A stretch of 64,000 nucleotides of DNA, taken from positions 248,001 to 312,000 of the forward strand of contig JAMXDE010000056.1 of the NCBI GenBank assembly GCA_026770025.1, written 5' to 3'. Both the position numbers and the translations under genes were made by a program. Numbering within the stretch: the first letter of the stretch is position 1; each line of letters starts with the position of its first letter. Of the stretch, positions 1 to 64,000 are shown in pieces. The notes below the pieces were generated by a model. The model was given only the letters and a program-made list of their open reading frames with translations. It had not been told where the DNA came from and did not search any database. The DNA comes from Craspedostauros australis. Lineage: Eukaryota; Bacillariophyta; Bacillariophyceae; Mastogloiales; Achnanthaceae.

Positions 1-1709
1 AAAAGCAACGCAAACCAAAGCGCAAGGTGGTGGCTTTCCCAAGGAAGTCAGCTCGTCAGGCTGAGCTACCCAGCGTGAACGACGTTCTGAGCGACTTCAA
101 CAAAACCTTCTTCGACGTGCGCCTGCCCATGGCGAGAGAATCCAACGATCCGCTGATCAACCAGGTGATCGCGAGTCTCAACGAAGTGAGAGCATTCATA
201 TTCCGGGCTGATTCAAAGGCCCAGATTGTGGCATGGCGAAGAAGTAAGGATATGAAACCATGGACCGCGTCGGACGTACCGTGGACCTCTCGAGAGACTA
301 TCAAACAGTTCGTCGAGAGTCTGTACGCACGCACAGGATTCAATACCTACACGAGGATCTGGGTTGCGCACAAGGCAGACGCGGAAGTATTCGAAGACGA
401 CGGAACGCTCCGGTCATCCGCAATTGCGTTCTCCAAGTCAGACATTCAAGAACACAACATCGTGACAGCCGGTTGGTTGTTCGGTAGTCACAGTACTACC
501 AACAACAATGACCTGGCGGAAGCCATCAACGAGACGGAGATTGTGAAAGGCAAGTTCGCCGTCCAGCTGCGAATGAAGGAAATTCAGCTGGTCAGCAAGA
601 GGAATCGTCCGAAGGATACCAGCGACTTCAGAAATCGCCCCAGAGCCACGCACGTGATGAGTGGGCAGTCGAAAACCCACATGTGCAGAGTGGCCATGAA
701 AGAGCTTTTTAACAACCGCTCTGACACGATCCGCATACTCGGGAAGCAAATGAGGTTCATGCCAGACGCTTTGGACAACAGGTTCGAGCATCCCCCGTCG
801 GAACTCGCGAATTTGAGTAAAATGGCGGCCCACCAACGGGAGTTTGAGAAGGTGATGAAGGTTCAGGGAGTGCATTCCATCCTGCAGCTGGATGTGGAGA
901 TTCCCATCTGGAGACTCACACTTCGAGAGGTGGTCATGAATCTCAGGTCGTTCGAAGACCCAGACTATTCCCTCTTCGTTTCAGTCGACACAGATCGCAG
1001 TGACTGGACCCAGACGCACTTTGTGTTCCACCCAAAAAGGAGGGTCGAGGCACACGAACTGATCTCGAAGCTTCCCTTCTTTTGCTTTAAAAAGCTTGAC
1101 CACAGATGCCAAGGGTGGTTTACACCGCATGCTTGGGCACAGAACGAACACTACGATGTCGATTGGGAGTCTGGCCTAGTGTTGAGCAGAGAAGAACAAG
1201 AGATGGGGCAGATGGTGCAAGCCGGGCCAAGATTCCTGAACCTTGATGAACATGAGGCAATGGGCATGACGCCAGCGGAGATGGGGTGGGAAGGGTATGT
1301 GGACGAGCAAGGAAACATGAAGCCCGTTCCATTGCTGCAGTTCGAAGTGGAATTGACCGCCAATCCAAAATCACAGAACGGGGACAACTACACCGTGGGA
1401 ACGTTCGCCACGGCCTCTCCAGCACAGCAGGCAAGCCATGTGGCACATGCAATTGCGAGTGCGGCGTCCAGTAAGGCGGACAACCCAGGCACGTTTGCAT
1501 CTGATCCAAGGGCCAAAGCTGACTACGACGTGGATCACCCGGAGACCATAATGGAGAGTCTGGCGGACGAGGAAGACGAGGAGGACGAGGATAGCTCAAG
1601 CAGCAAAGGGATGGACACAAAAGATTCACCCGTCGACGAATCGATCGACAACATGGACACCAGTTCCGAGAAATCCGACAGTGGCGATGGTGCCACAGTG
1701 CAGGCGTAA
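1..1709 (+). CDS. LINE ORF1 protein, N-terminus cut by window edge
   Basis: The frame is open from base 3 through the stop at 1707-1709, so the true start lies upstream. The first visible codon in the window that could be read as a start is GTG at 27, which is not credible, because in-frame codons before it encode a basic stretch (KQRKPKRK) that continues the protein. About 568 residues are visible. I see no zinc knuckle or RRM signature that I can name. The last 80 residues are acidic and Ser-rich with a run of Asp/Glu, then many Ser and Asp. By position it is the ORF1 nucleic-acid-binding or chaperone protein of the element. This is inferred from synteny with ORF2, not from a recognised domain. 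Confidence 0.75.
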   Translation, partial: KQRKPKRKVVAFPRKSARQAELPSVNDVLSDFNKTFFDVRLPMARESNDPLINQVIASLNEVRAFIFRADSKAQIVAWRRSKDMKPWTASDVPWTSRETIKQFVESLYARTGFNTYTRIWVAHKADAEVFEDDGTLRSSAIAFSKSDIQEHNIVTAGWLFGSHSTTNNNDLAEAINETEIVKGKFAVQLRMKEIQLVSKRNRPKDTSDFRNRPRATHVMSGQSKTHMCRVAMKELFNNRSDTIRILGKQMRFMPDALDNRFEHPPSELANLSKMAAHQREFEKVMKVQGVHSILQLDVEIPIWRLTLREVVMNLRSFEDPDYSLFVSVDTDRSDWTQTHFVFHPKRRVEAHELISKLPFFCFKKLDHRCQGWFTPHAWAQNEHYDVDWESGLVLSREEQEMGQMVQAGPRFLNLDEHEAMGMTPAEMGWEGYVDEQGNMKPVPLLQFEVELTANPKSQNGDNYTVGTFATASPAQQASHVAHAIASAASSKADNPGTFASDPRAKADYDVDHPETIMESLADEEDEEDEDSSSSKGMDTKDSPVDESIDNMDTSSEKSDSGDGATVQA

Positions 1710-2173
1710 TTGCCTGCGACGCCAGTGGATCAGTTACGCACAACAGGTGTCGATCCAAAGGGATTCGGGCAAGAGAACAGGAATCCGGACGAAAGGTGGA
1801 TAGAGACGAGACGGGAGAAAGAGACATCTCACCGAGTCCAGCCGCAAGGGGCGGCGAGTGCCAAAGCCAAATCAACAATACCGGCGAGCAACAAAAAAAA
1901 AAAAAAAAAAAACGGGAGAAAGGGACCAAGAGAACAGAGAACGGAGACGGTAACAATAACAGGAGACTACAAAAAGGACAACAGCAACAAGAACTACAAC
2001 AACAAGAATTACAACAATAATAATCACAACAACAACAACAACAATAACAACAGAAGCCAGAGGTAATAATAGCAGCAAGAGGGATAACGTCACCGATACG
2101 TAACCCGTGCAGCGAGCCAAAAGGCAGAACTCATCGACACGCCAGCAACGGAAGGAGCTGAGACGCCGAGAAC
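1710..2173 (+). repeat. A-rich spacer between LINE ORFs with 20-A run and AAC/CAA microsatellite
   Basis: The 464 bases between the ORF1 stop and the ORF2 ATG are strongly purine- and A-rich. There is an uninterrupted run of 20 A at 1893-1912 and AAC/CAA/AAT triplets over about 1953-2055. One frame (1710-2066) is open but has no ATG and encodes only Lys- and Asn-rich low-complexity sequence, so I do not call it a gene. The spacer is long for a LINE inter-ORF region. It could be an element-specific spacer or an internal entry region for ORF2 translation; nothing in the sequence decides this. Confidence 0.7.
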
Positions 2174-5100
2174 ATGAGTAACCAAGTCGGGATCCCGGCA
2201 GAGGGGGAGACAAGTAGACTAAACGATGCTTGTGGCGACGTGATGGACTCGAAGACGGAGAATGAAGTCAGAGTCGTATTTCAGAACGTGGCACAGATCC
2301 CTCTATACGCATATCAACAGAAGAATGAGGAAATCATAGACTTCATCCGACGGTCGAAACTCGATGTGCTAGCGATGGCGGAGACAAACTTGAGATGGAA
2401 CCAAGTGCGCCCCCACGATCAATGGGAAGAACGAGTGCGCGGTAAAGTCAAACGATCCAAACATATATTCTCCTACAACATCCACGAACAAGGGCGCGAA
2501 CCAAGGCTGTATGGAGGAACAGGCATTGTTCTCACAGAGCAGATGGCGGCAAGAACTTTTCAGTATGGAGTTGATGGTAGTGGCATGGGGAGATGGTCCT
2601 GGTGTAAGATAGAAGGGAAAAGGCACAAGACTGTTAGAGTGGTGGCGGCATACAGGCCGTGCAAATCCACCGTCGGCGACACCACAGTGTGGAGCCAGCA
2701 GGTGCGAGTGCTGAGTACACAGGGACGACAAGATAACCCCCATGAGGCATGGATTCAGGATCTACAGGAACTAGTGCGTAGGTGGAAAGGGGACGGGGAG
2801 TCGATCGTGGTAGGCGTGGACCTAAACGAGGATGCAGACCAAGGACAGACGGCACAGGCGCTACGCGCGGTGGGACTCAAGAATTCGGTGTTCGACCATA
2901 TTGGAGAGCAGTCACGCCGATCCACCCAACAGCGGAATCTGACAGACACTCCTATTGACGCAATCTTTGTGTCTGAAGGACTTGACTTGGTCCGAGCCGG
3001 ATACGCAGCGTTTGGAGATGCCATTCCGTCGGACCATCGAGCAGTCTGGATCGATCTGAGTTTTGGTCAAGTTCTGGGAGCTGGAGTACAGCGAGTGCAA
3101 TCTTCACAGCCTCGGCGGCTGGTTCTCAGCAACCCGAAGGTAGTGAGAAAGTACAACGACGCGGTGCTTGAAGAATACGGGAAACACCGAATCCATCAGA
3201 GGGCTACGAAACTACTTGCGAAGGCGAAGGCGCAAGGATGGGAGCTCAATGCGGCTCAGCGCAGAGAATATGACGGCCTGATGACCCAAGTTAACCAGAT
3301 CCGAAGACATGCAGAGAAGAGGAGTAGGAAGTTGACTATGGGTGAAGTCTCGTGGTCTCCTGAGGTGCAGCATGCCCGCAACCAAGTCCGACACTGGAGC
3401 ATTGAAGTCAAGCACTGGAAAGGGGTGAAAACCAGCTCATCCCTAAGGAAACGTGTCAGGGCGCAGGCAGGGTGCGACGAAGCCACATCGCTGGAAGAAG
3501 CGATGGCTGAGCAAACGAAGGCGTACAAGTCCTATTACATCGTCAAAAAGGAACATCAACGAGCTCGGCAAGAGCATCTCGTTGAACTGGCGAGATTGCG
3601 ACACGACAACCATGAGCAAGACTACGAGACTGCTATCAAAACTCTCCTGAACCGGGAACGGCAGCGGGAACAGGCCGGAAGGCTTCGTGCTGTGTTTGGC
3701 AAAGGAAAGGCGATGACCACCAAAGTCCTTTTCACTGACGAGGATGGAGTAGTACACGAGTGCACGGAACAGTGTGATATTGTGGAGGCGTGTATCGTGG
3801 AGAACAAACGACGGTTCTCGCAGGCGCGAGATACCCCTTGCATGTCAGGTCGGGGAAGGCAGGTGATGGACAAGGTCTGGAACCAGGACACAGCGGCTGA
3901 TCTTTTTAGTGCTAATGGGAGCGTCACAACATACGATAATCCTGTCTGGCGGGACCTTATGCAAGCGTTGGAGCCAGTGGAGTGTGACGTGGACGAGCTC
4001 ACAGTCAAGGAACACGTGAAGGCGTGGAAAAAACAAACTGAGCTCACCAACTCCGAGCCAAGTAATCCACACTTTGGGCACTACAAGTCGGCGGTATGGG
4101 ATGAGACTCTTGCGGAGGTGGACATGGCTATGCGTGAAATACCGTATCAAACAGGCCATTCACCGGCAGAGTGGCAACGTGTCACGGATGTGGAGATCCT
4201 GAAAAAGGCGCAAGTGTTTAACATTGAGAAGATGAGAACCATACAACTGATGGATGCTCAATTCAACCTCAATAACAAGAGGCTGGGACGACAAATGATG
4301 GCCACCGCAGAAGAGCGCGGGTGGTTGTCCGAGTTTCAGTTTGGGAGCAGGAAGGGTCGATCGGCCATCAGCGCTGCACTCAACAAGAGAGTGAGCATTG
4401 ACATTGGCAAACAAAAGAAGGTGCCAATCTGGTTTTGCTCCAACGATGCGAAGTCGTGTTACGACCGCATAGTTCCCAATTTTGCGGCGACCGTAATGAT
4501 TGCAGCAGGAGCCAACCCGTCAGCAACAAGATGTATGTTCCGAACTCTTCGAGATGCCGAGCATCGCATTAGCACGGCCTACGGAGTTTCGAAGCGGTCC
4601 TACAGCAGTGGAATCGACTGTTGCATGCATGGCATAGGACAAGGGAACGGAGCAGGACCTGCGATTTGGGCTGTCATCAGCTCGGTAATGTTCAAAGCCA
4701 TGGAGAAGAGGGGCCACAAACAGACCATTGCATACCCAAGCAGCGAAGGGTCCTTCGATATTCTGGGGTCTGCGTTTGTGGATGGCACCGATCTGGTCGT
4801 GTTGGGTCGAGACGCGATGGCGACGGCAGAGAACTTCGCAGAAATGGTGCATGACTGGAGCGAGCTGCTACGAGTTACGGGAGGAGCAATTGTCCCAGAG
4901 AAATCAGCGTGGTGGTCTATGTTTCCCCAGTTTGAAAACGGTCAGTGGCGATGGAAGGACGGGACGGAGAGCGAGGGGATAGCCATCAAGGACGGGGACG
5001 GGGAGCGCCGAGACGTTCCGCGCCGACCCCTGGAGCAGCCATTGTTCACACTCGGAGTGTTCCTGTCATTCGATGAGAGCGAGGAGCAGCAGATCCAAGT

Positions 5101-7648
5101 GCTCCGAAAGAAGGCGGAAGATTTTGCCGGCAAAATGAGGCGATCCCAGCTTTCCCAGGAGGACGCGCGGTGTGCTCTCGTGCTTCGGTTCATCAAATCA
5201 ATCGAATATGTGATGGGGATAACCCAGCTCACGGCGGCCCAATGGCGAAGGATTATGGCACCGGCGTTGCTGGCGGCACTACCGCAGATGGGATGCTCCA
5301 GAACATTCCCCAGAGACCTGGTCTACGCCCCAGTTTCGCTCGGAGGACTCGGGGTTCCCAATCCGGTGCACCGCCAACTAGTGCAGCAGATACAGCTGGC
5401 GTTTGAGGAAGTGCATGGGGATACACCGACGGGCCGCATGTTGACATGTTCTATCCAAGCTGTCAAGGCAGAGTTGGGAGTGGGTGGTTCCTTGTTTTCG
5501 TATCCGTTCGACAGAGTGCACCAATGTGTAACCCCATGTTGGGTGAAAGGCCTGTGGAGGCAACTACACGACACAGGTGTGAATGTCATTGAGACCACGG
5601 AGGCCCCCACCTTACAACGCGAAGGAGATGAATTCCTGATGAACCGGTGGATTAGAGACGGGAAGAAAGGTGCTGAGCTCTACCACTTGAACATGTGCCG
5701 GATGAAGCTGGGGGTTGCCAGAATGTCGGATATCGTGGAAGCGTCGGGAGTGTCGTTGGCGTCAGAGGTGTTGGAAGGCGTGAGTGCGCCAACTCAAGGG
5801 AGTCAGTGGGCCAACAGACCGGCTGATCTGCCTAGTGGGTGGTGGAGGGAATGGAGACGGTGGTGCAAGAGTCTGTGCTACCGCGGACGACTGCTTCTGA
5901 CGACTCTTGGCCGGTGGTACGAGAATGACGGGACATGGCAGTGGTGGAGGTCGGCGTTGACGAATGAGATCTTTGATTCTCATGCCGATCCAATACGAGT
6001 GTTTGTGCCGGTACGGCAACACAGCAGGCGGCTGAAGTCTTACAGACTGCGAGGGACGACACCGGAGCTTCCGGATCGAGTGAATCGAGTGGTGGTGGCG
6101 GTTACCGAACGGGGGATTACATGGGATGGGCGAATTGGCTTGGAACGTGAGCCTGACGAACCCGCGATACCATACGATCCGGTTGAAGACCTCGGTGGCG
6201 ATGCCACATGGGATCGATTGCTGACGGCAGCACGCAACCACACCCTGCTGCTGGTGAGTGATGGGTCGTTCAAGGCGGCTCGTGGGACCTCTTGCTCTAT
6301 TATGTTCGACGAGGTCACACAGCAACACGTGGCGTGCAACACTTTTGTCCCAGGGCCAGCATCGGTTCACAGTTCGTACAGAAGCGAACTCGCAGGAGTG
6401 TGGGCGTCCCTCGAGATGCTGGATATGATACCAGGCCTCGACGAAGGGTGCTCGGTTACCATAGCCCTCGATGGGTTGCAAGCTCTCCGCCAGGCTCAGG
6501 AAAGCTTTGTGCGGCCCAGTAAAAAGGACTGGGATATCCTTGTGGAGATCCATCGGCTGAAAAAGAGAATTCGTGCCAATCTGAAATGGGAGTGGGTGCG
6601 CGGCCATCAAGACGATACGGGTAAGACCCTGTCCATGCTTGAGAGGCTGAACGTCGAATGCGACAAGCGAGCTAAGGCCTTCTGGGAGGTAACAGCCTCT
6701 CGAAGGAGGGTTCGACGCTGGAAATCGGTGACACAACGGTGGACGCTTGAGATCAGCGGGGAGCACTTTTCGCACGTTGGACAGTCGGAGATATACAAGA
6801 CTCTTCAGTCCACGGCGACTTTGGCGTATTGGGTCAAGAAGTTCGGCTGGAGCATGGATATCGCTCGGGAAGTTGATTGGGAGGGCTACCAAGGCTCGAG
6901 AGCCGCGAAGAAAAACCGGGAAGTGGCGAAGTTTGTGACCAAGTGGTCGTCCGGGTTTGTGGGCGTGGGTCGCAAGATGAAGCAAATGGGACAGCAGGAC
7001 AGCGCGAAGTGTAACTTTTGCGGGTCTGAGGAAACCACACAACATGTCCTGAGATGCGGTGAACATGAGGCCGAGTGGAGTCAGGTGACCCAGGAGCTGT
7101 TTGACAGAATGCTGGCCATTGGTACGGCACCAAGGCTAGTGGCGAACATGCGCGTTGGGTTGGTCCGTTGGCGACGGCGTCAGGAGGTGGCAGGCATCCA
7201 AAAAGGCATCGGGTGGTATCCGTTGATGCTGGGATTCTTCCACAAGGATTGGCGACGACAACAAGCCCAGTGGATGAAGAGTCACGAGTGTCGATATCAT
7301 GACGACTTGGCGTGGATGAAGGAGGTGGTGCGTTGGGTTTGGAAAGTGCCATGGGGAGTCTGGTTGGCGCGCAATGCGAAGGTACATGACGCAGACCAAC
7401 ACCCATCGCTTGCGGATCTTCGGAGGCAGGTGCGGAGGTTGACTGGTGGTGTCAGCCAGGACATGACAGAGGCGGAGGTGGTGCTCCTTCGTGAGGGGCA
7501 CCAGATGGAATACGCAGCGGAGTCGCAGATGCGGCAATGGATACTTGACGTGACGGCAGTTCATGCAAGAGTGTCTGCCCGGCGACGGGCGCGCACCATG
7601 CAGAACGAGAGGCAGCTCATGAGTAGTTGGCTCGGCCTGACGGGTTGA
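2174..7648 (+). CDS. LINE ORF2: endonuclease, reverse transcriptase, RNase H polyprotein
   Basis: A 1,824-residue protein that would nick target DNA and copy the element RNA into the genome. Residues about 30-290 form an apurinic-type endonuclease, with QN near the start, the AETN glutamate, VGVDLNEDA and the terminal SDH. The reverse transcriptase spans about 560-960, with motif A NDAKSCYDR near 760, motif B GIGQGNGAGP near 820 and motif C FVDGTD at 868-873. RNase H lies at about 1360-1490 (SDGS, SELAG, ALDG, HQDD). A C-x2-C-x7-H-x4-C knuckle lies near 1614. The ORF has no internal stop. Motif C normally reads F/Y-V/A-D-D; here the second catalytic Asp (residue 871) is Gly (GGC at 4784-4786), one base from GAC. 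The copy therefore looks recent in reading frame but probably has a dead polymerase. Confidence 0.92.
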   Translation: MSNQVGIPAEGETSRLNDACGDVMDSKTENEVRVVFQNVAQIPLYAYQQKNEEIIDFIRRSKLDVLAMAETNLRWNQVRPHDQWEERVRGKVKRSKHIFSYNIHEQGREPRLYGGTGIVLTEQMAARTFQYGVDGSGMGRWSWCKIEGKRHKTVRVVAAYRPCKSTVGDTTVWSQQVRVLSTQGRQDNPHEAWIQDLQELVRRWKGDGESIVVGVDLNEDADQGQTAQALRAVGLKNSVFDHIGEQSRRSTQQRNLTDTPIDAIFVSEGLDLVRAGYAAFGDAIPSDHRAVWIDLSFGQVLGAGVQRVQSSQPRRLVLSNPKVVRKYNDAVLEEYGKHRIHQRATKLLAKAKAQGWELNAAQRREYDGLMTQVNQIRRHAEKRSRKLTMGEVSWSPEVQHARNQVRHWSIEVKHWKGVKTSSSLRKRVRAQAGCDEATSLEEAMAEQTKAYKSYYIVKKEHQRARQEHLVELARLRHDNHEQDYETAIKTLLNRERQREQAGRLRAVFGKGKAMTTKVLFTDEDGVVHECTEQCDIVEACIVENKRRFSQARDTPCMSGRGRQVMDKVWNQDTAADLFSANGSVTTYDNPVWRDLMQALEPVECDVDELTVKEHVKAWKKQTELTNSEPSNPHFGHYKSAVWDETLAEVDMAMREIPYQTGHSPAEWQRVTDVEILKKAQVFNIEKMRTIQLMDAQFNLNNKRLGRQMMATAEERGWLSEFQFGSRKGRSAISAALNKRVSIDIGKQKKVPIWFCSNDAKSCYDRIVPNFAATVMIAAGANPSATRCMFRTLRDAEHRISTAYGVSKRSYSSGIDCCMHGIGQGNGAGPAIWAVISSVMFKAMEKRGHKQTIAYPSSEGSFDILGSAFVDGTDLVVLGRDAMATAENFAEMVHDWSELLRVTGGAIVPEKSAWWSMFPQFENGQWRWKDGTESEGIAIKDGDGERRDVPRRPLEQPLFTLGVFLSFDESEEQQIQVLRKKAEDFAGKMRRSQLSQEDARCALVLRFIKSIEYVMGITQLTAAQWRRIMAPALLAALPQMGCSRTFPRDLVYAPVSLGGLGVPNPVHRQLVQQIQLAFEEVHGDTPTGRMLTCSIQAVKAELGVGGSLFSYPFDRVHQCVTPCWVKGLWRQLHDTGVNVIETTEAPTLQREGDEFLMNRWIRDGKKGAELYHLNMCRMKLGVARMSDIVEASGVSLASEVLEGVSAPTQGSQWANRPADLPSGWWREWRRWCKSLCYRGRLLLTTLGRWYENDGTWQWWRSALTNEIFDSHADPIRVFVPVRQHSRRLKSYRLRGTTPELPDRVNRVVVAVTERGITWDGRIGLEREPDEPAIPYDPVEDLGGDATWDRLLTAARNHTLLLVSDGSFKAARGTSCSIMFDEVTQQHVACNTFVPGPASVHSSYRSELAGVWASLEMLDMIPGLDEGCSVTIALDGLQALRQAQESFVRPSKKDWDILVEIHRLKKRIRANLKWEWVRGHQDDTGKTLSMLERLNVECDKRAKAFWEVTASRRRVRRWKSVTQRWTLEISGEHFSHVGQSEIYKTLQSTATLAYWVKKFGWSMDIAREVDWEGYQGSRAAKKNREVAKFVTKWSSGFVGVGRKMKQMGQQDSAKCNFCGSEETTQHVLRCGEHEAEWSQVTQELFDRMLAIGTAPRLVANMRVGLVRWRRRQEVAGIQKGIGWYPLMLGFFHKDWRRQQAQWMKSHECRYHDDLAWMKEVVRWVWKVPWGVWLARNAKVHDADQHPSLADLRRQVRRLTGGVSQDMTEAEVVLLREGHQMEYAAESQMRQWILDVTAVHARVSARRRARTMQNERQLMSSWLGLTG

Positions 7649-7916
7649 GGTGTCCGACGGCTCGTTCGAAGCTTGGCCTTACGGGGCCAGTGGAGGCGAG
7701 GATAAAGCCTACAGAGCACATTTCTAATGTAATCCTTGAGTTATTATTATTCATCCCCACGTCGATGTTGGCAAGCGTAGGTGTGGCGATACTGGGAGAC
7801 TGGTCGGCGCAAATTCCAAGGCCTTTGCAGCCGTCCCCGCCATTTCATCCTGCGTGTTGGGTCCGGATGTTACCATAGATGTTCTGCCCAAGATTCTCGC
7901 AGCTGTTTGTGCTGGT

Positions 7917-10180
7917 TCATGCGGCTGGCCCGATGATCTGGTAGCCAATGGTGGCCGTGGCACTGGGAGGGCTGGAAAAAGATCCAAGATTCTTGCAGGA
8001 TTTTGGTCCCAGACAGCTGCTGAGGATGATGGCATCCTTCAAAACCTCTTCGCAGGAACTATCACTTGCACATGAGTCCAGGGTGATGGTGATGTCGCTC
8101 CTGAGAGTCCAACCGAGAGTTCCTCGGCGGCAGGCCCCGCCCACAGCACCGCATCTCGTGGATAGGCTTGCGGCGTTCGCAGTGAGAAGGATGCCATCGC
8201 CTTCGAGAGCAGTGAGGATGGCTGCGATTGCTTGGGGGTCATTCTTGATGCGATCAAATCGTACCTGCGCCTGTTGCTGCGACGTCCGGCTGCCTTGGTC
8301 GTCATCGCATCCGAAGATGCTTTTCACGAACCTGTCCTTGTTCGTTGGGAGAGACTCGTTGTCGTTGACGAATTGTGCGCATGTGCCCACATCATCATCG
8401 CAGAGGACGACTTGTCTGGAGGTGAAGCCTGCAGTAACCTCCCCAGCCTCATTCAAGCAAAGGGTCTGCAGGGTGGTCTTGTTGATGGTTGGGGAGTTTG
8501 TTGGAACAAAAGTTGACAGATCGGATGGCTGCTCTGTCGGAATCATCGTTGGGGTATCGCTTGCCAGCGGAGAAGGGGGCGAAAGTTGGGCAATCTGTTG
8601 GGCGTTGGTCTTTGTTGATGCAGAATTGATCGACTCTTTTCACTGGTTGGGTCGCCATCGACGTCTTTGGGGCAGGCGACGGCAGCATCGTAGATAATGA
8701 AGACTTCGTCGCTGTCGCAGTTGGTTTTTGTCATGCATTCGTAGCATGCGCCGCTGCTGTCACAGCCATAGTCTGGCACAATGATGTCAGTTGTCACTGA
8801 GTCACCGAATCCCAATCCCGGGCAAGCGTAGGCTGCGGCACAGGCATTGTCGCCGATGCTCAAGCTGCCCTGAATCTTCGCAGGTGATGGCAACGATGTG
8901 CATGTGCAGTCGTAGTAACCGCTCGCATGTGCTGCGGTGCATGCATATTCACCAAGGCATGCGTTGAACCCAATTCTGACGTGGCTCTGGGAACGGCTGG
9001 GCCCGTACTGTTCAACGCGGTAGCCAACGCTCGCACAGGCGTAGGGTCCAACGCAGGCGCCGCTTTGTATGATGGCGTCTCTGTAGGAGTATGTGCCAGC
9101 AAGGACGCAGGAAAGATAATCAGTGCAGGCCAGTTGACCAATGAAGGTGACACCGTATGTTGGGTGAGGACCATAGCAATTGGAAACATAAAGAGAGTTC
9201 ATGCCGGCGCATACCCCTTTGCTGGTACAGGATGAAGCCAGGACCAATGTGTTTCGTCCCATCCTGTCGCAAGATCCAGACCCAATGCAGGCAGTGGTGG
9301 CAATGGTCATGAAACTGTAACCGTCGGCGCTGGTACAGTGATACTCCTCTGCACAGCTTGGAGCCCCAGCGTCCTGGCACATGTAGTAGATGTCCTCGCC
9401 ACCGAGAGCTGTGAGCAGAGTGGTGCCGGCGGCGGACAATAGCTTCAGCTCCTCAGCTAGCAAGGGGCTGGACGCATATCGGTTGAATAGCTTGTGCGCA
9501 TCCCCCTCGGTCAAGAGGCCAGCGCATGCAAAGTAATTCTGCAATCCTGGTGTGCTTCGAACAGCAGTGACGGCCTCGCGGTACGATGTCTTGGATGGAT
9601 TGCAGATGATGGTCTTCGGCTCGGATGCCTCCGGCGGAAAGCATGGCGGCGCAACATCTGGCTCGCAGGCCACGGAGATGCTGGAATCAAATGCAAACGA
9701 GATGGTTGTCGGTGCAGATGTAGGCCCTGATGTCGGCATGCTGGTTGCTCCGCCTGTTGGCTGGTCGGTCGGTGATGAGGTAGGCCTCAGGGTTGGATTG
9801 CTGGTCGGCAAGGCAACTGGCCGCCCAGTTGGCCTTGAAGTTGGTGCCCCAGTTGGTGGCAAGGTTGGTGTAGAAGTCGGTGTTGTCGTCATTATTCAGG
9901 CCAACGCAGTTGGTGCCAATGTAGGAGAGCTGGTAGGCGAACTGGTTGGTGCCACACTGGGATTGCTGCTTGGATTGTTGGACGGTGCTCCCGTCTGTTT
10001 GTTACCCTTGACGTTCTTTGGAATGAAACCGCCGTCGCCCTTCAGCAGTCTGGTTGCCTGCATCGCAACATGAAGTTCGTTGGTTGGGTCAATCAATCTA
10101 TGGCCGCAAAGGATGGCATCGATCGTCTTGCATTCGGCGAGCAAGATCGCCGTGATGGTAACTGCCTTGAAGTTGAGCAT
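7917..10180 (-). CDS. Secreted Cys-rich repeat protein with Pro-Thr linkers (probable intron; in-frame stop to resolve)
   Basis: The protein starts at 10180 with a hydrophobic leader (MLNFKAVTITAILLAEC), then Pro-Thr-Ser linkers, then a large Cys-rich part with repeats of the form IG-x3-C-x-G-x2-AC (for example IGDNACAAAYACPG). Such repeats are common in secreted heterokont proteins of unknown role. Two places need explaining. First, the frame changes near 8600. A GT-AG intron at 8534-8643 (110 bases) joins GDPT to KQPSDLSTFVPT, continues the linker and leads in frame to the stop at 7917. Second, a TGA at 9896-9898 interrupts the linker. It is removed if an in-frame 72-base GT-AG intron (9834-9905) is spliced, but that segment itself reads as perfect PT repeats. 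With the 110-base intron alone the span is 718 codons including the stop, the TGA among them. The alternatives are a recent nonsense allele, a sequencing error or a decaying gene. Confidence 0.6.
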
Positions 10181-10498
10181 CTTCGGTTTCCACGTGATCT
10201 TTGCTTGGTTGTGGTTTGCTGGAATGCTGTTTCTTTCCTCTCGAATTTGGACGAGCGGTTTACTATTGCTCGTATTTGCTTCGAGGCTCCTTCACACTCG
10301 TGGCTGGATTGGTACTTTCGGTTGTGTTGATGTCGTCCCTTGCGCCTTGGCGTTCATGCAGGAGGATCGTGCTGCACGGTTGCGCAGGATGCATACCGTA
10401 CCACGTTGATCATGTGCGCACCGCATGTTATCGGAGAAGAAAAATGGAAACAGCAACAGTGGCAAGAAAGTGGATTGGCTGAGCTGTGCATGCATCAT
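10181..10498. other. Intergenic, upstream of the Cys-rich gene
   Basis: Several short overlapping ORFs on the plus strand look like chance. I see no RNA gene or repeat. It probably holds the promoter of the minus-strand Cys-rich gene. Confidence 0.4.
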
Positions 10499-11077
10499 TC
10501 ACAGGATTGGCAGCCAAGATGAAGACGATGTCGTGGTGATTGGCGAAGCACTGTCATCTGCGTCGTACAGCTCGTCAATGCGCTTCGTCGTATTCCGAGA
10601 CGATTGGCTGTTGCTGGTTTCCATTGTGAGACTGGTCAACGTGGAGTGTTGTTGGCTGTCCTGGCCTGGCACATTCTGTTGTTGCCGCACGCAGTCATCA
10701 TCTTGTCTTGCAGAGGAAGAGTCACACGATGTCTCTTCCTCTGTTGTGACTCGTTTCTCATGACGTGGAATACGTTCCCTGTGACGTAGAAGACGGATCA
10801 GCGAGAGCAAACACGAAATAGCTTTAAATATCCAATCGCCGTTTCTCCCAAAAGCAAGCAAACCAGTGACAACAAGGGGCCAAAACTCCACAACTAGTGT
10901 TATCGTGAGTGCATCAACTGCGACCTGGAGGTAGTATCCACGCTGGAGGAATGCGGATACCCTTTCCATCCCATCCACGTTCACATTCACATTCACATCC
11001 ATGGCTCGTACTCGTATCTGATTGATGACCCCTGGACATTGAAGAGTGCGGTTGTGCAATCGGTCTCTGCTCATCAT
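10499..11077 (-). CDS. Doubtful small membrane protein
   Basis: A 192-codon ORF in the 1-kb space between two divergent genes. Its middle encodes two hydrophobic stretches (LTITLVVEFWPLVVTGLLAF and WIFKAISCLLSLIRLL), which could be membrane helices or a hairpin. A hydrophilic Ser/Thr/Gln-rich C-terminal half follows. I recognise no family. An internal Met at residue 26 (MDVNVNVNVDG) is an alternative start, and it follows the simple repeat that encodes the Val-Asn alternation. The ORF could be chance, and it lies where the golgin promoter would be expected. Confidence 0.3.
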   Translation of the reverse strand: MMSRDRLHNRTLQCPGVINQIRVRAMDVNVNVNVDGMERVSAFLQRGYYLQVAVDALTITLVVEFWPLVVTGLLAFGRNGDWIFKAISCLLSLIRLLRHRERIPRHEKRVTTEEETSCDSSSARQDDDCVRQQQNVPGQDSQQHSTLTSLTMETSNSQSSRNTTKRIDELYDADDSASPITTTSSSSWLPIL

Positions 11078-11206
11078 TCAACTGAATTGAACAGCATTCA
11101 ACTGCATTGAACTGCATTGAACAGCAGTAGGTGAAGGACGCAGGACGCTCCCTCATACAATCAATACTATCTGTGTGCTACTTCTACCCCTCGAGGAAAC
11201 GACACG

Positions 11207-14102
11207 ATGTCCCGCTGGTTGTCATCCGTGAACACGCTGCTGACCCAGCTCGACGGTCAGGCGGAGATCGCCGTGGAGGAGCATCTGCTGCAGACGAACG
11301 CCGCGGATGGCGACGGAGACGATGATGATGGTTTGCATTCTGGCGGTGACGCAGCGTTGGACAGCATCCTGGCCAAACGGGGTCTCTCCTTCATGGATGG
11401 CGACGAGGATGGCGATGTCGATGCTGCTGATGAGAATGCTGATGTCGATGCTGGCATTAACGCTAACACAGACGATGGGTGGGATGCCTCCGCCTCCGAC
11501 TTTGACTTTGACAACGACGACCAAGGCGCCAACGACACAACTGCTGACAAGCCTGTCGATGTCTCGACACAGGACTCCCAAACCCAAATCCAAGTTGAAG
11601 GAATGGCGACTCAGCCCGCGGAGACCGCGGAGGCTGATAAGGAGCTGAATGTAGGCGAGGATCAAGGTGAACTGCAAAGTGAACAACAACAAAGTGCAAA
11701 TGGAACTGCGGAAGCCTCCAACAACAACAGCAACAACAACAGCAACAACAAAGTTTCGGAAGGCGATCAAAGGGATTCAGACCCATCGCAGGCAGGCGAC
11801 GTTGAAAAGGAAGATGGTGCTGGGGACGTAGATGCTTCGACTGGCTTTGACCAGAATCAGAAAGGCGCATCTGCAACAAACACGAGCAAACCAGTTCCAC
11901 CAACGCCGCCGCCTGGCCCACCAGCAGCCAGGACGGTCGTGACAGAGACGAAGCAAAAGGCTCAGCCCAAACCATCTTCTCCAGCGCCGGCATTCTCAAC
12001 GCCGCCCCCATCCAAGGCGATGCCCAAGAACCCAATGCGTCCGCCTTCGTCGCACAAGCAAACCCCCACAGGAACCGCCAACATGATCGCCAAGTCGGAC
12101 TTTGTGCAAGTGCAGAAGGAGGCCAGGACGCTGCGTCGGCACGTCGTCTCCCTCAACAGCCAGCTCGAGGCTGCGGAATCGGAACTCAAGGCGCAGCGCG
12201 GGGAGCTCGAACAGGCCGCGGACAGGATGGAGAAGGACAGAACGAAGAACAAGAAGCAGCTCGAGGACATGAAGCAGCTGCATGCGAAGCAAATGGCCGC
12301 AAAGCAGAAGCAGCATGAGGACATACTCATGGAACGCCAGGCCAAGCTGGAACAGGAACAGCAGCAGTACCGAATGCACATTGCTGATCTGGAATCCAGG
12401 CGACAGCAAGAGGGTGGCGATTGGAACAAGGAACTGACATCGGCGGTGGACAAGCACAGGGAATCCGAGGCAAAGATCACATCCCTGGAAGACGAGAGGT
12501 TGATCTTGCTCTCGCAGATATCAACCTTGCAGGCACAGCAGGAGACGCTGGGCTCAAGACTCGAATCTCTCACGCAAACCAGCGACAACGCGATGGACCG
12601 CGAACGAGAGGCGGAGGAACGGCTCGACGCCATGCTTACGCAGCATGCCCACCAGATCGCACAGCGTCAGGCACGCGAGGCGGAGTTGGAAAAGACCGTT
12701 CATGAGCTGGGTGCTGCGCTGGTGGCAGCCAGGGCATCCACCGGCGGTGCTTCCGCCTCGGCCCTAGCCGATCCTTCCAAAGCCAACGGAGTATCCGGTG
12801 AGGGTGACACTGCAGCGGGAGATCCCGTTGTAGACAGTTCCATGCTCAAGTCAAAAGTGCAAACGCTCGAGCAGGATTTGTCCAATGCCCATTCCCAGCT
12901 GGACTTGGAGAGAGAGAGGGTACGCCATCTGTGCTGCGCGTTGCGCTTTTCGAGCAATGTCCCGTCATCTGCCTGTGTTGATCTCGTCTTGATTTGTATT
13001 GGTGTGGTGTGGTGTGGCGTGGTGGCTTTCTTTCGCCAGGTCCGTTTTTGCTCACACCATGATCACTCTCACATTCATACTCATGCAACTGATCACTGAT
13101 TTCCATTCGACCGTTTCGATCTCAATACCAACTGCAATTGTAACTGCCAACGTCAACGCCAACATGACTGCGATTATATCCGAACCGCACATCCAACTAT
13201 TATTGAACGATCAGAGCCAAGCACTGCACAAGCAACTCAAGGACCTGTCGAAGGAGACGACGCAGGAGGCATCTGCCGTGCATGCGAGACAAATCCAGAA
13301 CGACCGACAAATCGCTGATCTCAACCTCACCGTTTCCAGACTCCAAGCCGATCTGCGGCATGCCAGCAACGACGTCGAAGGGCAGGCCGCGGAAGCCGAA
13401 GCATCGACGATGAGCAGGGAGAATGGACTGGCTAAAGAGGTCCAGGTCCTTTCCGAGGAGGTCCTCCGTCTGCGCACGCAAATGGGCAACCAGAACAGCG
13501 AAGTGATCACCTTGAAAAATCGCGTCAAATCCGCCAACGAGCGTGCCAACCAGGCAGAGAATGACCTGGCCATGGCACTTGCCAACTCAAAGAACATGTC
13601 GGACTCCGCCTACGACACCATGGAGCGGGATTCGGCGCCGATGAGCGGAACGGGCCTCAGCCGACGCCGTCGCAACGCCAACTCGTCCAGCATCCGATCG
13701 GCGATCCAGCTCCATCCTGGGCACGGCGACAGAGCGGAGCAAATCGGAAAGGCGATCGATGTCGTCGATGATTTCGCCGTCTCCACAGGAAAGTACCTAC
13801 GGCGCAATCCATTGGCGCGCGCTGGGTTCCTCATGTACCTCGTCCTGATTCACACGTGGTCATTCGTGCTGCTCTTCTTCCACGCGCATTCCTTCGAGAA
13901 CATACACGGAGACTTCGGAGCTGGAGTGGGCGCGGCGCATGGACCCCATGCGCTCATGGAGCACAGCGAGAATGTCGTCAAGCTCCCACCGGTGACGCCG
14001 GAGGCTGAGCCTGCCGCAGCGGCCGACAAGATCAAAGAAGCCAAGCAAGCAGCACCCAAGGTCGATGCGCAAGCAGCTGCTGATGATGCGAAGAAGCGTT
14101 AA
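11207..14102 (+). CDS. Golgin-84-like Golgi tethering coiled-coil protein
   Basis: Two exons, 11207-12919 and 13215-14102, are joined by a 295-base GT-AG intron (AGG|GTACGC ... GATCAG|AGC, phase 0) into 866 residues. The N-terminus MSRWLSSVNTLLTQLDGQAE resembles the short amphipathic start of golgin-84. A long acidic, Asn/Gln-rich disordered region follows to about residue 290, then a Gln/Glu/Lys-rich coiled coil over about 300-770. The C-terminus is diagnostic: a basic patch (SRRRRNANSSSIRSAI), then RRNPLARAGFLMYLVLIHTW and a single tail-anchor helix, as in GOLGA5. The family captures COPI vesicles at the Golgi rim with its coiled coil facing the cytosol. The N-terminal 250 residues are unusually acidic and low-complexity. 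Frame and phase are unbroken across the splice. Confidence 0.78.
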
Positions 14103-14503
14103 GCACAGCATTGTCATGTTGGCCATGCATGCTCTGAATGAGAAACAAACACAAGACAATGGACCGGTCATACTAGCACTGACGCAGGCACAGGCACGTT
14201 ATAGGTGTACGCTTACAGCTTCACATTCTAATAAGAGTACGTTGTACAATATTGTTCATACTTCCCAGTACATTCATCACATTCGACAAATCCAATGAGC
14301 GCCGCATTACACCCACATGAAAGTCTGGCGTCGTATCACATCGTATCCGTGCATACACAATGGCGACCCGTCGTATCAGTGGCACGCGTTGCCTTTCGCG
14401 TTGCCCGCTCTTCCGTTTGTCCTCCCCCGTCGACCCGTTGGAAACTCTTGGACATGATGCGACACAAGTGGATGAATCCGACGTCGCATCGCGATGATCG
14501 CAC
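14103..14503. other. Convergent 3' intergenic space
   Basis: About 400 bases between the stop codons of two convergent genes, holding their 3' UTRs. No repeat or RNA gene is visible. Confidence 0.5.
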
Positions 14504-17500
14504 CTAGATGATGCTATCTCCCCCAGGCGCAAGGTTTTCCATCTCTGGGTCGGTACCTTCCCGCAGCTGCCGCCGCAGGTACTCCAGGCTCGGCCGCGTG
14601 CTGGAGCTACCGTAGTCGATCTCCGACATCAACCGGACGGATTCGCTGCTCCTGCTCTTGGTCCGGAGGAAGGGCATCAATTTGCCCTTGCGGCCGTGCG
14701 ATTGAGAAATCTTATGATCGATGCCCATCCCTTGCGACAGCCGCGTTCCTTTCGTGCCTTTCTTTCTGGTGAGTCCGTCAGACACCATCGTGGACGTTCT
14801 CCACCTACGCCGATACCACACTATGGCGGCGCAGCAGAGAATCATGATGGAGCTCATTGCAACGATGATCCACATGCCGGACTTGGCCATGAGCATGCCG
14901 AACTTCTGATGTCCTGTCATGGATGGCTTCATTGGTCGACCTGCCTGAGGCGGCAGGACGGTTGAAGCGGGTGCCTGACACGCATCCAGGTCACCCAGCT
15001 TGCCAATCCAAGCGCATTTGATCCCCAACGGTTCGTAGGTCTCTGCCAGCATGAAGAACAGCTGGCGACCGGTTGTGGAAGTGACCGCGCCGTCCGTTTC
15101 GTCGTCGCTAGCAGCATCAATGTTCAGCATGCGATCGATGGTCTGTGCTGTGGACGGCGCGATACTGTGAATGATCGGAACCATCATTCTCGAAAAGATG
15201 TGGGCCCGGATCATTTCAATTTCCACTGGGATGTTCTTCACGTGAGACGATGAAGATGTTGGAGTGGAAGAGGCGAGCGACACGGCGACGGTGGACCTCA
15301 GCATCCCTTGGATCATGGGGACCATGAGGGTGGAGCTGACTTGCTCCGTCGCACGTTGGAGGCCTTCGCAGTTGCGCGCCTTGGCGATGTTCCTTCCCAT
15401 CTCCAGCAACTTGATGAGCTTGCCATTGAGCTGAGCGTTGCTCTTGTTGGCGACCTGCCCGCATGTGCCAAAGTCTTCGCACAGATCCTGAACCAGAGTG
15501 TACCACATGTGCCCATCTGATTTGGAACCGCCTTGTTCGGGCCCTTCCAAGTGACCGATCAGAATCGCAGCAGCATGGTCCCATGCAACCATGGAGTCGT
15601 ATGACACGCCGTTGCCTTCGCATCGTTCCACGGATTGGTACAGGTTACGCAGCGCATCGAAGAAGACCGTGTATACCTGCAAACTTCTGGTAATGATCTC
15701 TCGTCGTTCTGAATTCTTCCAGGGCGCCGTCGCGTCCAGTGCGGACCTGATCATTTGCCTCATCGGATCTTGGGCCTTGAAGTACTCGTCGTACTGGACG
15801 AAGTGTGGCACGATCCGCAGCCCGTTCGTATTGGCTGTCAAGTGATGCAAACTTCGACTGGCGCCATCAACCTTTCCATTTTCCAATGATGACAACAAAG
15901 GACCATGATGGCCAACATCGTAGATTTCGCTTGCGGCTCTGTAGGCCTTCATTTCGAGCATGGTGTCCAACTCAGCAGCATCTAGATCCAAATGTGAAAT
16001 CTGGGCCAGAATGACAACGGGGATGGAGAATGCCGTATATCATTCGTAGTGTTTTTTGTTTTTCCAATGCGGGTAAATGACATGAAACGAAGTGAAATAG
16101 AATGTGATGGAATGAAATGATGGTGAGCAGGGGTTTGAGCTGGCCGTGCACATTGAATGAATGTGATTAGATTTGGCTGATTGCCGTTCATGATCACTCG
16201 CTCTCCCAAAACAAGCAAGGATTGCATTCGCAGCCCGTGTAGTCTTCATCAACAACAGCATGGCGTGGGGAGCGACGCAATAAGGTGAAAATCAACGCAA
16301 TTGATGCGCGCAACGTATGCTCGCAACATGCAGCAGAACATCCAGCTCTGTGTTGCACATCACACGCTGCTTACCGTCTGCACGTTGCTGATCGGGCGAT
16401 ACCCAGCCAAGGAAACCAGCGGGTCTGCGTTGTGGCAGTGCAACCGGTCGGTTCCAACAGGACCAACCAAAAGATGGGCCCCAATCTGTTTGCAGGCCAA
16501 CCCTAGGCAAGGCAAGGAGGACTGTATCATGGCAAAGATCTTTCCGAGATCAGACACTTCGTAGTTCCCGCCCAACAGTAGCTCCTTCAGTTGGCTGAAT
16601 GTGTCGTCTCCGCATGTCCTGATCAAGGGGACGAACGCATGCGAGTACAGCTGTACTGCGTGACTATTGCCGACTCGAAGGGAATGGATGAGCCCACGGA
16701 CGATGGGGACCGTCATGTCGGATGTGATCTTTTGCACAGCGTCATGCAACTCGAGAACACGGGCGTATGACGAAGAGGTGCAGTTCGCCATTGAGTCCAA
16801 GACCAGCCAGGCTTCTCCGACGTGAGCGAGCAATTCTTTGCTGGTGCCAGCGTCCGACTTGCCAATGGTTTCGAAGTGGCGGGCATTCGTTTCGGATACG
16901 AAGTGCATGGACTCGCCGGTCCTTTTCGAATTTCCCACCACGGCACCACCGAACCACAGATCGATGGCATCAAGCAACACATCAGCCGGGTTGTCATCGG
17001 AATCGGTATTCTGACCGTCCGTTTCAGTGCATGCGTGAAGCACGTTGTGTAGTCGGTGGATGATGTACATCCACATGTTCAAAATGATGCTCGCCTCCGA
17101 AGTCAAAACAGCAGAATCTCTCGATTTGAACATCTGCTGGATGACTTTGTCGGCATAGTTCCGGCTGGCTGCCATTCCAATCCCTGTTTTGGTTCCGAAA
17201 GTGTCCAAGAACTTCATGAACACAGGCTCGCCGAGCATATTGGATGTTTCGTCCGTCGAAAGCGTTTGCAGAGTTGGGTAATTTTCCGTGGAATCCGGGA
17301 TGACGATTCCCAGCTCGTAGATCCTGGCGGCTTCGGGGATGTTGCCATGGTTGAGGCTGACCCTCATCGTCTTGACGTCTCTTGCCAGCTTCTTCGACTT
17401 GGCAGAGTGAGAAACAAGACTACCTCCCAAGTGTTCCATGCTGGATACCAGCTGCAGCTCCGAGAGGCACACCGGACCGAATCGGGCATTGCGATATTCG

Positions 17501-20500
17501 CCGATCTGCTCGCAATCAACTGCAAGGTCGTGGATGCCTTGAGCCATCGCACGGAAGGTGATTTCTGTGTCGACATTGTGCTTCGCTGCTGTGATGCTTG
17601 GAAAAGCCAGTTCGATCAATGCCGCATTCGTGCTGTTGACGATGCTCATCTCCGGTAGGATGGACCGCGACAGAGTGTAACCGGACGAAGTAGCCCTTTT
17701 CTGTGCCATCGAGTTGAAGTTCGACCCGTGAAGGATAGCAGCATAGTGCCACGTTGCTTGAATCATCGGGACGTACAGCTTGCGCGGGAGGACGTAGTCG
17801 AGCATGTCCTCCAGTGAACCGCATTGCGACTTCTCGATGTATTCCTTGGCGGTTTCGAATGCCTTGAATATCTCGGTGTTCACCATGGCATGGCCAGAGG
17901 CGTCGCAAGTGCCAAAGCTCTGGCAGTGCTCGTCGCCGAGCGAGTGCATCGAAGAACCTTGCAACGGCATCACGGAGCTCTCCATGCCGTCGGTTCCTTC
18001 CAGTTGCTTCGATCGGATCTCGTTGCCAGATAGTCCCATGTACAGTTCTTCTGCAAAGGCTAGTTTCGTATGAGCCGAATCCTGGAATCCATTCCAGCAC
18101 GAGTGCACCGCTCCCTTGATCAATGCCATCGCTGCCATGGGTGTGATCAGCGATTGGAACGTTCGAGTGGAAACGTCCGACGTTGTCTGACCTGGGAGGT
18201 TGGAATTGCGCCCATCCTGCTCCATCAGATCGAGCATCATTTCGTGAGCGTACATGTCACTTCCGAAATACTGGGAGAATGCATCGAAGTGGGTGACATT
18301 CGCGCGGCCCGGCAACGTGGCCAAATCCTTCAAGGTGACGAAGAATCCATTCGAGAGCAAACCGCCATGGCCGTGCTCGTAGCAATCCAGAGCCGCACGA
18401 GGTGATTTTGCTCTGAAGAAGACGTCGATTCGTTTGACGTCTAGCTCCATGCGAGCGTACGCGGTTTGGTTGTCGATTGAAGTGCTAGGCAAGGACTTGA
18501 TGACCATATGCGGCTCATCGGAGCACAGTTGATCCACAAACATGCGCAGTCCAGCGTTGGCAGAGCTTGAATTGGTCACAGCGATATCCTGGCACGTTAT
18601 CTCCAAGCAATCCAGACAGCTTCGAAGGGCTGACATGACCTTCTTCGATAGCCTTGTGGCGCTGAAGTTGACGAAGAATGTTTGGCTTAGCTCGTCGAAT
18701 GCAGCCTTGTTGCATGCGGCGATATACGGGAATATGGCGACTGAATAGAGCTCAACGCGCCATGTGTCATCCAGCGCAACCGCATGCATCAGATGTTGCA
18801 TCAATGGGATCGTCAGAGACTTGATGATCTGATTCGTCTTCGCGCGCATACTGGAAGGAGCGAGTGCGTCCACATCGCACGTCTGTGCCAACGATTTAAG
18901 GTCATTGAACTGGAGCGCAACTTCTGAATTCAATGGAGCCTCGTCACCCGTGTGTCCAAACATTGTGGATGCCGTCTCTATCATCGAGTAGAGCAGCCAT
19001 CCGTTGGCCAACGCCCCGCTATCGACGCCCTTTCCGATCCACAGTGCGACGGCTGCGTCGATATGATGAAGAGGTTCGTTGCCATCGATGCATGCACGGA
19101 CGGCTGCATGGAGCTTGTGCGTGAGCATCATCCACACGTTGAGCGCAACGCTGGCTTCTGCCGCGAATTTCGTGTCATTTCCTGACCGGAGTGCTTCGCT
19201 AACAATCTCATCTGCGAAGGCGTACGAGCGGTCTGTGGAGAAATCGTCTTCGCTGTACAGACCGAATTTGAAGATGTTGAACACCGGGTCGTCGCTCATA
19301 TAGAACTGCGCTCCCACGCTGAGCGATGATAGACTGCGGAAAGTGACCTCGTCGGCAAATCCAGATGCGGTCGCGTGTTTGCCCTCGCGGTAGATGGAAC
19401 GAGCTTCGTCGGTGCTGGCTGCATTCGTCATGTCGCGCACATCCAGAGCGAACGATGCGAATCCGTTTGCAATTTGGGCATTTGAAAACTGAAACCTGCT
19501 GTAATACAACGCAGGTTGGCCATCGGTCGTCTCCGATACCTGTGTTAGGGAGACCGGATTATTCGCCGGGTTGGAGAGATCGGCAATGGCATCCGTGGTG
19601 TTGGCGTTGGCGTTGTTTTCGAGGACCGGTGAGAACGGAGTTGTGAATGCCGTCGTCGGTTCCAGCGTCGATGTATCGATGGACACCGTTTGCGTTGGCG
19701 TTGCGGTCGGGAGGCGCGTTGGAGAGGGCGTCGGAGAACGTGTCTGAAAACGTGTCGGAGAATTCGTTGGCGATGATGACTTTGTCACGGCCGGCTTCAG
19801 TGATGCCTTGGAAGTGGAGTGGTGAAACAAAGTCGACGAACGATGCAGCCGCGTCGGAACCTGCGTTGGGACAAGCGATGGTGTATCTGATGGGATGAAG
19901 GATGGTTGATCTGTTGCGCTGTTGGGCGCTGATGCCTCCGAAGCCGATGCGGATGAGGGTGGTGATAACGTGTCATTCTGTGACTGCAGGGTGGCGGAAC
20001 CAGTGGAAACCGCTGCTGATGTTGCATTCGACGGTCCCATGGATGGTCCCATGGATGGTTCCTGGTTTGATGAACTGGCCGTAGTCATGGTGGTTGGCGG
20101 CGAGGTGTTCACGTTTGCATCAGCCTCGTCTATCCCTGTTCCATCTTCGCCCGCAGCCGAAGTGTTTGGATCCCAGACGCATCCTTCATTGCAGACCGTG
20201 TTTTCCGGATCCAGTTCCCAGTTCCCAATGCCCTTGCAGTCGATCGCAAGCTTCGTCACGGAGGTTTGCAAACTGCTGACGATGGCTGAAGTTGGTCTGT
20301 ACGTCGATTGTTGTCCCGCATCCATCATCCAGCTCTTCTGCAGCGTGGCGATCGCGCTGGAATCAACCTGCTTGATGATGGGCTGGATGCTCATGGCGAA
20401 AGCGTGGGCCGCTCCTTCGACGTGATCCTTCGAATCATTCAGAGGGTTTTCGGACAGGTCGGCAAAGGCAATGTATCCTTGAAACAGTGGAATGTGTAGT

Positions 20501-23042
20501 AGGGGGAGAATATCTCGCAAGGTTGATGCTTGTACCGTTGCGCAGTCCTCTTGGTGGAGACGCTCTCGGTTGCTTTGGAACAGCTCGATCAGTTGGAGGT
20601 TGGAGTTCGACTGCCTGTGCTCAACATCGACCGCGCACGTTCCAAAAGCCTTGCACAGTTCCTTCGATGTTGCGTACAGATTTTGGCCGAAGCTCGATCC
20701 GTTGGTGCTCTCCATGGAACCCACGTAGAATGCCACGGCCTCGTCCCATGCGCGCACGCTGGATTCGACTTCGTTGTTGAGGCACTTTTCGATGGAGGTC
20801 GAAATTGAGGCGGTGATGGACATCTGCAGCAACACAGAGACTGCCAATCCTGTAATAAGTTCGGAGGCGTAAAGGTGGGAGATTTTGTTGAACGGCGCGT
20901 TTCGTTGCAATGCGTTGGTGATGGTGTAGTCCGCATTTAGCAGCATGCTGCTGTCGAACATGGCTTTGTACGGGCCAAGGTGCGACTGTCGCGTGGCCAG
21001 CTTGCGCGTGGCAAGTTCGTGGAGCGAATGCGGCGCGGTCGCTGTTGTGCCGTACAGGTACACATCCAGCGCAGCGTCCATCGCGTCTCTGCCAATGAGA
21101 ATCCCCAGGTGTCTTACATCGCGATCGATTGTCGACGATGAGACGAACGATTGCTCTGGAGATGTGTACCCGCCAAGCGTGATGGACGTGGTTGGTTCGT
21201 CGTTGCATTGGCCAGCTAGGTCAGACGCGTGTGGGTGTTCGTTGTAGCTTCCAACATCAGCGCATCGGACGTGAAAGCACGTGGCGTACGTGTTCTGCAG
21301 CGCTTGGATGGTATTCTTCTTTTCTTCATCGCCGCTCAGGGTGTTGAGCGCTCCCATGTTGAGATAGTCTTGGAAGGTCTGTGGATCGCATGCCATGATC
21401 CGTGGGATGATGCTAAGGCCGTAAATGTTGATGAAGTCGGGCATGTTCTCACTCTCCTTGTTGGCGATATGGTGGATCATATTTTGCAAGAGAGGGACCG
21501 ACATGAAACCGATCGTCTCGAGAATGGAGTCGCGGAAACTTGATATACTCACAGTAATGGCAGCGGTGACGGTGGTCTCCGTGGTCGCCAAAATATCATG
21601 GTCGCCGTTGCTGCTGCTGCAAACTTGTCCGGCGCTGAGCTGCTGCTGCAGTTGGTTGAATTGCTGGATGATTCGTGTGTTCATCTTTGCTTCTCCAGAG
21701 TTGTCATCATTCGTCGAAACGCTGGCGTCCGAATCGATTTGGTTGAATCGAGCGCCGGCCTCATGCGCCAAGTTGTACAACGAGTATCCATCCTGCGGCA
21801 GCCCGATCCAGAGTGCGGCTGATCGGTCCAGCGCCTCGGTTGCAGTTTGCGGGTCATGATCCTGCGTGCACGCCGTGTACATTGACCAGAGCTCATGCAC
21901 AGTCGCCATCCACACGTTGAGTATTTGTATCCCTTCGATCACGATGTTGGGGACATCGATGATGAAGAGATCACGGACGATGGCATCTGCATATTCCTCG
22001 ACCGGCTGGCCTGCGAACTGTCCCATTTCTTGTTCCCCATATCGCTGTCCAAGGTCGTTGAAGGCGTACAGGTAGAGATTGTAGATGAGATCATCTCGCA
22101 TCATTTCCCCCGATGCTGTGCTTAGATCTGCATACGACATTGATTCTCTGCGCAATGCATCAGAGAATGCGATTGATCGCGCATTCGTATTGTGCGAGTC
22201 GAATGATTGGTGGCACACATGCGTGAAAGAGAGCACAAAGTCGAGTGTTGTTTTGGATGATGAGTCAGTGCCAGTCAGCATTGACGATCAATGGCCAGAA
22301 CTTTCGAGTGCTCCACTCTTTTCTCTCTACATAGTGGAGGGAGCAAGTAGAGTGGGGCGGAGCAGAATGGGGTGGAGTCGAGCATGAAAAATAGCTTGCA
22401 ACAGGAGAGCGGCAGTATAGCGGGGGGCGCCGATCAATTCACAAGCCATCTGAAACACGATAGCCTTACCTTTCCTCTGTTTGTTGATTCCGTATTATGT
22501 ACCCATTACGTCCCTGTTGCGTGTTGCGTGTTGAGAGCGAGGGCGCCGGCATGAGCACGATAATTTGAAAAGTGGAGTGAGAGTGAGAGTGAGAGTGGGA
22601 ATTGCGATAAGAGAAGAGTGGAGTGGAGTGCAGTGCAGTGTAGTGTGAGGGCGTTTGTGGTCGAGAGATACGAGAAGAAAGCAATTGATTGGACGTTGCC
22701 AATCAGTCCATTTCCATCCATGCCAGGAGGTATCACCGCGAGGATTTGGCCTCTGTTCTTGGAGCTTACATTGTTATATATCTCCATCTGAGCATTCGCG
22801 TCGCTGGCTTCGTCTTTTATCTGCCTCCCATCGAGGGAAAGATCGAGAATGCCTTGGACATCGGTGGATGCGACGTAACGCCCACCGAGCATCGATGTCC
22901 CGAATGCAGCCTCTGATTCTGATGCAGTTTGTGGTGCCGCTGCTGTTGTGTTTCCTGATGCAGCTGCTGATACTGACGCCAATGGCAACAGGATACACGG
23001 CGCTAGCATGGCATGCCACAGTGCCATCTTCGACTGCTTCAT
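14504..23042 (-). CDS. Giant six-lobe cell-surface protein, FEA1/phytotransferrin-like (4 exons, 2,528 aa)
   Basis: Exons are 22770-23042, 22470-22513, 16375-22147 and 14504-16000. All junctions are GT-AG and phases 0, 2 and 0 agree, giving 7,587 coding bases. Residues 1-30 contain a signal peptide (ATG at 23042; MALWHAMLAP core). Six related helical lobes follow in A/B pairs. A lobes carry ALWIG-type motifs near 221, 1142 and 1837. B lobes carry an AVAFYVGS- or AAILIGHLEG-type motif and a Cys pair in FGTC near 606, 1516 and 2206. Each lobe ends with an IPLxQ-type helix. A Pro/Thr/Ser linker with GPSMGPSMGPS lies at about 770-950. A membrane helix (about 2402-2424) and a basic, Ser-rich cytosolic tail close the protein. 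The motif set and architecture match what I recall of FEA1 and phytotransferrin iron-binding proteins (inference). Six lobes are far more than the usual one or two. The role may be iron capture at the surface; adhesion is possible. Confidence 0.8.
22470..22513 (-). other. 44-base micro-exon of the giant lobe gene
   Basis: Bounded by CAACAG| and |GTAAGG. It encodes GRNGYIIRNQQTEE plus two bases of an Arg codon, turning phase 0 after IYNN into phase 2 before ESMSYADLS. The joined product IYNNGRN...ERESMSYADLS lines up with IYSQGRH...DERLSLADLS of the paralogue at 62.9 kb, which supports the call. Confidence 0.8.
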
Positions 23043-24822
23043 GCTGTCAGTGCTGGGATGATGAGATGAGCGCGGCGCGTGATTCGATGACGACTGTGGA
23101 TGTCTCTTGCTGATTGCTTTCCAGCGCGGCTTGTTGAAATGGGGATGAGTGTCGTGCTTGCGCTTGAGCTTGTCCTGGTTCTTTCGCGTATGCACACTCT
23201 CTTCCTCGTCTCTCTTGTTGATTCGAAAGATCGAACGATTGAATGCTTCTTGGTCGGTTGATCGATCGTTCGATCGACTCCTTGATTGATGATGTGATCA
23301 CCGGACTGCGTGGTTGATGGACGATGGACGATGGACGATGGACGATGGACGATGAGCTCTTGGAGGTGCTTTCAGTGTGGCCCCCACCGTGGCTCCAGCT
23401 TTATTGTTGTTGCTGTTGTTGTTCCTGTTGTCGATGTCGAGGCCGACGGTGCTCGTTTTCTGTGGTCTCACAACATTGCTCCATGGTCAGCCCGTCTTCG
23501 TGCCAACGAGCACCTCATTGCAAAGAGCACCGCGGACACATCTCTCCCCGGAGAGAACAGCACGATCAGTCACGTTGCCGTCACACACGTCCACCATGAG
23601 AGGATCGTCGCTGTGGAGGACTTGTCTGGGAAGGGTTTTTCGTGATGAAATTGTGGTTACGTGACTTCCACCATGTTTTGTTGTCCATGGTGGACACAAA
23701 TCGACGGATTCTCATGTCGTTCCGACATGACACACACGAATAAAAAAGCACAATCCATCCGTTGTGTTTGCTCTTTGATCCAATTGGTCAAAGAGAAGTG
23801 TGTATTTGTCTGTGTGAAAGGTGTGTGGTGAACTGCTTCCCTGTTGGTCGTATGGGTCAAGTGGATGTTTAGGCAGAAGTTGCTGACGTTGCATTGGGGC
23901 ATGTCAAGGTTGTCATCAGTTGTGACATCTTGATAACTCTCGCTTGTGTCACAGTCATGGTCGTGCCATAACTGTGCCACGCGGGAAAAGGCTGCGCGCG
24001 CATGTCACGACATCATCGCTAAACGGTCGCTTCTGCAGCGGTTTTCCGATTGCGAGGTTCTCATCGTTCATCACATCTCGTGCAGAAAGTTCTCAATAGC
24101 ATTCTCGAAGTTGATGCACAAGAACGCTGCCAAACCAACAAGAACATTCGCAACGGTCACATCACTCACAAAAGAGTACGAGTGGACCGAACGAGCACAA
24201 CTACAAGGAGGAGGTCACAAAGAAAAGAAAGAGACAAAAAGTCAGATTCTCATTGATCGGAAGCAACACACACAAGGAGGCAATCGCGAAAGACCACGAG
24301 CTACATCGCGAGCAAGCAGAGAGCGTCTCTGTTGGGAGCACACACGATCACTCCACACAACCACGAATACAAATTCGAGTACCATACTATACAAGAGTAT
24401 TATTGAGTGGGCAGAGCCTTCAGTGCACACTTGCGACAAACCAATCCAGGCAAAGCACCATACTCTACACCAAACCATATAAGTTGACAGCCACTACCGA
24501 GAACACAACGTGGAAGGTGCCATCATCGTGCTCGTATCTGCATCCAATTCGTTTCGACTCGACTCGACTCGATCCAATCTCCCGATCGCATTCTGCTGCA
24601 TCGCAACCACTGCTCAAGCCGTTGGATTCTTCAATCTGACAGCGAAAAGAATTTCATCACGTCAAGAGCGAGCAGAAGAAAGCCTGACAAACGTCGCGTC
24701 GTACCCCCAGCTCGTACTCCAACATCCATCAACAAGGACAAGGACATCAACAGGAGGAGGAGGAGGAGGAGGAGCAGTAGCAACAGGGACATTCGCCCAT
24801 TCATTCACTTCGTTCGTTGACT
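23043..24822. other. Intergenic region between divergent genes
   Basis: About 1.8 kb with no ORF that I trust. A perfect 7-base tandem repeat (GATGGAC, five copies plus) lies at 23316-23354. The rest probably contains the promoters and 5' UTRs of the divergent giant lobe gene and the gene at 24823. Purine-rich low-complexity sequence fills 24150-24330. Confidence 0.5.
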
Positions 24823-25275
24823 ATGAACTCTCAAGAGATTGGACCGACAGCGGTCGCTATGGACACGACGGCATCCCGGAGCATCTTCGTCTTTGGTGAA
24901 CCGGCTTCCCCTCCCCAACATCAGGCACCATCGTTTTCCCACAACACAATGCCTACACCACCACGGTCTGCGATGAGCTCCATGGCATTGCCTGTGCTGT
25001 CATCGTTCGCCAACCCCAAGGGCGCGGCAGCAGCGGCCTCATCAAAACGAAAGCGGCATGCAGAGGCGGAAGTGGAGCGCAGTGCTCCGGAAGCTTCCCA
25101 ACAGGATCAGCAACCACAGCATGGTTTCTTCACGAGATTGTTGGATTCGGTCACGACTGGTGCAAGCGGTCGGAAACGAACCACCGCCTCCACGATAAGC
25201 AAGTACAGGGACGACCTGGCCATGCTGGATGAGATTCCTGTGACCTTCGATCGCATGGATTGTGCATTCTTGTGA
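24823..25275 (+). CDS. Small unrecognised protein, possibly nuclear
   Basis: A 150-residue protein from the ATG at 24823 (MNSQEIGPTAVAMDTT). I do not recognise it. It is Ser/Pro/Ala-rich in the first half (SIFVFGEPASPP), has a basic cluster SSKRKRHAEAE near 67-77 that could be a nuclear localisation signal, and a second basic patch SGRKRTTAST near 115. A more ordered C-terminus follows (ISKYRDDLAMLDEIPVTFDR). Compositional contrast with the flanking DNA and the defined C-terminus favour a real gene. A first exon further upstream cannot be excluded. Confidence 0.5.
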   Translation: MNSQEIGPTAVAMDTTASRSIFVFGEPASPPQHQAPSFSHNTMPTPPRSAMSSMALPVLSSFANPKGAAAAASSKRKRHAEAEVERSAPEASQQDQQPQHGFFTRLLDSVTTGASGRKRTTASTISKYRDDLAMLDEIPVTFDRMDCAFL

Positions 25276-27619
25276 GCAAGCGGATGCTGAAATTGGATTT
25301 CAGATCGAGCAAGCGCACACAAACAGGCAGAAGCACAAACACACAGGAATATTAAAGATATGATGTGGTGTGATTGGCATAGAGAGATGGGTGGCATGAG
25401 AGTAAGATACAAGCAATAAGAAATAAAACAGGACAGAAACATGGGACACCATAATGCACAGAACAGTGCAGCACAGTGCGACTTTCTGGAGAGCGGTCGA
25501 TTGGTAGATTTTGTTCTTGGGATACCCCGATGCTCACCTGTGTTCTCACGAGGACATGCTGAGAGCGCTGATGCGATGGAAGGGAGAGCAATTCTCCAAC
25601 AACATCAGTCTACCACACGTTTCAAGTCGTTGCAGCAGATGCTCATTCCACCCGTACTCGTATGTCCAGTACCTCCTTTGATGGTGCGGAAAGTCTTGGA
25701 CGGGTCGATGAAGCAAACAGTTAAGAAGGGCGAACTGAAGCTTCCTGTTGTTCTGCAGATGCACTCCGTCATGTCCCAATGGAGCCTCCACATATTTGTT
25801 GCTTCGTGAAGTTACGAGATAGTATAGTAACTGCCACGCAAGGTATGTCAAGCATGCATGATGTACTCGTATGTCCTGTTGAACGCATGTCCTCTGGTAG
25901 GAGTGTAGACTGAAGTGGAGTATAGTACGTATGATGCGAGCATGTACTATACCCGTGGTGTACCTATGTGATGAATGTTTGTTCTTTGTTGTGGAGGTGT
26001 CAACCCAACTCCCGCAGCAGAACTTTCTCAAATCGTCTCATCGCCAGCTCGCCACCTTGTTTGCTTGCCTTTGTGCATGGTTCCCTCCACCTCTCGATCG
26101 ATCGAACGAACGAACTCTGCCCTCGCTTGCATGTGGCGACAGGAGAAGCGAAGGTTGAGGGAGTGACTGGAGACTGCATGGAAACTTCTTTGTGCTGGTG
26201 GGCAAGCGCAATGCAATGCAATGCAACACACAACAGCAAGGAAGAAGAAGAGAGAGACATCAAATTTTGGAGTGGGATTGAAGCACACAAGAAGGAGGAA
26301 AACAAGGCACAGGTGGCGAATCTTACGGTAACTCTGCCGTTCGCCACATTTTGTCCTTTGTTGGGCACAGTGTGCGTGCATGTCGGTGGTTGTTACCGGT
26401 GGTGAGATCGTCCTGGGTGCTCAACCGTTACCACATGGCGCAGCTCTTTCGTGGGATGCGCAATCACGCCCGCAACAGACGAAAATGATTGGTCGCCAGC
26501 ACTCCGTTGCGAGCACAGCCCACGGAAAATTAACCGGACCTCACATAATTACCATCATGTGGATGAGCGTACCGGACAAAAAAAGTTGATGCACATGGTC
26601 GTCACAACGAGAGTGTGGATCTGTCAACGCAGAAAAGTTAACGGAGTCTAACGTTCCGCGCATGTATTTTTCTCCGTTCCCACGCGGTGACAGTCTCCAC
26701 AGATTTTTGGGCACAAGCAGCAATCTTGTGTGATTGGTTTGTGGCTCCGCCTTTCTTCTTTGTGGCCATGGTGTTTGGCTTCTGTTTCTGGTGGGAAACG
26801 TTGTGATTCGTGGTGGGCATGCGATTGCCGCGGTTGGGAACTGTGCCAACGCGTTGGGATGGGCGGCGATGCGTTTCCTCTTTGTGCACGAGTTGCGAGC
26901 ACGAGGAGAGTGCGTCTTGTCCGACCGTTTCGTTGCAGACCGCCATGCGAGGGTTGATGGTTTGATGGTGGTTGGTGGGTGTCTGGATGGACAACGCCAC
27001 CACGATGATTACTGGTATTGCTTGTGTGAACACGAACTGTATTTGTGGGAGTACATGGACGGCGACGGTTACGATACCTCAACAATCGGGAACACAAGCG
27101 TGTGGTTGTCATCCAAGAAGCCCACACAAGGTGATCTTGCAACGCCGATCCTTTCGGCCACTTCCCCAACCCTGCTGAAACGAGGACTGCACAGAGCAGT
27201 ACACTCTTGTGGCTTCTGATTCCGTCCCCGCGAAGTTGGTGACTTGGACTTGCTGGGTCAGCCGCCTTCTTGTTCATCGCATCATCCGCTTCCGCCAGAA
27301 GTGTACTGGTATCGGCTCTGCACATATCATACTATTGCATGCCAATACAGGCACAGACGCAGACACAGCTACTCCATCGCGCAGACTCCAACAAGTATAA
27401 CATAATAGTTGGAGAGTCGACCGGAGACAACCAGAGCAGACGAAACGAGAGATTGATAGCCGTCAAGGGCAGTACATACGGAGACGGTGCACAAACTGCA
27501 GACCACAGTGAGCTGGAATAGTTCCATATACCTACACTGTCGAGTGCATCCCAGCACGTGCATCCAACCAAGCACCAATACGACCTGGAGTCCTCTGCGA
27601 GTGTTGCAGGTGGCCAAGC
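25276..27619. other. 2.3-kb stretch without a supportable gene
   Basis: Many overlapping ORFs under 230 codons on both strands, all with atypical composition and no recognisable motif. The longest (minus strand 26648-27325, plus strand 26734-27219) overlap each other and show no domain. No tRNA cloverleaf or strong repeat was seen. It may hold a non-coding transcript or long UTRs. Confidence 0.45.
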
Positions 27620-29470
27620 ATGAAGCTGTTCGGAGGCAAAAAGCCCCACCATGGGCCACACCACATCGCCTTGGTGGAAGCCCGCATGGGCATCGAGGAG
27701 CAGTTCTCGTCGGACGATAGCAGCGGCATGTACTCGGCGGAGATCATCCATGCTCCCAGCCAGATGGACCAGAAGGTCAGGGACGCCTTGATCCGCCGTC
27801 AGCAGCACATGGGCCGCTTCGACAAGCAGAACCAGAAGCAGCAGAGGCAGCTGTTGCGGGATGAGGAGAACGGCTCTCTCCGCATCAATGCCCAGGATGA
27901 GCATCTCGCTTCGAAGCTCGGCGTTGCTCCCACCAATGCTGCTGCCTCCCAGAGCGACGTCAATGACCGTGCCCATACCAACATCAAGGGCAAAGCCAAT
28001 GCTCGGGCTAATGCCAAGGCTAGTGCGAATGCTAACACCGCCATCGTGGCCAACCTGAAGGCGGTCTCGTTCCCAGAGACCATCGATCCCCGGTCACGCT
28101 CCATCATATCATCCGAGTTCGATGACTCGACTGTGGGTGGGGATGAAGGCTACGAGATCACGGCGTCCAGACCACCTGCCGTCAGAGGATGGAAGAAGTG
28201 CATCAAGCAGCTCAGCTGCTCCGCCTCCAAGAGGGAGCGCAAGCTGGAGCAACAGAGACAGTTCAGCGACACCATGGTGGTGGATCTCTTCTCCATCGAC
28301 AATGAATCGCTCAAGCCCACCAACATTCCCGTAGATGAAGAGGACCCACCCACCAGGTCCTGCACTCCGAGGATCAGGCTCGGTCCTGCTTTCAGCGGAA
28401 ACAGCAATCACGGCAGAATGAACAAGAACGTCAGCAATCATAGCAGCAGCAATGTTGGCAATGGCAAAACTGCAAGTGGCAGGAGCAACCAAGCCGCAGG
28501 CACGTCATCCGCATCGCCGCCACCGCCCGAGAGCCCATCAAGACAGGTGCTCATCACAGTCAAGGAGGGGAAGAACCTCGTCAGCGCCTCCCAAGTCACG
28601 CCCTCGAGGTCGGACAACAAGGTCTACTCGTCCTCCACGAAGATCTACAGCCTCGACAAGCTGCCCAACTTCAACACCCTGTCAGACAAGAACGCCGCGA
28701 CAGGCAGCAAGCCGGGCGAGAAGAGGCTGCAAGTCAGGGATCTGACAAGCCAGAAGAGGGGCATCAGCTTCCCGTCCATGCGCGTGCTGTCCATGCGCAA
28801 ACCAAAGCAGCAGCAAGCGCAACACGATGACAAGCCTTCCGAACAGCAGCAACCGCAGCAGTCGCAACAACAACAGCAGCACCAGCAGCACCACCCACAT
28901 GTCACCATCACCACCCAACGCGCTGCACGATGGTTGGCCGGCATCGAGTCCGGCGGGTACCGCAAGGAGGATTACGAGAACAGTGCGGGACAGCATGGCA
29001 AGAACGACGCCGACTTCGACAATGATGATTCCGCCTTCTTCGACAACCGCCATCACAACTCCGAGGAGTACGATGAAGATGACACGGAGTCTTGGAACTC
29101 CTACACCACAGACGGCAAGGATGACGGCACCAGCTACACCTTCTTCACGGACTACACCGGTACGACGGGCAACCAGACGAACGGCACCGGTTACTCCACC
29201 GACACCACGGACGGCACGGAGGGATCCTCAAGCAGCAGCGGCGCTACCGGCATGGAGAATGGCCAGGAGGATGGCACGTCGCCGCACCGCAGCGGCCGAT
29301 CGCGTTACGACAACGAGCAGCTGTACCTGGAGGAGGAGGAGATACCCATGTTCCAGGCCGTGGCCGCCGATCTGGGCGTCGTGGCGGGATTCCTGGTGGC
29401 GGACGGCACCTCGTGTTTATCGTGCGTTGCGGACACGACACGAGAATCGGTGAACGGCCTGCGTCGATAG
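27620..29470 (+). CDS. Unrecognised low-complexity, probably disordered protein
   Basis: A single-exon ORF of 616 residues starting MKLFGGKKPHHGPHHIALVEAR. I do not recognise a family. The first 110 residues are charged and ordered-looking. An Ala/Asn repeat follows (KANARANAKASANANTA, about 125-142), then Ser- and Gln-rich stretches (poly-Gln/His near 415-435), and a Tyr/Asp/Thr-rich acidic segment with TDYTGTTGNQTNGTG near 510-535. The C-terminus (FQAVAADLGVVAGFLVADGTS) is mildly hydrophobic but too short and polar for a clear membrane helix. Codon use is even and GC-rich third positions run throughout, which supports translation. A cytoskeletal or regulatory scaffold is possible but unproven. 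Confidence 0.65.
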   Translation: MKLFGGKKPHHGPHHIALVEARMGIEEQFSSDDSSGMYSAEIIHAPSQMDQKVRDALIRRQQHMGRFDKQNQKQQRQLLRDEENGSLRINAQDEHLASKLGVAPTNAAASQSDVNDRAHTNIKGKANARANAKASANANTAIVANLKAVSFPETIDPRSRSIISSEFDDSTVGGDEGYEITASRPPAVRGWKKCIKQLSCSASKRERKLEQQRQFSDTMVVDLFSIDNESLKPTNIPVDEEDPPTRSCTPRIRLGPAFSGNSNHGRMNKNVSNHSSSNVGNGKTASGRSNQAAGTSSASPPPPESPSRQVLITVKEGKNLVSASQVTPSRSDNKVYSSSTKIYSLDKLPNFNTLSDKNAATGSKPGEKRLQVRDLTSQKRGISFPSMRVLSMRKPKQQQAQHDDKPSEQQQPQQSQQQQQHQQHHPHVTITTQRAARWLAGIESGGYRKEDYENSAGQHGKNDADFDNDDSAFFDNRHHNSEEYDEDDTESWNSYTTDGKDDGTSYTFFTDYTGTTGNQTNGTGYSTDTTDGTEGSSSSSGATGMENGQEDGTSPHRSGRSRYDNEQLYLEEEEIPMFQAVAADLGVVAGFLVADGTSCLSCVADTTRESVNGLRR

Positions 29471-30484
29471 GGAGGGATGGGACATTGCATATGCTATGGT
29501 ACTTGTTTGGGTATATATGTATGGAGGGAGGGAGAGAAGAGAACGACGGGGAGGGAAAGGGAGAAGAGGGAAGGTGTGGGTTCCTGGTGAGACTTGGTGA
29601 CGAGCACCTGGTAGGTGTACTCGAAGCTGGCCACCGGAAGAACGAATCGGGCGAAACCCACGCTCTCGCACGACGCCCGCCCGCAATGCAGCAGCGTGCG
29701 CTAACATGTTAACAGTTGCCAAAGTGCGCAGAGTGAATTAGCAAACCGCGGAATGAAGAAGAAATGGCTGGATGCAAGTATGAATGTCTGCTTGACTCGA
29801 TCCTCCATTCTGCTATGCACCCCTCCGCAGCATAGTAGTACCGCTCGTGAATTTGATAGTCGTATCTGATGTGGGTGCCTCGCTTTTTTGTTTTTCTCCA
29901 TTCCAATTCAGCTCGAAATTTTGAAAAACACGAAAATTGCAGAAACCTTGACGAAATGAGAAAGGCGTCCATTCAAGTCCCATTATTCCGTGACTGAAAA
30001 GAGGCGCGCCACAAATTCATCGTAGAACGGCGGTAGGATTGTTGCGTAGAAAATGTTGTTGGTTTGCGCGGCGTTGTGTGTTTCTGTGTTTGTTTTGTGG
30101 TGAGTTTGAGTCATGCGCCGAATTCGTTCCTTCCATGTTTCTTGGATGGACACTTTGTTGGCAGACTTTGTGAGGAGCGACTGCATTGGTGGTGGAAGCA
30201 GGAGCTGAGCAGAAGCAGGAATAAGAGTGCTGGATCGTCGCTGTCACTGTCGCCATCATCATCATCAGCATCACCAAGTGGGACAAGCGGAGGCTGCGAC
30301 GGCGAGAGCGATATCGTTGTGGTCGTTGGAGTTGAGGTGTGATTGCGATCTCATTGCTGCAGAAGTAAACGGAAGCACAACAACGCAAGCAAACAAGCAG
30401 GGAAGCGGGTGAAAGAAGACGCCTGGTCTGAATTGCAACACTCTAATCGCAAATAGAAAGATAGAGAAAGGAAAGAGCACAACG
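29471..30484. other. Intergenic region
   Basis: About 1 kb with a GGGA-rich segment at 29520-29575 and an AT-rich part at 29880-29960. No convincing ORF, RNA gene or repeat. It probably contains the 3' UTR of the left gene and the promoter of the gene at 30485. Confidence 0.45.
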
Positions 30485-33336
30485 ATGCCGTCCGACGAAT
30501 GGCATGAGGGCAAGCTGGTGGAGGTCGAGAGTCGAACATGGCCAGGGTGAGTGTCATCACATCAACGCGTGTTTCTTCATGCAGTATGGTACTACGGTAC
30601 TACGGTACTACCATACGCATGCGACTGCCGCCCATAATGACAACAGCTGATGGCAACTGGTGATGGGAGAGTGCGAGGGACCACATGTGCAACACATCAG
30701 CAACGGCATGGAACAAGAAGAGTGAATGATGGATGGTGAATGCGTTCGTGCGTCTCCGACAGAATTCAATTGAATCAGGATACCCGCACTCGCAGGTGCA
30801 AAAAAATGAGGCTCCTTCAACCATCATATTAATATTATATGATCAATTCGACAACCGCAGACAGGTATCGCGTACCACACTCTGCGAATCTCAAATACGC
30901 ATGACAAACATCCTCACACTCTCTATTCCATTGCTGTACATCCTTTCTTCCCAACCACACGACTACTAACTGCCACTTGCCTTCGTCTGCTCACATTGCA
31001 GCATCAACAAACCAGGCGGTTGCGCCCGCATCATCAAGGTCAACTATGCAACGGATGAGGTTGGAAAGCGCTTTGTCAAATCGCTGGATGTCAAATACGT
31101 CGTCAACAATGGATGCGAGAAGAACGTCGACCCTCTCGTCATCCTGCCGTACCAGGAACTTGCACCGCGTGGCAGGAGGAGACGGGGACGCGATTTCTTT
31201 GTGCCCGACAACAAGGCCACAGCAAATGACGATGCCGGAAGCAATACCGCTGACAAGAAAAAGAGCAACACCAATGCTTCTGCTGGTGCCAATGGTAGAT
31301 CAAATAGACGGAAAGCTGACAGCGGTGCTGCGAACAGCAGGAGGTCACTCGCAGGCAGAGCGGCCATTGTCGTGCCATTGGACGACGCAGATGATATGGA
31401 GGAGGAAATGAAAGTGCAGCCCAACAGAACGCGGAGCAACAAATCAACCAGAAACAAGAAGCGAACTTCATCCGAATCACGGCAGAGGTCGCGATGCACC
31501 AAGCGGACCAAATCGACAGCAGCAACGTCGGCTGTGCGCACGATGGACGACTCGGTGAGTCAACCAACCAGGCAATCCTCGAATGACGATGGGAACGCGA
31601 AAGCTGGGAGGAGCAAGACTGCTCGGTCACGCAGCACGAACATACGGAAAGCGTCCAACAAATCAACCTCTGCTCCCCCAACTACTTCTGCACTGATTCC
31701 TGGTGCGAATCCCGATCAGCTGCATCAAAAGTCACAGGGCATACAGGCGGTGACGCCTGTTCCGTCCATTGTCACGTTGGTGCAATCACTCGAGGTCTCT
31801 CCATTGGAACCTGCCGAGTACGTGGCTCCTGTGGAAGTCGAACCCAGTGCAAAGCGTGGCCTCTTCGTAGATCCGAACGATGCCAAAGTTAAGCCTGCGG
31901 ATCATGATAGCAAGCATGCGGACCGTGGCAACTCAAAGCGGGCAGCATCGAAGGAACGCTCGGCGCAACATCAGCCATCGAAGACAGCAACGTTGTCACA
32001 CTCACAAACACAACAATCACATTCGAGTGGCAAGAGACTGTCGCCGTCGCGTTCTCAGGAGGTGGGACGTGCAAGCAAGCATCCATCCGCGCTTCCACAG
32101 CAGCAGAGTGCACCACAGAACAAAGCCAAGGCGGATCGCAATTCTGGAAAGCCCTGGGCAAATCAATCCGGCGCGAAGTTGCCTGTTGCCTCCAAGCTTC
32201 GGTCGCGACAATCGCACACCATCGCCCACAGGTCAACCGAAATCTTGAATCATGCCCCCTCCCAATCGGCGATCACCTCGCAGTCTGCCCGTTCGCCGAG
32301 GACATCATCGTGCAAGTCTGTCACAGTGCCGTCCTATTCCAACCGTGGCATGAGAAGCGTGAAGCCATCGTCCAACAAGTACGGCACCAAGGTGGGATCG
32401 CGACGGAGTCAACCTGGCGGCGGTGTCATTCATGTGCCGGGCACCAAGTCGAATGCAAAGTCTAAGGCAAGGTTAGTTGCAAAACCCAATGCCAAGATGC
32501 AAGCCGTCGATCGGACAGGCTCGATTGTCGACGTGGCATCGGCCAAAGCCTCGCGACGGCCCCTCCAGTCCGTGTACGAACAGGAACTGCTGAAGGCCCG
32601 TAACTTCATGGCCGAAATCAGCGGACCACGTGAGGAAGATCGCATTCATTCTTCCACGTACTCCGCTTGCACACCCGTATCGCAGACACCGCGATGGCGT
32701 GGCAACGCGCGTCCACAAACGAAGGTCAAGGCAGATCCTGCGGAAAGATCCCCCAATCACAAGTCGCAGGAGGAAGGTGCACAGTTCGGCAGCCGCGCAC
32801 ATCAGCGGTCGGCAGCACAGAAGGTTCAGAAGTCATTGTGAGTTTGTGGCGTGTACTTTGCATGATCACGTGTGCATGCTGCTTGTTGACTGTTGACTGT
32901 TGACTGTTGTACTCTGTTCGGTTTTGAACTGAACAATGGAACTCACTTGCACCCGAACTGTATGCTCTGCGTTTTGTTTTGTTTTGTTGATGTCACCTTC
33001 ATTCAATCCACTATCTTGTGCTTCGCGCCACTCAATTGTCCTGGTGATGGTAATGGTGATGGTGATGGTGACGTTCTGATTTCTTCACCCCGCCTCTCTT
33101 CCTCGCCTGCGGCATGCGCGTGGAATAGACGGTACGAACAATTCCTGGCGATCTTCCAATCGTTGCGAGAGAGCCGCTTCGAAGACGAGATGATGGAGGA
33201 GACCGATTTCAAGACGGCGACGAACGAAGTGACGAAAACGACGACGTTTACGGACGGAGAGATCGACGAGCATCTGAAGAGGCTGGTCAGCGAGGGCAAG
33301 ATCGTGCAGAGCGATGGTTGCATCTTTCTGGTATAA
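30485..33336 (+). CDS. Three-exon protein with N-terminal WPGINKPGG module and possible C-terminal winged helix
   Basis: Exons 30485-30546, 31002-32837 and 33129-33336 have GT-AG junctions with phases 2 and 2 matching and encode 701 residues. Residues 1-85 form a compact conserved-looking module: VEVESRTWPGINKPGGCARI, then DVKYVVNNGCEKNVDPLVIL and a basic RGRRRRGRD. The middle 500 residues are Ser/Lys/Arg/Gln-rich and probably disordered. The last 70 residues (YEQFLAIFQSLRES ... FTDGEIDEHLKRLVSEGKIV, then a short IFLV end) have the pattern of a winged helix, somewhat like the tails of replication proteins. Basic composition and module layout suggest a chromatin or DNA-associated protein. I cannot name a family. 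Without the splice to exon 1 the WPG motif would be split from its start, so the first exon matters. Confidence 0.72.
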
Positions 33337-33588
33337 GCACCGGGTTGTGATAGGGCATTGCGAATTGCATGCCGCCTCTAGACGATTGCATCCAAACACA
33401 AGGACTCCGTGATATTCTATGTACTTCGCTCTCTCAGTTTGCAGTTGTGCATCGCCTTTTGAGAGGCCCCCAACTGGATAAGGACAACAGACACTTGTAC
33501 TGGGGGAGCACGTCGGTTATGGTTTGATCTAACCTGATTTAGATTGAATAACGTTGGCCTCTTGACACCCAATTGCTCGGCCCTCCAA

Positions 33589-34413
33589 TTACTTGTCCAT
33601 ATCCAAGTCGAACATGTTTGGATCGAAACCTGGAATGGGCGGCGTCCACTTGGGCATCTTCCTCCACTTGAGCGGGCGGTCCCTCTGCGTGTCCTGCTCA
33701 TCATAGTTGTGAACGTGATGGAGAAGGTCTGCGTACTTGCCATCGCCATCATGATCGTTGGCTGCGTTGCTGTGAGGACGCGGCAGCATGTTGAGGGCGT
33801 GAGTCTTGAGCTTGATCTTGCAATTGAGATCGTGATCCAGCTCGTTGTGCTGCTCGAACCTGCCGATGGTGTACGCCTTGCGCACGGCCTCGCGACGTTG
33901 GATCTCCTCTGGGTCCTTGAGGGGAGGCTCCTTGGTCGTGGGAGCGTCCAGAGAGCGCAGGATGATGTCCGTCTCGCGGCTGCGCGTGGTGTCTCCCTTG
34001 GGTTTCTTCTTGCTCTTGACCTTCTTGACCTTTTTGGCCGGTGCCGTGGACTCGCTCATCCAGCGCGCAATCTCTGGTTGCATTGATTGCTGCTGGTGTG
34101 GGAGCTGCTGCTGTGGGTGGTGTGGTTGAGATCGCCATTGAGACGAAGACAGCGTTGACATGAGCATCTGCGATGATCTGCCTGCAGCTGCAGCAGGTGC
34201 TGCCTCAAGGATTCCTCTGCATGCTGTCACTGCGGCAGAGCCGATTCTGAGGCTCCCAGAAAGGCGTTGGATGGGTGGCATGGTTGGTTGTCTTGGTTGT
34301 CTTGATGCCTGATGCCTAATAATGTCGGATGGCTCTTCTGATGCCTGATGATGTGAGATGGCTCCACTGACGGCTGCTTTGATGGCTGCTCTGTGCGTTG
34401 GTTGATTCGTCAT
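33589..34413 (-). CDS. Putative mitochondrial protein (possibly ribosomal)
   Basis: The frame is open to 34488, but a TATA-like element at 34494-34500 makes the Met at 34413 the first likely start (275 residues). A Met at 34281 (MPPIQRLSGSLRIGSAAVT) would begin a good mitochondrial presequence. The C-terminal 150 residues are ordered-looking: KKVKKVKSKKKPKGD, ILRSLDAPTTKEPPLKDPEE, YTIGRFEQHNELDHDLNCK, and the ending KWRKMPKWTPPIPGFDPNMF. The basic, small, helix-rich pattern and the divergent pairing with mitochondrial EF-Ts suggest a mitoribosomal or translation-associated protein. I recognise no specific family, so this is inference. Confidence 0.55.
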   Translation of the reverse strand: MTNQPTHRAAIKAAVSGAISHHQASEEPSDIIRHQASRQPRQPTMPPIQRLSGSLRIGSAAVTACRGILEAAPAAAAGRSSQMLMSTLSSSQWRSQPHHPQQQLPHQQQSMQPEIARWMSESTAPAKKVKKVKSKKKPKGDTTRSRETDIILRSLDAPTTKEPPLKDPEEIQRREAVRKAYTIGRFEQHNELDHDLNCKIKLKTHALNMLPRPHSNAANDHDGDGKYADLLHHVHNYDEQDTQRDRPLKWRKMPKWTPPIPGFDPNMFDLDMDK

Positions 34414-34831
34414 GGTGGTGATGTGTTGTTTGGTGCTTGTGTTGGAGTTTTGGCGCTGACGCGGACGACATACAGACTCTGTATCCAAAGGTACATATAT
34501 AGGCCTTTATGGATACAGAACCCAAATCTGCCACCAACCACGAAATTGTTCTCCGTCGCCACCGTTGTCGCCATCATCGTGGCGAGTGCCTCTCCTCCTT
34601 GATGTGTGCCGTGTTGCGCTCTCCACGATGCTCTCTGGAGCGTGTCATCTCCGTTCTCTCATTGTCAGACGAACTGTGTATAGTCGTAGCAGGTATTCTA
34701 TCATACCATAATATTCTATTCTCTCCACACCACCACCACACGATCACTCTACGTATACTGTGGCATTCCATTCGAATCTAGTCTATTTGAATCGACTGCA
34801 ACACGAGTCTTTCATCATCTACAATCTCACC
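34414..34831. promoter_or_regulatory. Bidirectional promoter region between two mitochondrial genes
   Basis: About 420 bases separate the divergent starts. A TATA-like stretch, ACATATATAGG, lies at about 34493-34503, placed well for the minus-strand gene. An AT-rich segment with CATACCATAATATTCTA near 34700 is a candidate for the EF-Ts side. Assignment is by position only. Confidence 0.35.
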
Positions 34832-35941
34832 ATGCTCCGAACAACAGCAGCCGCATCAATCTGCCGCCGATTGGCAGGGTGCGGAGCCATCAGCGCAAAC
34901 ACATGCGCAGGTTCAAGCAGAAGCGCAACCGCTGCATGGCCTTCCCTTCAGCGTTCGCCAGTGGCATCGTCATTGGCATCGTCATTGGCATCGCCATTGG
35001 CCACCTCTTCCTCCATGCTGATAGCCACAGACAACAGCCAGCGTTGCATGGCATCATTCAGCATGGCCCAGCTGAAGGAACTGCGCGGCCTGTCCGGTGC
35101 GCCCATCGTGGAGTGCAAGAAGGCCCTGGGAGAGACAGACGGAGACGTCAAGGGCGCCATGGACTGGCTGCGACAGCACGGTGCCGCCAAGGCCAGCCAG
35201 AAGGTCAGCGGTCGCACTGCGTCGGAGGGTCTCGTCTCCATCCTCGTGGCGGACGATGCCAAATCCGCATCCCTCGTTCATGTGCAATCCGAGACCGACT
35301 TTGCGAGCCGTTCGGCATCGTTCGTCGACCTAGTGCAGCACGTCGCCAACGCAACCTTGCGCTACGATGCGGCTCATGCAGACGCCATCGCGCTCACCGA
35401 AGACCAGATCAAGGAGGCTTCCCACAACGACAAGACGGTCCAGACAGCGCTGGAGGAGGCCATCGTGGCCATACGCGAGAATCTCGGTCTCGCCAACAAC
35501 ACGCAGTGGAACGTCAAGGATGCCAACGCCGTCCTGGTGGGGTACGTGCACGGTCGCGTCGACGGATCGCAGGCTGGATCGGCCGCGGCCCTCGTGGAGT
35601 TGACGACGACGGACGATGCCATGGAACTCAGCGTCAAGCAGGACATCGGGAAGAAGCTCGCCATGCACATTGTCGCGGCCAAGCCGGAGTACCTGGATGC
35701 GGAATCGGTGCCCTCCCATATTGTGGATGGCGAGCGCAACATTCTCAAATCGCAGCTGGAGGATTCCAACAAGCCGCCGCAGGTCATGGACAAGATCGTC
35801 AACGGCAGGCTGCGCAAGTTCTACGAGAGCGTGTGTCTCATCGAACAGGAGCATCTCGTCGAGGAGGGCAACCCAAAGGTCAAGGCTGTCGCCAAGGACA
35901 ACAACGTCCAGATCAACCGATTTGCTCTCATTTCGATATAG
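34832..35941 (+). CDS. tsf: Mitochondrial translation elongation factor Ts
   Basis: A 369-residue EF-Ts, which exchanges GDP for GTP on mitochondrial EF-Tu. The ATG at 34832 opens a Ser/Ala/Arg-rich presequence (MLRTTAAASICRRLAG) that includes a short internal repeat, SSLASSLASPLA, and reaches to about residue 75. The UBA-like N-domain follows (LKELRGLSGAPIVECKKALG, about 82-101; DVKGAMDWLRQHGAAKA), then the core signature SETDFASRS and the dimerisation-type core. The C-terminus (LIEQEHLVEE ... AVAKDNNVQINRF) is typical of the family. Single exon. The presequence lacks an ASAF motif, so mitochondrial rather than plastid targeting is favoured; plastid EF-Ts is plastid-encoded in many heterokonts. 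Confidence 0.93.
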   Translation: MLRTTAAASICRRLAGCGAISANTCAGSSRSATAAWPSLQRSPVASSLASSLASPLATSSSMLIATDNSQRCMASFSMAQLKELRGLSGAPIVECKKALGETDGDVKGAMDWLRQHGAAKASQKVSGRTASEGLVSILVADDAKSASLVHVQSETDFASRSASFVDLVQHVANATLRYDAAHADAIALTEDQIKEASHNDKTVQTALEEAIVAIRENLGLANNTQWNVKDANAVLVGYVHGRVDGSQAGSAAALVELTTTDDAMELSVKQDIGKKLAMHIVAAKPEYLDAESVPSHIVDGERNILKSQLEDSNKPPQVMDKIVNGRLRKFYESVCLIEQEHLVEEGNPKVKAVAKDNNVQINRFALISI

Positions 35942-36202
35942 GGTACAATGCGAGCAGTAGTAGCAGAGCACTCAAGTGTTGCTTCTCACAGTTACAAATA
36001 CTCTGTTATACACAAAGTGGAATTGTCGCTTTCTTCTGTCCTCTGGTGCATCCCGCGTCCCTTGCTCGTACCAGAGTACTTGTACAGGAACTCCACCAAC
36101 AGTGTTGGCAACAGTCACAACAGCTGCTGCAACACTGATAACTTCTGTGTAACGTTCTCAATCGTTTAAAATACACATGCTGAGGCATCAGCTACGAACA
36201 CG

Positions 36203-38293
36203 TTAAGCATACTTCAAGTGCCGAGCGCATGATTCCTTCCTCGCCGTCTTGCTGATCTCGTTCAACCCACCGCTGATCACGGTTGCGAAGAACTCCTCGA
36301 AGACTGTCGGGTCTGACATCAGCACCTTCGATCCGAACCTTGCCACCAGCAGTTTCAGACCGTACACCATGCGGCTGCGCTGCGCACGCGATTGCGTCTG
36401 GAACATCACCTTCGTTCCATCCAGGCCACGCACCATGAAGCACTCATCCTCCTTGCAGAACGGGTACACCTTGCGATCCAACGTGCGCGATTTCGTCTTG
36501 CGCCGGTCAGAGAACGTCAGGATGCGCACGATGTCCAGCAATTCGATGCTTCGGACCTCCAGCTTCGGGATCACGGGTCGCGCCTTGAGGCTTCTTGGTG
36601 CCAGCTCTTGACGGTGGTGCTGCCTCGTGCCCGTGTCATGCCCCTGATCCACCTTCCAGCACAGCTTGGGGGGCACCAGCGAGCGATTCAGCCTCTGCCC
36701 GCGCTCCACCCACGTCTTCACGGCGACAGGACGGGATCGGTCGGCGTCGTGCCACACCACCGTCATGCCGCAGTTCATCCACTCTTCCACGTAATCCAGG
36801 AAGGCGCCGCGTTCATCACTTCGTGCGCGAATGCGGGAGGGGATGCGCTGTGTGTACGCCTGCGTGTACAGTTGCGCGGACTGACCCTTCATCACACCAA
36901 CAGATGACGATGCCCGCACCATGTTCACCCTAGATGGACCGCAATTCTCCTTGTCGAAGGACTCCCGTGATGTCGTCATGAAGCATTCGGGGTCGCTGTC
37001 GTAGGATGCGTTGTCATCGAAGGAGTTCGTGATCTTCATGGGCCGCTTCACCGGCGACTCCCTCAGCACGGGTTGCGTGCAACCGGCCAGCAGGAAGGAT
37101 GCAAAGTCCTGCTCCGGCTGACCATGGATGTCCTTCTTGGATTGGGTCAGGAAACCTTTCGCGTGTTGTGTCAATGAGAACGACATCACCCTGCGTGAGT
37201 CTTGCTGTGTCCCGTCGGACTGCTGTTGATCGAAAGGGTGTAGCTGTCTGTGAAGTCGCTGCATGCGATGCTTGCGCTGCCTCCAACCGGTCCGCTTCTT
37301 CAGCAGCTTCTGCAGCTCGATCAGTTCGGCGGGCAGAAGGGCCACCTTCTTGGGGCTCTCCAACGCTTCGTTGCCCAGGAAACACGACCAGGACTGCCAC
37401 TGCGATGTCTCGTTGGATGCGTCTTGGTTCATGGTCGGCATAACGCAAGGTGCACCGCCAATTCGGATGCTGGCATCGAAGTCCAAGTCCATGGATGCGT
37501 CCAGATCCATGTCAGCATCGTTGTCACCATCGAGGCCATCGCCTCCAAGGGAGCTTCGGATGCACTCTTCGATGTTTGAGGATGGAGTCGCGGGAACTGC
37601 GGTGCCTGCGTTGTTTGTGTCAGGCTGGTACGTCAATTGTGTTGGCGGAGGTGACTGTGACGGCGACGATGATGACGATGATGACGTCGTGCAGCACATG
37701 AATGGATGAATTGACAGAGGTGAAACTGTGTGCACGATCTTCTCTTCCGCTTCACTTGTGGGCGTCGATGCGTGATCGACCACAATGCCTTTGGCGTGTG
37801 TCAGCTCGTAAGGATGAGAGTGGTGATGATCAAGCGTGGTAGTTAGATGAGGCATTTGTCCATCAGATGGTTGCAGTGCCAGCGCTGGGCTGATGTCCTG
37901 ATCCGAGCTTGCGATCGTAGCCGTCTCAGCTGTCGTGGGCGTGTTGTCAATATCCAGCAGCGATGTTGTTCCGTTTTGCTTCTCGGGTGTCACCAAGTTG
38001 ACGTCCCTGCTCCGACTGTTGTTTCGAATGTTGCCATTGCCATTCCGTCTGTCAATGTTTAGTTGCAGCATGTTGAGGGTGACCTCGATAGCCTCGTCGT
38101 CAACTGCATCCCGTTTCGCGTCGTCGTTCGCCTCGTTAGACGAATAGCGGTTGAAAGACACACGCTTAACGTTTGAATCTGATCGTCCGTTCATGGTGTT
38201 GCGATTGCTCGTACAAGTATTGCGGCGTGGAGCAAGTGTCTTCGTGGCGTGTCCTCTTTGGTCTTTGGTGTGTACCGTCACGATCGTGTTCAT
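36203..38293 (-). CDS. Large disordered protein with C-terminal PH-like domain
   Basis: The frame is open to 38548, but the first 85 codons read like untranslated sequence, so the Met at 38293 (MNTIVTVHTKDQRGHA) is preferred, giving 696 residues. The first 430 residues are low-complexity, with acidic runs and Ser/Pro tracts. An ordered part follows: QRIPSRIRARSDERGAFLDY, WMNCGMTVVWHDADRSRP, VERGQRLNRSLVPPKLCWKV. The last 140 residues have a pleckstrin-homology-like pattern: SIELLDIVRILTFSDRRKT, DECFMVRGLDGTKVMFQTQS, RMVYGLKLLVARFG, then a helix. The role may be lipid or protein binding. No close family is recognised. The 3' end converges on EF-Ts 260 bases away. Confidence 0.65.
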   Translation of the reverse strand: MNTIVTVHTKDQRGHATKTLAPRRNTCTSNRNTMNGRSDSNVKRVSFNRYSSNEANDDAKRDAVDDEAIEVTLNMLQLNIDRRNGNGNIRNNSRSRDVNLVTPEKQNGTTSLLDIDNTPTTAETATIASSDQDISPALALQPSDGQMPHLTTTLDHHHSHPYELTHAKGIVVDHASTPTSEAEEKIVHTVSPLSIHPFMCCTTSSSSSSSPSQSPPPTQLTYQPDTNNAGTAVPATPSSNIEECIRSSLGGDGLDGDNDADMDLDASMDLDFDASIRIGGAPCVMPTMNQDASNETSQWQSWSCFLGNEALESPKKVALLPAELIELQKLLKKRTGWRQRKHRMQRLHRQLHPFDQQQSDGTQQDSRRVMSFSLTQHAKGFLTQSKKDIHGQPEQDFASFLLAGCTQPVLRESPVKRPMKITNSFDDNASYDSDPECFMTTSRESFDKENCGPSRVNMVRASSSVGVMKGQSAQLYTQAYTQRIPSRIRARSDERGAFLDYVEEWMNCGMTVVWHDADRSRPVAVKTWVERGQRLNRSLVPPKLCWKVDQGHDTGTRQHHRQELAPRSLKARPVIPKLEVRSIELLDIVRILTFSDRRKTKSRTLDRKVYPFCKEDECFMVRGLDGTKVMFQTQSRAQRSRMVYGLKLLVARFGSKVLMSDPTVFEEFFATVISGGLNEISKTARKESCARHLKYA

Positions 38294-39628
38294 GATGGCA
38301 CAGATTGTGAGCGCGACGAGCTCACTGCGCACCGAAAGATGGGAAGGCAGAGATGCCGCAGTGATGGATTCGGAAGCAAATCTTGAATTGCTGTGGCGCA
38401 ACGTGAGTGTTGGGTTGAGGGTGGTCGGCAGTGGCCGTGGGAAATGACGGAAGCAACGATGAAGCACACCAAAGTGTATGTGCACGGAGTGATTGCACAG
38501 AACCGAGAGATTGCGGTTTGCGATGTCTTGGTTTGCAAAAGAGCGCACGAGTACGAGTATGTGCTAATGCGAGTACGTCTGCTACTCTGGTGGAGTGCAA
38601 GTCTTGCTATCGGCGTGGTTGTGCATGTATGGTACTCGTATGGTACGAACTTGGAGTGGATCGGATGGCCTTCCTCAGGCTGTGTGTCGACGCTGGGATG
38701 TGCTCGGGATGGAGTTGGATTGTGTTGACTTGAGTTGGGTTGGGGTTGATCGTTCTTTTGTCCGGTTCCCTGAGTTCAGCTGAGTTGAGCACAGACAAAC
38801 TGAACTGACCTCAACTGAGCTGTGCTTAACTGAGTTGAGTTGAATTGAGTTGCAAACGGTTACTGGGTTCATTTCAAGTTCATCAATTCAAATTGAATGG
38901 AGTTGGATCGGAGATGTGGACGAAAAGTGGTTCTGTCGCTTTCCTCCGCAACAAGGAGAAGCGACACGTTGTGTGAGGTCAGCAGCGCGTGATTGGTCAC
39001 TGTTCTTTCGCCCCTGTTTTCTGCCTGTCTCATTTGAGCATTGTGAGAATTGTCGGGATGGTCGGCGCCTTGTTCTTGAATTTAAATTCGCGTGCACTAT
39101 TAACGATCTGAACATGTGCCAAAACATCATTGTAACGACTGCGCCTAATCAACCACGAACTAAATGCATCCAACACATGAATTCAAACGACTCCGCAAAT
39201 GTCGCTCTCACTCTTCTGTTTGTCCGTGAATACAAAGGAAAACAACACCGAAGCGAAGGTGAGTACTTCGGAGAGTGTAGGCAGTAGTTGCAGAAGATGT
39301 GAACGAAGCAAGAGACGGAGAGAGAGAGATGTGCGCAATCTCGAACACTCTACTCACACTCTACTATGAATATCTTCAGTAGCGTCAGCAGCCACCCCAA
39401 GTCCCAATGATGATGGTGTGCCTCCTATTGCTCTATTCATCTTGAATTGAGGAACTTGTGAGGTATTATGTCGTAGTGCAGAGAGTATATCCATGCTCTT
39501 TGAGTCCTGCATTCTCTGTTGCTCTAGTTGTTTGATACTGCTCCACTGCCGTGGCAATAGGGCATATAGTGCACACTCCTACTCCACTGCGCTCTGCTAT
39601 TGTACGTACTGCGCTCTGCCCACCTACT
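38294..39628. other. Intergenic region with GAGTT-type low-complexity repeats
   Basis: About 1.3 kb upstream of the PH-like gene and downstream of TSR1. Imperfect repeats of TTGAGTTGAG-like units fill about 38725-38860. No ORF that I trust. Confidence 0.45.
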
Positions 39629-42553
39629 CTACTTGACGATGAGAACATCGCGGTTTCGGATCGACCGGACTGTCTTGGATTCGTCGCCTGCCGCTGCCTC
39701 TTCCTTGATCACCGGTACGAACTTGGGGAAGATACGCTTGTATAGAGGCAGGCACACGGTGTCATGCTGCTTGATGGGAGCGTTGAAGAGGCACTTCATG
39801 GTACCGTGCTCACCGACGCTCTGCTCGATGTTGCCCTGGAGACCGTGCTTCGTCACCAACCCTGCTGGCTTGAACCACTTCACATCGTCCGGGTTGTAGA
39901 ACATGTACTTGACCGTGGCATGGCGCTTGTGAACGCGGGTTGGGTATCCCGTGAGCACGATGCGTTTGATGATGATGCGATCCGCGTCCGACCCCAGCAT
40001 GGAACCGATGGCCACCATCTCCAACGACGATGGCTCACCTTCGATCTTGCGCTGGCGGAACACGAGGATGGGGGACGGCGTGTAGGTGACGGGACCGAAG
40101 ACACTGGCCGCAAAGAATCCGCCGGGTGGTGGCATGAAACGCTCCATCTTGTGCTTGTCGCTGTTGAGGTTGTGCTGCGAGAAGACGGGGCGTCCCTCCC
40201 ACGTTCGCCAGCCGCAACGGAAGATGAGAGTGTCCTTGGACTTGATGGGAGGATCCACATCGAGTGTGTCGGAGGGTGTCTTGCTCAGACCCATGTGCAG
40301 GACGGAGACCTTGTTCTCGTGTGGCAGCAACGTCACCAACGAGAGCAGCGAATCAGGACAGACGCCGTTGAAAGCATCCTGCGAAACGTTGGCCAAGGTG
40401 ACCGTGATGTAGGAACCGGAAGGCACGCATCCCTCCAGTATGTCGTCATCGTCTTCTTCGTCTTCGCTGATCATGGCCGCATCCGCATCAACTTTGCCGT
40501 TCTTCGACTGATCGTCTGCCGACTTGATCACCCCGTTCCAGAAGCTGCCACCGCAGCTCTGGGAGGCTCGCATGAGGTCCTTCATCTCCAGCATGACGGA
40601 CCGTTGCGTGGCCTTGAAGTTGGCAAAGTGGTATATCGATGCGTACGTGTCGGGCAGGTTCTCCTTGGGATCCCATTGCGATTTGCGGAAGCTCTTGAGG
40701 GCACGGTATCGCGCGAATCTCTCGCTCGCATTCTCGCCCTCCAAGACTTGCACCTCGTCCGGGAACTCCGCGTGCTCCTGCTCCTCCTTGCGACGCTGCT
40801 CCAGGAGGGCCTTGCGCTCCTCCTCGGAGATCTGGTTGGCATCCTCGAGTTCCATGGCATCAGCTGGTGCGACCGAAGCGCTCGACGGCTTCTGATTGAG
40901 CTGGCGGGCGAGCTCACCGTAATCCATGTCGTCATTGTTGAGGGAGTCATCGTCCACCGCACCCAGCCAGGCCGACTGGTAATCCGACCATCCGGCCGGT
41001 CGCGCGAAGTTGTCCTCCTGCTCGTCCTTGCCTTCTCCATTCTGATCGTGCTGGCCATCGGCATCGTCAAAGCCGATGAGATTCTGCTCTCCCTCCAGGG
41101 CATCGGGCGTTGCGAACATCTGCAGGGACTCCTGTATGTCTGGATCGGGATGGATGGCGTGCTCGTCAAAGTCCGCATCCATGCTGGCGTTTCCACTGCC
41201 AGTGCTGCCGCCCTTGTTCTTGTTCGTGTTCTTGTTGCGGTAGTACGGATGCTTGGATCGTTTGAGCGATTTGCATTGGAACGTGCCAAGATTGGGAACA
41301 TGCATGAGAGCATTGACATCGAAGGGCACCAAACCCCGAACGTAGCCTGTGATTTGAAACTCCTGCGTTGCTGCATCGTACGTGTGCCGATCAGACAGGA
41401 TGTGCGCTCTCGGCAGCTGCGACACCCACTTTGTGGGCGATGCGGAGATCGTGCAGAGCGTCCGAACGAACGATGCTGCCAGCGTGCGCTTCGTGTGCTC
41501 TGCCACATCCACCATGGAATCAGCTGCCTTCGCCATGCCTCCCTCGCTGCTGTTGTCGTCGTTGTCGTCCATGGCAAAGTCCTCGGCACTGGCCTTCGGG
41601 GTGATGTCCACCTCGATCACCTTCTCGTTGTTGACGCCGAACTCCGTGGTCGCGAATCTGCCAATGTACTTCTTGAGATCCACCTTGCGCTTGATGTTGG
41701 ATCGTCGGATGCTCTTGGCGCTCTGCGTGGTCATGTGATCCTCCGCGAAGGCGTCCGGGTCATGCCTGGTCTTGGCGAGCAGGGTGATGACGCGCGGCAG
41801 ACCCTGTCCTTTGACGGCCGTGAGGACCTTGTCACCGCGCTGGCTGATGAGATGATCCCAGTCCTGCACCGAGGTGGCGTTGGAGCGTTTGGTGGAGACG
41901 GAGGGGTCTTCGCTCGTGCCGATGCTCATCCCCAGGACGTTGTCATCGGGACGCGCGCCGTTGCCATCCACGGCGAAGAGGATGATGTCGCAGACACGGC
42001 ACATGTCGAGGGCGGAAAGCACGGAGGAGTCGTCCGCGGTGTGACCGTGAGTTGAGTAGTGAGATCGGAAGGAAGTGGAGTTGGTGAGAATGGTGAGGTT
42101 CCCATCCTTCTTGTGCGCCTCGTGCTTGGTGTGGATGGTGGCCTGGCCGTCATCGTTGCTGCTGTCGGCCTCCTTGCCATTGGCAGTGATTCCAAAGGTC
42201 TTGATGACCCTGTCTGCCTGACTGAGGATGAGGGAACGCACGGCCTCCTCCAGATCTCGCTCGTCTTCCGCCAGACTGACGATCCCCACGATCCTGGCGG
42301 GCGACGGTCCACCGTCGATGCCCCTCCTGCGGCGCAGGACCTCCAAGCGCTTGGCCTCGCGACGCTGCTGCTGGATGTGCCTGCGGTCGTTCTTGGAATG
42401 CGCGACGAGAGCCTGCTTGAAGCCGACGCGGCCGTGTCCATCCTGAACCTTTCCTCCGTTGAGACGGGAGAAGCTGCGCTTGGAGGCCTTGTTGCGCTTG
42501 TTCTTCTTGTTCGATTGCCGCAGCGACCCGGATCGGTGGTGGTGGCCTGGCAT
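39629..42553 (-). CDS. TSR1: Pre-40S ribosome assembly factor TSR1
   Basis: The Met at 42553 begins the typical basic N-terminus (MPGHHHRSGSLRQSNKKNKR), giving 974 residues; an upstream in-frame Met region (to 42694) lacks the family pattern. TSR1 is a GTPase-like protein without a working G domain that binds late pre-40S particles and blocks premature translation-factor binding. Visible parts are the RREAKRLEVLRRRRG basic region, a degenerate G domain (about 75-330), the AARP2CN segment HILSDRHTYDAATQEFQIT near 385, an acidic insert at about 480-600, and the C-terminal barrel domain from about 610 (ARYRALKSFRKSQWDPKE, then IFRCGWRTWEGRPVFS and PPPGGFFAASVFGPV). TSR1 is favoured over BMS1 by length and by the absence of an intact P-loop. 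Single exon. Confidence 0.93.
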   Translation of the reverse strand: MPGHHHRSGSLRQSNKKNKRNKASKRSFSRLNGGKVQDGHGRVGFKQALVAHSKNDRRHIQQQRREAKRLEVLRRRRGIDGGPSPARIVGIVSLAEDERDLEEAVRSLILSQADRVIKTFGITANGKEADSSNDDGQATIHTKHEAHKKDGNLTILTNSTSFRSHYSTHGHTADDSSVLSALDMCRVCDIILFAVDGNGARPDDNVLGMSIGTSEDPSVSTKRSNATSVQDWDHLISQRGDKVLTAVKGQGLPRVITLLAKTRHDPDAFAEDHMTTQSAKSIRRSNIKRKVDLKKYIGRFATTEFGVNNEKVIEVDITPKASAEDFAMDDNDDNSSEGGMAKAADSMVDVAEHTKRTLAASFVRTLCTISASPTKWVSQLPRAHILSDRHTYDAATQEFQITGYVRGLVPFDVNALMHVPNLGTFQCKSLKRSKHPYYRNKNTNKNKGGSTGSGNASMDADFDEHAIHPDPDIQESLQMFATPDALEGEQNLIGFDDADGQHDQNGEGKDEQEDNFARPAGWSDYQSAWLGAVDDDSLNNDDMDYGELARQLNQKPSSASVAPADAMELEDANQISEEERKALLEQRRKEEQEHAEFPDEVQVLEGENASERFARYRALKSFRKSQWDPKENLPDTYASIYHFANFKATQRSVMLEMKDLMRASQSCGGSFWNGVIKSADDQSKNGKVDADAAMISEDEEDDDDILEGCVPSGSYITVTLANVSQDAFNGVCPDSLLSLVTLLPHENKVSVLHMGLSKTPSDTLDVDPPIKSKDTLIFRCGWRTWEGRPVFSQHNLNSDKHKMERFMPPPGGFFAASVFGPVTYTPSPILVFRQRKIEGEPSSLEMVAIGSMLGSDADRIIIKRIVLTGYPTRVHKRHATVKYMFYNPDDVKWFKPAGLVTKHGLQGNIEQSVGEHGTMKCLFNAPIKQHDTVCLPLYKRIFPKFVPVIKEEAAAGDESKTVRSIRNRDVLIVK

Positions 42554-43292
42554 CGTCCTATATGTTGATTCGTGTGGATAGCTGTGGATGAGAGATTGGC
42601 CCTCTCTCGCTCTCTCTTGACCAGCCTGTCGTCCTGCTATTGTGTTGGCGTCAATGCCAATGGAATCAATCTTGTGGAGTGATGGTGCAATCATTTTTGT
42701 TCTTTCTCGTTGCCGTGAGGAGCGTGGGGGAGGAAGTTGCGGAAACAGAGCTGATGAAGAACGCTCACATTTTGTTGGTGTTCGTCTTTGGGTTATGGGT
42801 TTTTGAGTCTACGCACAAACCTAGACGTGGTGTCGAACTGCGAAAACCAACGAGCACGAGCGTGCATGATACCAGGACAGCACTACGATCGGTAACATTT
42901 GATTGCCAATGTTCTCACAATACATTAAGTTCACACGCTTTCAAGAGAGAAGACAGCACTGGGGATGAATTGACCGCCCTATGCTGTGGATTGCGGTTGC
43001 ATTATGCAAGACCGTGATCTGGCGGCAATTGAAGAAGGTCCTACTTGTGCTCCACAGAGGCATCATGCACTTGACAGCGGCTGTGTGTGTACAGTGTAGT
43101 ATTGGTCTGATGTTGCTGCTATGGTACTGGTACTGTGTTGGTTTAAGCATGTTGGGCTGTGTTGTGTTGGTGGAGTAGGAGGTAGAGCTGAGTGTATGTA
43201 TAATGCTATATCACACTAGTACCGTGTTCATCCGCTGCTGCTCCATTGGTTTGAAAGACATGCGAGACTCTCTGGCTCTTTTGTGTTGCTGT
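42554..43292. other. Intergenic region upstream of TSR1
   Basis: About 740 bases without a convincing ORF or repeat. It holds the TSR1 promoter and the bL17 3' UTR. It is AT-richer than the flanking genes. Confidence 0.45.
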
Positions 43293-44979
43293 TTAGACGA
43301 GCTCGATGATGGCCATCTTGGCGTTGTCTCCCTGACGGGCGACGGTTCTGAGAACTCGTGTGTATCCTCCGTTGCGGTCGGCGTAACGATCGGCGGCGGC
43401 ATCGAAGAGAGAGTGGACGAGCTGCTTGTCGTAGATCCATGCCATGGCCTGACGGCGGGAGTGCAAGTCTCCGCGCTTTCCGAGCTCGATCATGTGGTCG
43501 ACGTGCTTGCGGACGGCACGGGCGCGGATGAGGGTGGTCTTGATGCGTCCGTGTCGGATGGTCTCGGTCGTGAGGGCGCGGAGGAGGGCCTTGCGCTGGT
43601 CGGCAGGCTTTCCGAGCTTCTTGAATCCCTTGCGGTGGGAGATCATTTCCAGGGAGGTGGAGCTTCTGGTCTCAACACGGTCCATGGCTGTGACTGGCTT
43701 ACCGACGAAGCTGGTTCCGCCGGTGACTGCAGGTTGGGTTGCGTCAGAATAGGTAGGTTGTGGACGCAGGGGGGGGGAGGGAGGAGGGAGGCAGACGATG
43801 GGAACAAGAGACCACAATGAAAGGGTGAGAGAGAGGGTATGGGGACGTTGACATGGTTCATACAAGGTGTCTGGCAGTGTTCGTCAGTGTTTGGTGTTGG
43901 ATGGAGGTGGAGCAGAGGAGATGATGTGGGGGCGAAGTTGGGCCAGATGTGGATGAAGAGAACTGTTTTGGTTGTGCAATGAACTGGTGTGTGTGTGTGC
44001 GTGTTTGCGTGTGCGTGTTGTTGAGCCATCAGCACTTGATGTGTGTCCGTGCACTTCCATGGATGTACATGTGTATGTTCATGTGCGAATGTGATGGGTG
44101 TGGCAGTAGATCGATGCCAATTGAGGTGTTGTGCATGATGTTCTTCTTGATTGGCCGCAGTAGTTTGCTTGTTTGCTTGTTCTTTGATCTGCCTCGGACA
44201 CATCAGCTGATTGGCGTCAGGTTTGATGTGATGGCCGCAAGGAAAGGAGCGGCTTAATGAAGTCACTGTGCCTTGCCATGCCATCATCACGAAGCTGTCT
44301 CCCATCAGAGTTGGAATTGAGCATGCTGCGATGTTGCACTCCATCCCTGTTGGAAGGACTTGACACCACACTGTGTTGTGGAGTATGGTAGTTGCATTGA
44401 GTCTTCTTTGTTCTCTTTGCAGTTCTGGAAGCGCGCTGGGTTGAACCCTGTTCACATCGGATGGCCCAACACAACCCATCCTGACTTGTGGCCTTGCCCT
44501 TCGTTTCATTTCGTTTCATTGAGTTGATTGCACTCTGTCTGGCCTGTGCGTCTCAGAAGCATGGTATGGTGTCAGGATGAATGGCGACTTCTCATGACTC
44601 GACGCCACCCCACATTGTCTGGTATCGTATCGTATCGCATGGTATGGCGAGGTATTCAACACAACTTGATCGTCGGCTGTGATGTGCCAGGTCCCGAGTA
44701 TGCCATGGCATGCCCTGACACGGCGTTGCGTTGCAGGTGTTCACCGCTCCCATCACTGCCTCTCTCACTATCTCTATCACTGCCTCCATCACTATCTCTA
44801 TCACTGTCTCTACTCTTCCGTAACCCCAACAACCTCCACTCGAGACATCAACAGACGCTATCCATCGGTAACTTGAGACGGCCTCCAGCAAGCTCCGACA
44901 AAACTCCGACAAACAACTCCAACATACCGAAAGCAGAGGCTCCGGCAAGGAGCAAAAGGAAGGAAAGGATGCGCATCAT
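43293..44979 (-). CDS. rpl17: Plastid ribosomal protein bL17, nuclear-encoded, plastid-targeted
   Basis: Two exons, 44928-44979 and 43293-43726, flank a 1,201-base intron (TTCG|GTATGT ... CTGCAG|TC, phase 1) and encode 161 residues. Exon 1 encodes just the secretory signal, [17 protein letters not shown], ending at the ASAF motif. Exon 2 starts with [17 protein letters not shown] as transit peptide. The bL17 body follows ([52 protein letters not shown]), matching bacterial and plastid L17, which lines the exit-tunnel side of the large subunit. The bacterial-type body plus ASAF leader argues for the plastid rather than the mitochondrion. The 3' splice phase fits exactly, which supports the distant exon 1. 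The intron contains TG-rich and CTCACTATCTCT-like simple repeats. Confidence 0.9.
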
Positions 44980-46038
44980 CTTGTCTGTTGATTTGTCTGG
45001 TTGCTACTGGAGACGTGTTTGTGGTTGTGTGTTCGCACGGTTGGTTGATGGGACTCTGATGTTCACCTCCTTGATGTCCAAGTGGATGTTGCGTCTGGCT
45101 GATGATGGTGATGGTGATGGCGATGGCGGTGGTGCTACCAGAACCAACAAGAACGGCAACAGACAACACAGAGAGAGGAGAGAAGGAAGGCAGAAGGGAC
45201 AAACAAGACTACGGCGACGGACAGAACGGAACGGGGCAAGAAAGAAAAGGAAAGGAAACACCACAAAACACACAACCACCGCGAAACAACCACAAGACAA
45301 CGTGGAGGCAAGAAAACACGCTGAGCGAGGAACAGTCGCCGATTCACACGAAACAACACTGGCACCGCCTGTTTGGTTGGTTGATGGCTCGCCAGCTGGC
45401 TTCGCACTGGTTTGGAATCCAATTTCTCGCTGGGTGGTTTTGCGTGTTGGCTGTGGTCTGTCGTGTTGTGCGTGTCTTTTTGTGGTGAGCCAAGTAAGTA
45501 CGTCAGCTGGTGATGGCAGCTGATTGTCCGACTCATCTGACCTCAACAAGACATTCCATCGACATGGACAAATCACTTGTTGACGCTGGTGAGAATGGAA
45601 TCTGGAAAGGTGAGTGGAACACTCGGGAATAGAAGAAGGGTGAAACACGAAAGAAGGGAGGTCTGGCACAGAAGAGCAAAGCCATCAACACGGAAACAGC
45701 CGCGATTTGTCTTCTCCTGTCGTTGTGCGCGCAATTTGTGCGGTGGTGCTGATGTTTCGCACACCGACGCTGGACGAACAGCGAGAACACATCAACTTCT
45801 GAGCAGATTGGGAAGAGACGAAAATACCCTTTGTTGGTCTCTCCTTGTCTCTCTCTCTCTCTCTCTCTCTTGTGGGTAACCGCTCCTGTGCCATCATCGG
45901 CCAACCATCCAGGACAGGTGGCATCAAGCGTAGCAACAGCACCATCAACAACAACAAGTCCCGCAGGCAGCCATCAACATCAACATCGATCCAAGCACCT
46001 CCCAACACCCAAACGCTCGACAACCTAAAACCACCAAG
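44980..46038. promoter_or_regulatory. Shared divergent promoter region of two plastid-protein genes
   Basis: About 1.06 kb lies between the head-to-head starts of bL17 (minus) and the small plastid-targeted protein (plus). A CT microsatellite at 45849-45871 lies in the plus-strand leader region. Overlapping long ORFs here (44528-45523 plus, 45004-45669 minus) have low-complexity composition and no motif. A common regulatory region is inferred from geometry. Confidence 0.4.
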
Positions 46039-47276
46039 ATGAAGACTGCCGTTATCCTCTCCACCCTCCTTGCCGGAGCCCAATCCTTCGGTGAGTCCAG
46101 CCTTCCTTCCTTTTGTGCTTGCGCCTGGGCTGAGGCCTCGGGTCTGCGGCTGGTTTTCATCTCCGTCTCTTCCTTCGGTGGTCCGTGTTCTGTGCAGGAA
46201 GGCGGCGCGTGATGCCTTGTTGGCGTGATGCTCAGTTTCTGCATTCGAGGTGTTGTCTTGGACGATGGTTACCGCAGCAGCGATGGAGAAGGGAATCACA
46301 ATCGTCACTGAGCAAGTTGGCAGTTGACAGTTAGCAGTTGACAGTTAGCAGTTGACAGTTGACCAAGAACACGATTGAGCCAATCGTTCTGCGTGTGGCA
46401 ACACTTAATGGAGTTACCCTTCATCTCTCTTCGATGTTATTTCAAAGGAGCACGCTGATGATTGTATTCCATTTCAAGAGTGCAATTCTCATGCACAATT
46501 CAATACACGTTACAAGCATCTCACCCATCAACAACCGACAATCTCCGCAACCATCACTGCGGTCACTTCTCTGCTCTTGACGACCTCCCCACGTATTGCT
46601 GCGGACAATGCCCTCACTCAAACTTGATTCCATCCGCAACCAACTCGGTCTCCAATGCACTTCTGCGCCCATCACATCTGCCCACCGTGGACAAATGGAT
46701 TAACCGACACGTTCCAAATCAACTCATTTGGTGGTTCCCTTTCGTGGAAACAATTGCGATCACAACGACGACGGTGATGTGCATGGTCATGGTCATGACA
46801 ACGATTATGATCATGATGATGATGATGGAAATGATGAACGACGTGCTTCCCCATCACATGAACATCTGAATGAATGAATGAACAAACGAACAATTCCACG
46901 GAAACTCGAATGAAAACTGAACAACACGCACACAGGCATCACACCAGTCACACAGAATGCCCGCGTCAGCACCCAACTGAAGGCAATGATCCCAGAGGAA
47001 GAAATGTCCGCCGAGCAGCTCAAGATTTTGGAGATCCAGAAGAAGTGGTCCGAGGCCAGACACCTCACCAGGGAGGAGGCAGAGAAGACCCTTGACGAGG
47101 AGTGGCTCGCCGCCTACAACAGATTCTTCGAGAAGTACGATGATGACATGGTGCGCATGGAGGAGATCGCCGAAAAGGTCCAGGCCATGATCGAGCCACC
47201 GAAGATGCCCAAGAAGAGCAAGGGACAGAAGAGACGCGATGCCATCGCACGCAAGATCGCACGTGCCCAGGCATAA
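46039..47276 (+). CDS. Small plastid-targeted protein of unknown function
   Basis: Exons 46039-46090 and 46936-47276 (intron 845 bases, TTCG|GTGAGT ... CACACAG|GC, phase 1) encode 130 residues. Exon 1 encodes a signal peptide ending in the plastid motif AQSF (MKTAVILSTLLAGAQSF). Exon 2 begins GITPVTQNARVSTQLKAM, a short transit peptide, then a helical, charged mature protein (EEEMSAEQLKILEIQKKW, REEAEKTLDEEWLAAYNRFF) with a basic Lys/Arg-rich tail (KKSKGQKRRDAIARKIARA). The basic tail suggests RNA or ribosome contact in the stroma, but I recognise no family. Exon 1 shares a 15-base identity and the same splice position with exon 1 of the neighbouring bL17 gene. Confidence 0.82.
46321..46361. 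repeat. 14-base tandem repeat in the intron of the small plastid protein gene
   Basis: CAGTTGACAGTTAG is repeated almost three times, starting shortly after the 5' third of the intron. Ordinary minisatellite. Confidence 0.7.
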
Positions 47277-47737
47277 ATTCTCCCTCCCTTGGCATTGGAA
47301 TACGATCTAGGTACCTACACGATCCATCCACATTCGTCTACCCCATCACATCATACCACACCATCCAACTGTAACACCATCACGGTACTCGTAAACTGAG
47401 CAGACAGCACTACCACACATACATACGCGCACTTCCAAACCATGGCCTACCATGCCAATATGATGTGCCCAAGTCCTCTCCTTGTATTGCATCTCATGAA
47501 GTCTTGTGTGTATATCGTGCTACTAGTATTCGTCCGCGCGTTCTTCTGTAGGAGCATCATGGATCGTTGATGACACCAACTGGATTGAATCGACCACTGG
47601 AGAGTACAACAGTCAAAGCAGCAGCGACAACCACAACCACAGATACGAGGAGAATGCTGACATTCATGATGAACCACGTGGAGTAGAGTAGAGTATAGTG
47701 TATCCAAGTGCTGCCTGCAGTCCGGGGCTGCCCTTAT
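47277..47737. other. Convergent 3' intergenic space
   Basis: About 460 bases between convergent stops of the plastid protein gene and ALG13. No ORF or repeat of note. Confidence 0.5.
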
Positions 47738-48325
47738 TCAATCATCCTTCTTGGCACTTAGAGATTGCTTTCCCAACTGCTCTTCACTGCCAGCATCAGC
47801 GCCAGCACCTGGTATTCCAAGAAATCCATTCAGCAATCGAGGGAAGGAGGTGTCGTCGCCGCCTGGATGCGGAACTGGTTCAAACTCTGCGATTCTCCGC
47901 CAAGCGCCATTGACGGTGCCATCGTCCAACAGCCGTTCCGGGCACTCCACAACCATCAGGTAGCCCCTTTCTGCCATCGCGTTCGCCAGCTCCAGCTGGT
48001 GATTGTCCATCAGATCGGTGTTGATCGTGACGATCAGCTTCTTCCGATCCGACCGTCCCAGCACCTCCATGATCGTTCCCGCACCCGCGTGGCTGACGAT
48101 CAGATCGGCGGAACAAATGTCATCCTCCAGGCTGTCCTTGAAATCGTAAGCGTGGCACTGAAGCTCTGTGCCATCCACGAAGGACGGCGCTTTCCCCCTC
48201 CCGTGCTGGATGGTCAATCGATCGTATCCCTGCGATGCCATCCAATCCATGGCCACGGGACTTGTCATGGCGTTGACGAGCTTGTCGAATTGGGTCGTGC
48301 CGACGGTCACGAACATGGATTTCAT
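47738..48325 (-). CDS. ALG13: UDP-GlcNAc transferase subunit ALG13
   Basis: A 195-residue catalytic subunit that, with membrane-bound ALG14, adds the second GlcNAc to dolichol-linked oligosaccharide on the cytosolic face of the ER, early in N-glycan synthesis. The start MKSMFVTVGTTQFDKLVNAM matches the family N-terminus (VTVGTTxFD). The UDP-sugar-binding C-half shows VSHAGAGTIMEVLGRSDRK and TDLMDNHQLELANAM. The usual ALG13 length is 160-200 residues, so it is complete. A short Gly/Ala/Lys-rich tail (GIPGAGADAGSEEQ) follows. Single exon, no membrane segment, as expected for this subunit. Confidence 0.93.
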   Translation of the reverse strand: MKSMFVTVGTTQFDKLVNAMTSPVAMDWMASQGYDRLTIQHGRGKAPSFVDGTELQCHAYDFKDSLEDDICSADLIVSHAGAGTIMEVLGRSDRKKLIVTINTDLMDNHQLELANAMAERGYLMVVECPERLLDDGTVNGAWRRIAEFEPVPHPGGDDTSFPRLLNGFLGIPGAGADAGSEEQLGKQSLSAKKDD

Positions 48326-48895
48326 CGCGTGATCGTTGGGGTGGCTCTGTTTGGTTTGAAGGTTGTCTTGGGGGTTGTCGTGGAACCTGTTTTGGAGCTT
48401 GGGTTATGATGTGTTTCTGTCTCTACTTCGCAATACAGTGCACCATGTATCGTGAAGTGCTTGGGATGACGTTTGTTCTGATGAGGCGTCAGCAGATGTG
48501 AGAGGATGAACTTCGGAGTGCTCCGCAGCAATGCCGAGGATGGAGGGAGATCATGTTCTTTTTTGCCTCAAGTGTCCCAATTTGTGATGCCCTGCAAAAG
48601 AACTAACAAAGATACGCACTAGTGCATACAAGTGCATACTGCTTCGAATGCAAAAACATCATCCTCCCACCACTAATTGCACATCTCTATTGGCACCATA
48701 ACATCACTCCTACTCTCATTATGCCATTACTCTCTCTGTAGAGAGTGCTATGATCGCATGTGCCACTATGTATCAATATGTATGTATCTGCCTATTATCT
48801 TGATTACGACAATACCAAAACTTGGGCACTCTGATCGACCCAATCCTATCTTTCACACCCTAAGAGTACTAAGCCCTGCTCTTCCATCCTGCTTT
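48326..48895. other. Intergenic region upstream of ALG13
   Basis: About 570 bases. It holds the ALG13 promoter side and the 3' UTR of the kelch-BTB gene. No ORF that I trust. Confidence 0.45.
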
Positions 48896-50953
48896 TCACT
48901 CTCCTCTCCATTCTGCGGCAGGCCCGAACAAATCATTGGGTTGCCGACGCAGCTGCTGATTGGGATCCAGAACGGACGTGTCCAATGGCAATGATTGCAT
49001 GCCTGGGCCTCCGTCCGCACCGCCTCCCTCCGCTTCTATACCGTCACGGTTGGCGTTGATGAAGACCTCCAGCTGCAGCGTTTGCAATCGAATGATCTCC
49101 ACCAGCAGGTCCGGCTCCGACTTGAGCTCGTCCAGACCGATGTTGATCTTGTTGTCGCCCAGATTCTCAAGGATGAAGTCCAGTGCGGTGTCCTTCAACC
49201 CCGTGGCGGTGTACTGGTGGCTGGTGATGAGGATGCTAATCACATTCTCGGCAGTGATCTCGCGTCGGATGACATCCTCACACAACGCCTTGAGACGGTC
49301 GAGCAGGAAGTGTTCGCTGGCGACCAGCAGGTGGATGCCGAGGTCGAGGGATACATCCACCACCGTGTCCGTGTAGATGAATTCCAGCACGCGCAGGAAC
49401 ACTTCGTGCGAGACATCCGGGAGGCTGATGGCACCACTGCCCCTGTCGCCGCCGATGCCTGCCGCGACCGAGGTCTGCGACGACTGCACGGATTCTCGCA
49501 TCCCGTTGAAGAGAAGGACGCGGAAGTACTCGGATCGCACCGCCAGAATGGAGCGATGGGCGTGCACCTCTTGCCCATCCACCAGAAACCTGACGTCTGA
49601 CATTTCCGGCTGATTGAGTAGCCGACGGAAATCGTTGACGAGGGCAGACGGCGGGATGGCGATCGGCTTCAACCGGAACTTGTAAAAGTCGTTGAGCACG
49701 TTGTTCCCGTTGTAGCCGCCGAAGATGTACATGTCGCTGCCGTAGATCTGCGCCACGAGGGAGGACCGCCCGCTGGGCGCATCCTCATGGCGGCAAAAGA
49801 TCTCCGACCAATGGCTGGTCTCAAAGTCATATGCGTACATGTCGTCCAGCCGCTCACAACCGGAGTAGCCGCCGTAAAGGTACATCTTGTTGCCGTACAG
49901 GCTGCAGGAATGGAAGTACCTGGGAGATGGCACTGTGCCCAAGTTCGGCATCTGCTTCCATGCGTAGGTGCTGAGGTCGCAGGCGAAGAAGTCATCCTTG
50001 CGCTCCACGCCATCGTAGCCTCCCTGAATGTATACGTGCGTGTCGTCCTTGGCCCAGGCAGGGCAGGATCGCACGGAGGGCAGCTCCCCCTTGGCATCAA
50101 TCTCACTCCATTGCCTCGTCTCGAAGTCGAACACGTACATGTCGTTGCACCAGCGGTTGCCGTCAAACCCACCGAACAGAACCAGCTTGTTGTTGTGCAC
50201 CACGCTCACGTATCCGAAACGTCTGGACGGGACCTTCCCTTGCACGGAGATCGTGGCGGTGACAGCGGAAATGGCAGCGCCGGCAGCATCGCCGTTGCCA
50301 TCCCTCGACGCGCTCACCGATCCATCTCCCGGAACCGCCTGAACAGGTGCCGACGGGTTTGACGATGTGGATGTGGAAGTGGAAACCGAGATTGAATTCG
50401 AGGTCGAAGCCGAAGTCGATGAGGTGGAGGTCGACGAATCCGACGATTCCTGCACGCAAGTCCACTGCTTGCTCTCAATGTCGTACTGCCACAGATCGTT
50501 GAGCCATGATGTGCCGTCGTAACCACCGAAGAGGTAGATCGATCGGCTAGAATCGGAGATGACGACGCCATTGTTCTCGCGGCATCCCGGCCTTGGGGTT
50601 CCCACGACCTCCACCTCCTCCCACCTCAACGTGTCGAAGTCGAAGGAGTAGAAGTCATCGAGCCGTCCCGTGCCGCCACCGTAGCCTCCGAACATGTACA
50701 GCTTGCCCCGCACGACAACGGACGCCGCGCCTGACCGCGGTGGGGGGATTGTGCTTTGCGGGTGGATGCTGACCTTGGACCACACGAAGTTCTGCGGTTC
50801 ACCAAGTTTGTTGGACGTGCCTGGCAGCTGCGATTGCACACGTGCAACAGAAGATGATCTCATCCCGTGGTTGCTGCCATGCCGTCGATGTTGTCGAGGC
50901 TGTCGATGCTGCTGCTGCCTTTGCAGTTGATGGTGCTGTTGGTGTGTTGACAT
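48896..50953 (-). CDS. Kelch-repeat BTB protein (LZTR1-like layout)
   Basis: A 685-residue single-exon protein. A Gln/His/Arg-rich start (about 1-45) precedes six kelch blades forming a propeller (about 60-430), each with the GG-Y/F-x-G pattern (LYMFGGYGGG, LFGGYDGTSW, LFGGFDGNRW, IQGGYDGVER, LYGGYSGCER, IFGGYNGNNV). A Ser/Thr-rich insert of some 75 residues (about 155-230) separates blades two and three. A BTB domain follows (MSDVRFLVDGQEVHAHRSIL) with a BACK-like helical tail. Kelch first and BTB last is the reverse of the common KLHL order and resembles LZTR1-type proteins. The likely role is a CUL3 ubiquitin-ligase adaptor whose propeller selects substrates (family knowledge). Substrate unknown. 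Confidence 0.88.
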   Translation of the reverse strand: MSTHQQHHQLQRQQQHRQPRQHRRHGSNHGMRSSSVARVQSQLPGTSNKLGEPQNFVWSKVSIHPQSTIPPPRSGAASVVVRGKLYMFGGYGGGTGRLDDFYSFDFDTLRWEEVEVVGTPRPGCRENNGVVISDSSRSIYLFGGYDGTSWLNDLWQYDIESKQWTCVQESSDSSTSTSSTSASTSNSISVSTSTSTSSNPSAPVQAVPGDGSVSASRDGNGDAAGAAISAVTATISVQGKVPSRRFGYVSVVHNNKLVLFGGFDGNRWCNDMYVFDFETRQWSEIDAKGELPSVRSCPAWAKDDTHVYIQGGYDGVERKDDFFACDLSTYAWKQMPNLGTVPSPRYFHSCSLYGNKMYLYGGYSGCERLDDMYAYDFETSHWSEIFCRHEDAPSGRSSLVAQIYGSDMYIFGGYNGNNVLNDFYKFRLKPIAIPPSALVNDFRRLLNQPEMSDVRFLVDGQEVHAHRSILAVRSEYFRVLLFNGMRESVQSSQTSVAAGIGGDRGSGAISLPDVSHEVFLRVLEFIYTDTVVDVSLDLGIHLLVASEHFLLDRLKALCEDVIRREITAENVISILITSHQYTATGLKDTALDFILENLGDNKINIGLDELKSEPDLLVEIIRLQTLQLEVFINANRDGIEAEGGGADGGPGMQSLPLDTSVLDPNQQLRRQPNDLFGPAAEWRGE

Positions 50954-51793
50954 CTTCCAGTCCTTTTTCTAGTCTTGATGCTGATGTTCACGCTGATGTC
51001 TCTTGTCAGCACAATGCTGGAGCTCCTGCTGATGCAAGCACAGTGGGCGGAGCTAGAACGAGAGTAATCGTACTCGTACACGTACTCGGACCACCAATTG
51101 GTTTAGGGCTCTTTCGATAGATGAGATGTCGCTTGAAGTTGAACGGCCGGAGAGAGTCGAATATTGGTGGCTTTGTGTCCAGATCAATCAAGCAATCAAG
51201 CAATCAATCGGATGCAATCGCTGACTGCAAGTGTCACTGCAGACGGATGATGGATGGTGGATGGTGGATGAATGGGCGCAGGGATGGGTTGGCATCCGCA
51301 CCAATGACAGCTCCTCCCTCATTTGTTCCCTCAGCCTTGCGCCTCCATTGACATCCAAACACGCACTGTTTGTGTTGAAATGGTTGACACCTCCGACAAA
51401 AACGACACAGAAACGTGATGTTTTGTTACGTGGGCGGAATTCTGTCTCTTTGGTGGGAATGCGGCAACCATTTGCACGACTCACTGGAGCAGGACGATTG
51501 CACTGATTGATTACTACGATTAACAGAGTTAGGGTACCGTCCATGCTCTTCATCGTGGCGCTCGTGTCTGATCGTGCTGGGCGTTGCGATGCATCCAAGC
51601 AGAATAACATGGAGTAGAGTACTCTAGAGAGAGAGAGAGCAATAGTACTCGAATTATCTACCACGAACACGGGCATGATGCGAGGAGAGTAGCTCGCATG
51701 CGGAGCAGTCGTCGAGTGTGTTGGTCTGCGCTGCATCATGTTGAATTGCATGCGATACCCTACATATGCCTTGCGTGTGCAAGATGAGCGAGC
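50954..51793. other. Intergenic region upstream of the kelch-BTB gene
   Basis: About 840 bases, including a short GATGGTG-type repeat near 51245-51275. No convincing gene. Holds the kelch-BTB promoter and the Sec1 3' UTR. Confidence 0.45.
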
Positions 51794-54700
51794 TTACTGA
51801 TTCGCCAAGCTGTTGAGATCTTGCAGGAACGACTCCGGGGACAGGAACTCAGTTGACCCGACGATGATCTCCTTCGATTCCTTCTCCATCACCTCGCGGC
51901 ACACACGTAGCTCGGAGAAGCTGATCCCGCCCACCATGAACAACATGCTACGCGCACCCGCGAAAGTGGAGCCGAACTTGCTGGCACCTTGCTTCGCCGT
52001 CGTTCTGCTCCACTTGGATGTCGCGCCACCCTTCTTCCTTGCGCTGCCCTCCGCCTTGCCACGTCTGCGCGCGCTCACTGCGGATCCTGTGCTTGCTGCC
52101 ATTTCGGGCATGGGGACGACGCTGGGGTAGTCCTCGATGCTCAGCTGGTTCGTCACCAACTCGTTGCAAATCGACTTTAGGCCAGGGACGTAACGCATCG
52201 AGGTGTACTCGCTGTCGTCGTCAAAGGAACCGGAGCTGACCAACTTGCCCTTCCTGATGTGTGAGATTGTCACAATATAGTTGTTTTTGTTCACGAGTAT
52301 GGACAGGGCCGATGGTCATGATCATGAGAGCGTTGTCAACGTCAAGCGGCAACAACCAAGCAACAGCGGCGGTGTTGTGACGATGAAGAAAATATCCATA
52401 ATGGAAGAGAGGGGAGTTGGGTGAGAGTATTGGACGTGGCCATTAGTTGGTGACAATGCAGTCAGCGCCAGTTGCTTGCAATGGCAGTGATCACGCGGGC
52501 GTTGCCCTTGGATGGAGTAGCTTTGATTTCATCGCGCATCATCACAGCGGCATGATCATGCAAGTATCATCCTCGAGGCCGAGCATTGGGAGTATGCTCC
52601 GCACAGCAGAATGCGTAGAGCACTCCATACAGTAGTTGTAGCGCAGGGAAAGACGAGAGGCACGAGACACGAGACGCAATACTGATGGAGTATGGCATCG
52701 TTCGAACCAGAATCTTTGACGATCACGCAACGCAACATGGCGTAATACAACGGAACTGGTACTCACCCGAAGAAACGTGAGGTTGCAGTGGTGGGGGCTT
52801 CGTTGATGGTGGAGATTCCAAGCTGCTCCAAACTGTTCAGAATGAGCATGCCATCACGGTCGAGCTGCGCAACTCTGAGGACGCGGTCACGGTCACCGTG
52901 CGACAATCCGTTCTGGCTGATGGTGGTCAACAAGACGAGGCGCAGACGTGCGGCCGGGTCTGTCATGCGCACCAAGGTGGCCTCCACCTTGCTGATCATC
53001 TCTCCCATGTTCGGCGTGTTGCCATCCTCATCCTTGCCGGTGGCCAAGGTTTGCTCGATCTCCGCCAAGTCCAGCAGGCCCTCCGTTTTGAATTTGCCCA
53101 TGCATTCGTGCGAGATGTTCATGTGCTGGGACAGCTTGCCCATGACTTCGCGGTACTCTGGAAGCGCCTTGAGCGCGTTGGCCATGTCGGTGAGGGACAT
53201 GGAATCGCCGCCGGACTTCTTGGTCAGGCTGGATCCCGTGGACGAGTTCAGCATCTCCTGGATGCGGGAGGAAACGGTCTCGATGACCTCGGCGATGTGC
53301 TTGCCCCTGAGTTCCACCCACAGCTCGTCCTTTTCGTTGAGGAGGACGTCCTTGTCCTCCTTGACGTTGGGGTCATCGGCGGATTCCGCCTTGTACGTGA
53401 TCTTGTCGCCCTCCATGCCCAGGAGGTCGTTGACCATGGCCTGGTAGGTGAAGTCATGCATGAGCGGCGTGAGGCAGTCATCGGAACGATCGAGCAGGAG
53501 CAGGGTGGAGCGATCACGTTCTGCATGCTTGTTCTCGCTCTTGCCGCTGCCGTGATACCACCAGGTGGGGTTGGCCGCCACAAACTCGTCCATCTTGAGA
53601 TGGAACAACGACGCCAGGCTGCTGCAGACGCTGGACGCGTCCTTGTAGCGGATGTAGGGGTACTCGTTCATGGTGGCACACACGGTGACAAGGCGTTCGG
53701 CGATGGCCAGCTCGATGGGGCTGGGTCCCTTTCGCGCGTAGAAGGCGGGGAAGGCCTTGGGCATGTAGAGCTGGAATGCTCTTTCCTCACGCGAGAGGAA
53801 GTTGACATTGACCTCCGTCAGGGCCTTGAGGCGTTTGATGAGCTGCTTGCAGCTCTTGATCTCCGCAAGGACCTGGTCGGGTATCGTGCCGAGGAAGTAG
53901 ACGAAGACGCTCTTTCCGTACAGCACCTTCTCCTTGGAGGCGAAGTCCTTGAGGAGCTTGCTGACGCTGTCCTTGTTGGGCTCGATGATGTAGATGGCGC
54001 TCATGTCGCGGAATGGCGCCCTGGCCTTGTCCAATGACTCCACCAGCGAGATCTTGCGCTCCATGATGTCGTACATTCCCACCGCGGACGAGATGACACG
54101 CATCGATGGTTCATCGACGATCAAAATCTTCCATCCCGAATCCGTCGCTGCGCTCCGTCAAAAACAACGCACGAACAGTACATTGCGTGCATGCACAGTC
54201 GAATCATCGAATGTGTGTACCACACACGAGCAATGAATGATGCGTCGCATGTGGCACGTCGACGTGATGGTTGCGAAGGTAATGCACAGTAGTTGATGCG
54301 ATGACATCGATGTCGATGTTCGTAGCGAATGCATGTGTTTTCCGTTCACGGCGGTGTCGAAGTTTGCATTCACGGATCACCATAGAGTACGTCGAAGCCC
54401 ATTGCGCGAGTGCGCATTCATGCATTCATTCGATGGCATCGTTGAATCATTCAGTGCAGCATCATTGAGAGTGAGACCCAATCATGATGGCATCATGTCA
54501 ATAGACAAGTATTATAGAATACGAGCATGGATACGGGCACATCTCAATTGCACACCGAGATCATCAGCCAGAGATTCGAGGCAGCATCGTTGCAAAGGTC
54601 AAGGAGAAGGAGAAGAACTTGCAAAGTGAGTCATGGAAATGTGAATTGTGCACAACATGGCAAGCTGGAGAATGGCGCGACGAGTTTCTCTGCACGACTT

Positions 54701-55153
54701 GGTTGGGGAATGTCACGTCTCCTCTGTGTGTCTGTCTGTGTTTGTGCACATATGGACGTGTGTACGTGTGTGTGGCTGCGGCGAGGTAGAGACAGACACA
54801 GAGCTGTGATCGTGATCATGGATGGTCATTGTCCCCTTGAATGGTTCATGAAATGGTCATGAAATGCTGATGAAATGCTCACCTGATGACGCCTCAAAGA
54901 CATCCGCCAAGAACCGCTTCTGAACGCTCTGGCGCAATCCCAGCTGTTCCGGAAGCTGACCAGATGCCGTGCCGCTTCCTCGGCTGCCTCCGGATGCATT
55001 GCGGCTTCCCGTCCTTGCTGAGCCGGAGGATGCGGACGATGCCGTTCTCGAGGACTGACGCGCGCCGGAAGACGACGAGGACACTGAAGGCGAGGGCTTG
55101 GACCTGGCGCTGCCGCCGCTCTTCGAAGACCCTTTCTTTCGTGCCGAGGACAT
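51794..55153 (-). CDS. SEC1: Sec1/Munc18 family syntaxin-binding protein
   Basis: Three exons (54883-55153, 52767-54147, 51794-52253; introns 735 and 513 bases, all GT-AG, phases 1 and 2 consistent) encode 703 residues. SM proteins clasp syntaxin and promote SNARE zippering in vesicle fusion. A Ser/Arg/Gly-rich disordered leader (about 1-70) precedes LRQSVQKRFLADVFEA, the usual first helix. WKILIVDEPSMRVISS follows directly across the first splice. Domain 2 and 3 marks are IYIIEPNKDSVSKLL, RSTLLLLDRSDDCLTPLMHD (the family DR-x-D-x3-P-x2-HDFTYQAM signature) and the C-terminal RSMLFMVGGISFSELRVCRE. The joined product RFFG|KGKLVSSGS keeps the frame across the second splice. It is closest in pattern to exocytic Sec1/Munc18-1, but Sly1 or Vps33 subfamily is not strictly excluded. 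Confidence 0.93.
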
Positions 55154-56639
55154 GGTGCTGTTGCTGCTGCTGATGCTGCTCCTTCGCAGATCTCTCTCCT
55201 GTATGGCTCTCCGATCGGAGGATTCCCTTTGGTCTATTGGACAATGAGAGGAAGTGGTGCCCCTTGCTTGCCTTTCCTTTCCTTTCTTGTTCGCCTTCTG
55301 CTCCCGATCTTGCTCCTCTCTGATCTCTTGCTTTGGTCTTGTTGTTGGCGTTGTTGTTGGTTTTGGCTTTGCCTCCAACAAGGCGCACCAGGATGGCGGG
55401 AAGCGAAAGCGGCGAATTGGATTCGTGTTGTTCCCTTGCGTTTCCTTGTTTTGCGGTGTCCTTTTGGCGTTGTGCTGTTACGGTCACTTTCCTTTTCGTT
55501 GTGCTTCGTGTCGAACGAGTCGTGATGCCCAAAGCGAGCATTTCGATCGTGTTTCCGAAAACAGGAATCAACCTTGTCTTGGTTCGGCAATACTTTATGA
55601 ATATATTTTAATCAACCGCAGCTTCCAAATTCCAGTCCCGATTTCATTTGGAGGGTACACAATACTGTTTGAGATATCCCGTTCAAGGTATCGTGTTTGT
55701 GAAACGCACATATCCACGATTTGGGCTCAGAATTCGCCATGGATGAGTCAGATGGGAAGGAACAACAATCAGCCATCACCAAATGCACTCACACGCACGA
55801 GGACGGATGATGGCCAACAGCGAAGACTGTTGTTGGAACAATGGTGGTGTTGTCATGAAACTGAGAACTTTCGAATGTGTTCTATTGTCCTTCAGAGTGC
55901 ACTGTGTGATGTGTCATCGATGCGCAGTTTGATGTGCTGACGCAGTTTGTGGTGTTGTGCACGTCATCGATAGGTGTTGCAAGTGAGGCCTCATCCATTC
56001 CTTCCGCCGCGATTATAGCCTCGCTCGCATCGTAGTGCCGCAGTGTGTGATATCCCTTGCACGACGGCGCTTCGAGATGATGGGGTGGCCACTGCCCATG
56101 CCAGACCAATCAAAACGAGAAAGAAGGGACACGTGATGAGTTTGTTGTGCCTCTCCAGTATGTTCGTATCTCTCTCTCTGTGAACTCTGACAGGAGATGA
56201 CCGTTCGTGCGTCTCCGATGACGACACATGCCACGACCGCAACATCAGTGGTGCGCTGTTCACATGATGTGTGCTGTGCAATTGACGTCACAGACGACTG
56301 TGATGTATGATGGACGAAGCGCGACGCATGATGATGATGATGGATCACTCGTGGGTGGCTATGTTCTCATTCGTATTCGTACTATGTTGTGGTGGAGTCC
56401 ACATCATCCATCTTCTGACTCGGTCGTCCATCGCAACCATCGCAGCAGCGTGATGGATTCTCACGAGCTATGATCGAAATCGCAGCGCAAAGCGTGGTCG
56501 TTATCGTGGAAACGAACACATCAATTCATGGTGAGACACAGCATCACACATCGCATAGCCAACACCATCCGCCCCAGCCAGATCCTTCCTCACTTGCTCT
56601 CATAAAACAAACATTGTCTCAACACAAACCACCACCACC

Positions 56640-56671
<32 letters not shown>

Positions 56672-56682
56672 ACTATCCCAAA
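55154..56682. promoter_or_regulatory. 1.5-kb divergent region between SEC1 and the antenna gene
   Basis: Contains the promoters of both divergent genes. A perfect ACA-triplet repeat at 56641-56671 sits just before the antenna gene ATG, in its 5' UTR. Overlapping ORFs at 55234-55940 have no motif. Confidence 0.4.
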
Positions 56683-57468
56683 ATGAAGTTCGCCACTGCC
56701 ACCATCTTTGCCGCCCTCGTTGGTGCCTCTTCCGCATTCGTCACCCCATCCGCCACCCTCCCAGCCTCTGCTCTGCGCATGTCCGAGACCCCATCCGAGG
56801 AGGTCACCGCCCCAGAGCCAGTTGCTGAGGTTGCCACCCCAGTTGCTCCAGCTGCCCCAAAGATGTCCGAGTCCATGCCATTCATGGAGCTCTCCCCCGC
56901 CCTCGACGGATCCCTCGCCGGCGACGTCGGTTTCGACCCACTTGGCTTCGCCAAGTCGCAGGCCGACCTCATGAAGTACCGCGAGGCCGAGATCAAGCAC
57001 GCCCGTCTTGCCATGCTCGCCGCCGCTGGATGGCCAATCTCCGAGCTCTTCGACAAGAAGATCGCGGGAGCCCTCAACCTCCAGGCCGTCGTCGACGCCT
57101 CCGACCGTGCCCCATCCGTCCTCAACGGAGGCCTCGGAAAGATCTCCCCAATCTACTGGATCGCCGTCCTCGCCCTCGGAGCCGGAGTCGAGGTCATCGG
57201 ACTCAAGAAAGCCAGCAGCACCTACCCAGACTACACCCCAGGTGACTTGGGTTTCGACCCACTCGGTGTCTTCCCAAAGACCGAGGAGGGCAAGAAGTGG
57301 TTCGAGCTCGCCGAGATCAAGAACGGACGTCTCGCGATGATCGCCATCACCGCCTTCGCCTTCCAGGAACTCGTCACTCAGGTCGGTGTCGTCGATGAGA
57401 CACCAATCTTCTTCAAGCCACTCGGAACCGCCCTCAGAGAGGCCGCCAACGCTGGATACATCCAGTGA
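56683..57468 (+). CDS. Fucoxanthin chlorophyll a/c-binding antenna protein
   Basis: A 261-residue light-harvesting protein of the thylakoid membrane. The start MKFATATIFAALVGASSAF is a signal peptide ending in the plastid motif SSAFVTP, and a Pro/Ala/Val-rich transit and lumenal stretch reaches about residue 70. Three helices follow: helix A with EIKHARLAMLAAAGWP near 103, helix B (YWIAVLALGAGVEVIGL), and helix C with EIKNGRLAMIAITAFAFQ near 210, each outer helix carrying the E-x2-N/H-x-R chlorophyll-ligand pattern. GDVGFDPLGFA and DLGFDPLGVF are the usual pre-helix motifs. Single exon with very narrow codon use (CCA for Pro, CTC for Leu, GCC for Ala), as in highly expressed genes. The open antisense frame beneath it is a by-product of that bias. 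Subfamily (Lhcf or other) is not resolved. Confidence 0.95.
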   Translation: MKFATATIFAALVGASSAFVTPSATLPASALRMSETPSEEVTAPEPVAEVATPVAPAAPKMSESMPFMELSPALDGSLAGDVGFDPLGFAKSQADLMKYREAEIKHARLAMLAAAGWPISELFDKKIAGALNLQAVVDASDRAPSVLNGGLGKISPIYWIAVLALGAGVEVIGLKKASSTYPDYTPGDLGFDPLGVFPKTEEGKKWFELAEIKNGRLAMIAITAFAFQELVTQVGVVDETPIFFKPLGTALREAANAGYIQ

Positions 57469-58427
57469 GCGCATCCCACAATGAGCGGAATATCCATTGG
57501 CACAAGTGAGATCGACACCACATCTCACGGAACATTGAGAGACCAATGGATCGCTCTGCTCGACGGATAGAATAAGCGGGGCAACCCAAAAGGCCCAGGT
57601 CAACATCCACAAGGCAACAACGAGCACTCGAGGCACAGATCAAGTCAAGCCAAGCGACAACAGACAAGACAACGCATGATACCAATAGATGAAACCAACA
57701 AATACACGCTGTCTTCATTTGTTCTGTGCAATGCTTGAGTACGAATCGTCAACATCTGCATGCCGTGATCTCCCTCGAACATTGCAGCAGCTTGCTACGG
57801 CAGCAGTCAGTGCATTGCTTTTTCTCATCTGCGTGCGAGCTGCGAGTATGGTACGACTATGGTAGGTACATATAATGATAGTCGTGGCTGGTGGGAAACA
57901 ATGGAGCAGAGGTGCCGCATCCGCGCCGTACTCAAATGTGTTGCATGTTTCGGTATGACAAGTCTGGCAAGGTATGTAAGTGTAAGTTCATGTTGCTGGA
58001 TGGTTGGTGCAATGCTTTGTTGCGGCACGGCATTCACTCGTTGCTCGAGCTTTACACTTGAGGCATAGCAGAGTGATGGAACATGGCGCGTGCCAGGATC
58101 GTGCCCGCGTGGCCATCGCACACACCAATCGACTGCTCGGTAATTCGTACACGACTGAGTGCTGCGTCACAGCAGACGGAGGCGCCCCGAGACAAAAAAT
58201 GAGTCGGGCACCGTCTCGTGCAAAAAGAAAAATGGTGGTGGCCGTCTATGTTTGCCCAAATAAAATGAATAGCTACATTACGCATAGATCATCCGCTCTA
58301 TGCTCTCGGGCGGAATGTCACCACCGGGCGACGTATCCCAAGGTCAGGAGATCCGGTCGTTTCTGTTTGCGCGCACATGTGTGCGCACTAGAAGAGAAGT
58401 GTTACTGGATTGCTGGAAGCAAATGGC
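57469..58427. other. Convergent 3' intergenic space between photosynthesis genes
   Basis: About 960 bases between the antenna gene stop and the cytochrome c6 stop. No ORF or repeat that I can support. Confidence 0.45.
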
Positions 58428-59258
58428 TTACTCCCATCCCTCGTCGGAGGCGGCAAGGACGTAGGCGGCGACATCAGCGATATCATCGTCGTCGAGACGT
58501 CCTCCGAAGGCTGGCATGGCGTTCTTTCCGTTTGTGACCTGTGTGATGATGGAACCGGCGTTGCGTCCTCCCGTGAGGTACTGCTCCAGGGCCTCCTTCT
58601 CGAGGGTCTTCTCTGGCATGATCACGTTCTGGCCTCCGGCGTGGCAAGCGGCGCAGTTGGCGTTGAAGATGGTCTCACCGTTCTCAACGTTGGCGGCCAT
58701 GGCTGGCTGGGTGGCAACTCCGAAGGCGATGGCTCCGGCGGCGGCGGCCTGTGAATACGATCAGGAGAGTGGTTGCGGTTGTTGTTATTGATCATGGGAA
58801 ACATTGAGAAAGCAACGGACGGATTGTGGTTGGTGAGCGTTGATGCAGGTTGTGGGTGATGACAAAGTGTCGGCTTTCACATCGCCGTCCAGTTTAGCTC
58901 GTTCGGCACGATGTCCTGGAAAGCCATTTGCGTTCCTGCTCCATCCAGAATGCCTCTCGGTTGCAACAATGGGTATGACAAATGCGCGAACGCAGGTAGG
59001 GAGGCGCAGACAGCAAAGCAACCGATGGAGTTGAAAGGACGCCAACGTCGGGAGCTGTTCACCGCCGGATGCGATTGAATTCGCATTTGCAGGCAACACG
59101 ACAGCTCTTTTCGGCAGAGCTTTCGCTGCGCTTGCGACGCCGCTATTGCTATTGCTGTTGGAGCACGGATGGATGGAACGCACCTTGGCGACATCGGCCT
59201 TGTTGATGGAGAAGGCAGAGGCGGAGACGAGGAGGGTGGCGAAAACGGCGAGCTTCAT
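58428..59258 (-). CDS. petJ: Cytochrome c6, thylakoid lumen
   Basis: Exons 59184-59258 and 58428-58748 (intron 435 bases, AAG|GTGCGT ... CACAG|GCC, phase 0) encode 131 residues. Cytochrome c6 carries electrons from cytochrome b6f to photosystem I in the lumen. The leader is in parts: [16 protein letters not shown] (ER signal and ASAF motif), a short transit peptide SINKADVAK, then a lumenal signal [18 protein letters not shown], encoded at the start of exon 2. The mature protein starts [14 protein letters not shown] and shows the CAACH haem site and the axial Met in AMPAFGG. Mature length (about 88 residues) fits the family. Cytochrome c6 suggests use instead of, or with, plastocyanin, common in heterokonts. 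Confidence 0.94.
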
Positions 59259-60077
59259 GGTGGATGTATTGAAAAGGTGGTGTTGGTGTCGGGTTGGATT
59301 GGAGCTGGATTGCTTGATGGAATTGTGACTTCTGTGCGTCAGCTCCCGCAAAAGCCGCGAAACGCGACAAACTGGTGAAGATGTGCTGGTGGTGATGTCT
59401 TCATCGGACTGACACCCCAAGTTGACTTCAAAGATCGCGGCAACTTTCGCCGCACAATTCCGCGCAAAAAAAGCCATGAGAACACGTCACTGCGCTGTTT
59501 GGTGCTTGTGGAACTCCAGCAAACCAATTCGCAAACGCACTTGGGTTGATTGGCCCTGTAGGATCCTACCGACTCCTACACGTCTCCGCGTGCTTGACAG
59601 ATGGTCGCTTCTCTCCCTGCTGATTCCATTTCTTCTCCGGTTCACTCTTGCGTCATTGGGGTTTGTCACATTCGAATGAGTCGATTTTCGAATCTGTTTG
59701 GGATTGTTCGATGTGCTGTCAAGGTGAAAAGGTCGTATGGGTCATAACATTCCAAGTTCCTTGTGTGCGCGCGTTGTTTCATCTTCGTTTCACGACTATT
59801 GTGGACGTTATATTGACGTTATCAGGTGTCTCATTTTCGAGTTTGAATTTCTCCACGGATCGTGTATTGTTGGCTTTGCTTTGTTGAGCGTTTCGTGTTG
59901 TGTGTTGTTGTTGTTTTGTGTTGCCGTTGTCTCGGACAACAGCAACGGCAGGTCTCACTGCCGACATCCTTGTTGGTGGTGGCCGAGAGCGAGAGTTGCA
60001 GCCGTTCTTGGGGGATCCTTGGTGGGCATTGAGGCAAGGGCAAAGGGCAAAGAACATCGCACTCGTATCGTGGTACT
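59259..60077. other. Intergenic divergent region
   Basis: About 820 bases between cytochrome c6 and the gene at 60078. It holds the promoters of both. No repeat or RNA gene seen. Confidence 0.45.
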
Positions 60078-61649
60078 ATGCGAGAGGCAGAGATGATGAT
60101 GGTGATGAAGATGGTGGAAGAGGAGCACGCACCACCTTCTTTGTTGGCAGATGCGAGAGTCACACCCGACGACCGAGAAGCGCGGCCTTCATCGAATCCA
60201 AGAAGCATTTTCGACGCGGCAAGGCAGGTCTCCAACGAAGATGGTCCTGGGCATCAACATTGGCATCAGCATGGGCAACAACGGCGACGACAAGGCCATG
60301 GGCGCATCAGATGTCGGAGACAGCAGCGGGTCAAGCGAACGTGGAAACGTCCGCAGCAACCGACGGATGAAGTGTCGTCGTCGGCAGAAATGACAACTGT
60401 GGCAAAGACAACAAGCGCAATGCAGCGAGAGAGTTGCGTTGACGGATCAGATGAAGTTGATAAAGTCCAAAGCCAAGGCCAAGGCCAATGCCAAAGCCAA
60501 AGCCAAAGCCAATGCCAAAGCGACATTGCGACTCCCATCACCTTCGCCGTGCCACATGCACTGCCTACGATGTGGGTTGCACACAATGCTGTCAACAGCC
60601 TGTGTCGATACCTCCTGTACACGCATGGCATGATCCCGCTTCCCGCATCCGACATCCTTGCATACGACGGTGTCCAACGGGGCGCGACGTCAGCGTATCC
60701 GCTTCAGCTGCGACGCAAGATACAGCGCTGCAAACGCGAGCTCATTCGGCTATCGGAACAGTGGGCCCAGCTGTCTCGATGGCTGCTACTGTCTAGGAAT
60801 GGCCGTGGAAGCGCGGTTGGGAATGAGGGCGATGCGCAGCACTCATGCCACGCGATGGTGTCGATCGGACCAAGCTGGTCCAAACCTCACATTGCATACG
60901 TTGTCGATCTTGCTGGCCTTGCGCATGTTGGTGAGGTTTCTGCTCCGAGTGAGGTTGATGGGGTGGATGGCGTTGTTGGAACCCAAGCAATCTCATCAAA
61001 TGGCGTGCCGCTCACGGTCAAGCACGAGGCCATGCTTGAACGTAAGCTCCTGCGCGCCGTTGTGTTGCATCAGCAGCAGGAAGAGGCAAGGCTATTGGCG
61101 GAAGCATCACGGCATCAGGGGCACCATCAGAGTGAAAATGGGCTTCAACGTCAACACCAACACCTGCGTAGAGCATCCAATCGATCGCGCGGAACACGAA
61201 GAGCACGCCGATCCACCGCGAATCTCAAGCTCTACGTGAGTGCGTGGTTCGACGACTGGAGCAGTTTGGGGTCTGCGGTGATGGGACAGGAAGAGGAGGG
61301 CGCGGTTGCATCATCAACGTTGGCAGAACATTGCATCGTTCGTCCAGCAACGGCTGAGGTTTCGGCAGGAGGCGGTAAACTCTGGAACCCGAAGGCATGC
61401 GAGCGAATGCGGTGTCTGCAGGATATCGCGGACAGCTGCAACCTGGTGTCCGTATCTCATGATGGCGTCGCCTCCAATGGTGGTCTCCAAGACCGCTACA
61501 GCTTCTGTGGATTGGACGGTACCAATGAAAGTACTTTGGATGATTCAGAGATGACAGAAAAATACATGGGCACACGGGCGAGCGGAATAGCAAGACCCAA
61601 CGGGGCATGGGTATCCCTGAGGTCCACCATCAAAGGATTTCGAATGTAA
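60078..61649 (+). CDS. Unrecognised protein with weak p31comet-like features
   Basis: A 523-residue single ORF. The first 150 residues are low-complexity (Met/Glu, Gln/Arg, and a Gln-Ser/Gly repeat encoded by a CCAAAG-type 6-base repeat at about 60466-60520). An ordered part follows: SLCRYLLYTHGMIPLPASD, LRRKIQRCKRELIRLSEQWA, WSKPHIAYVVDL, and near the end LKLYVSAWFDDWSSLG. The helix followed by MIPLP is reminiscent of the HORMA-like spindle-checkpoint adaptor p31comet (MAD2L1BP), but the match is weak and length and order are uncertain. Start choice is the first Met, at 60078; a later start within the low-complexity part is possible. Function unknown. Confidence 0.6.
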   Translation: MREAEMMMVMKMVEEEHAPPSLLADARVTPDDREARPSSNPRSIFDAARQVSNEDGPGHQHWHQHGQQRRRQGHGRIRCRRQQRVKRTWKRPQQPTDEVSSSAEMTTVAKTTSAMQRESCVDGSDEVDKVQSQGQGQCQSQSQSQCQSDIATPITFAVPHALPTMWVAHNAVNSLCRYLLYTHGMIPLPASDILAYDGVQRGATSAYPLQLRRKIQRCKRELIRLSEQWAQLSRWLLLSRNGRGSAVGNEGDAQHSCHAMVSIGPSWSKPHIAYVVDLAGLAHVGEVSAPSEVDGVDGVVGTQAISSNGVPLTVKHEAMLERKLLRAVVLHQQQEEARLLAEASRHQGHHQSENGLQRQHQHLRRASNRSRGTRRARRSTANLKLYVSAWFDDWSSLGSAVMGQEEEGAVASSTLAEHCIVRPATAEVSAGGGKLWNPKACERMRCLQDIADSCNLVSVSHDGVASNGGLQDRYSFCGLDGTNESTLDDSEMTEKYMGTRASGIARPNGAWVSLRSTIKGFRM

Positions 61650-62863
61650 TCGTGCATGTCAAGGGTAGATGTACAATACGTTGGCTTGTGTCTCGAGTAG
61701 AGTAGAGTACTCGTGTCAATCGGGAGACCGGAAGCAAACATAAAAGTCATCCTCGTAGCCTGATGCCGTCCAAAGAAAGAGCGATGCTGTTTGCCATAGA
61801 TGTCACATCGAAGGAAAGACGAGCAGAGAGAGCTGAAACAAATTGTGGAGTGAGCCGTTCATCGAAAAAAGCGTGCACAACGCACTCCAATAGAGGTGCT
61901 CCATGTCGTATCCCTGTCAACTCTCAAGTCGCTTTCGAGAACGACAAACATTGAAAAATATTCAAAGATGAACAAATAGATACCTCATAGTGTGAGAGAT
62001 GCGCGACCGCAACATCGAAGTCATTACGCACGACCAAAAAGACGACGCAACGCAAATCAGTCGTTCCGAACGGCTCTTTTGGTGGTGGCGGTTAAGTTTC
62101 TTGTTGCGCCTTTTCCCTCTGCGTCGTGGGAAAGGAACAAAGACCATGGAGGGAAGAAATCCATCATCGAGAAAAGAGGCACAGGTGCGGGACGGGATCG
62201 CACTCGCATGGCAGCACAAGCACAAGCCTGCACCAATCCTCCACTCCACTCCATTCCACTTGACATCGTCATACCACATTTGTATGTTATTAGTGCATAC
62301 CAATATAATACAGCGCTACAGCACTACAGCACTTCATCTTCATGCTCATGGCATCAGCGTACGACCCATCTCAAAGCATCCGTCCATTCATTGCAAAGCA
62401 AAGCATCCATTGCTAAGCGCAGTCTGTTCCATTCCCATTCCCATTCGCAGTTGAGGAAGACCCAAGCAACAGACCAACAGACCAACAGACCAACAATCCA
62501 CGCCGGTTACCACTTCAGGCCTCTCCTCGTCGGTCATTCATCAATCCGAGCCATCAATCTGAGCCACCGACTGGTCCAATCGATTGATCCAATCCATCAA
62601 TTGACTCACTCAATCAATTGAAGCAGAGTACCCACAGCACCGAAGGCACCGCTGTGACCGATTGATCGACTGATCGACTGACCAACTGGCAGGTGCTTCC
62701 ACTCCATCTGCTATCACAAAAGATCCGAGCAGGGTCCGATCAATCAAGGCAAGCGTCGAGATCAGGTCAGAAACTCCAAGACCAAGCAAGACGGCACATA
62801 GAGCTTCAATTGGACAGCAACAAGGCATCGCTACGGGTCAACAAAATCAAGGGCGAAGGCAAG
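61650..62863. other. Intergenic region before the second lobe gene
   Basis: About 1.2 kb with no trustworthy ORF. A 9-base repeat (CAACAGACC, three copies) lies near 62465-62493. It holds the promoter and 5' UTR of the gene at 62864. Confidence 0.45.
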
Positions 62864-64000
62864 ATGCTGTTCCGAATGACCGCAGCCTTCGCGCTGCTGG
62901 GATTGCCAGCAAATCCGGTGCTTGCGCAGACGCAGTCGCTGCTTGGAGGCCGGTATACGACCACAGCAGATGTGTCTGGAATTCTGCAGCTGGCGCAGGA
63001 CACTGTGGACATGAAGGAGACATCAGATACGGAAGAAAAGGCCACCATCTATTCCCAAGGTCGTCATGCCACCAATGGCGGCGCCAATGAGTGAGTCATG
63101 CAATTGTGCCCAAGATTTGCTTGTGGCCATCACCTAGTCTGCCTTGATCAGCATCTGTGTGTTCATGTTCACGGCATCATCCACGTCCGTATTCATGAGC
63201 AATACGAATGCTTCTGTGGATGCTTCTGTGGGTGCTTCTGTGGGTGCTTTTGTGGATGCTTCTGTGGGTGCTTTTGTGGATGCTTTTGTGGATGATCACA
63301 CACCAACATTCAACAACTCCACAACTCCATACACTCACCATGTCTTGAATTCTTTGTCACACAACACGATTGTGCAACCAACCTTTCCGTGCGACACTTG
63401 CACTATGCCAACCCCCCAACGACATGCACAATGCACACTGAACAATGCACTCCCCCACTCATGCTCCATCAAAATATCAACACAATATCAACACAATACT
63501 CGCGCTATGCGTTACCTCTGGTCTTCTCTGCAACGATGAAATCACGAACTGGCGATCTGACCGAAACTGACCGAACTGACCGAAACTGACGAAATACATA
63601 TGATCCAATATACTTCATCGGAAACTCGCTTCGCACAACCAACAAAACAACCAAATATTCTACAATACATGACACCATACTCAATACCCAATTCTGCAAT
63701 GCATCGCAGCGAGAGGCTATCGTTGGCAGATCTCAGTCTGGAGGCTGGCAAGGAAATGAGCAAAACACCATATTACAATATCTACCGCCACGGGTTCCTC
63801 GTGCTCGGCGATGTCGACGAGGGGGAACCAAATGGCAACTTCGACGGTCAGCCCGCATCCAATTACGCCGACACCATCGTCAACGATCTCTTCGACCTTG
63901 ATATTCCAAACATCGAGACGGATGCGGCCCTCGTCATGAACGTCTGGATGGCGGCCGTGCACGAACTATTCCTCACCGCAAGAGAATGCAAGGCCAACAA
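62864..64000 (+). CDS. Second FEA1/phytotransferrin-like lobe gene, cut by the right window edge
   Basis: Exon 1 (62864-63090) encodes a signal peptide (MLFRMTAAFALLGLPANPVLA) and the start of a first A-type lobe (SLLGGRYTTTADVSGILQL, IYSQGRHATNGGAN). A 619-base intron (GA|GTGAGT ... TCGCAG|C, phase 2) follows, then exon 2 from 63710: DERLSLADLS, NIYRHGFLVLGDVDEGEPN, NYADTIVNDLFDLDIPN, VMNVWMAAVHELFLTA. These lines match the first lobe of the giant gene at 14.5-23 kb in order and spacing (LGGRY-x2-T-DV-GIL; ESMSYADLS; EYADAIVRDLFIIDVPN; LNVWMATVHELW). The reading frame is open to the window end, so total lobe count and membrane anchor are unknown. Confidence 0.78.
63209..63292. repeat. 12-base tandem repeat in an intron
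   Basis: Seven copies of TGCTTCTGTGGA and close variants (TTT for TTC; GGG for GGA) within the 619-base intron of the right-edge gene. It is in tandem without spacers, so it is a minisatellite, not a CRISPR. Confidence 0.9.

Follow-up and report, generated by a model that had tools for sequence, protein, structure and literature searches.

A divergent six-lobe relative of FEA1 and phytotransferrin in the diatom Craspedostauros australis

Fea1-type proteins drive ferric iron uptake in marine algae. In the diatom Craspedostauros australis, a stretch of 64,000 nucleotides (the window; contig JAMXDE010000056.1, positions 248,001 to 312,000) carries a long minus-strand gene, whose product was read in the initial annotation as a giant FEA1/phytotransferrin-like surface protein of six lobes and of a new architecture. 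This raised the questions of whether the protein is indeed related to FEA1, whether its architecture is new and whether it may still capture iron.

The splicing of four exons at three GT-AG introns (Table 1) gave exactly the 2,528 residues expected from the annotation, with the stop codon at positions 14506-14504. At the base composition found here, an open frame of 1,975 codons would arise by chance with a probability of about 10^-34.7. At third codon positions, the joined coding sequence had a GC content of 0.65 (0.66 for exon 3 and 0.69 for exon 4), while the GC content of the introns was 0.47-0.51. No third-position GC excess was detected in the short exons 1 and 2 (0.52 and 0.29, respectively), which therefore rest on homology. 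A pseudogene was ruled out, as the joined coding sequence had no internal stop and retained its conserved columns at about the control level.

Table 1. Features of the six-lobe gene; positions are those of the window.
Feature	Positions	Strand	Evidence or remark
Exon 1: N-terminus, signal-like over about residues 1-27 as judged by eye, and first part of lobe A1	22770..23042	-	ATG; N-terminus hydrophobic; splice donor AACAAT|GTAAGC
Intron 1, 256 nt, phase 0	22514..22769	-	GT-AG; IYNN|GRNG motif restored on splicing
Exon 2, 44 nt	22470..22513	-	Continues lobe A1, in line with other lobes
Intron 2, 322 nt, phase 2	22148..22469	-	Paralogue intron at identical position and phase
Exon 3: remainder of A1, B1, linker, A2, B2, A3, start of B3	16375..22147	-	One open frame
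Intron 3, 374 nt, phase 0	16001..16374	-	Matches A|B intron of the two-lobe C9 gene
Exon 4: lobe B3, membrane helix, tail, stop	14504..16000	-	Splice-joined model
Lobe A1, residues 44-424, split by introns 1 and 2	21193..22913	-	Pairs with paralogue A1, support 100/99
Lobe B1, residues 425-768	20161..21192	-	NF038033 FEA1_rel_lipo, E 2.8e-12
Pro/Thr/Ser-rich linker, residues 769-984	19513..20160	-	P, T or S at 103/216 residues
Lobe A2, residues 985-1316	18517..19512	-	Pairs with paralogue A2, support 100/99
Lobe B2, residues 1317-1670, conserved second Asp missing	17455..18516	-	Lobe comparison
Lobe A3, residues 1680-2014, conserved second Asp missing	16423..17427	-	Lobe comparison
Lobe B3, residues 2015-2380, split by intron 3	14951..16422	-	NF038033, E 1.8e-6
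Membrane helix, about residues 2405-2425	14816..14878	-	Top hydropathy window of the protein
Cytosolic tail, residues 2426-2528	14507..14815	-	C-terminal to helix; last residues GDSII

The proposed division into three A/B lobe pairs was confirmed. In phmmer comparisons among the six lobes, A lobes matched A lobes (E 8e-11 to 3e-26) and B lobes matched B lobes (E 7e-11 to 2e-18, both for a set of six) with no A-B match, and the two kinds of lobe were linked by hhalign (probability 98.3, E 2e-14). The Cys pair noted in the annotation was found in all three B lobes as C-x5-C ending in FGTC. The accompanying WDEAVAFYVGS motif, ascribed to the B lobes in general, is present literally in B1 only; B3 has WDHAAAILIGH in its place and B2 has lost the motif. 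The linker behind the first lobe pair proved to be as rich in Pro, Thr and Ser as had been suggested, and the membrane helix and tail were also recovered: the highest hydropathy window (residues 2406-2424, 2.54) is followed by a basic stretch and the tail, forming a C-terminal membrane anchor. The second window (residues 536-554, 1.84) lay inside lobe B1 and the third (residues 11-29, 1.76) at the N-terminus, which is signal-like by hydropathy.

The relationship with FEA1 was evaluated with family profiles. NCBIfam NF038033, a model of FEA1-related lipoproteins made for prokaryote annotation, matched B1 with 46.1 bits over profile positions 110-405 of 406 (E 2.1e-10 at genome level) and B3 with 27 bits, both scores being far below its equivalog cut-off of 250 bits; it gave no match for the other four lobes or for the whole exon 3. 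Pfam PF07692 (Fea1, curated cut-off of 25 bits) matched neither the exons nor any of the six lobes at E up to 10, with A1 and B3 used without their first exon parts, and the protein thus lies outside Pfam Fea1 membership. Lobe by lobe, the predicted profile similarity held for B1 and B3 with one FEA1 family and for none of the six with the Pfam model. A profile of all six lobes detected Chlamydomonas FEA1 (UniProt Q9LD42, Pfam PF07692) at 16.1 bits versus 3.3 bits for the best of 200 shuffles and -0.8 bits for the top-scoring of 10 unrelated proteins from the window, with an hhalign probability of 84.8. The A-lobe profile was only weakly linked to FEA1 by hhalign (probability 8.5), and the B-lobe profile alone missed it (1.5 bits, best shuffle 6.9; hhalign probability 0.8), as did the B lobes of the two multi-lobe relatives described below (5.6 bits, best shuffle 7.3). 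As a periplasmic protein (PMC8098128) of one domain, seen as one Pfam stretch, FEA1 differs from the window protein with its six lobes and its membrane helix.

Five further Fea1-type genes were found elsewhere in the genome. The genome contains three ISIP2A-like single-lobe genes carrying WDEAVA-x-Y-x-GS and a two-lobe gene on contig C9, and a second six-lobe protein is encoded on the contig of the window gene at a distance of about 40 kb (G000:C54, about 310864-318208). This paralogue aligned with the window protein at 29.8% identity across residues 986-2429 (E 0.0) and at 28.9% across residues 96-830 (E 4e-77), and it shares the order A1-B1-linker-A2-B2-A3-B3-helix-tail. In contrast to the window protein, it passes Pfam Fea1 (E 5.1e-27, 95.3 bits, 4 stretches), and its Pro/Thr linker at the corresponding place has about 40 residues instead of 216. 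In the lobe tree, window B3 grouped with paralogue B3 and the C9 B lobe (support 86/88), and long branches were observed for window B1, B2 and A3. The kinship with FEA1 and phytotransferrins is thus borne out by the NF038033 matches, the detection of FEA1 by profile and the Fea1-positive paralogue. Judged by these comparisons, the window protein shares common descent with the FEA1/ISIP2A superfamily and its gene is a fast-evolving paralogue within the Fea1-type family.

The claim that known members have one or two lobes, so that six would be new, did not hold. According to Lelandais et al. (2016, PMC4855317), Fea1 domains multiplied several times independently, to even numbers of between 2 and 10, and the genome itself contains a second six-lobe protein. 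As repeated Fea1-domain proteins have already been reported there, the window protein is a divergent new member and not a new kind of protein. The same paper describes Ot-Fea1, with duplicated domains, as iron-loaded. Ot-Fea1 also possesses a signal peptide and, at its C-terminus, a membrane helix; the helix of the window protein corresponds to the latter, and its signal-like N-terminus may correspond to the former. The even number of repeated domains is also common to the algal multi-domain proteins and the window protein; however, the latter is too divergent for the Pfam model. In the portions of the literature examined, no explanation was found for the even-number domain strings.

We consider it fairly probable that the gene product belongs to the FEA1/ISIP2A (phytotransferrin) superfamily as a divergent six-lobe member, which arose by triplication of an A/B pair and duplication of the gene, with the window copy evolving faster, and which would serve anchored ferric capture and endocytosis. 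The ancestral unit may have been an A/B pair like that of the C9 gene, and the introns likely mark this pair as the repeat unit. Its triplication would have produced a six-lobe gene, and after the duplication of the latter the window copy would have changed more quickly, most of all in B1, B2 and A3. By analogy with characterised relatives, anchored ferric-iron capture followed by endocytosis is the most likely function and the suggested role of a multi-site iron catcher is plausible. The protein would sit at the plasma membrane, facing outwards, ferric iron would be bound by several lobes with carbonate as the synergistic anion, the lobe array would raise local capacity and the tail would lead to endocytosis and iron release. 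One such relative, diatom ISIP2A, is described as a carbonate-dependent, endocytosed surface protein (PMC7676907, PMC7972479) with one C-terminal Fea1 domain (PMC4855317), as opposed to six lobes, and with an endocytosis motif at its C-terminus (PMC7972479, PMC4855317). Both carbonate dependence and endocytosis were demonstrated for ISIP2A; for the window protein they are predictions.

The conservation of candidate metal-binding residues (D45, Y65, N70 and D173) and of two further positions (G68 and G181) was examined in our own FEA1 numbering. D45 and Y65 were invariant in all nine non-window rows (FEA1 and other lobes of the genome) and in all six window lobes, the last shared Cys was also kept in 6/6, and D45, Y65, G68, D173 and G181 of Chlamydomonas FEA1 are common to most window lobes. 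D173 was kept in four lobes and lost in A3 and B2; N70 was kept in one, with His there in two more. Lobe A1 keeps D45/Y65/N70/D173-type residues, and of the 10 conserved columns that are charged or polar, A3 keeps only 5. The residue patterns point to A1, A2 and B3 as the best candidates for retained metal sites; B1 may retain one, and A3 and B2 are likely to be weak or structural lobes. In the paralogue all candidate residues are kept, except for His in place of N70 in A1.

Such losses could also indicate that the window copy has become neofunctionalised as a surface receptor or adhesin of FEA1 fold that no longer binds iron, and that iron capture rests with the canonical paralogue and the ISIP2A-like genes. 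This possibility, which we regard as rather unlikely, would accommodate the failure of all window lobes to reach Pfam Fea1, the long branches of B1, B2 and A3, the loss of N70 in five lobes and of D173 in two, the extended linker and the 16 N-glycosylation sequons (4 of them in the linker) versus 7 in the paralogue. It is opposed by the persistence of D45, Y65 and the last shared Cys in every lobe and of D173 in most, and by the retention of 26-36 of 40 family-conserved columns per lobe (65-90%), about the range of leave-one-out controls (65-83%). An asymmetric iron array, in which after duplication the window copy kept the full Asp, Tyr, Asn/His, Asp set in one lobe per pair (A1, A2 and B3) and the partner decayed (B1 partly, B2 and A3 clearly), so that each pair would comprise one binding and one structural or regulatory lobe while the paralogue keeps six, appears quite improbable. 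If true, two receptors of one architecture would coexist in one alga, the first of high capacity and the second tuned and of low capacity.

That two or more adjacent genes were wrongly merged is very improbable. A model of four exons with a long linker, built from sequence alone, might raise this suspicion, but a single 5.8-kb exon contains most of five lobes, and the paralogue has most of A1, the other five lobes, the helix and the tail in one open frame. Moreover, intron 2 is identical in position and phase (2) to the intron of the two-exon paralogue model, and intron 3 (phase 0) to the intron at the A|B boundary of the C9 gene; the merger was therefore rejected. Introns 1 and 3 are absent from the paralogue model, and the removal of intron 1 restores the family motif Y-x-x-G-[KR]-[NH]. 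A convergent helical repeat protein unrelated to FEA1, at which only sub-threshold Pfam lobe matches to other families might hint (TPR_IPO11 0.027, UPF0184 0.1, RTC_insert 0.25), is scarcely credible and was rejected given the near full-length homology to the Fea1-positive paralogue, the NF038033 matches and the detection of FEA1 above shuffles and unrelated proteins.

In wider searches, PDB sequences gave no match at E up to 10 for window exon 3 or the paralogue, and the best matches to the lobe profiles (E 0.14 and 0.38) were both unrelated molecules. FEA1 itself retrieved only a tailspike (E 0.061); by sequence, the set searched thus lacked the crystal structure of FEA1 that PMC8098128 describes. 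Pattern scans, which detect close relatives only, gave 19 matches for a paralogue lobe and 118 for the single-lobe-gene alignment in genome contigs, and 0 and 7 for paralogue lobes, 116 for the single-lobe alignment and 6 for window B1 in viral contigs; none was confirmed. No match was found in phages for the paralogue or window exon 3, or in plasmids for a paralogue lobe or window exon 3. A plasmid match of the C6 gene (E 0.9) was taken as chance.

With single-lobe, two-lobe and two six-lobe forms in one genome, a natural series is available for asking what domain multiplication gains, and the lobe series could help to spot residues that may bind metal. The window protein also shows that divergent giant members can escape when Fea1 proteins are counted with the Pfam model.

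The tails of the two six-lobe proteins were also compared. The paralogue carries ESPALL, an acidic dileucine that we take to be an endocytosis-type motif, where the window protein has ESVRLM and no clean counterpart. REXXE-type motifs, reported in Ot-Fea1 and considered here as possible evidence for iron, were not enriched in the window protein (3, with a shuffled mean of 1.63, reached by 222 of 1000 shuffles). The window protein ends in GDSII and the paralogue in GTDII.

The initial four-exon model of the gene proved exact to the residue, its exons being joined over GT-AG introns to encode 2,528 aa. The open frame of exon 3 was far longer than expected by chance (1,975 open codons, log10 P about -34.7). 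Exons 3 and 4 had a third-position GC of 0.66 and 0.69, respectively, versus 0.52 and 0.29 for exons 1 and 2; the latter two, too short to show a coding excess, rest on homology. Intron 2 was identical in residue and phase (2) to the intron in the two-exon model of a six-lobe paralogue, and intron 3 in residue and phase (0) to the intron at the A|B boundary in a gene of contig C9 that encodes two lobes. Intron 1 was found only in the window gene, and splicing it out restored a family motif over the junction.

Features of the window, and Fea1-type loci and weak family matches elsewhere in the genome (C54, C9, C6 and C45 are contigs)
Feature	Location	Strand	Remarks
Exon 1	window 23042-22770	minus	
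Exon 2	window 22513-22470	minus	
Exon 3	window 22147-16375	minus	5.8 kb
Exon 4	window 16000-14504	minus	coding end at 14504
Pro/Thr/Ser linker	window 19513-20160	minus	
Non-LTR retrotransposon	window 2162-7648	plus	intact 1,828-aa open frame
'PT' repeat protein (Pfam)	window 8546-9895		
Coiled-coil protein, then second frame	window 11135-14102	plus	
Chlorophyll a/b-binding-type protein	window 56419-57465	plus	1.4e-38
Six-lobe paralogue	C54 about 310864-318208	plus	2,242 aa, two-exon model; one intron, helix, tail; Fea1 5.1e-27
Two-lobe gene	C9		726-aa model; hydrophobic, GPI-signal-like end
ISIP2A-like single-lobe gene	C6		NF038033 match 2e-21
Two adjacent ISIP2A-like single-lobe genes	C9 near 1.466 and 1.469 Mb (C9:1464800-1470400)		each with C-terminal hydrophobic stretch and tail
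Weak NF038033 match	C6:1901952-1902218		E 0.0018
Weak NF038033 match	C45:492796-493098		E 0.026

The protein comprised six lobes of about 330-380 residues each in the order A-B-A-B-A-B, with an inter-lobe identity of 15-27%. In phmmer comparisons within this set of six sequences, A lobes matched each other at E 8e-11 to 3e-26 and B lobes at 7e-11 to 2e-18, with no A-B match; the kinship of the two types was detected by hhalign (probability 98.3). The Cys pair noticed earlier in FGTC of the B lobes was seen in all three as C-x5-C ending in FGTC, whereas the WDEAVAFYVGS motif ascribed to them was literal in B1 and in no other B lobe. The annotated membrane helix coincided with the highest hydropathy window (2.54), followed by residues 536-554 inside lobe B1 (1.84) and the signal-like N-terminus (11-29; 1.76).

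Profile similarity of each lobe to the FEA1 family was borne out for B1 and B3 with the NCBIfam FEA1-related lipoprotein model NF038033, but for none of the six lobes with Pfam Fea1 (PF07692). With the E limit raised to 10, the latter matched neither the exons nor the lobes, under the filters of HMMER and with shortened lobe queries (A1 without the first 63 residues, B3 without 16, B1 without 7 and B2 without 8). What the lobes did match in Pfam was other families, none of them above threshold (best 0.027). The NF038033 matches of B1 (2.8e-12, profile positions 110-405 of 406) and B3 (1.8e-6) both scored far under the equivalog cut-off, and whole exon 3 had no match in NCBIfam. As the FEA1 reference, a published Chlamydomonas construct sequence, as printed in PMC8098128, was used (Fea1 match 7e-152). 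The six-lobe profile scored 16.1 bits against it, whereas the maximum over 200 shuffled copies was 3.3 and that over 10 unrelated window proteins -0.8. The A-lobe profile reached 10.2 bits (best shuffle 2.7). The B-lobe profile alone missed FEA1 (1.5 bits, under the best shuffle of 6.9), as did the corresponding B lobes from the paralogue and the two-lobe C9 gene (5.6 bits, best shuffle 7.3). The hhalign probability was 84.8 for the six-lobe profile, 8.5 for A lobes only and 0.8 for B lobes. Judged from sequence, the window protein is a member of the FEA1 family with the anatomy described.

Six lobes had been proposed as a new architecture. This is contradicted by PMC4855317, passages of which report Fea1 domains in even numbers, 2 to 10, with several independent origins ('generally detected' in a figure legend). 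What is new is a divergent member missed by Pfam Fea1 next to a canonical six-lobe paralogue, and the support that gene structure lends to the A/B pair as the repeat unit; such a unit agrees with the even domain counts already published.

A search of the genome (74.8 Mb, 90 contigs) with PF07692 and family proteins revealed at least five further Fea1-type genes among the best candidates scored. The window itself corresponds to C54:248001-312000, and its chlorophyll-binding protein gene points to a photosynthetic alga. The six-lobe paralogue starts within the last 1.2 kb of the window and continues past its right end, about 40 kb from the window gene and divergently transcribed. The two proteins aligned at E 0.0 (residues 986-2429) and 4e-77 (96-830). 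In the two-lobe C9 gene, the B half passed Pfam Fea1 (25.8 bits) and the A half failed (14.9). The three single-lobe genes, resembling the diatom phytotransferrin ISIP2A, were all under the Pfam cut-off (7e-5, 5e-4 and none); the models of the adjacent C9 pair are partial, their N-terminal halves lying in separate frames. The two weak NF038033 matches are perhaps distant relatives or chance.

In a lobe tree of 17 rows, A and B types split at 100/100. The A1 lobes of the two giants paired at 100/99, as did the A2 lobes, and the A3 lobes less surely (85/81). B3 of both clustered with the B lobe from C9 (86/88). Firm placement was lacking for B1 and B2: window B2 joined paralogue B1 at only 86/28, flagged by the program as two long branches meeting, and window B1 fell outside. 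Long branches were those of window B1, B2 and A3. We read the tree as an A/B pair triplicated before whole-gene duplication, with the window copy changing faster.

Across FEA1 and eight non-window A/B lobes, D45, Y65, G68, D173, A177, G181, Q253, P291 and C352 were invariant and N70 was kept in eight of nine rows (construct residue plus 18; the printed construct has 343 residues versus 344 for 19-362, so numbering may be off by one). All six window lobes kept D45 and Y65, and four kept D173, replaced by Leu with Asp one place on in A3 and by Ala in B2. A1 kept Asn at position 70, A2 and B3 carried His there, and the other lobes had Thr (B1), Gly (B2) and Val (A3). The single-lobe genes, read by eye outside that alignment, kept Asp, Tyr and the second Asp; position 70 was His in two of them and Phe in the third. 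By conservation only, these residues are candidate ligands. Window lobes retained 26-36 of 40 conserved columns (65-90%), similar to the 65-83% in leave-one-out controls, though of the 10 columns that are charged or polar A3 retained just 5. The lobes look folded and maintained.

According to passages of PMC4855317, Ot-Fea1 has a signal peptide, Fea1 domains in duplicate and a helix at its C-terminus, and is iron-loaded in cells. ISIP2A binds ferric iron with carbonate and is endocytosed, and the human transferrin N-terminal domain fused to the ISIP2A anchor can substitute for it (parts of PMC7676907 and PMC7972479). Because of this behaviour of Ot-Fea1 and ISIP2A, the best explanation of the window protein would be capture of ferric iron at the cell surface and its release by an endocytic route. 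That the window protein binds iron, depends on carbonate and is endocytosed is inferred from these relatives. The paralogue tail carries a clean acidic dileucine, whereas the window tail has no clean version of this motif.

Across the genome, a further 12 open frames contained stretches similar to the linker (E up to 1), two of which scored below 1e-3; with the 'PT' repeat protein also in the window, such linkers seem common in this genome. The retrotransposon frame matched endonuclease (5.8e-9) and, just under Pfam's cut-off, reverse transcriptase (1.2e-6) domains. After the long coiled-coil protein, whose sole Pfam hit was a sub-threshold ATG16 match (8.6e-4), comes a frame that ends in a membrane helix at the C-terminal side; our own reading of the two is golgin-like.
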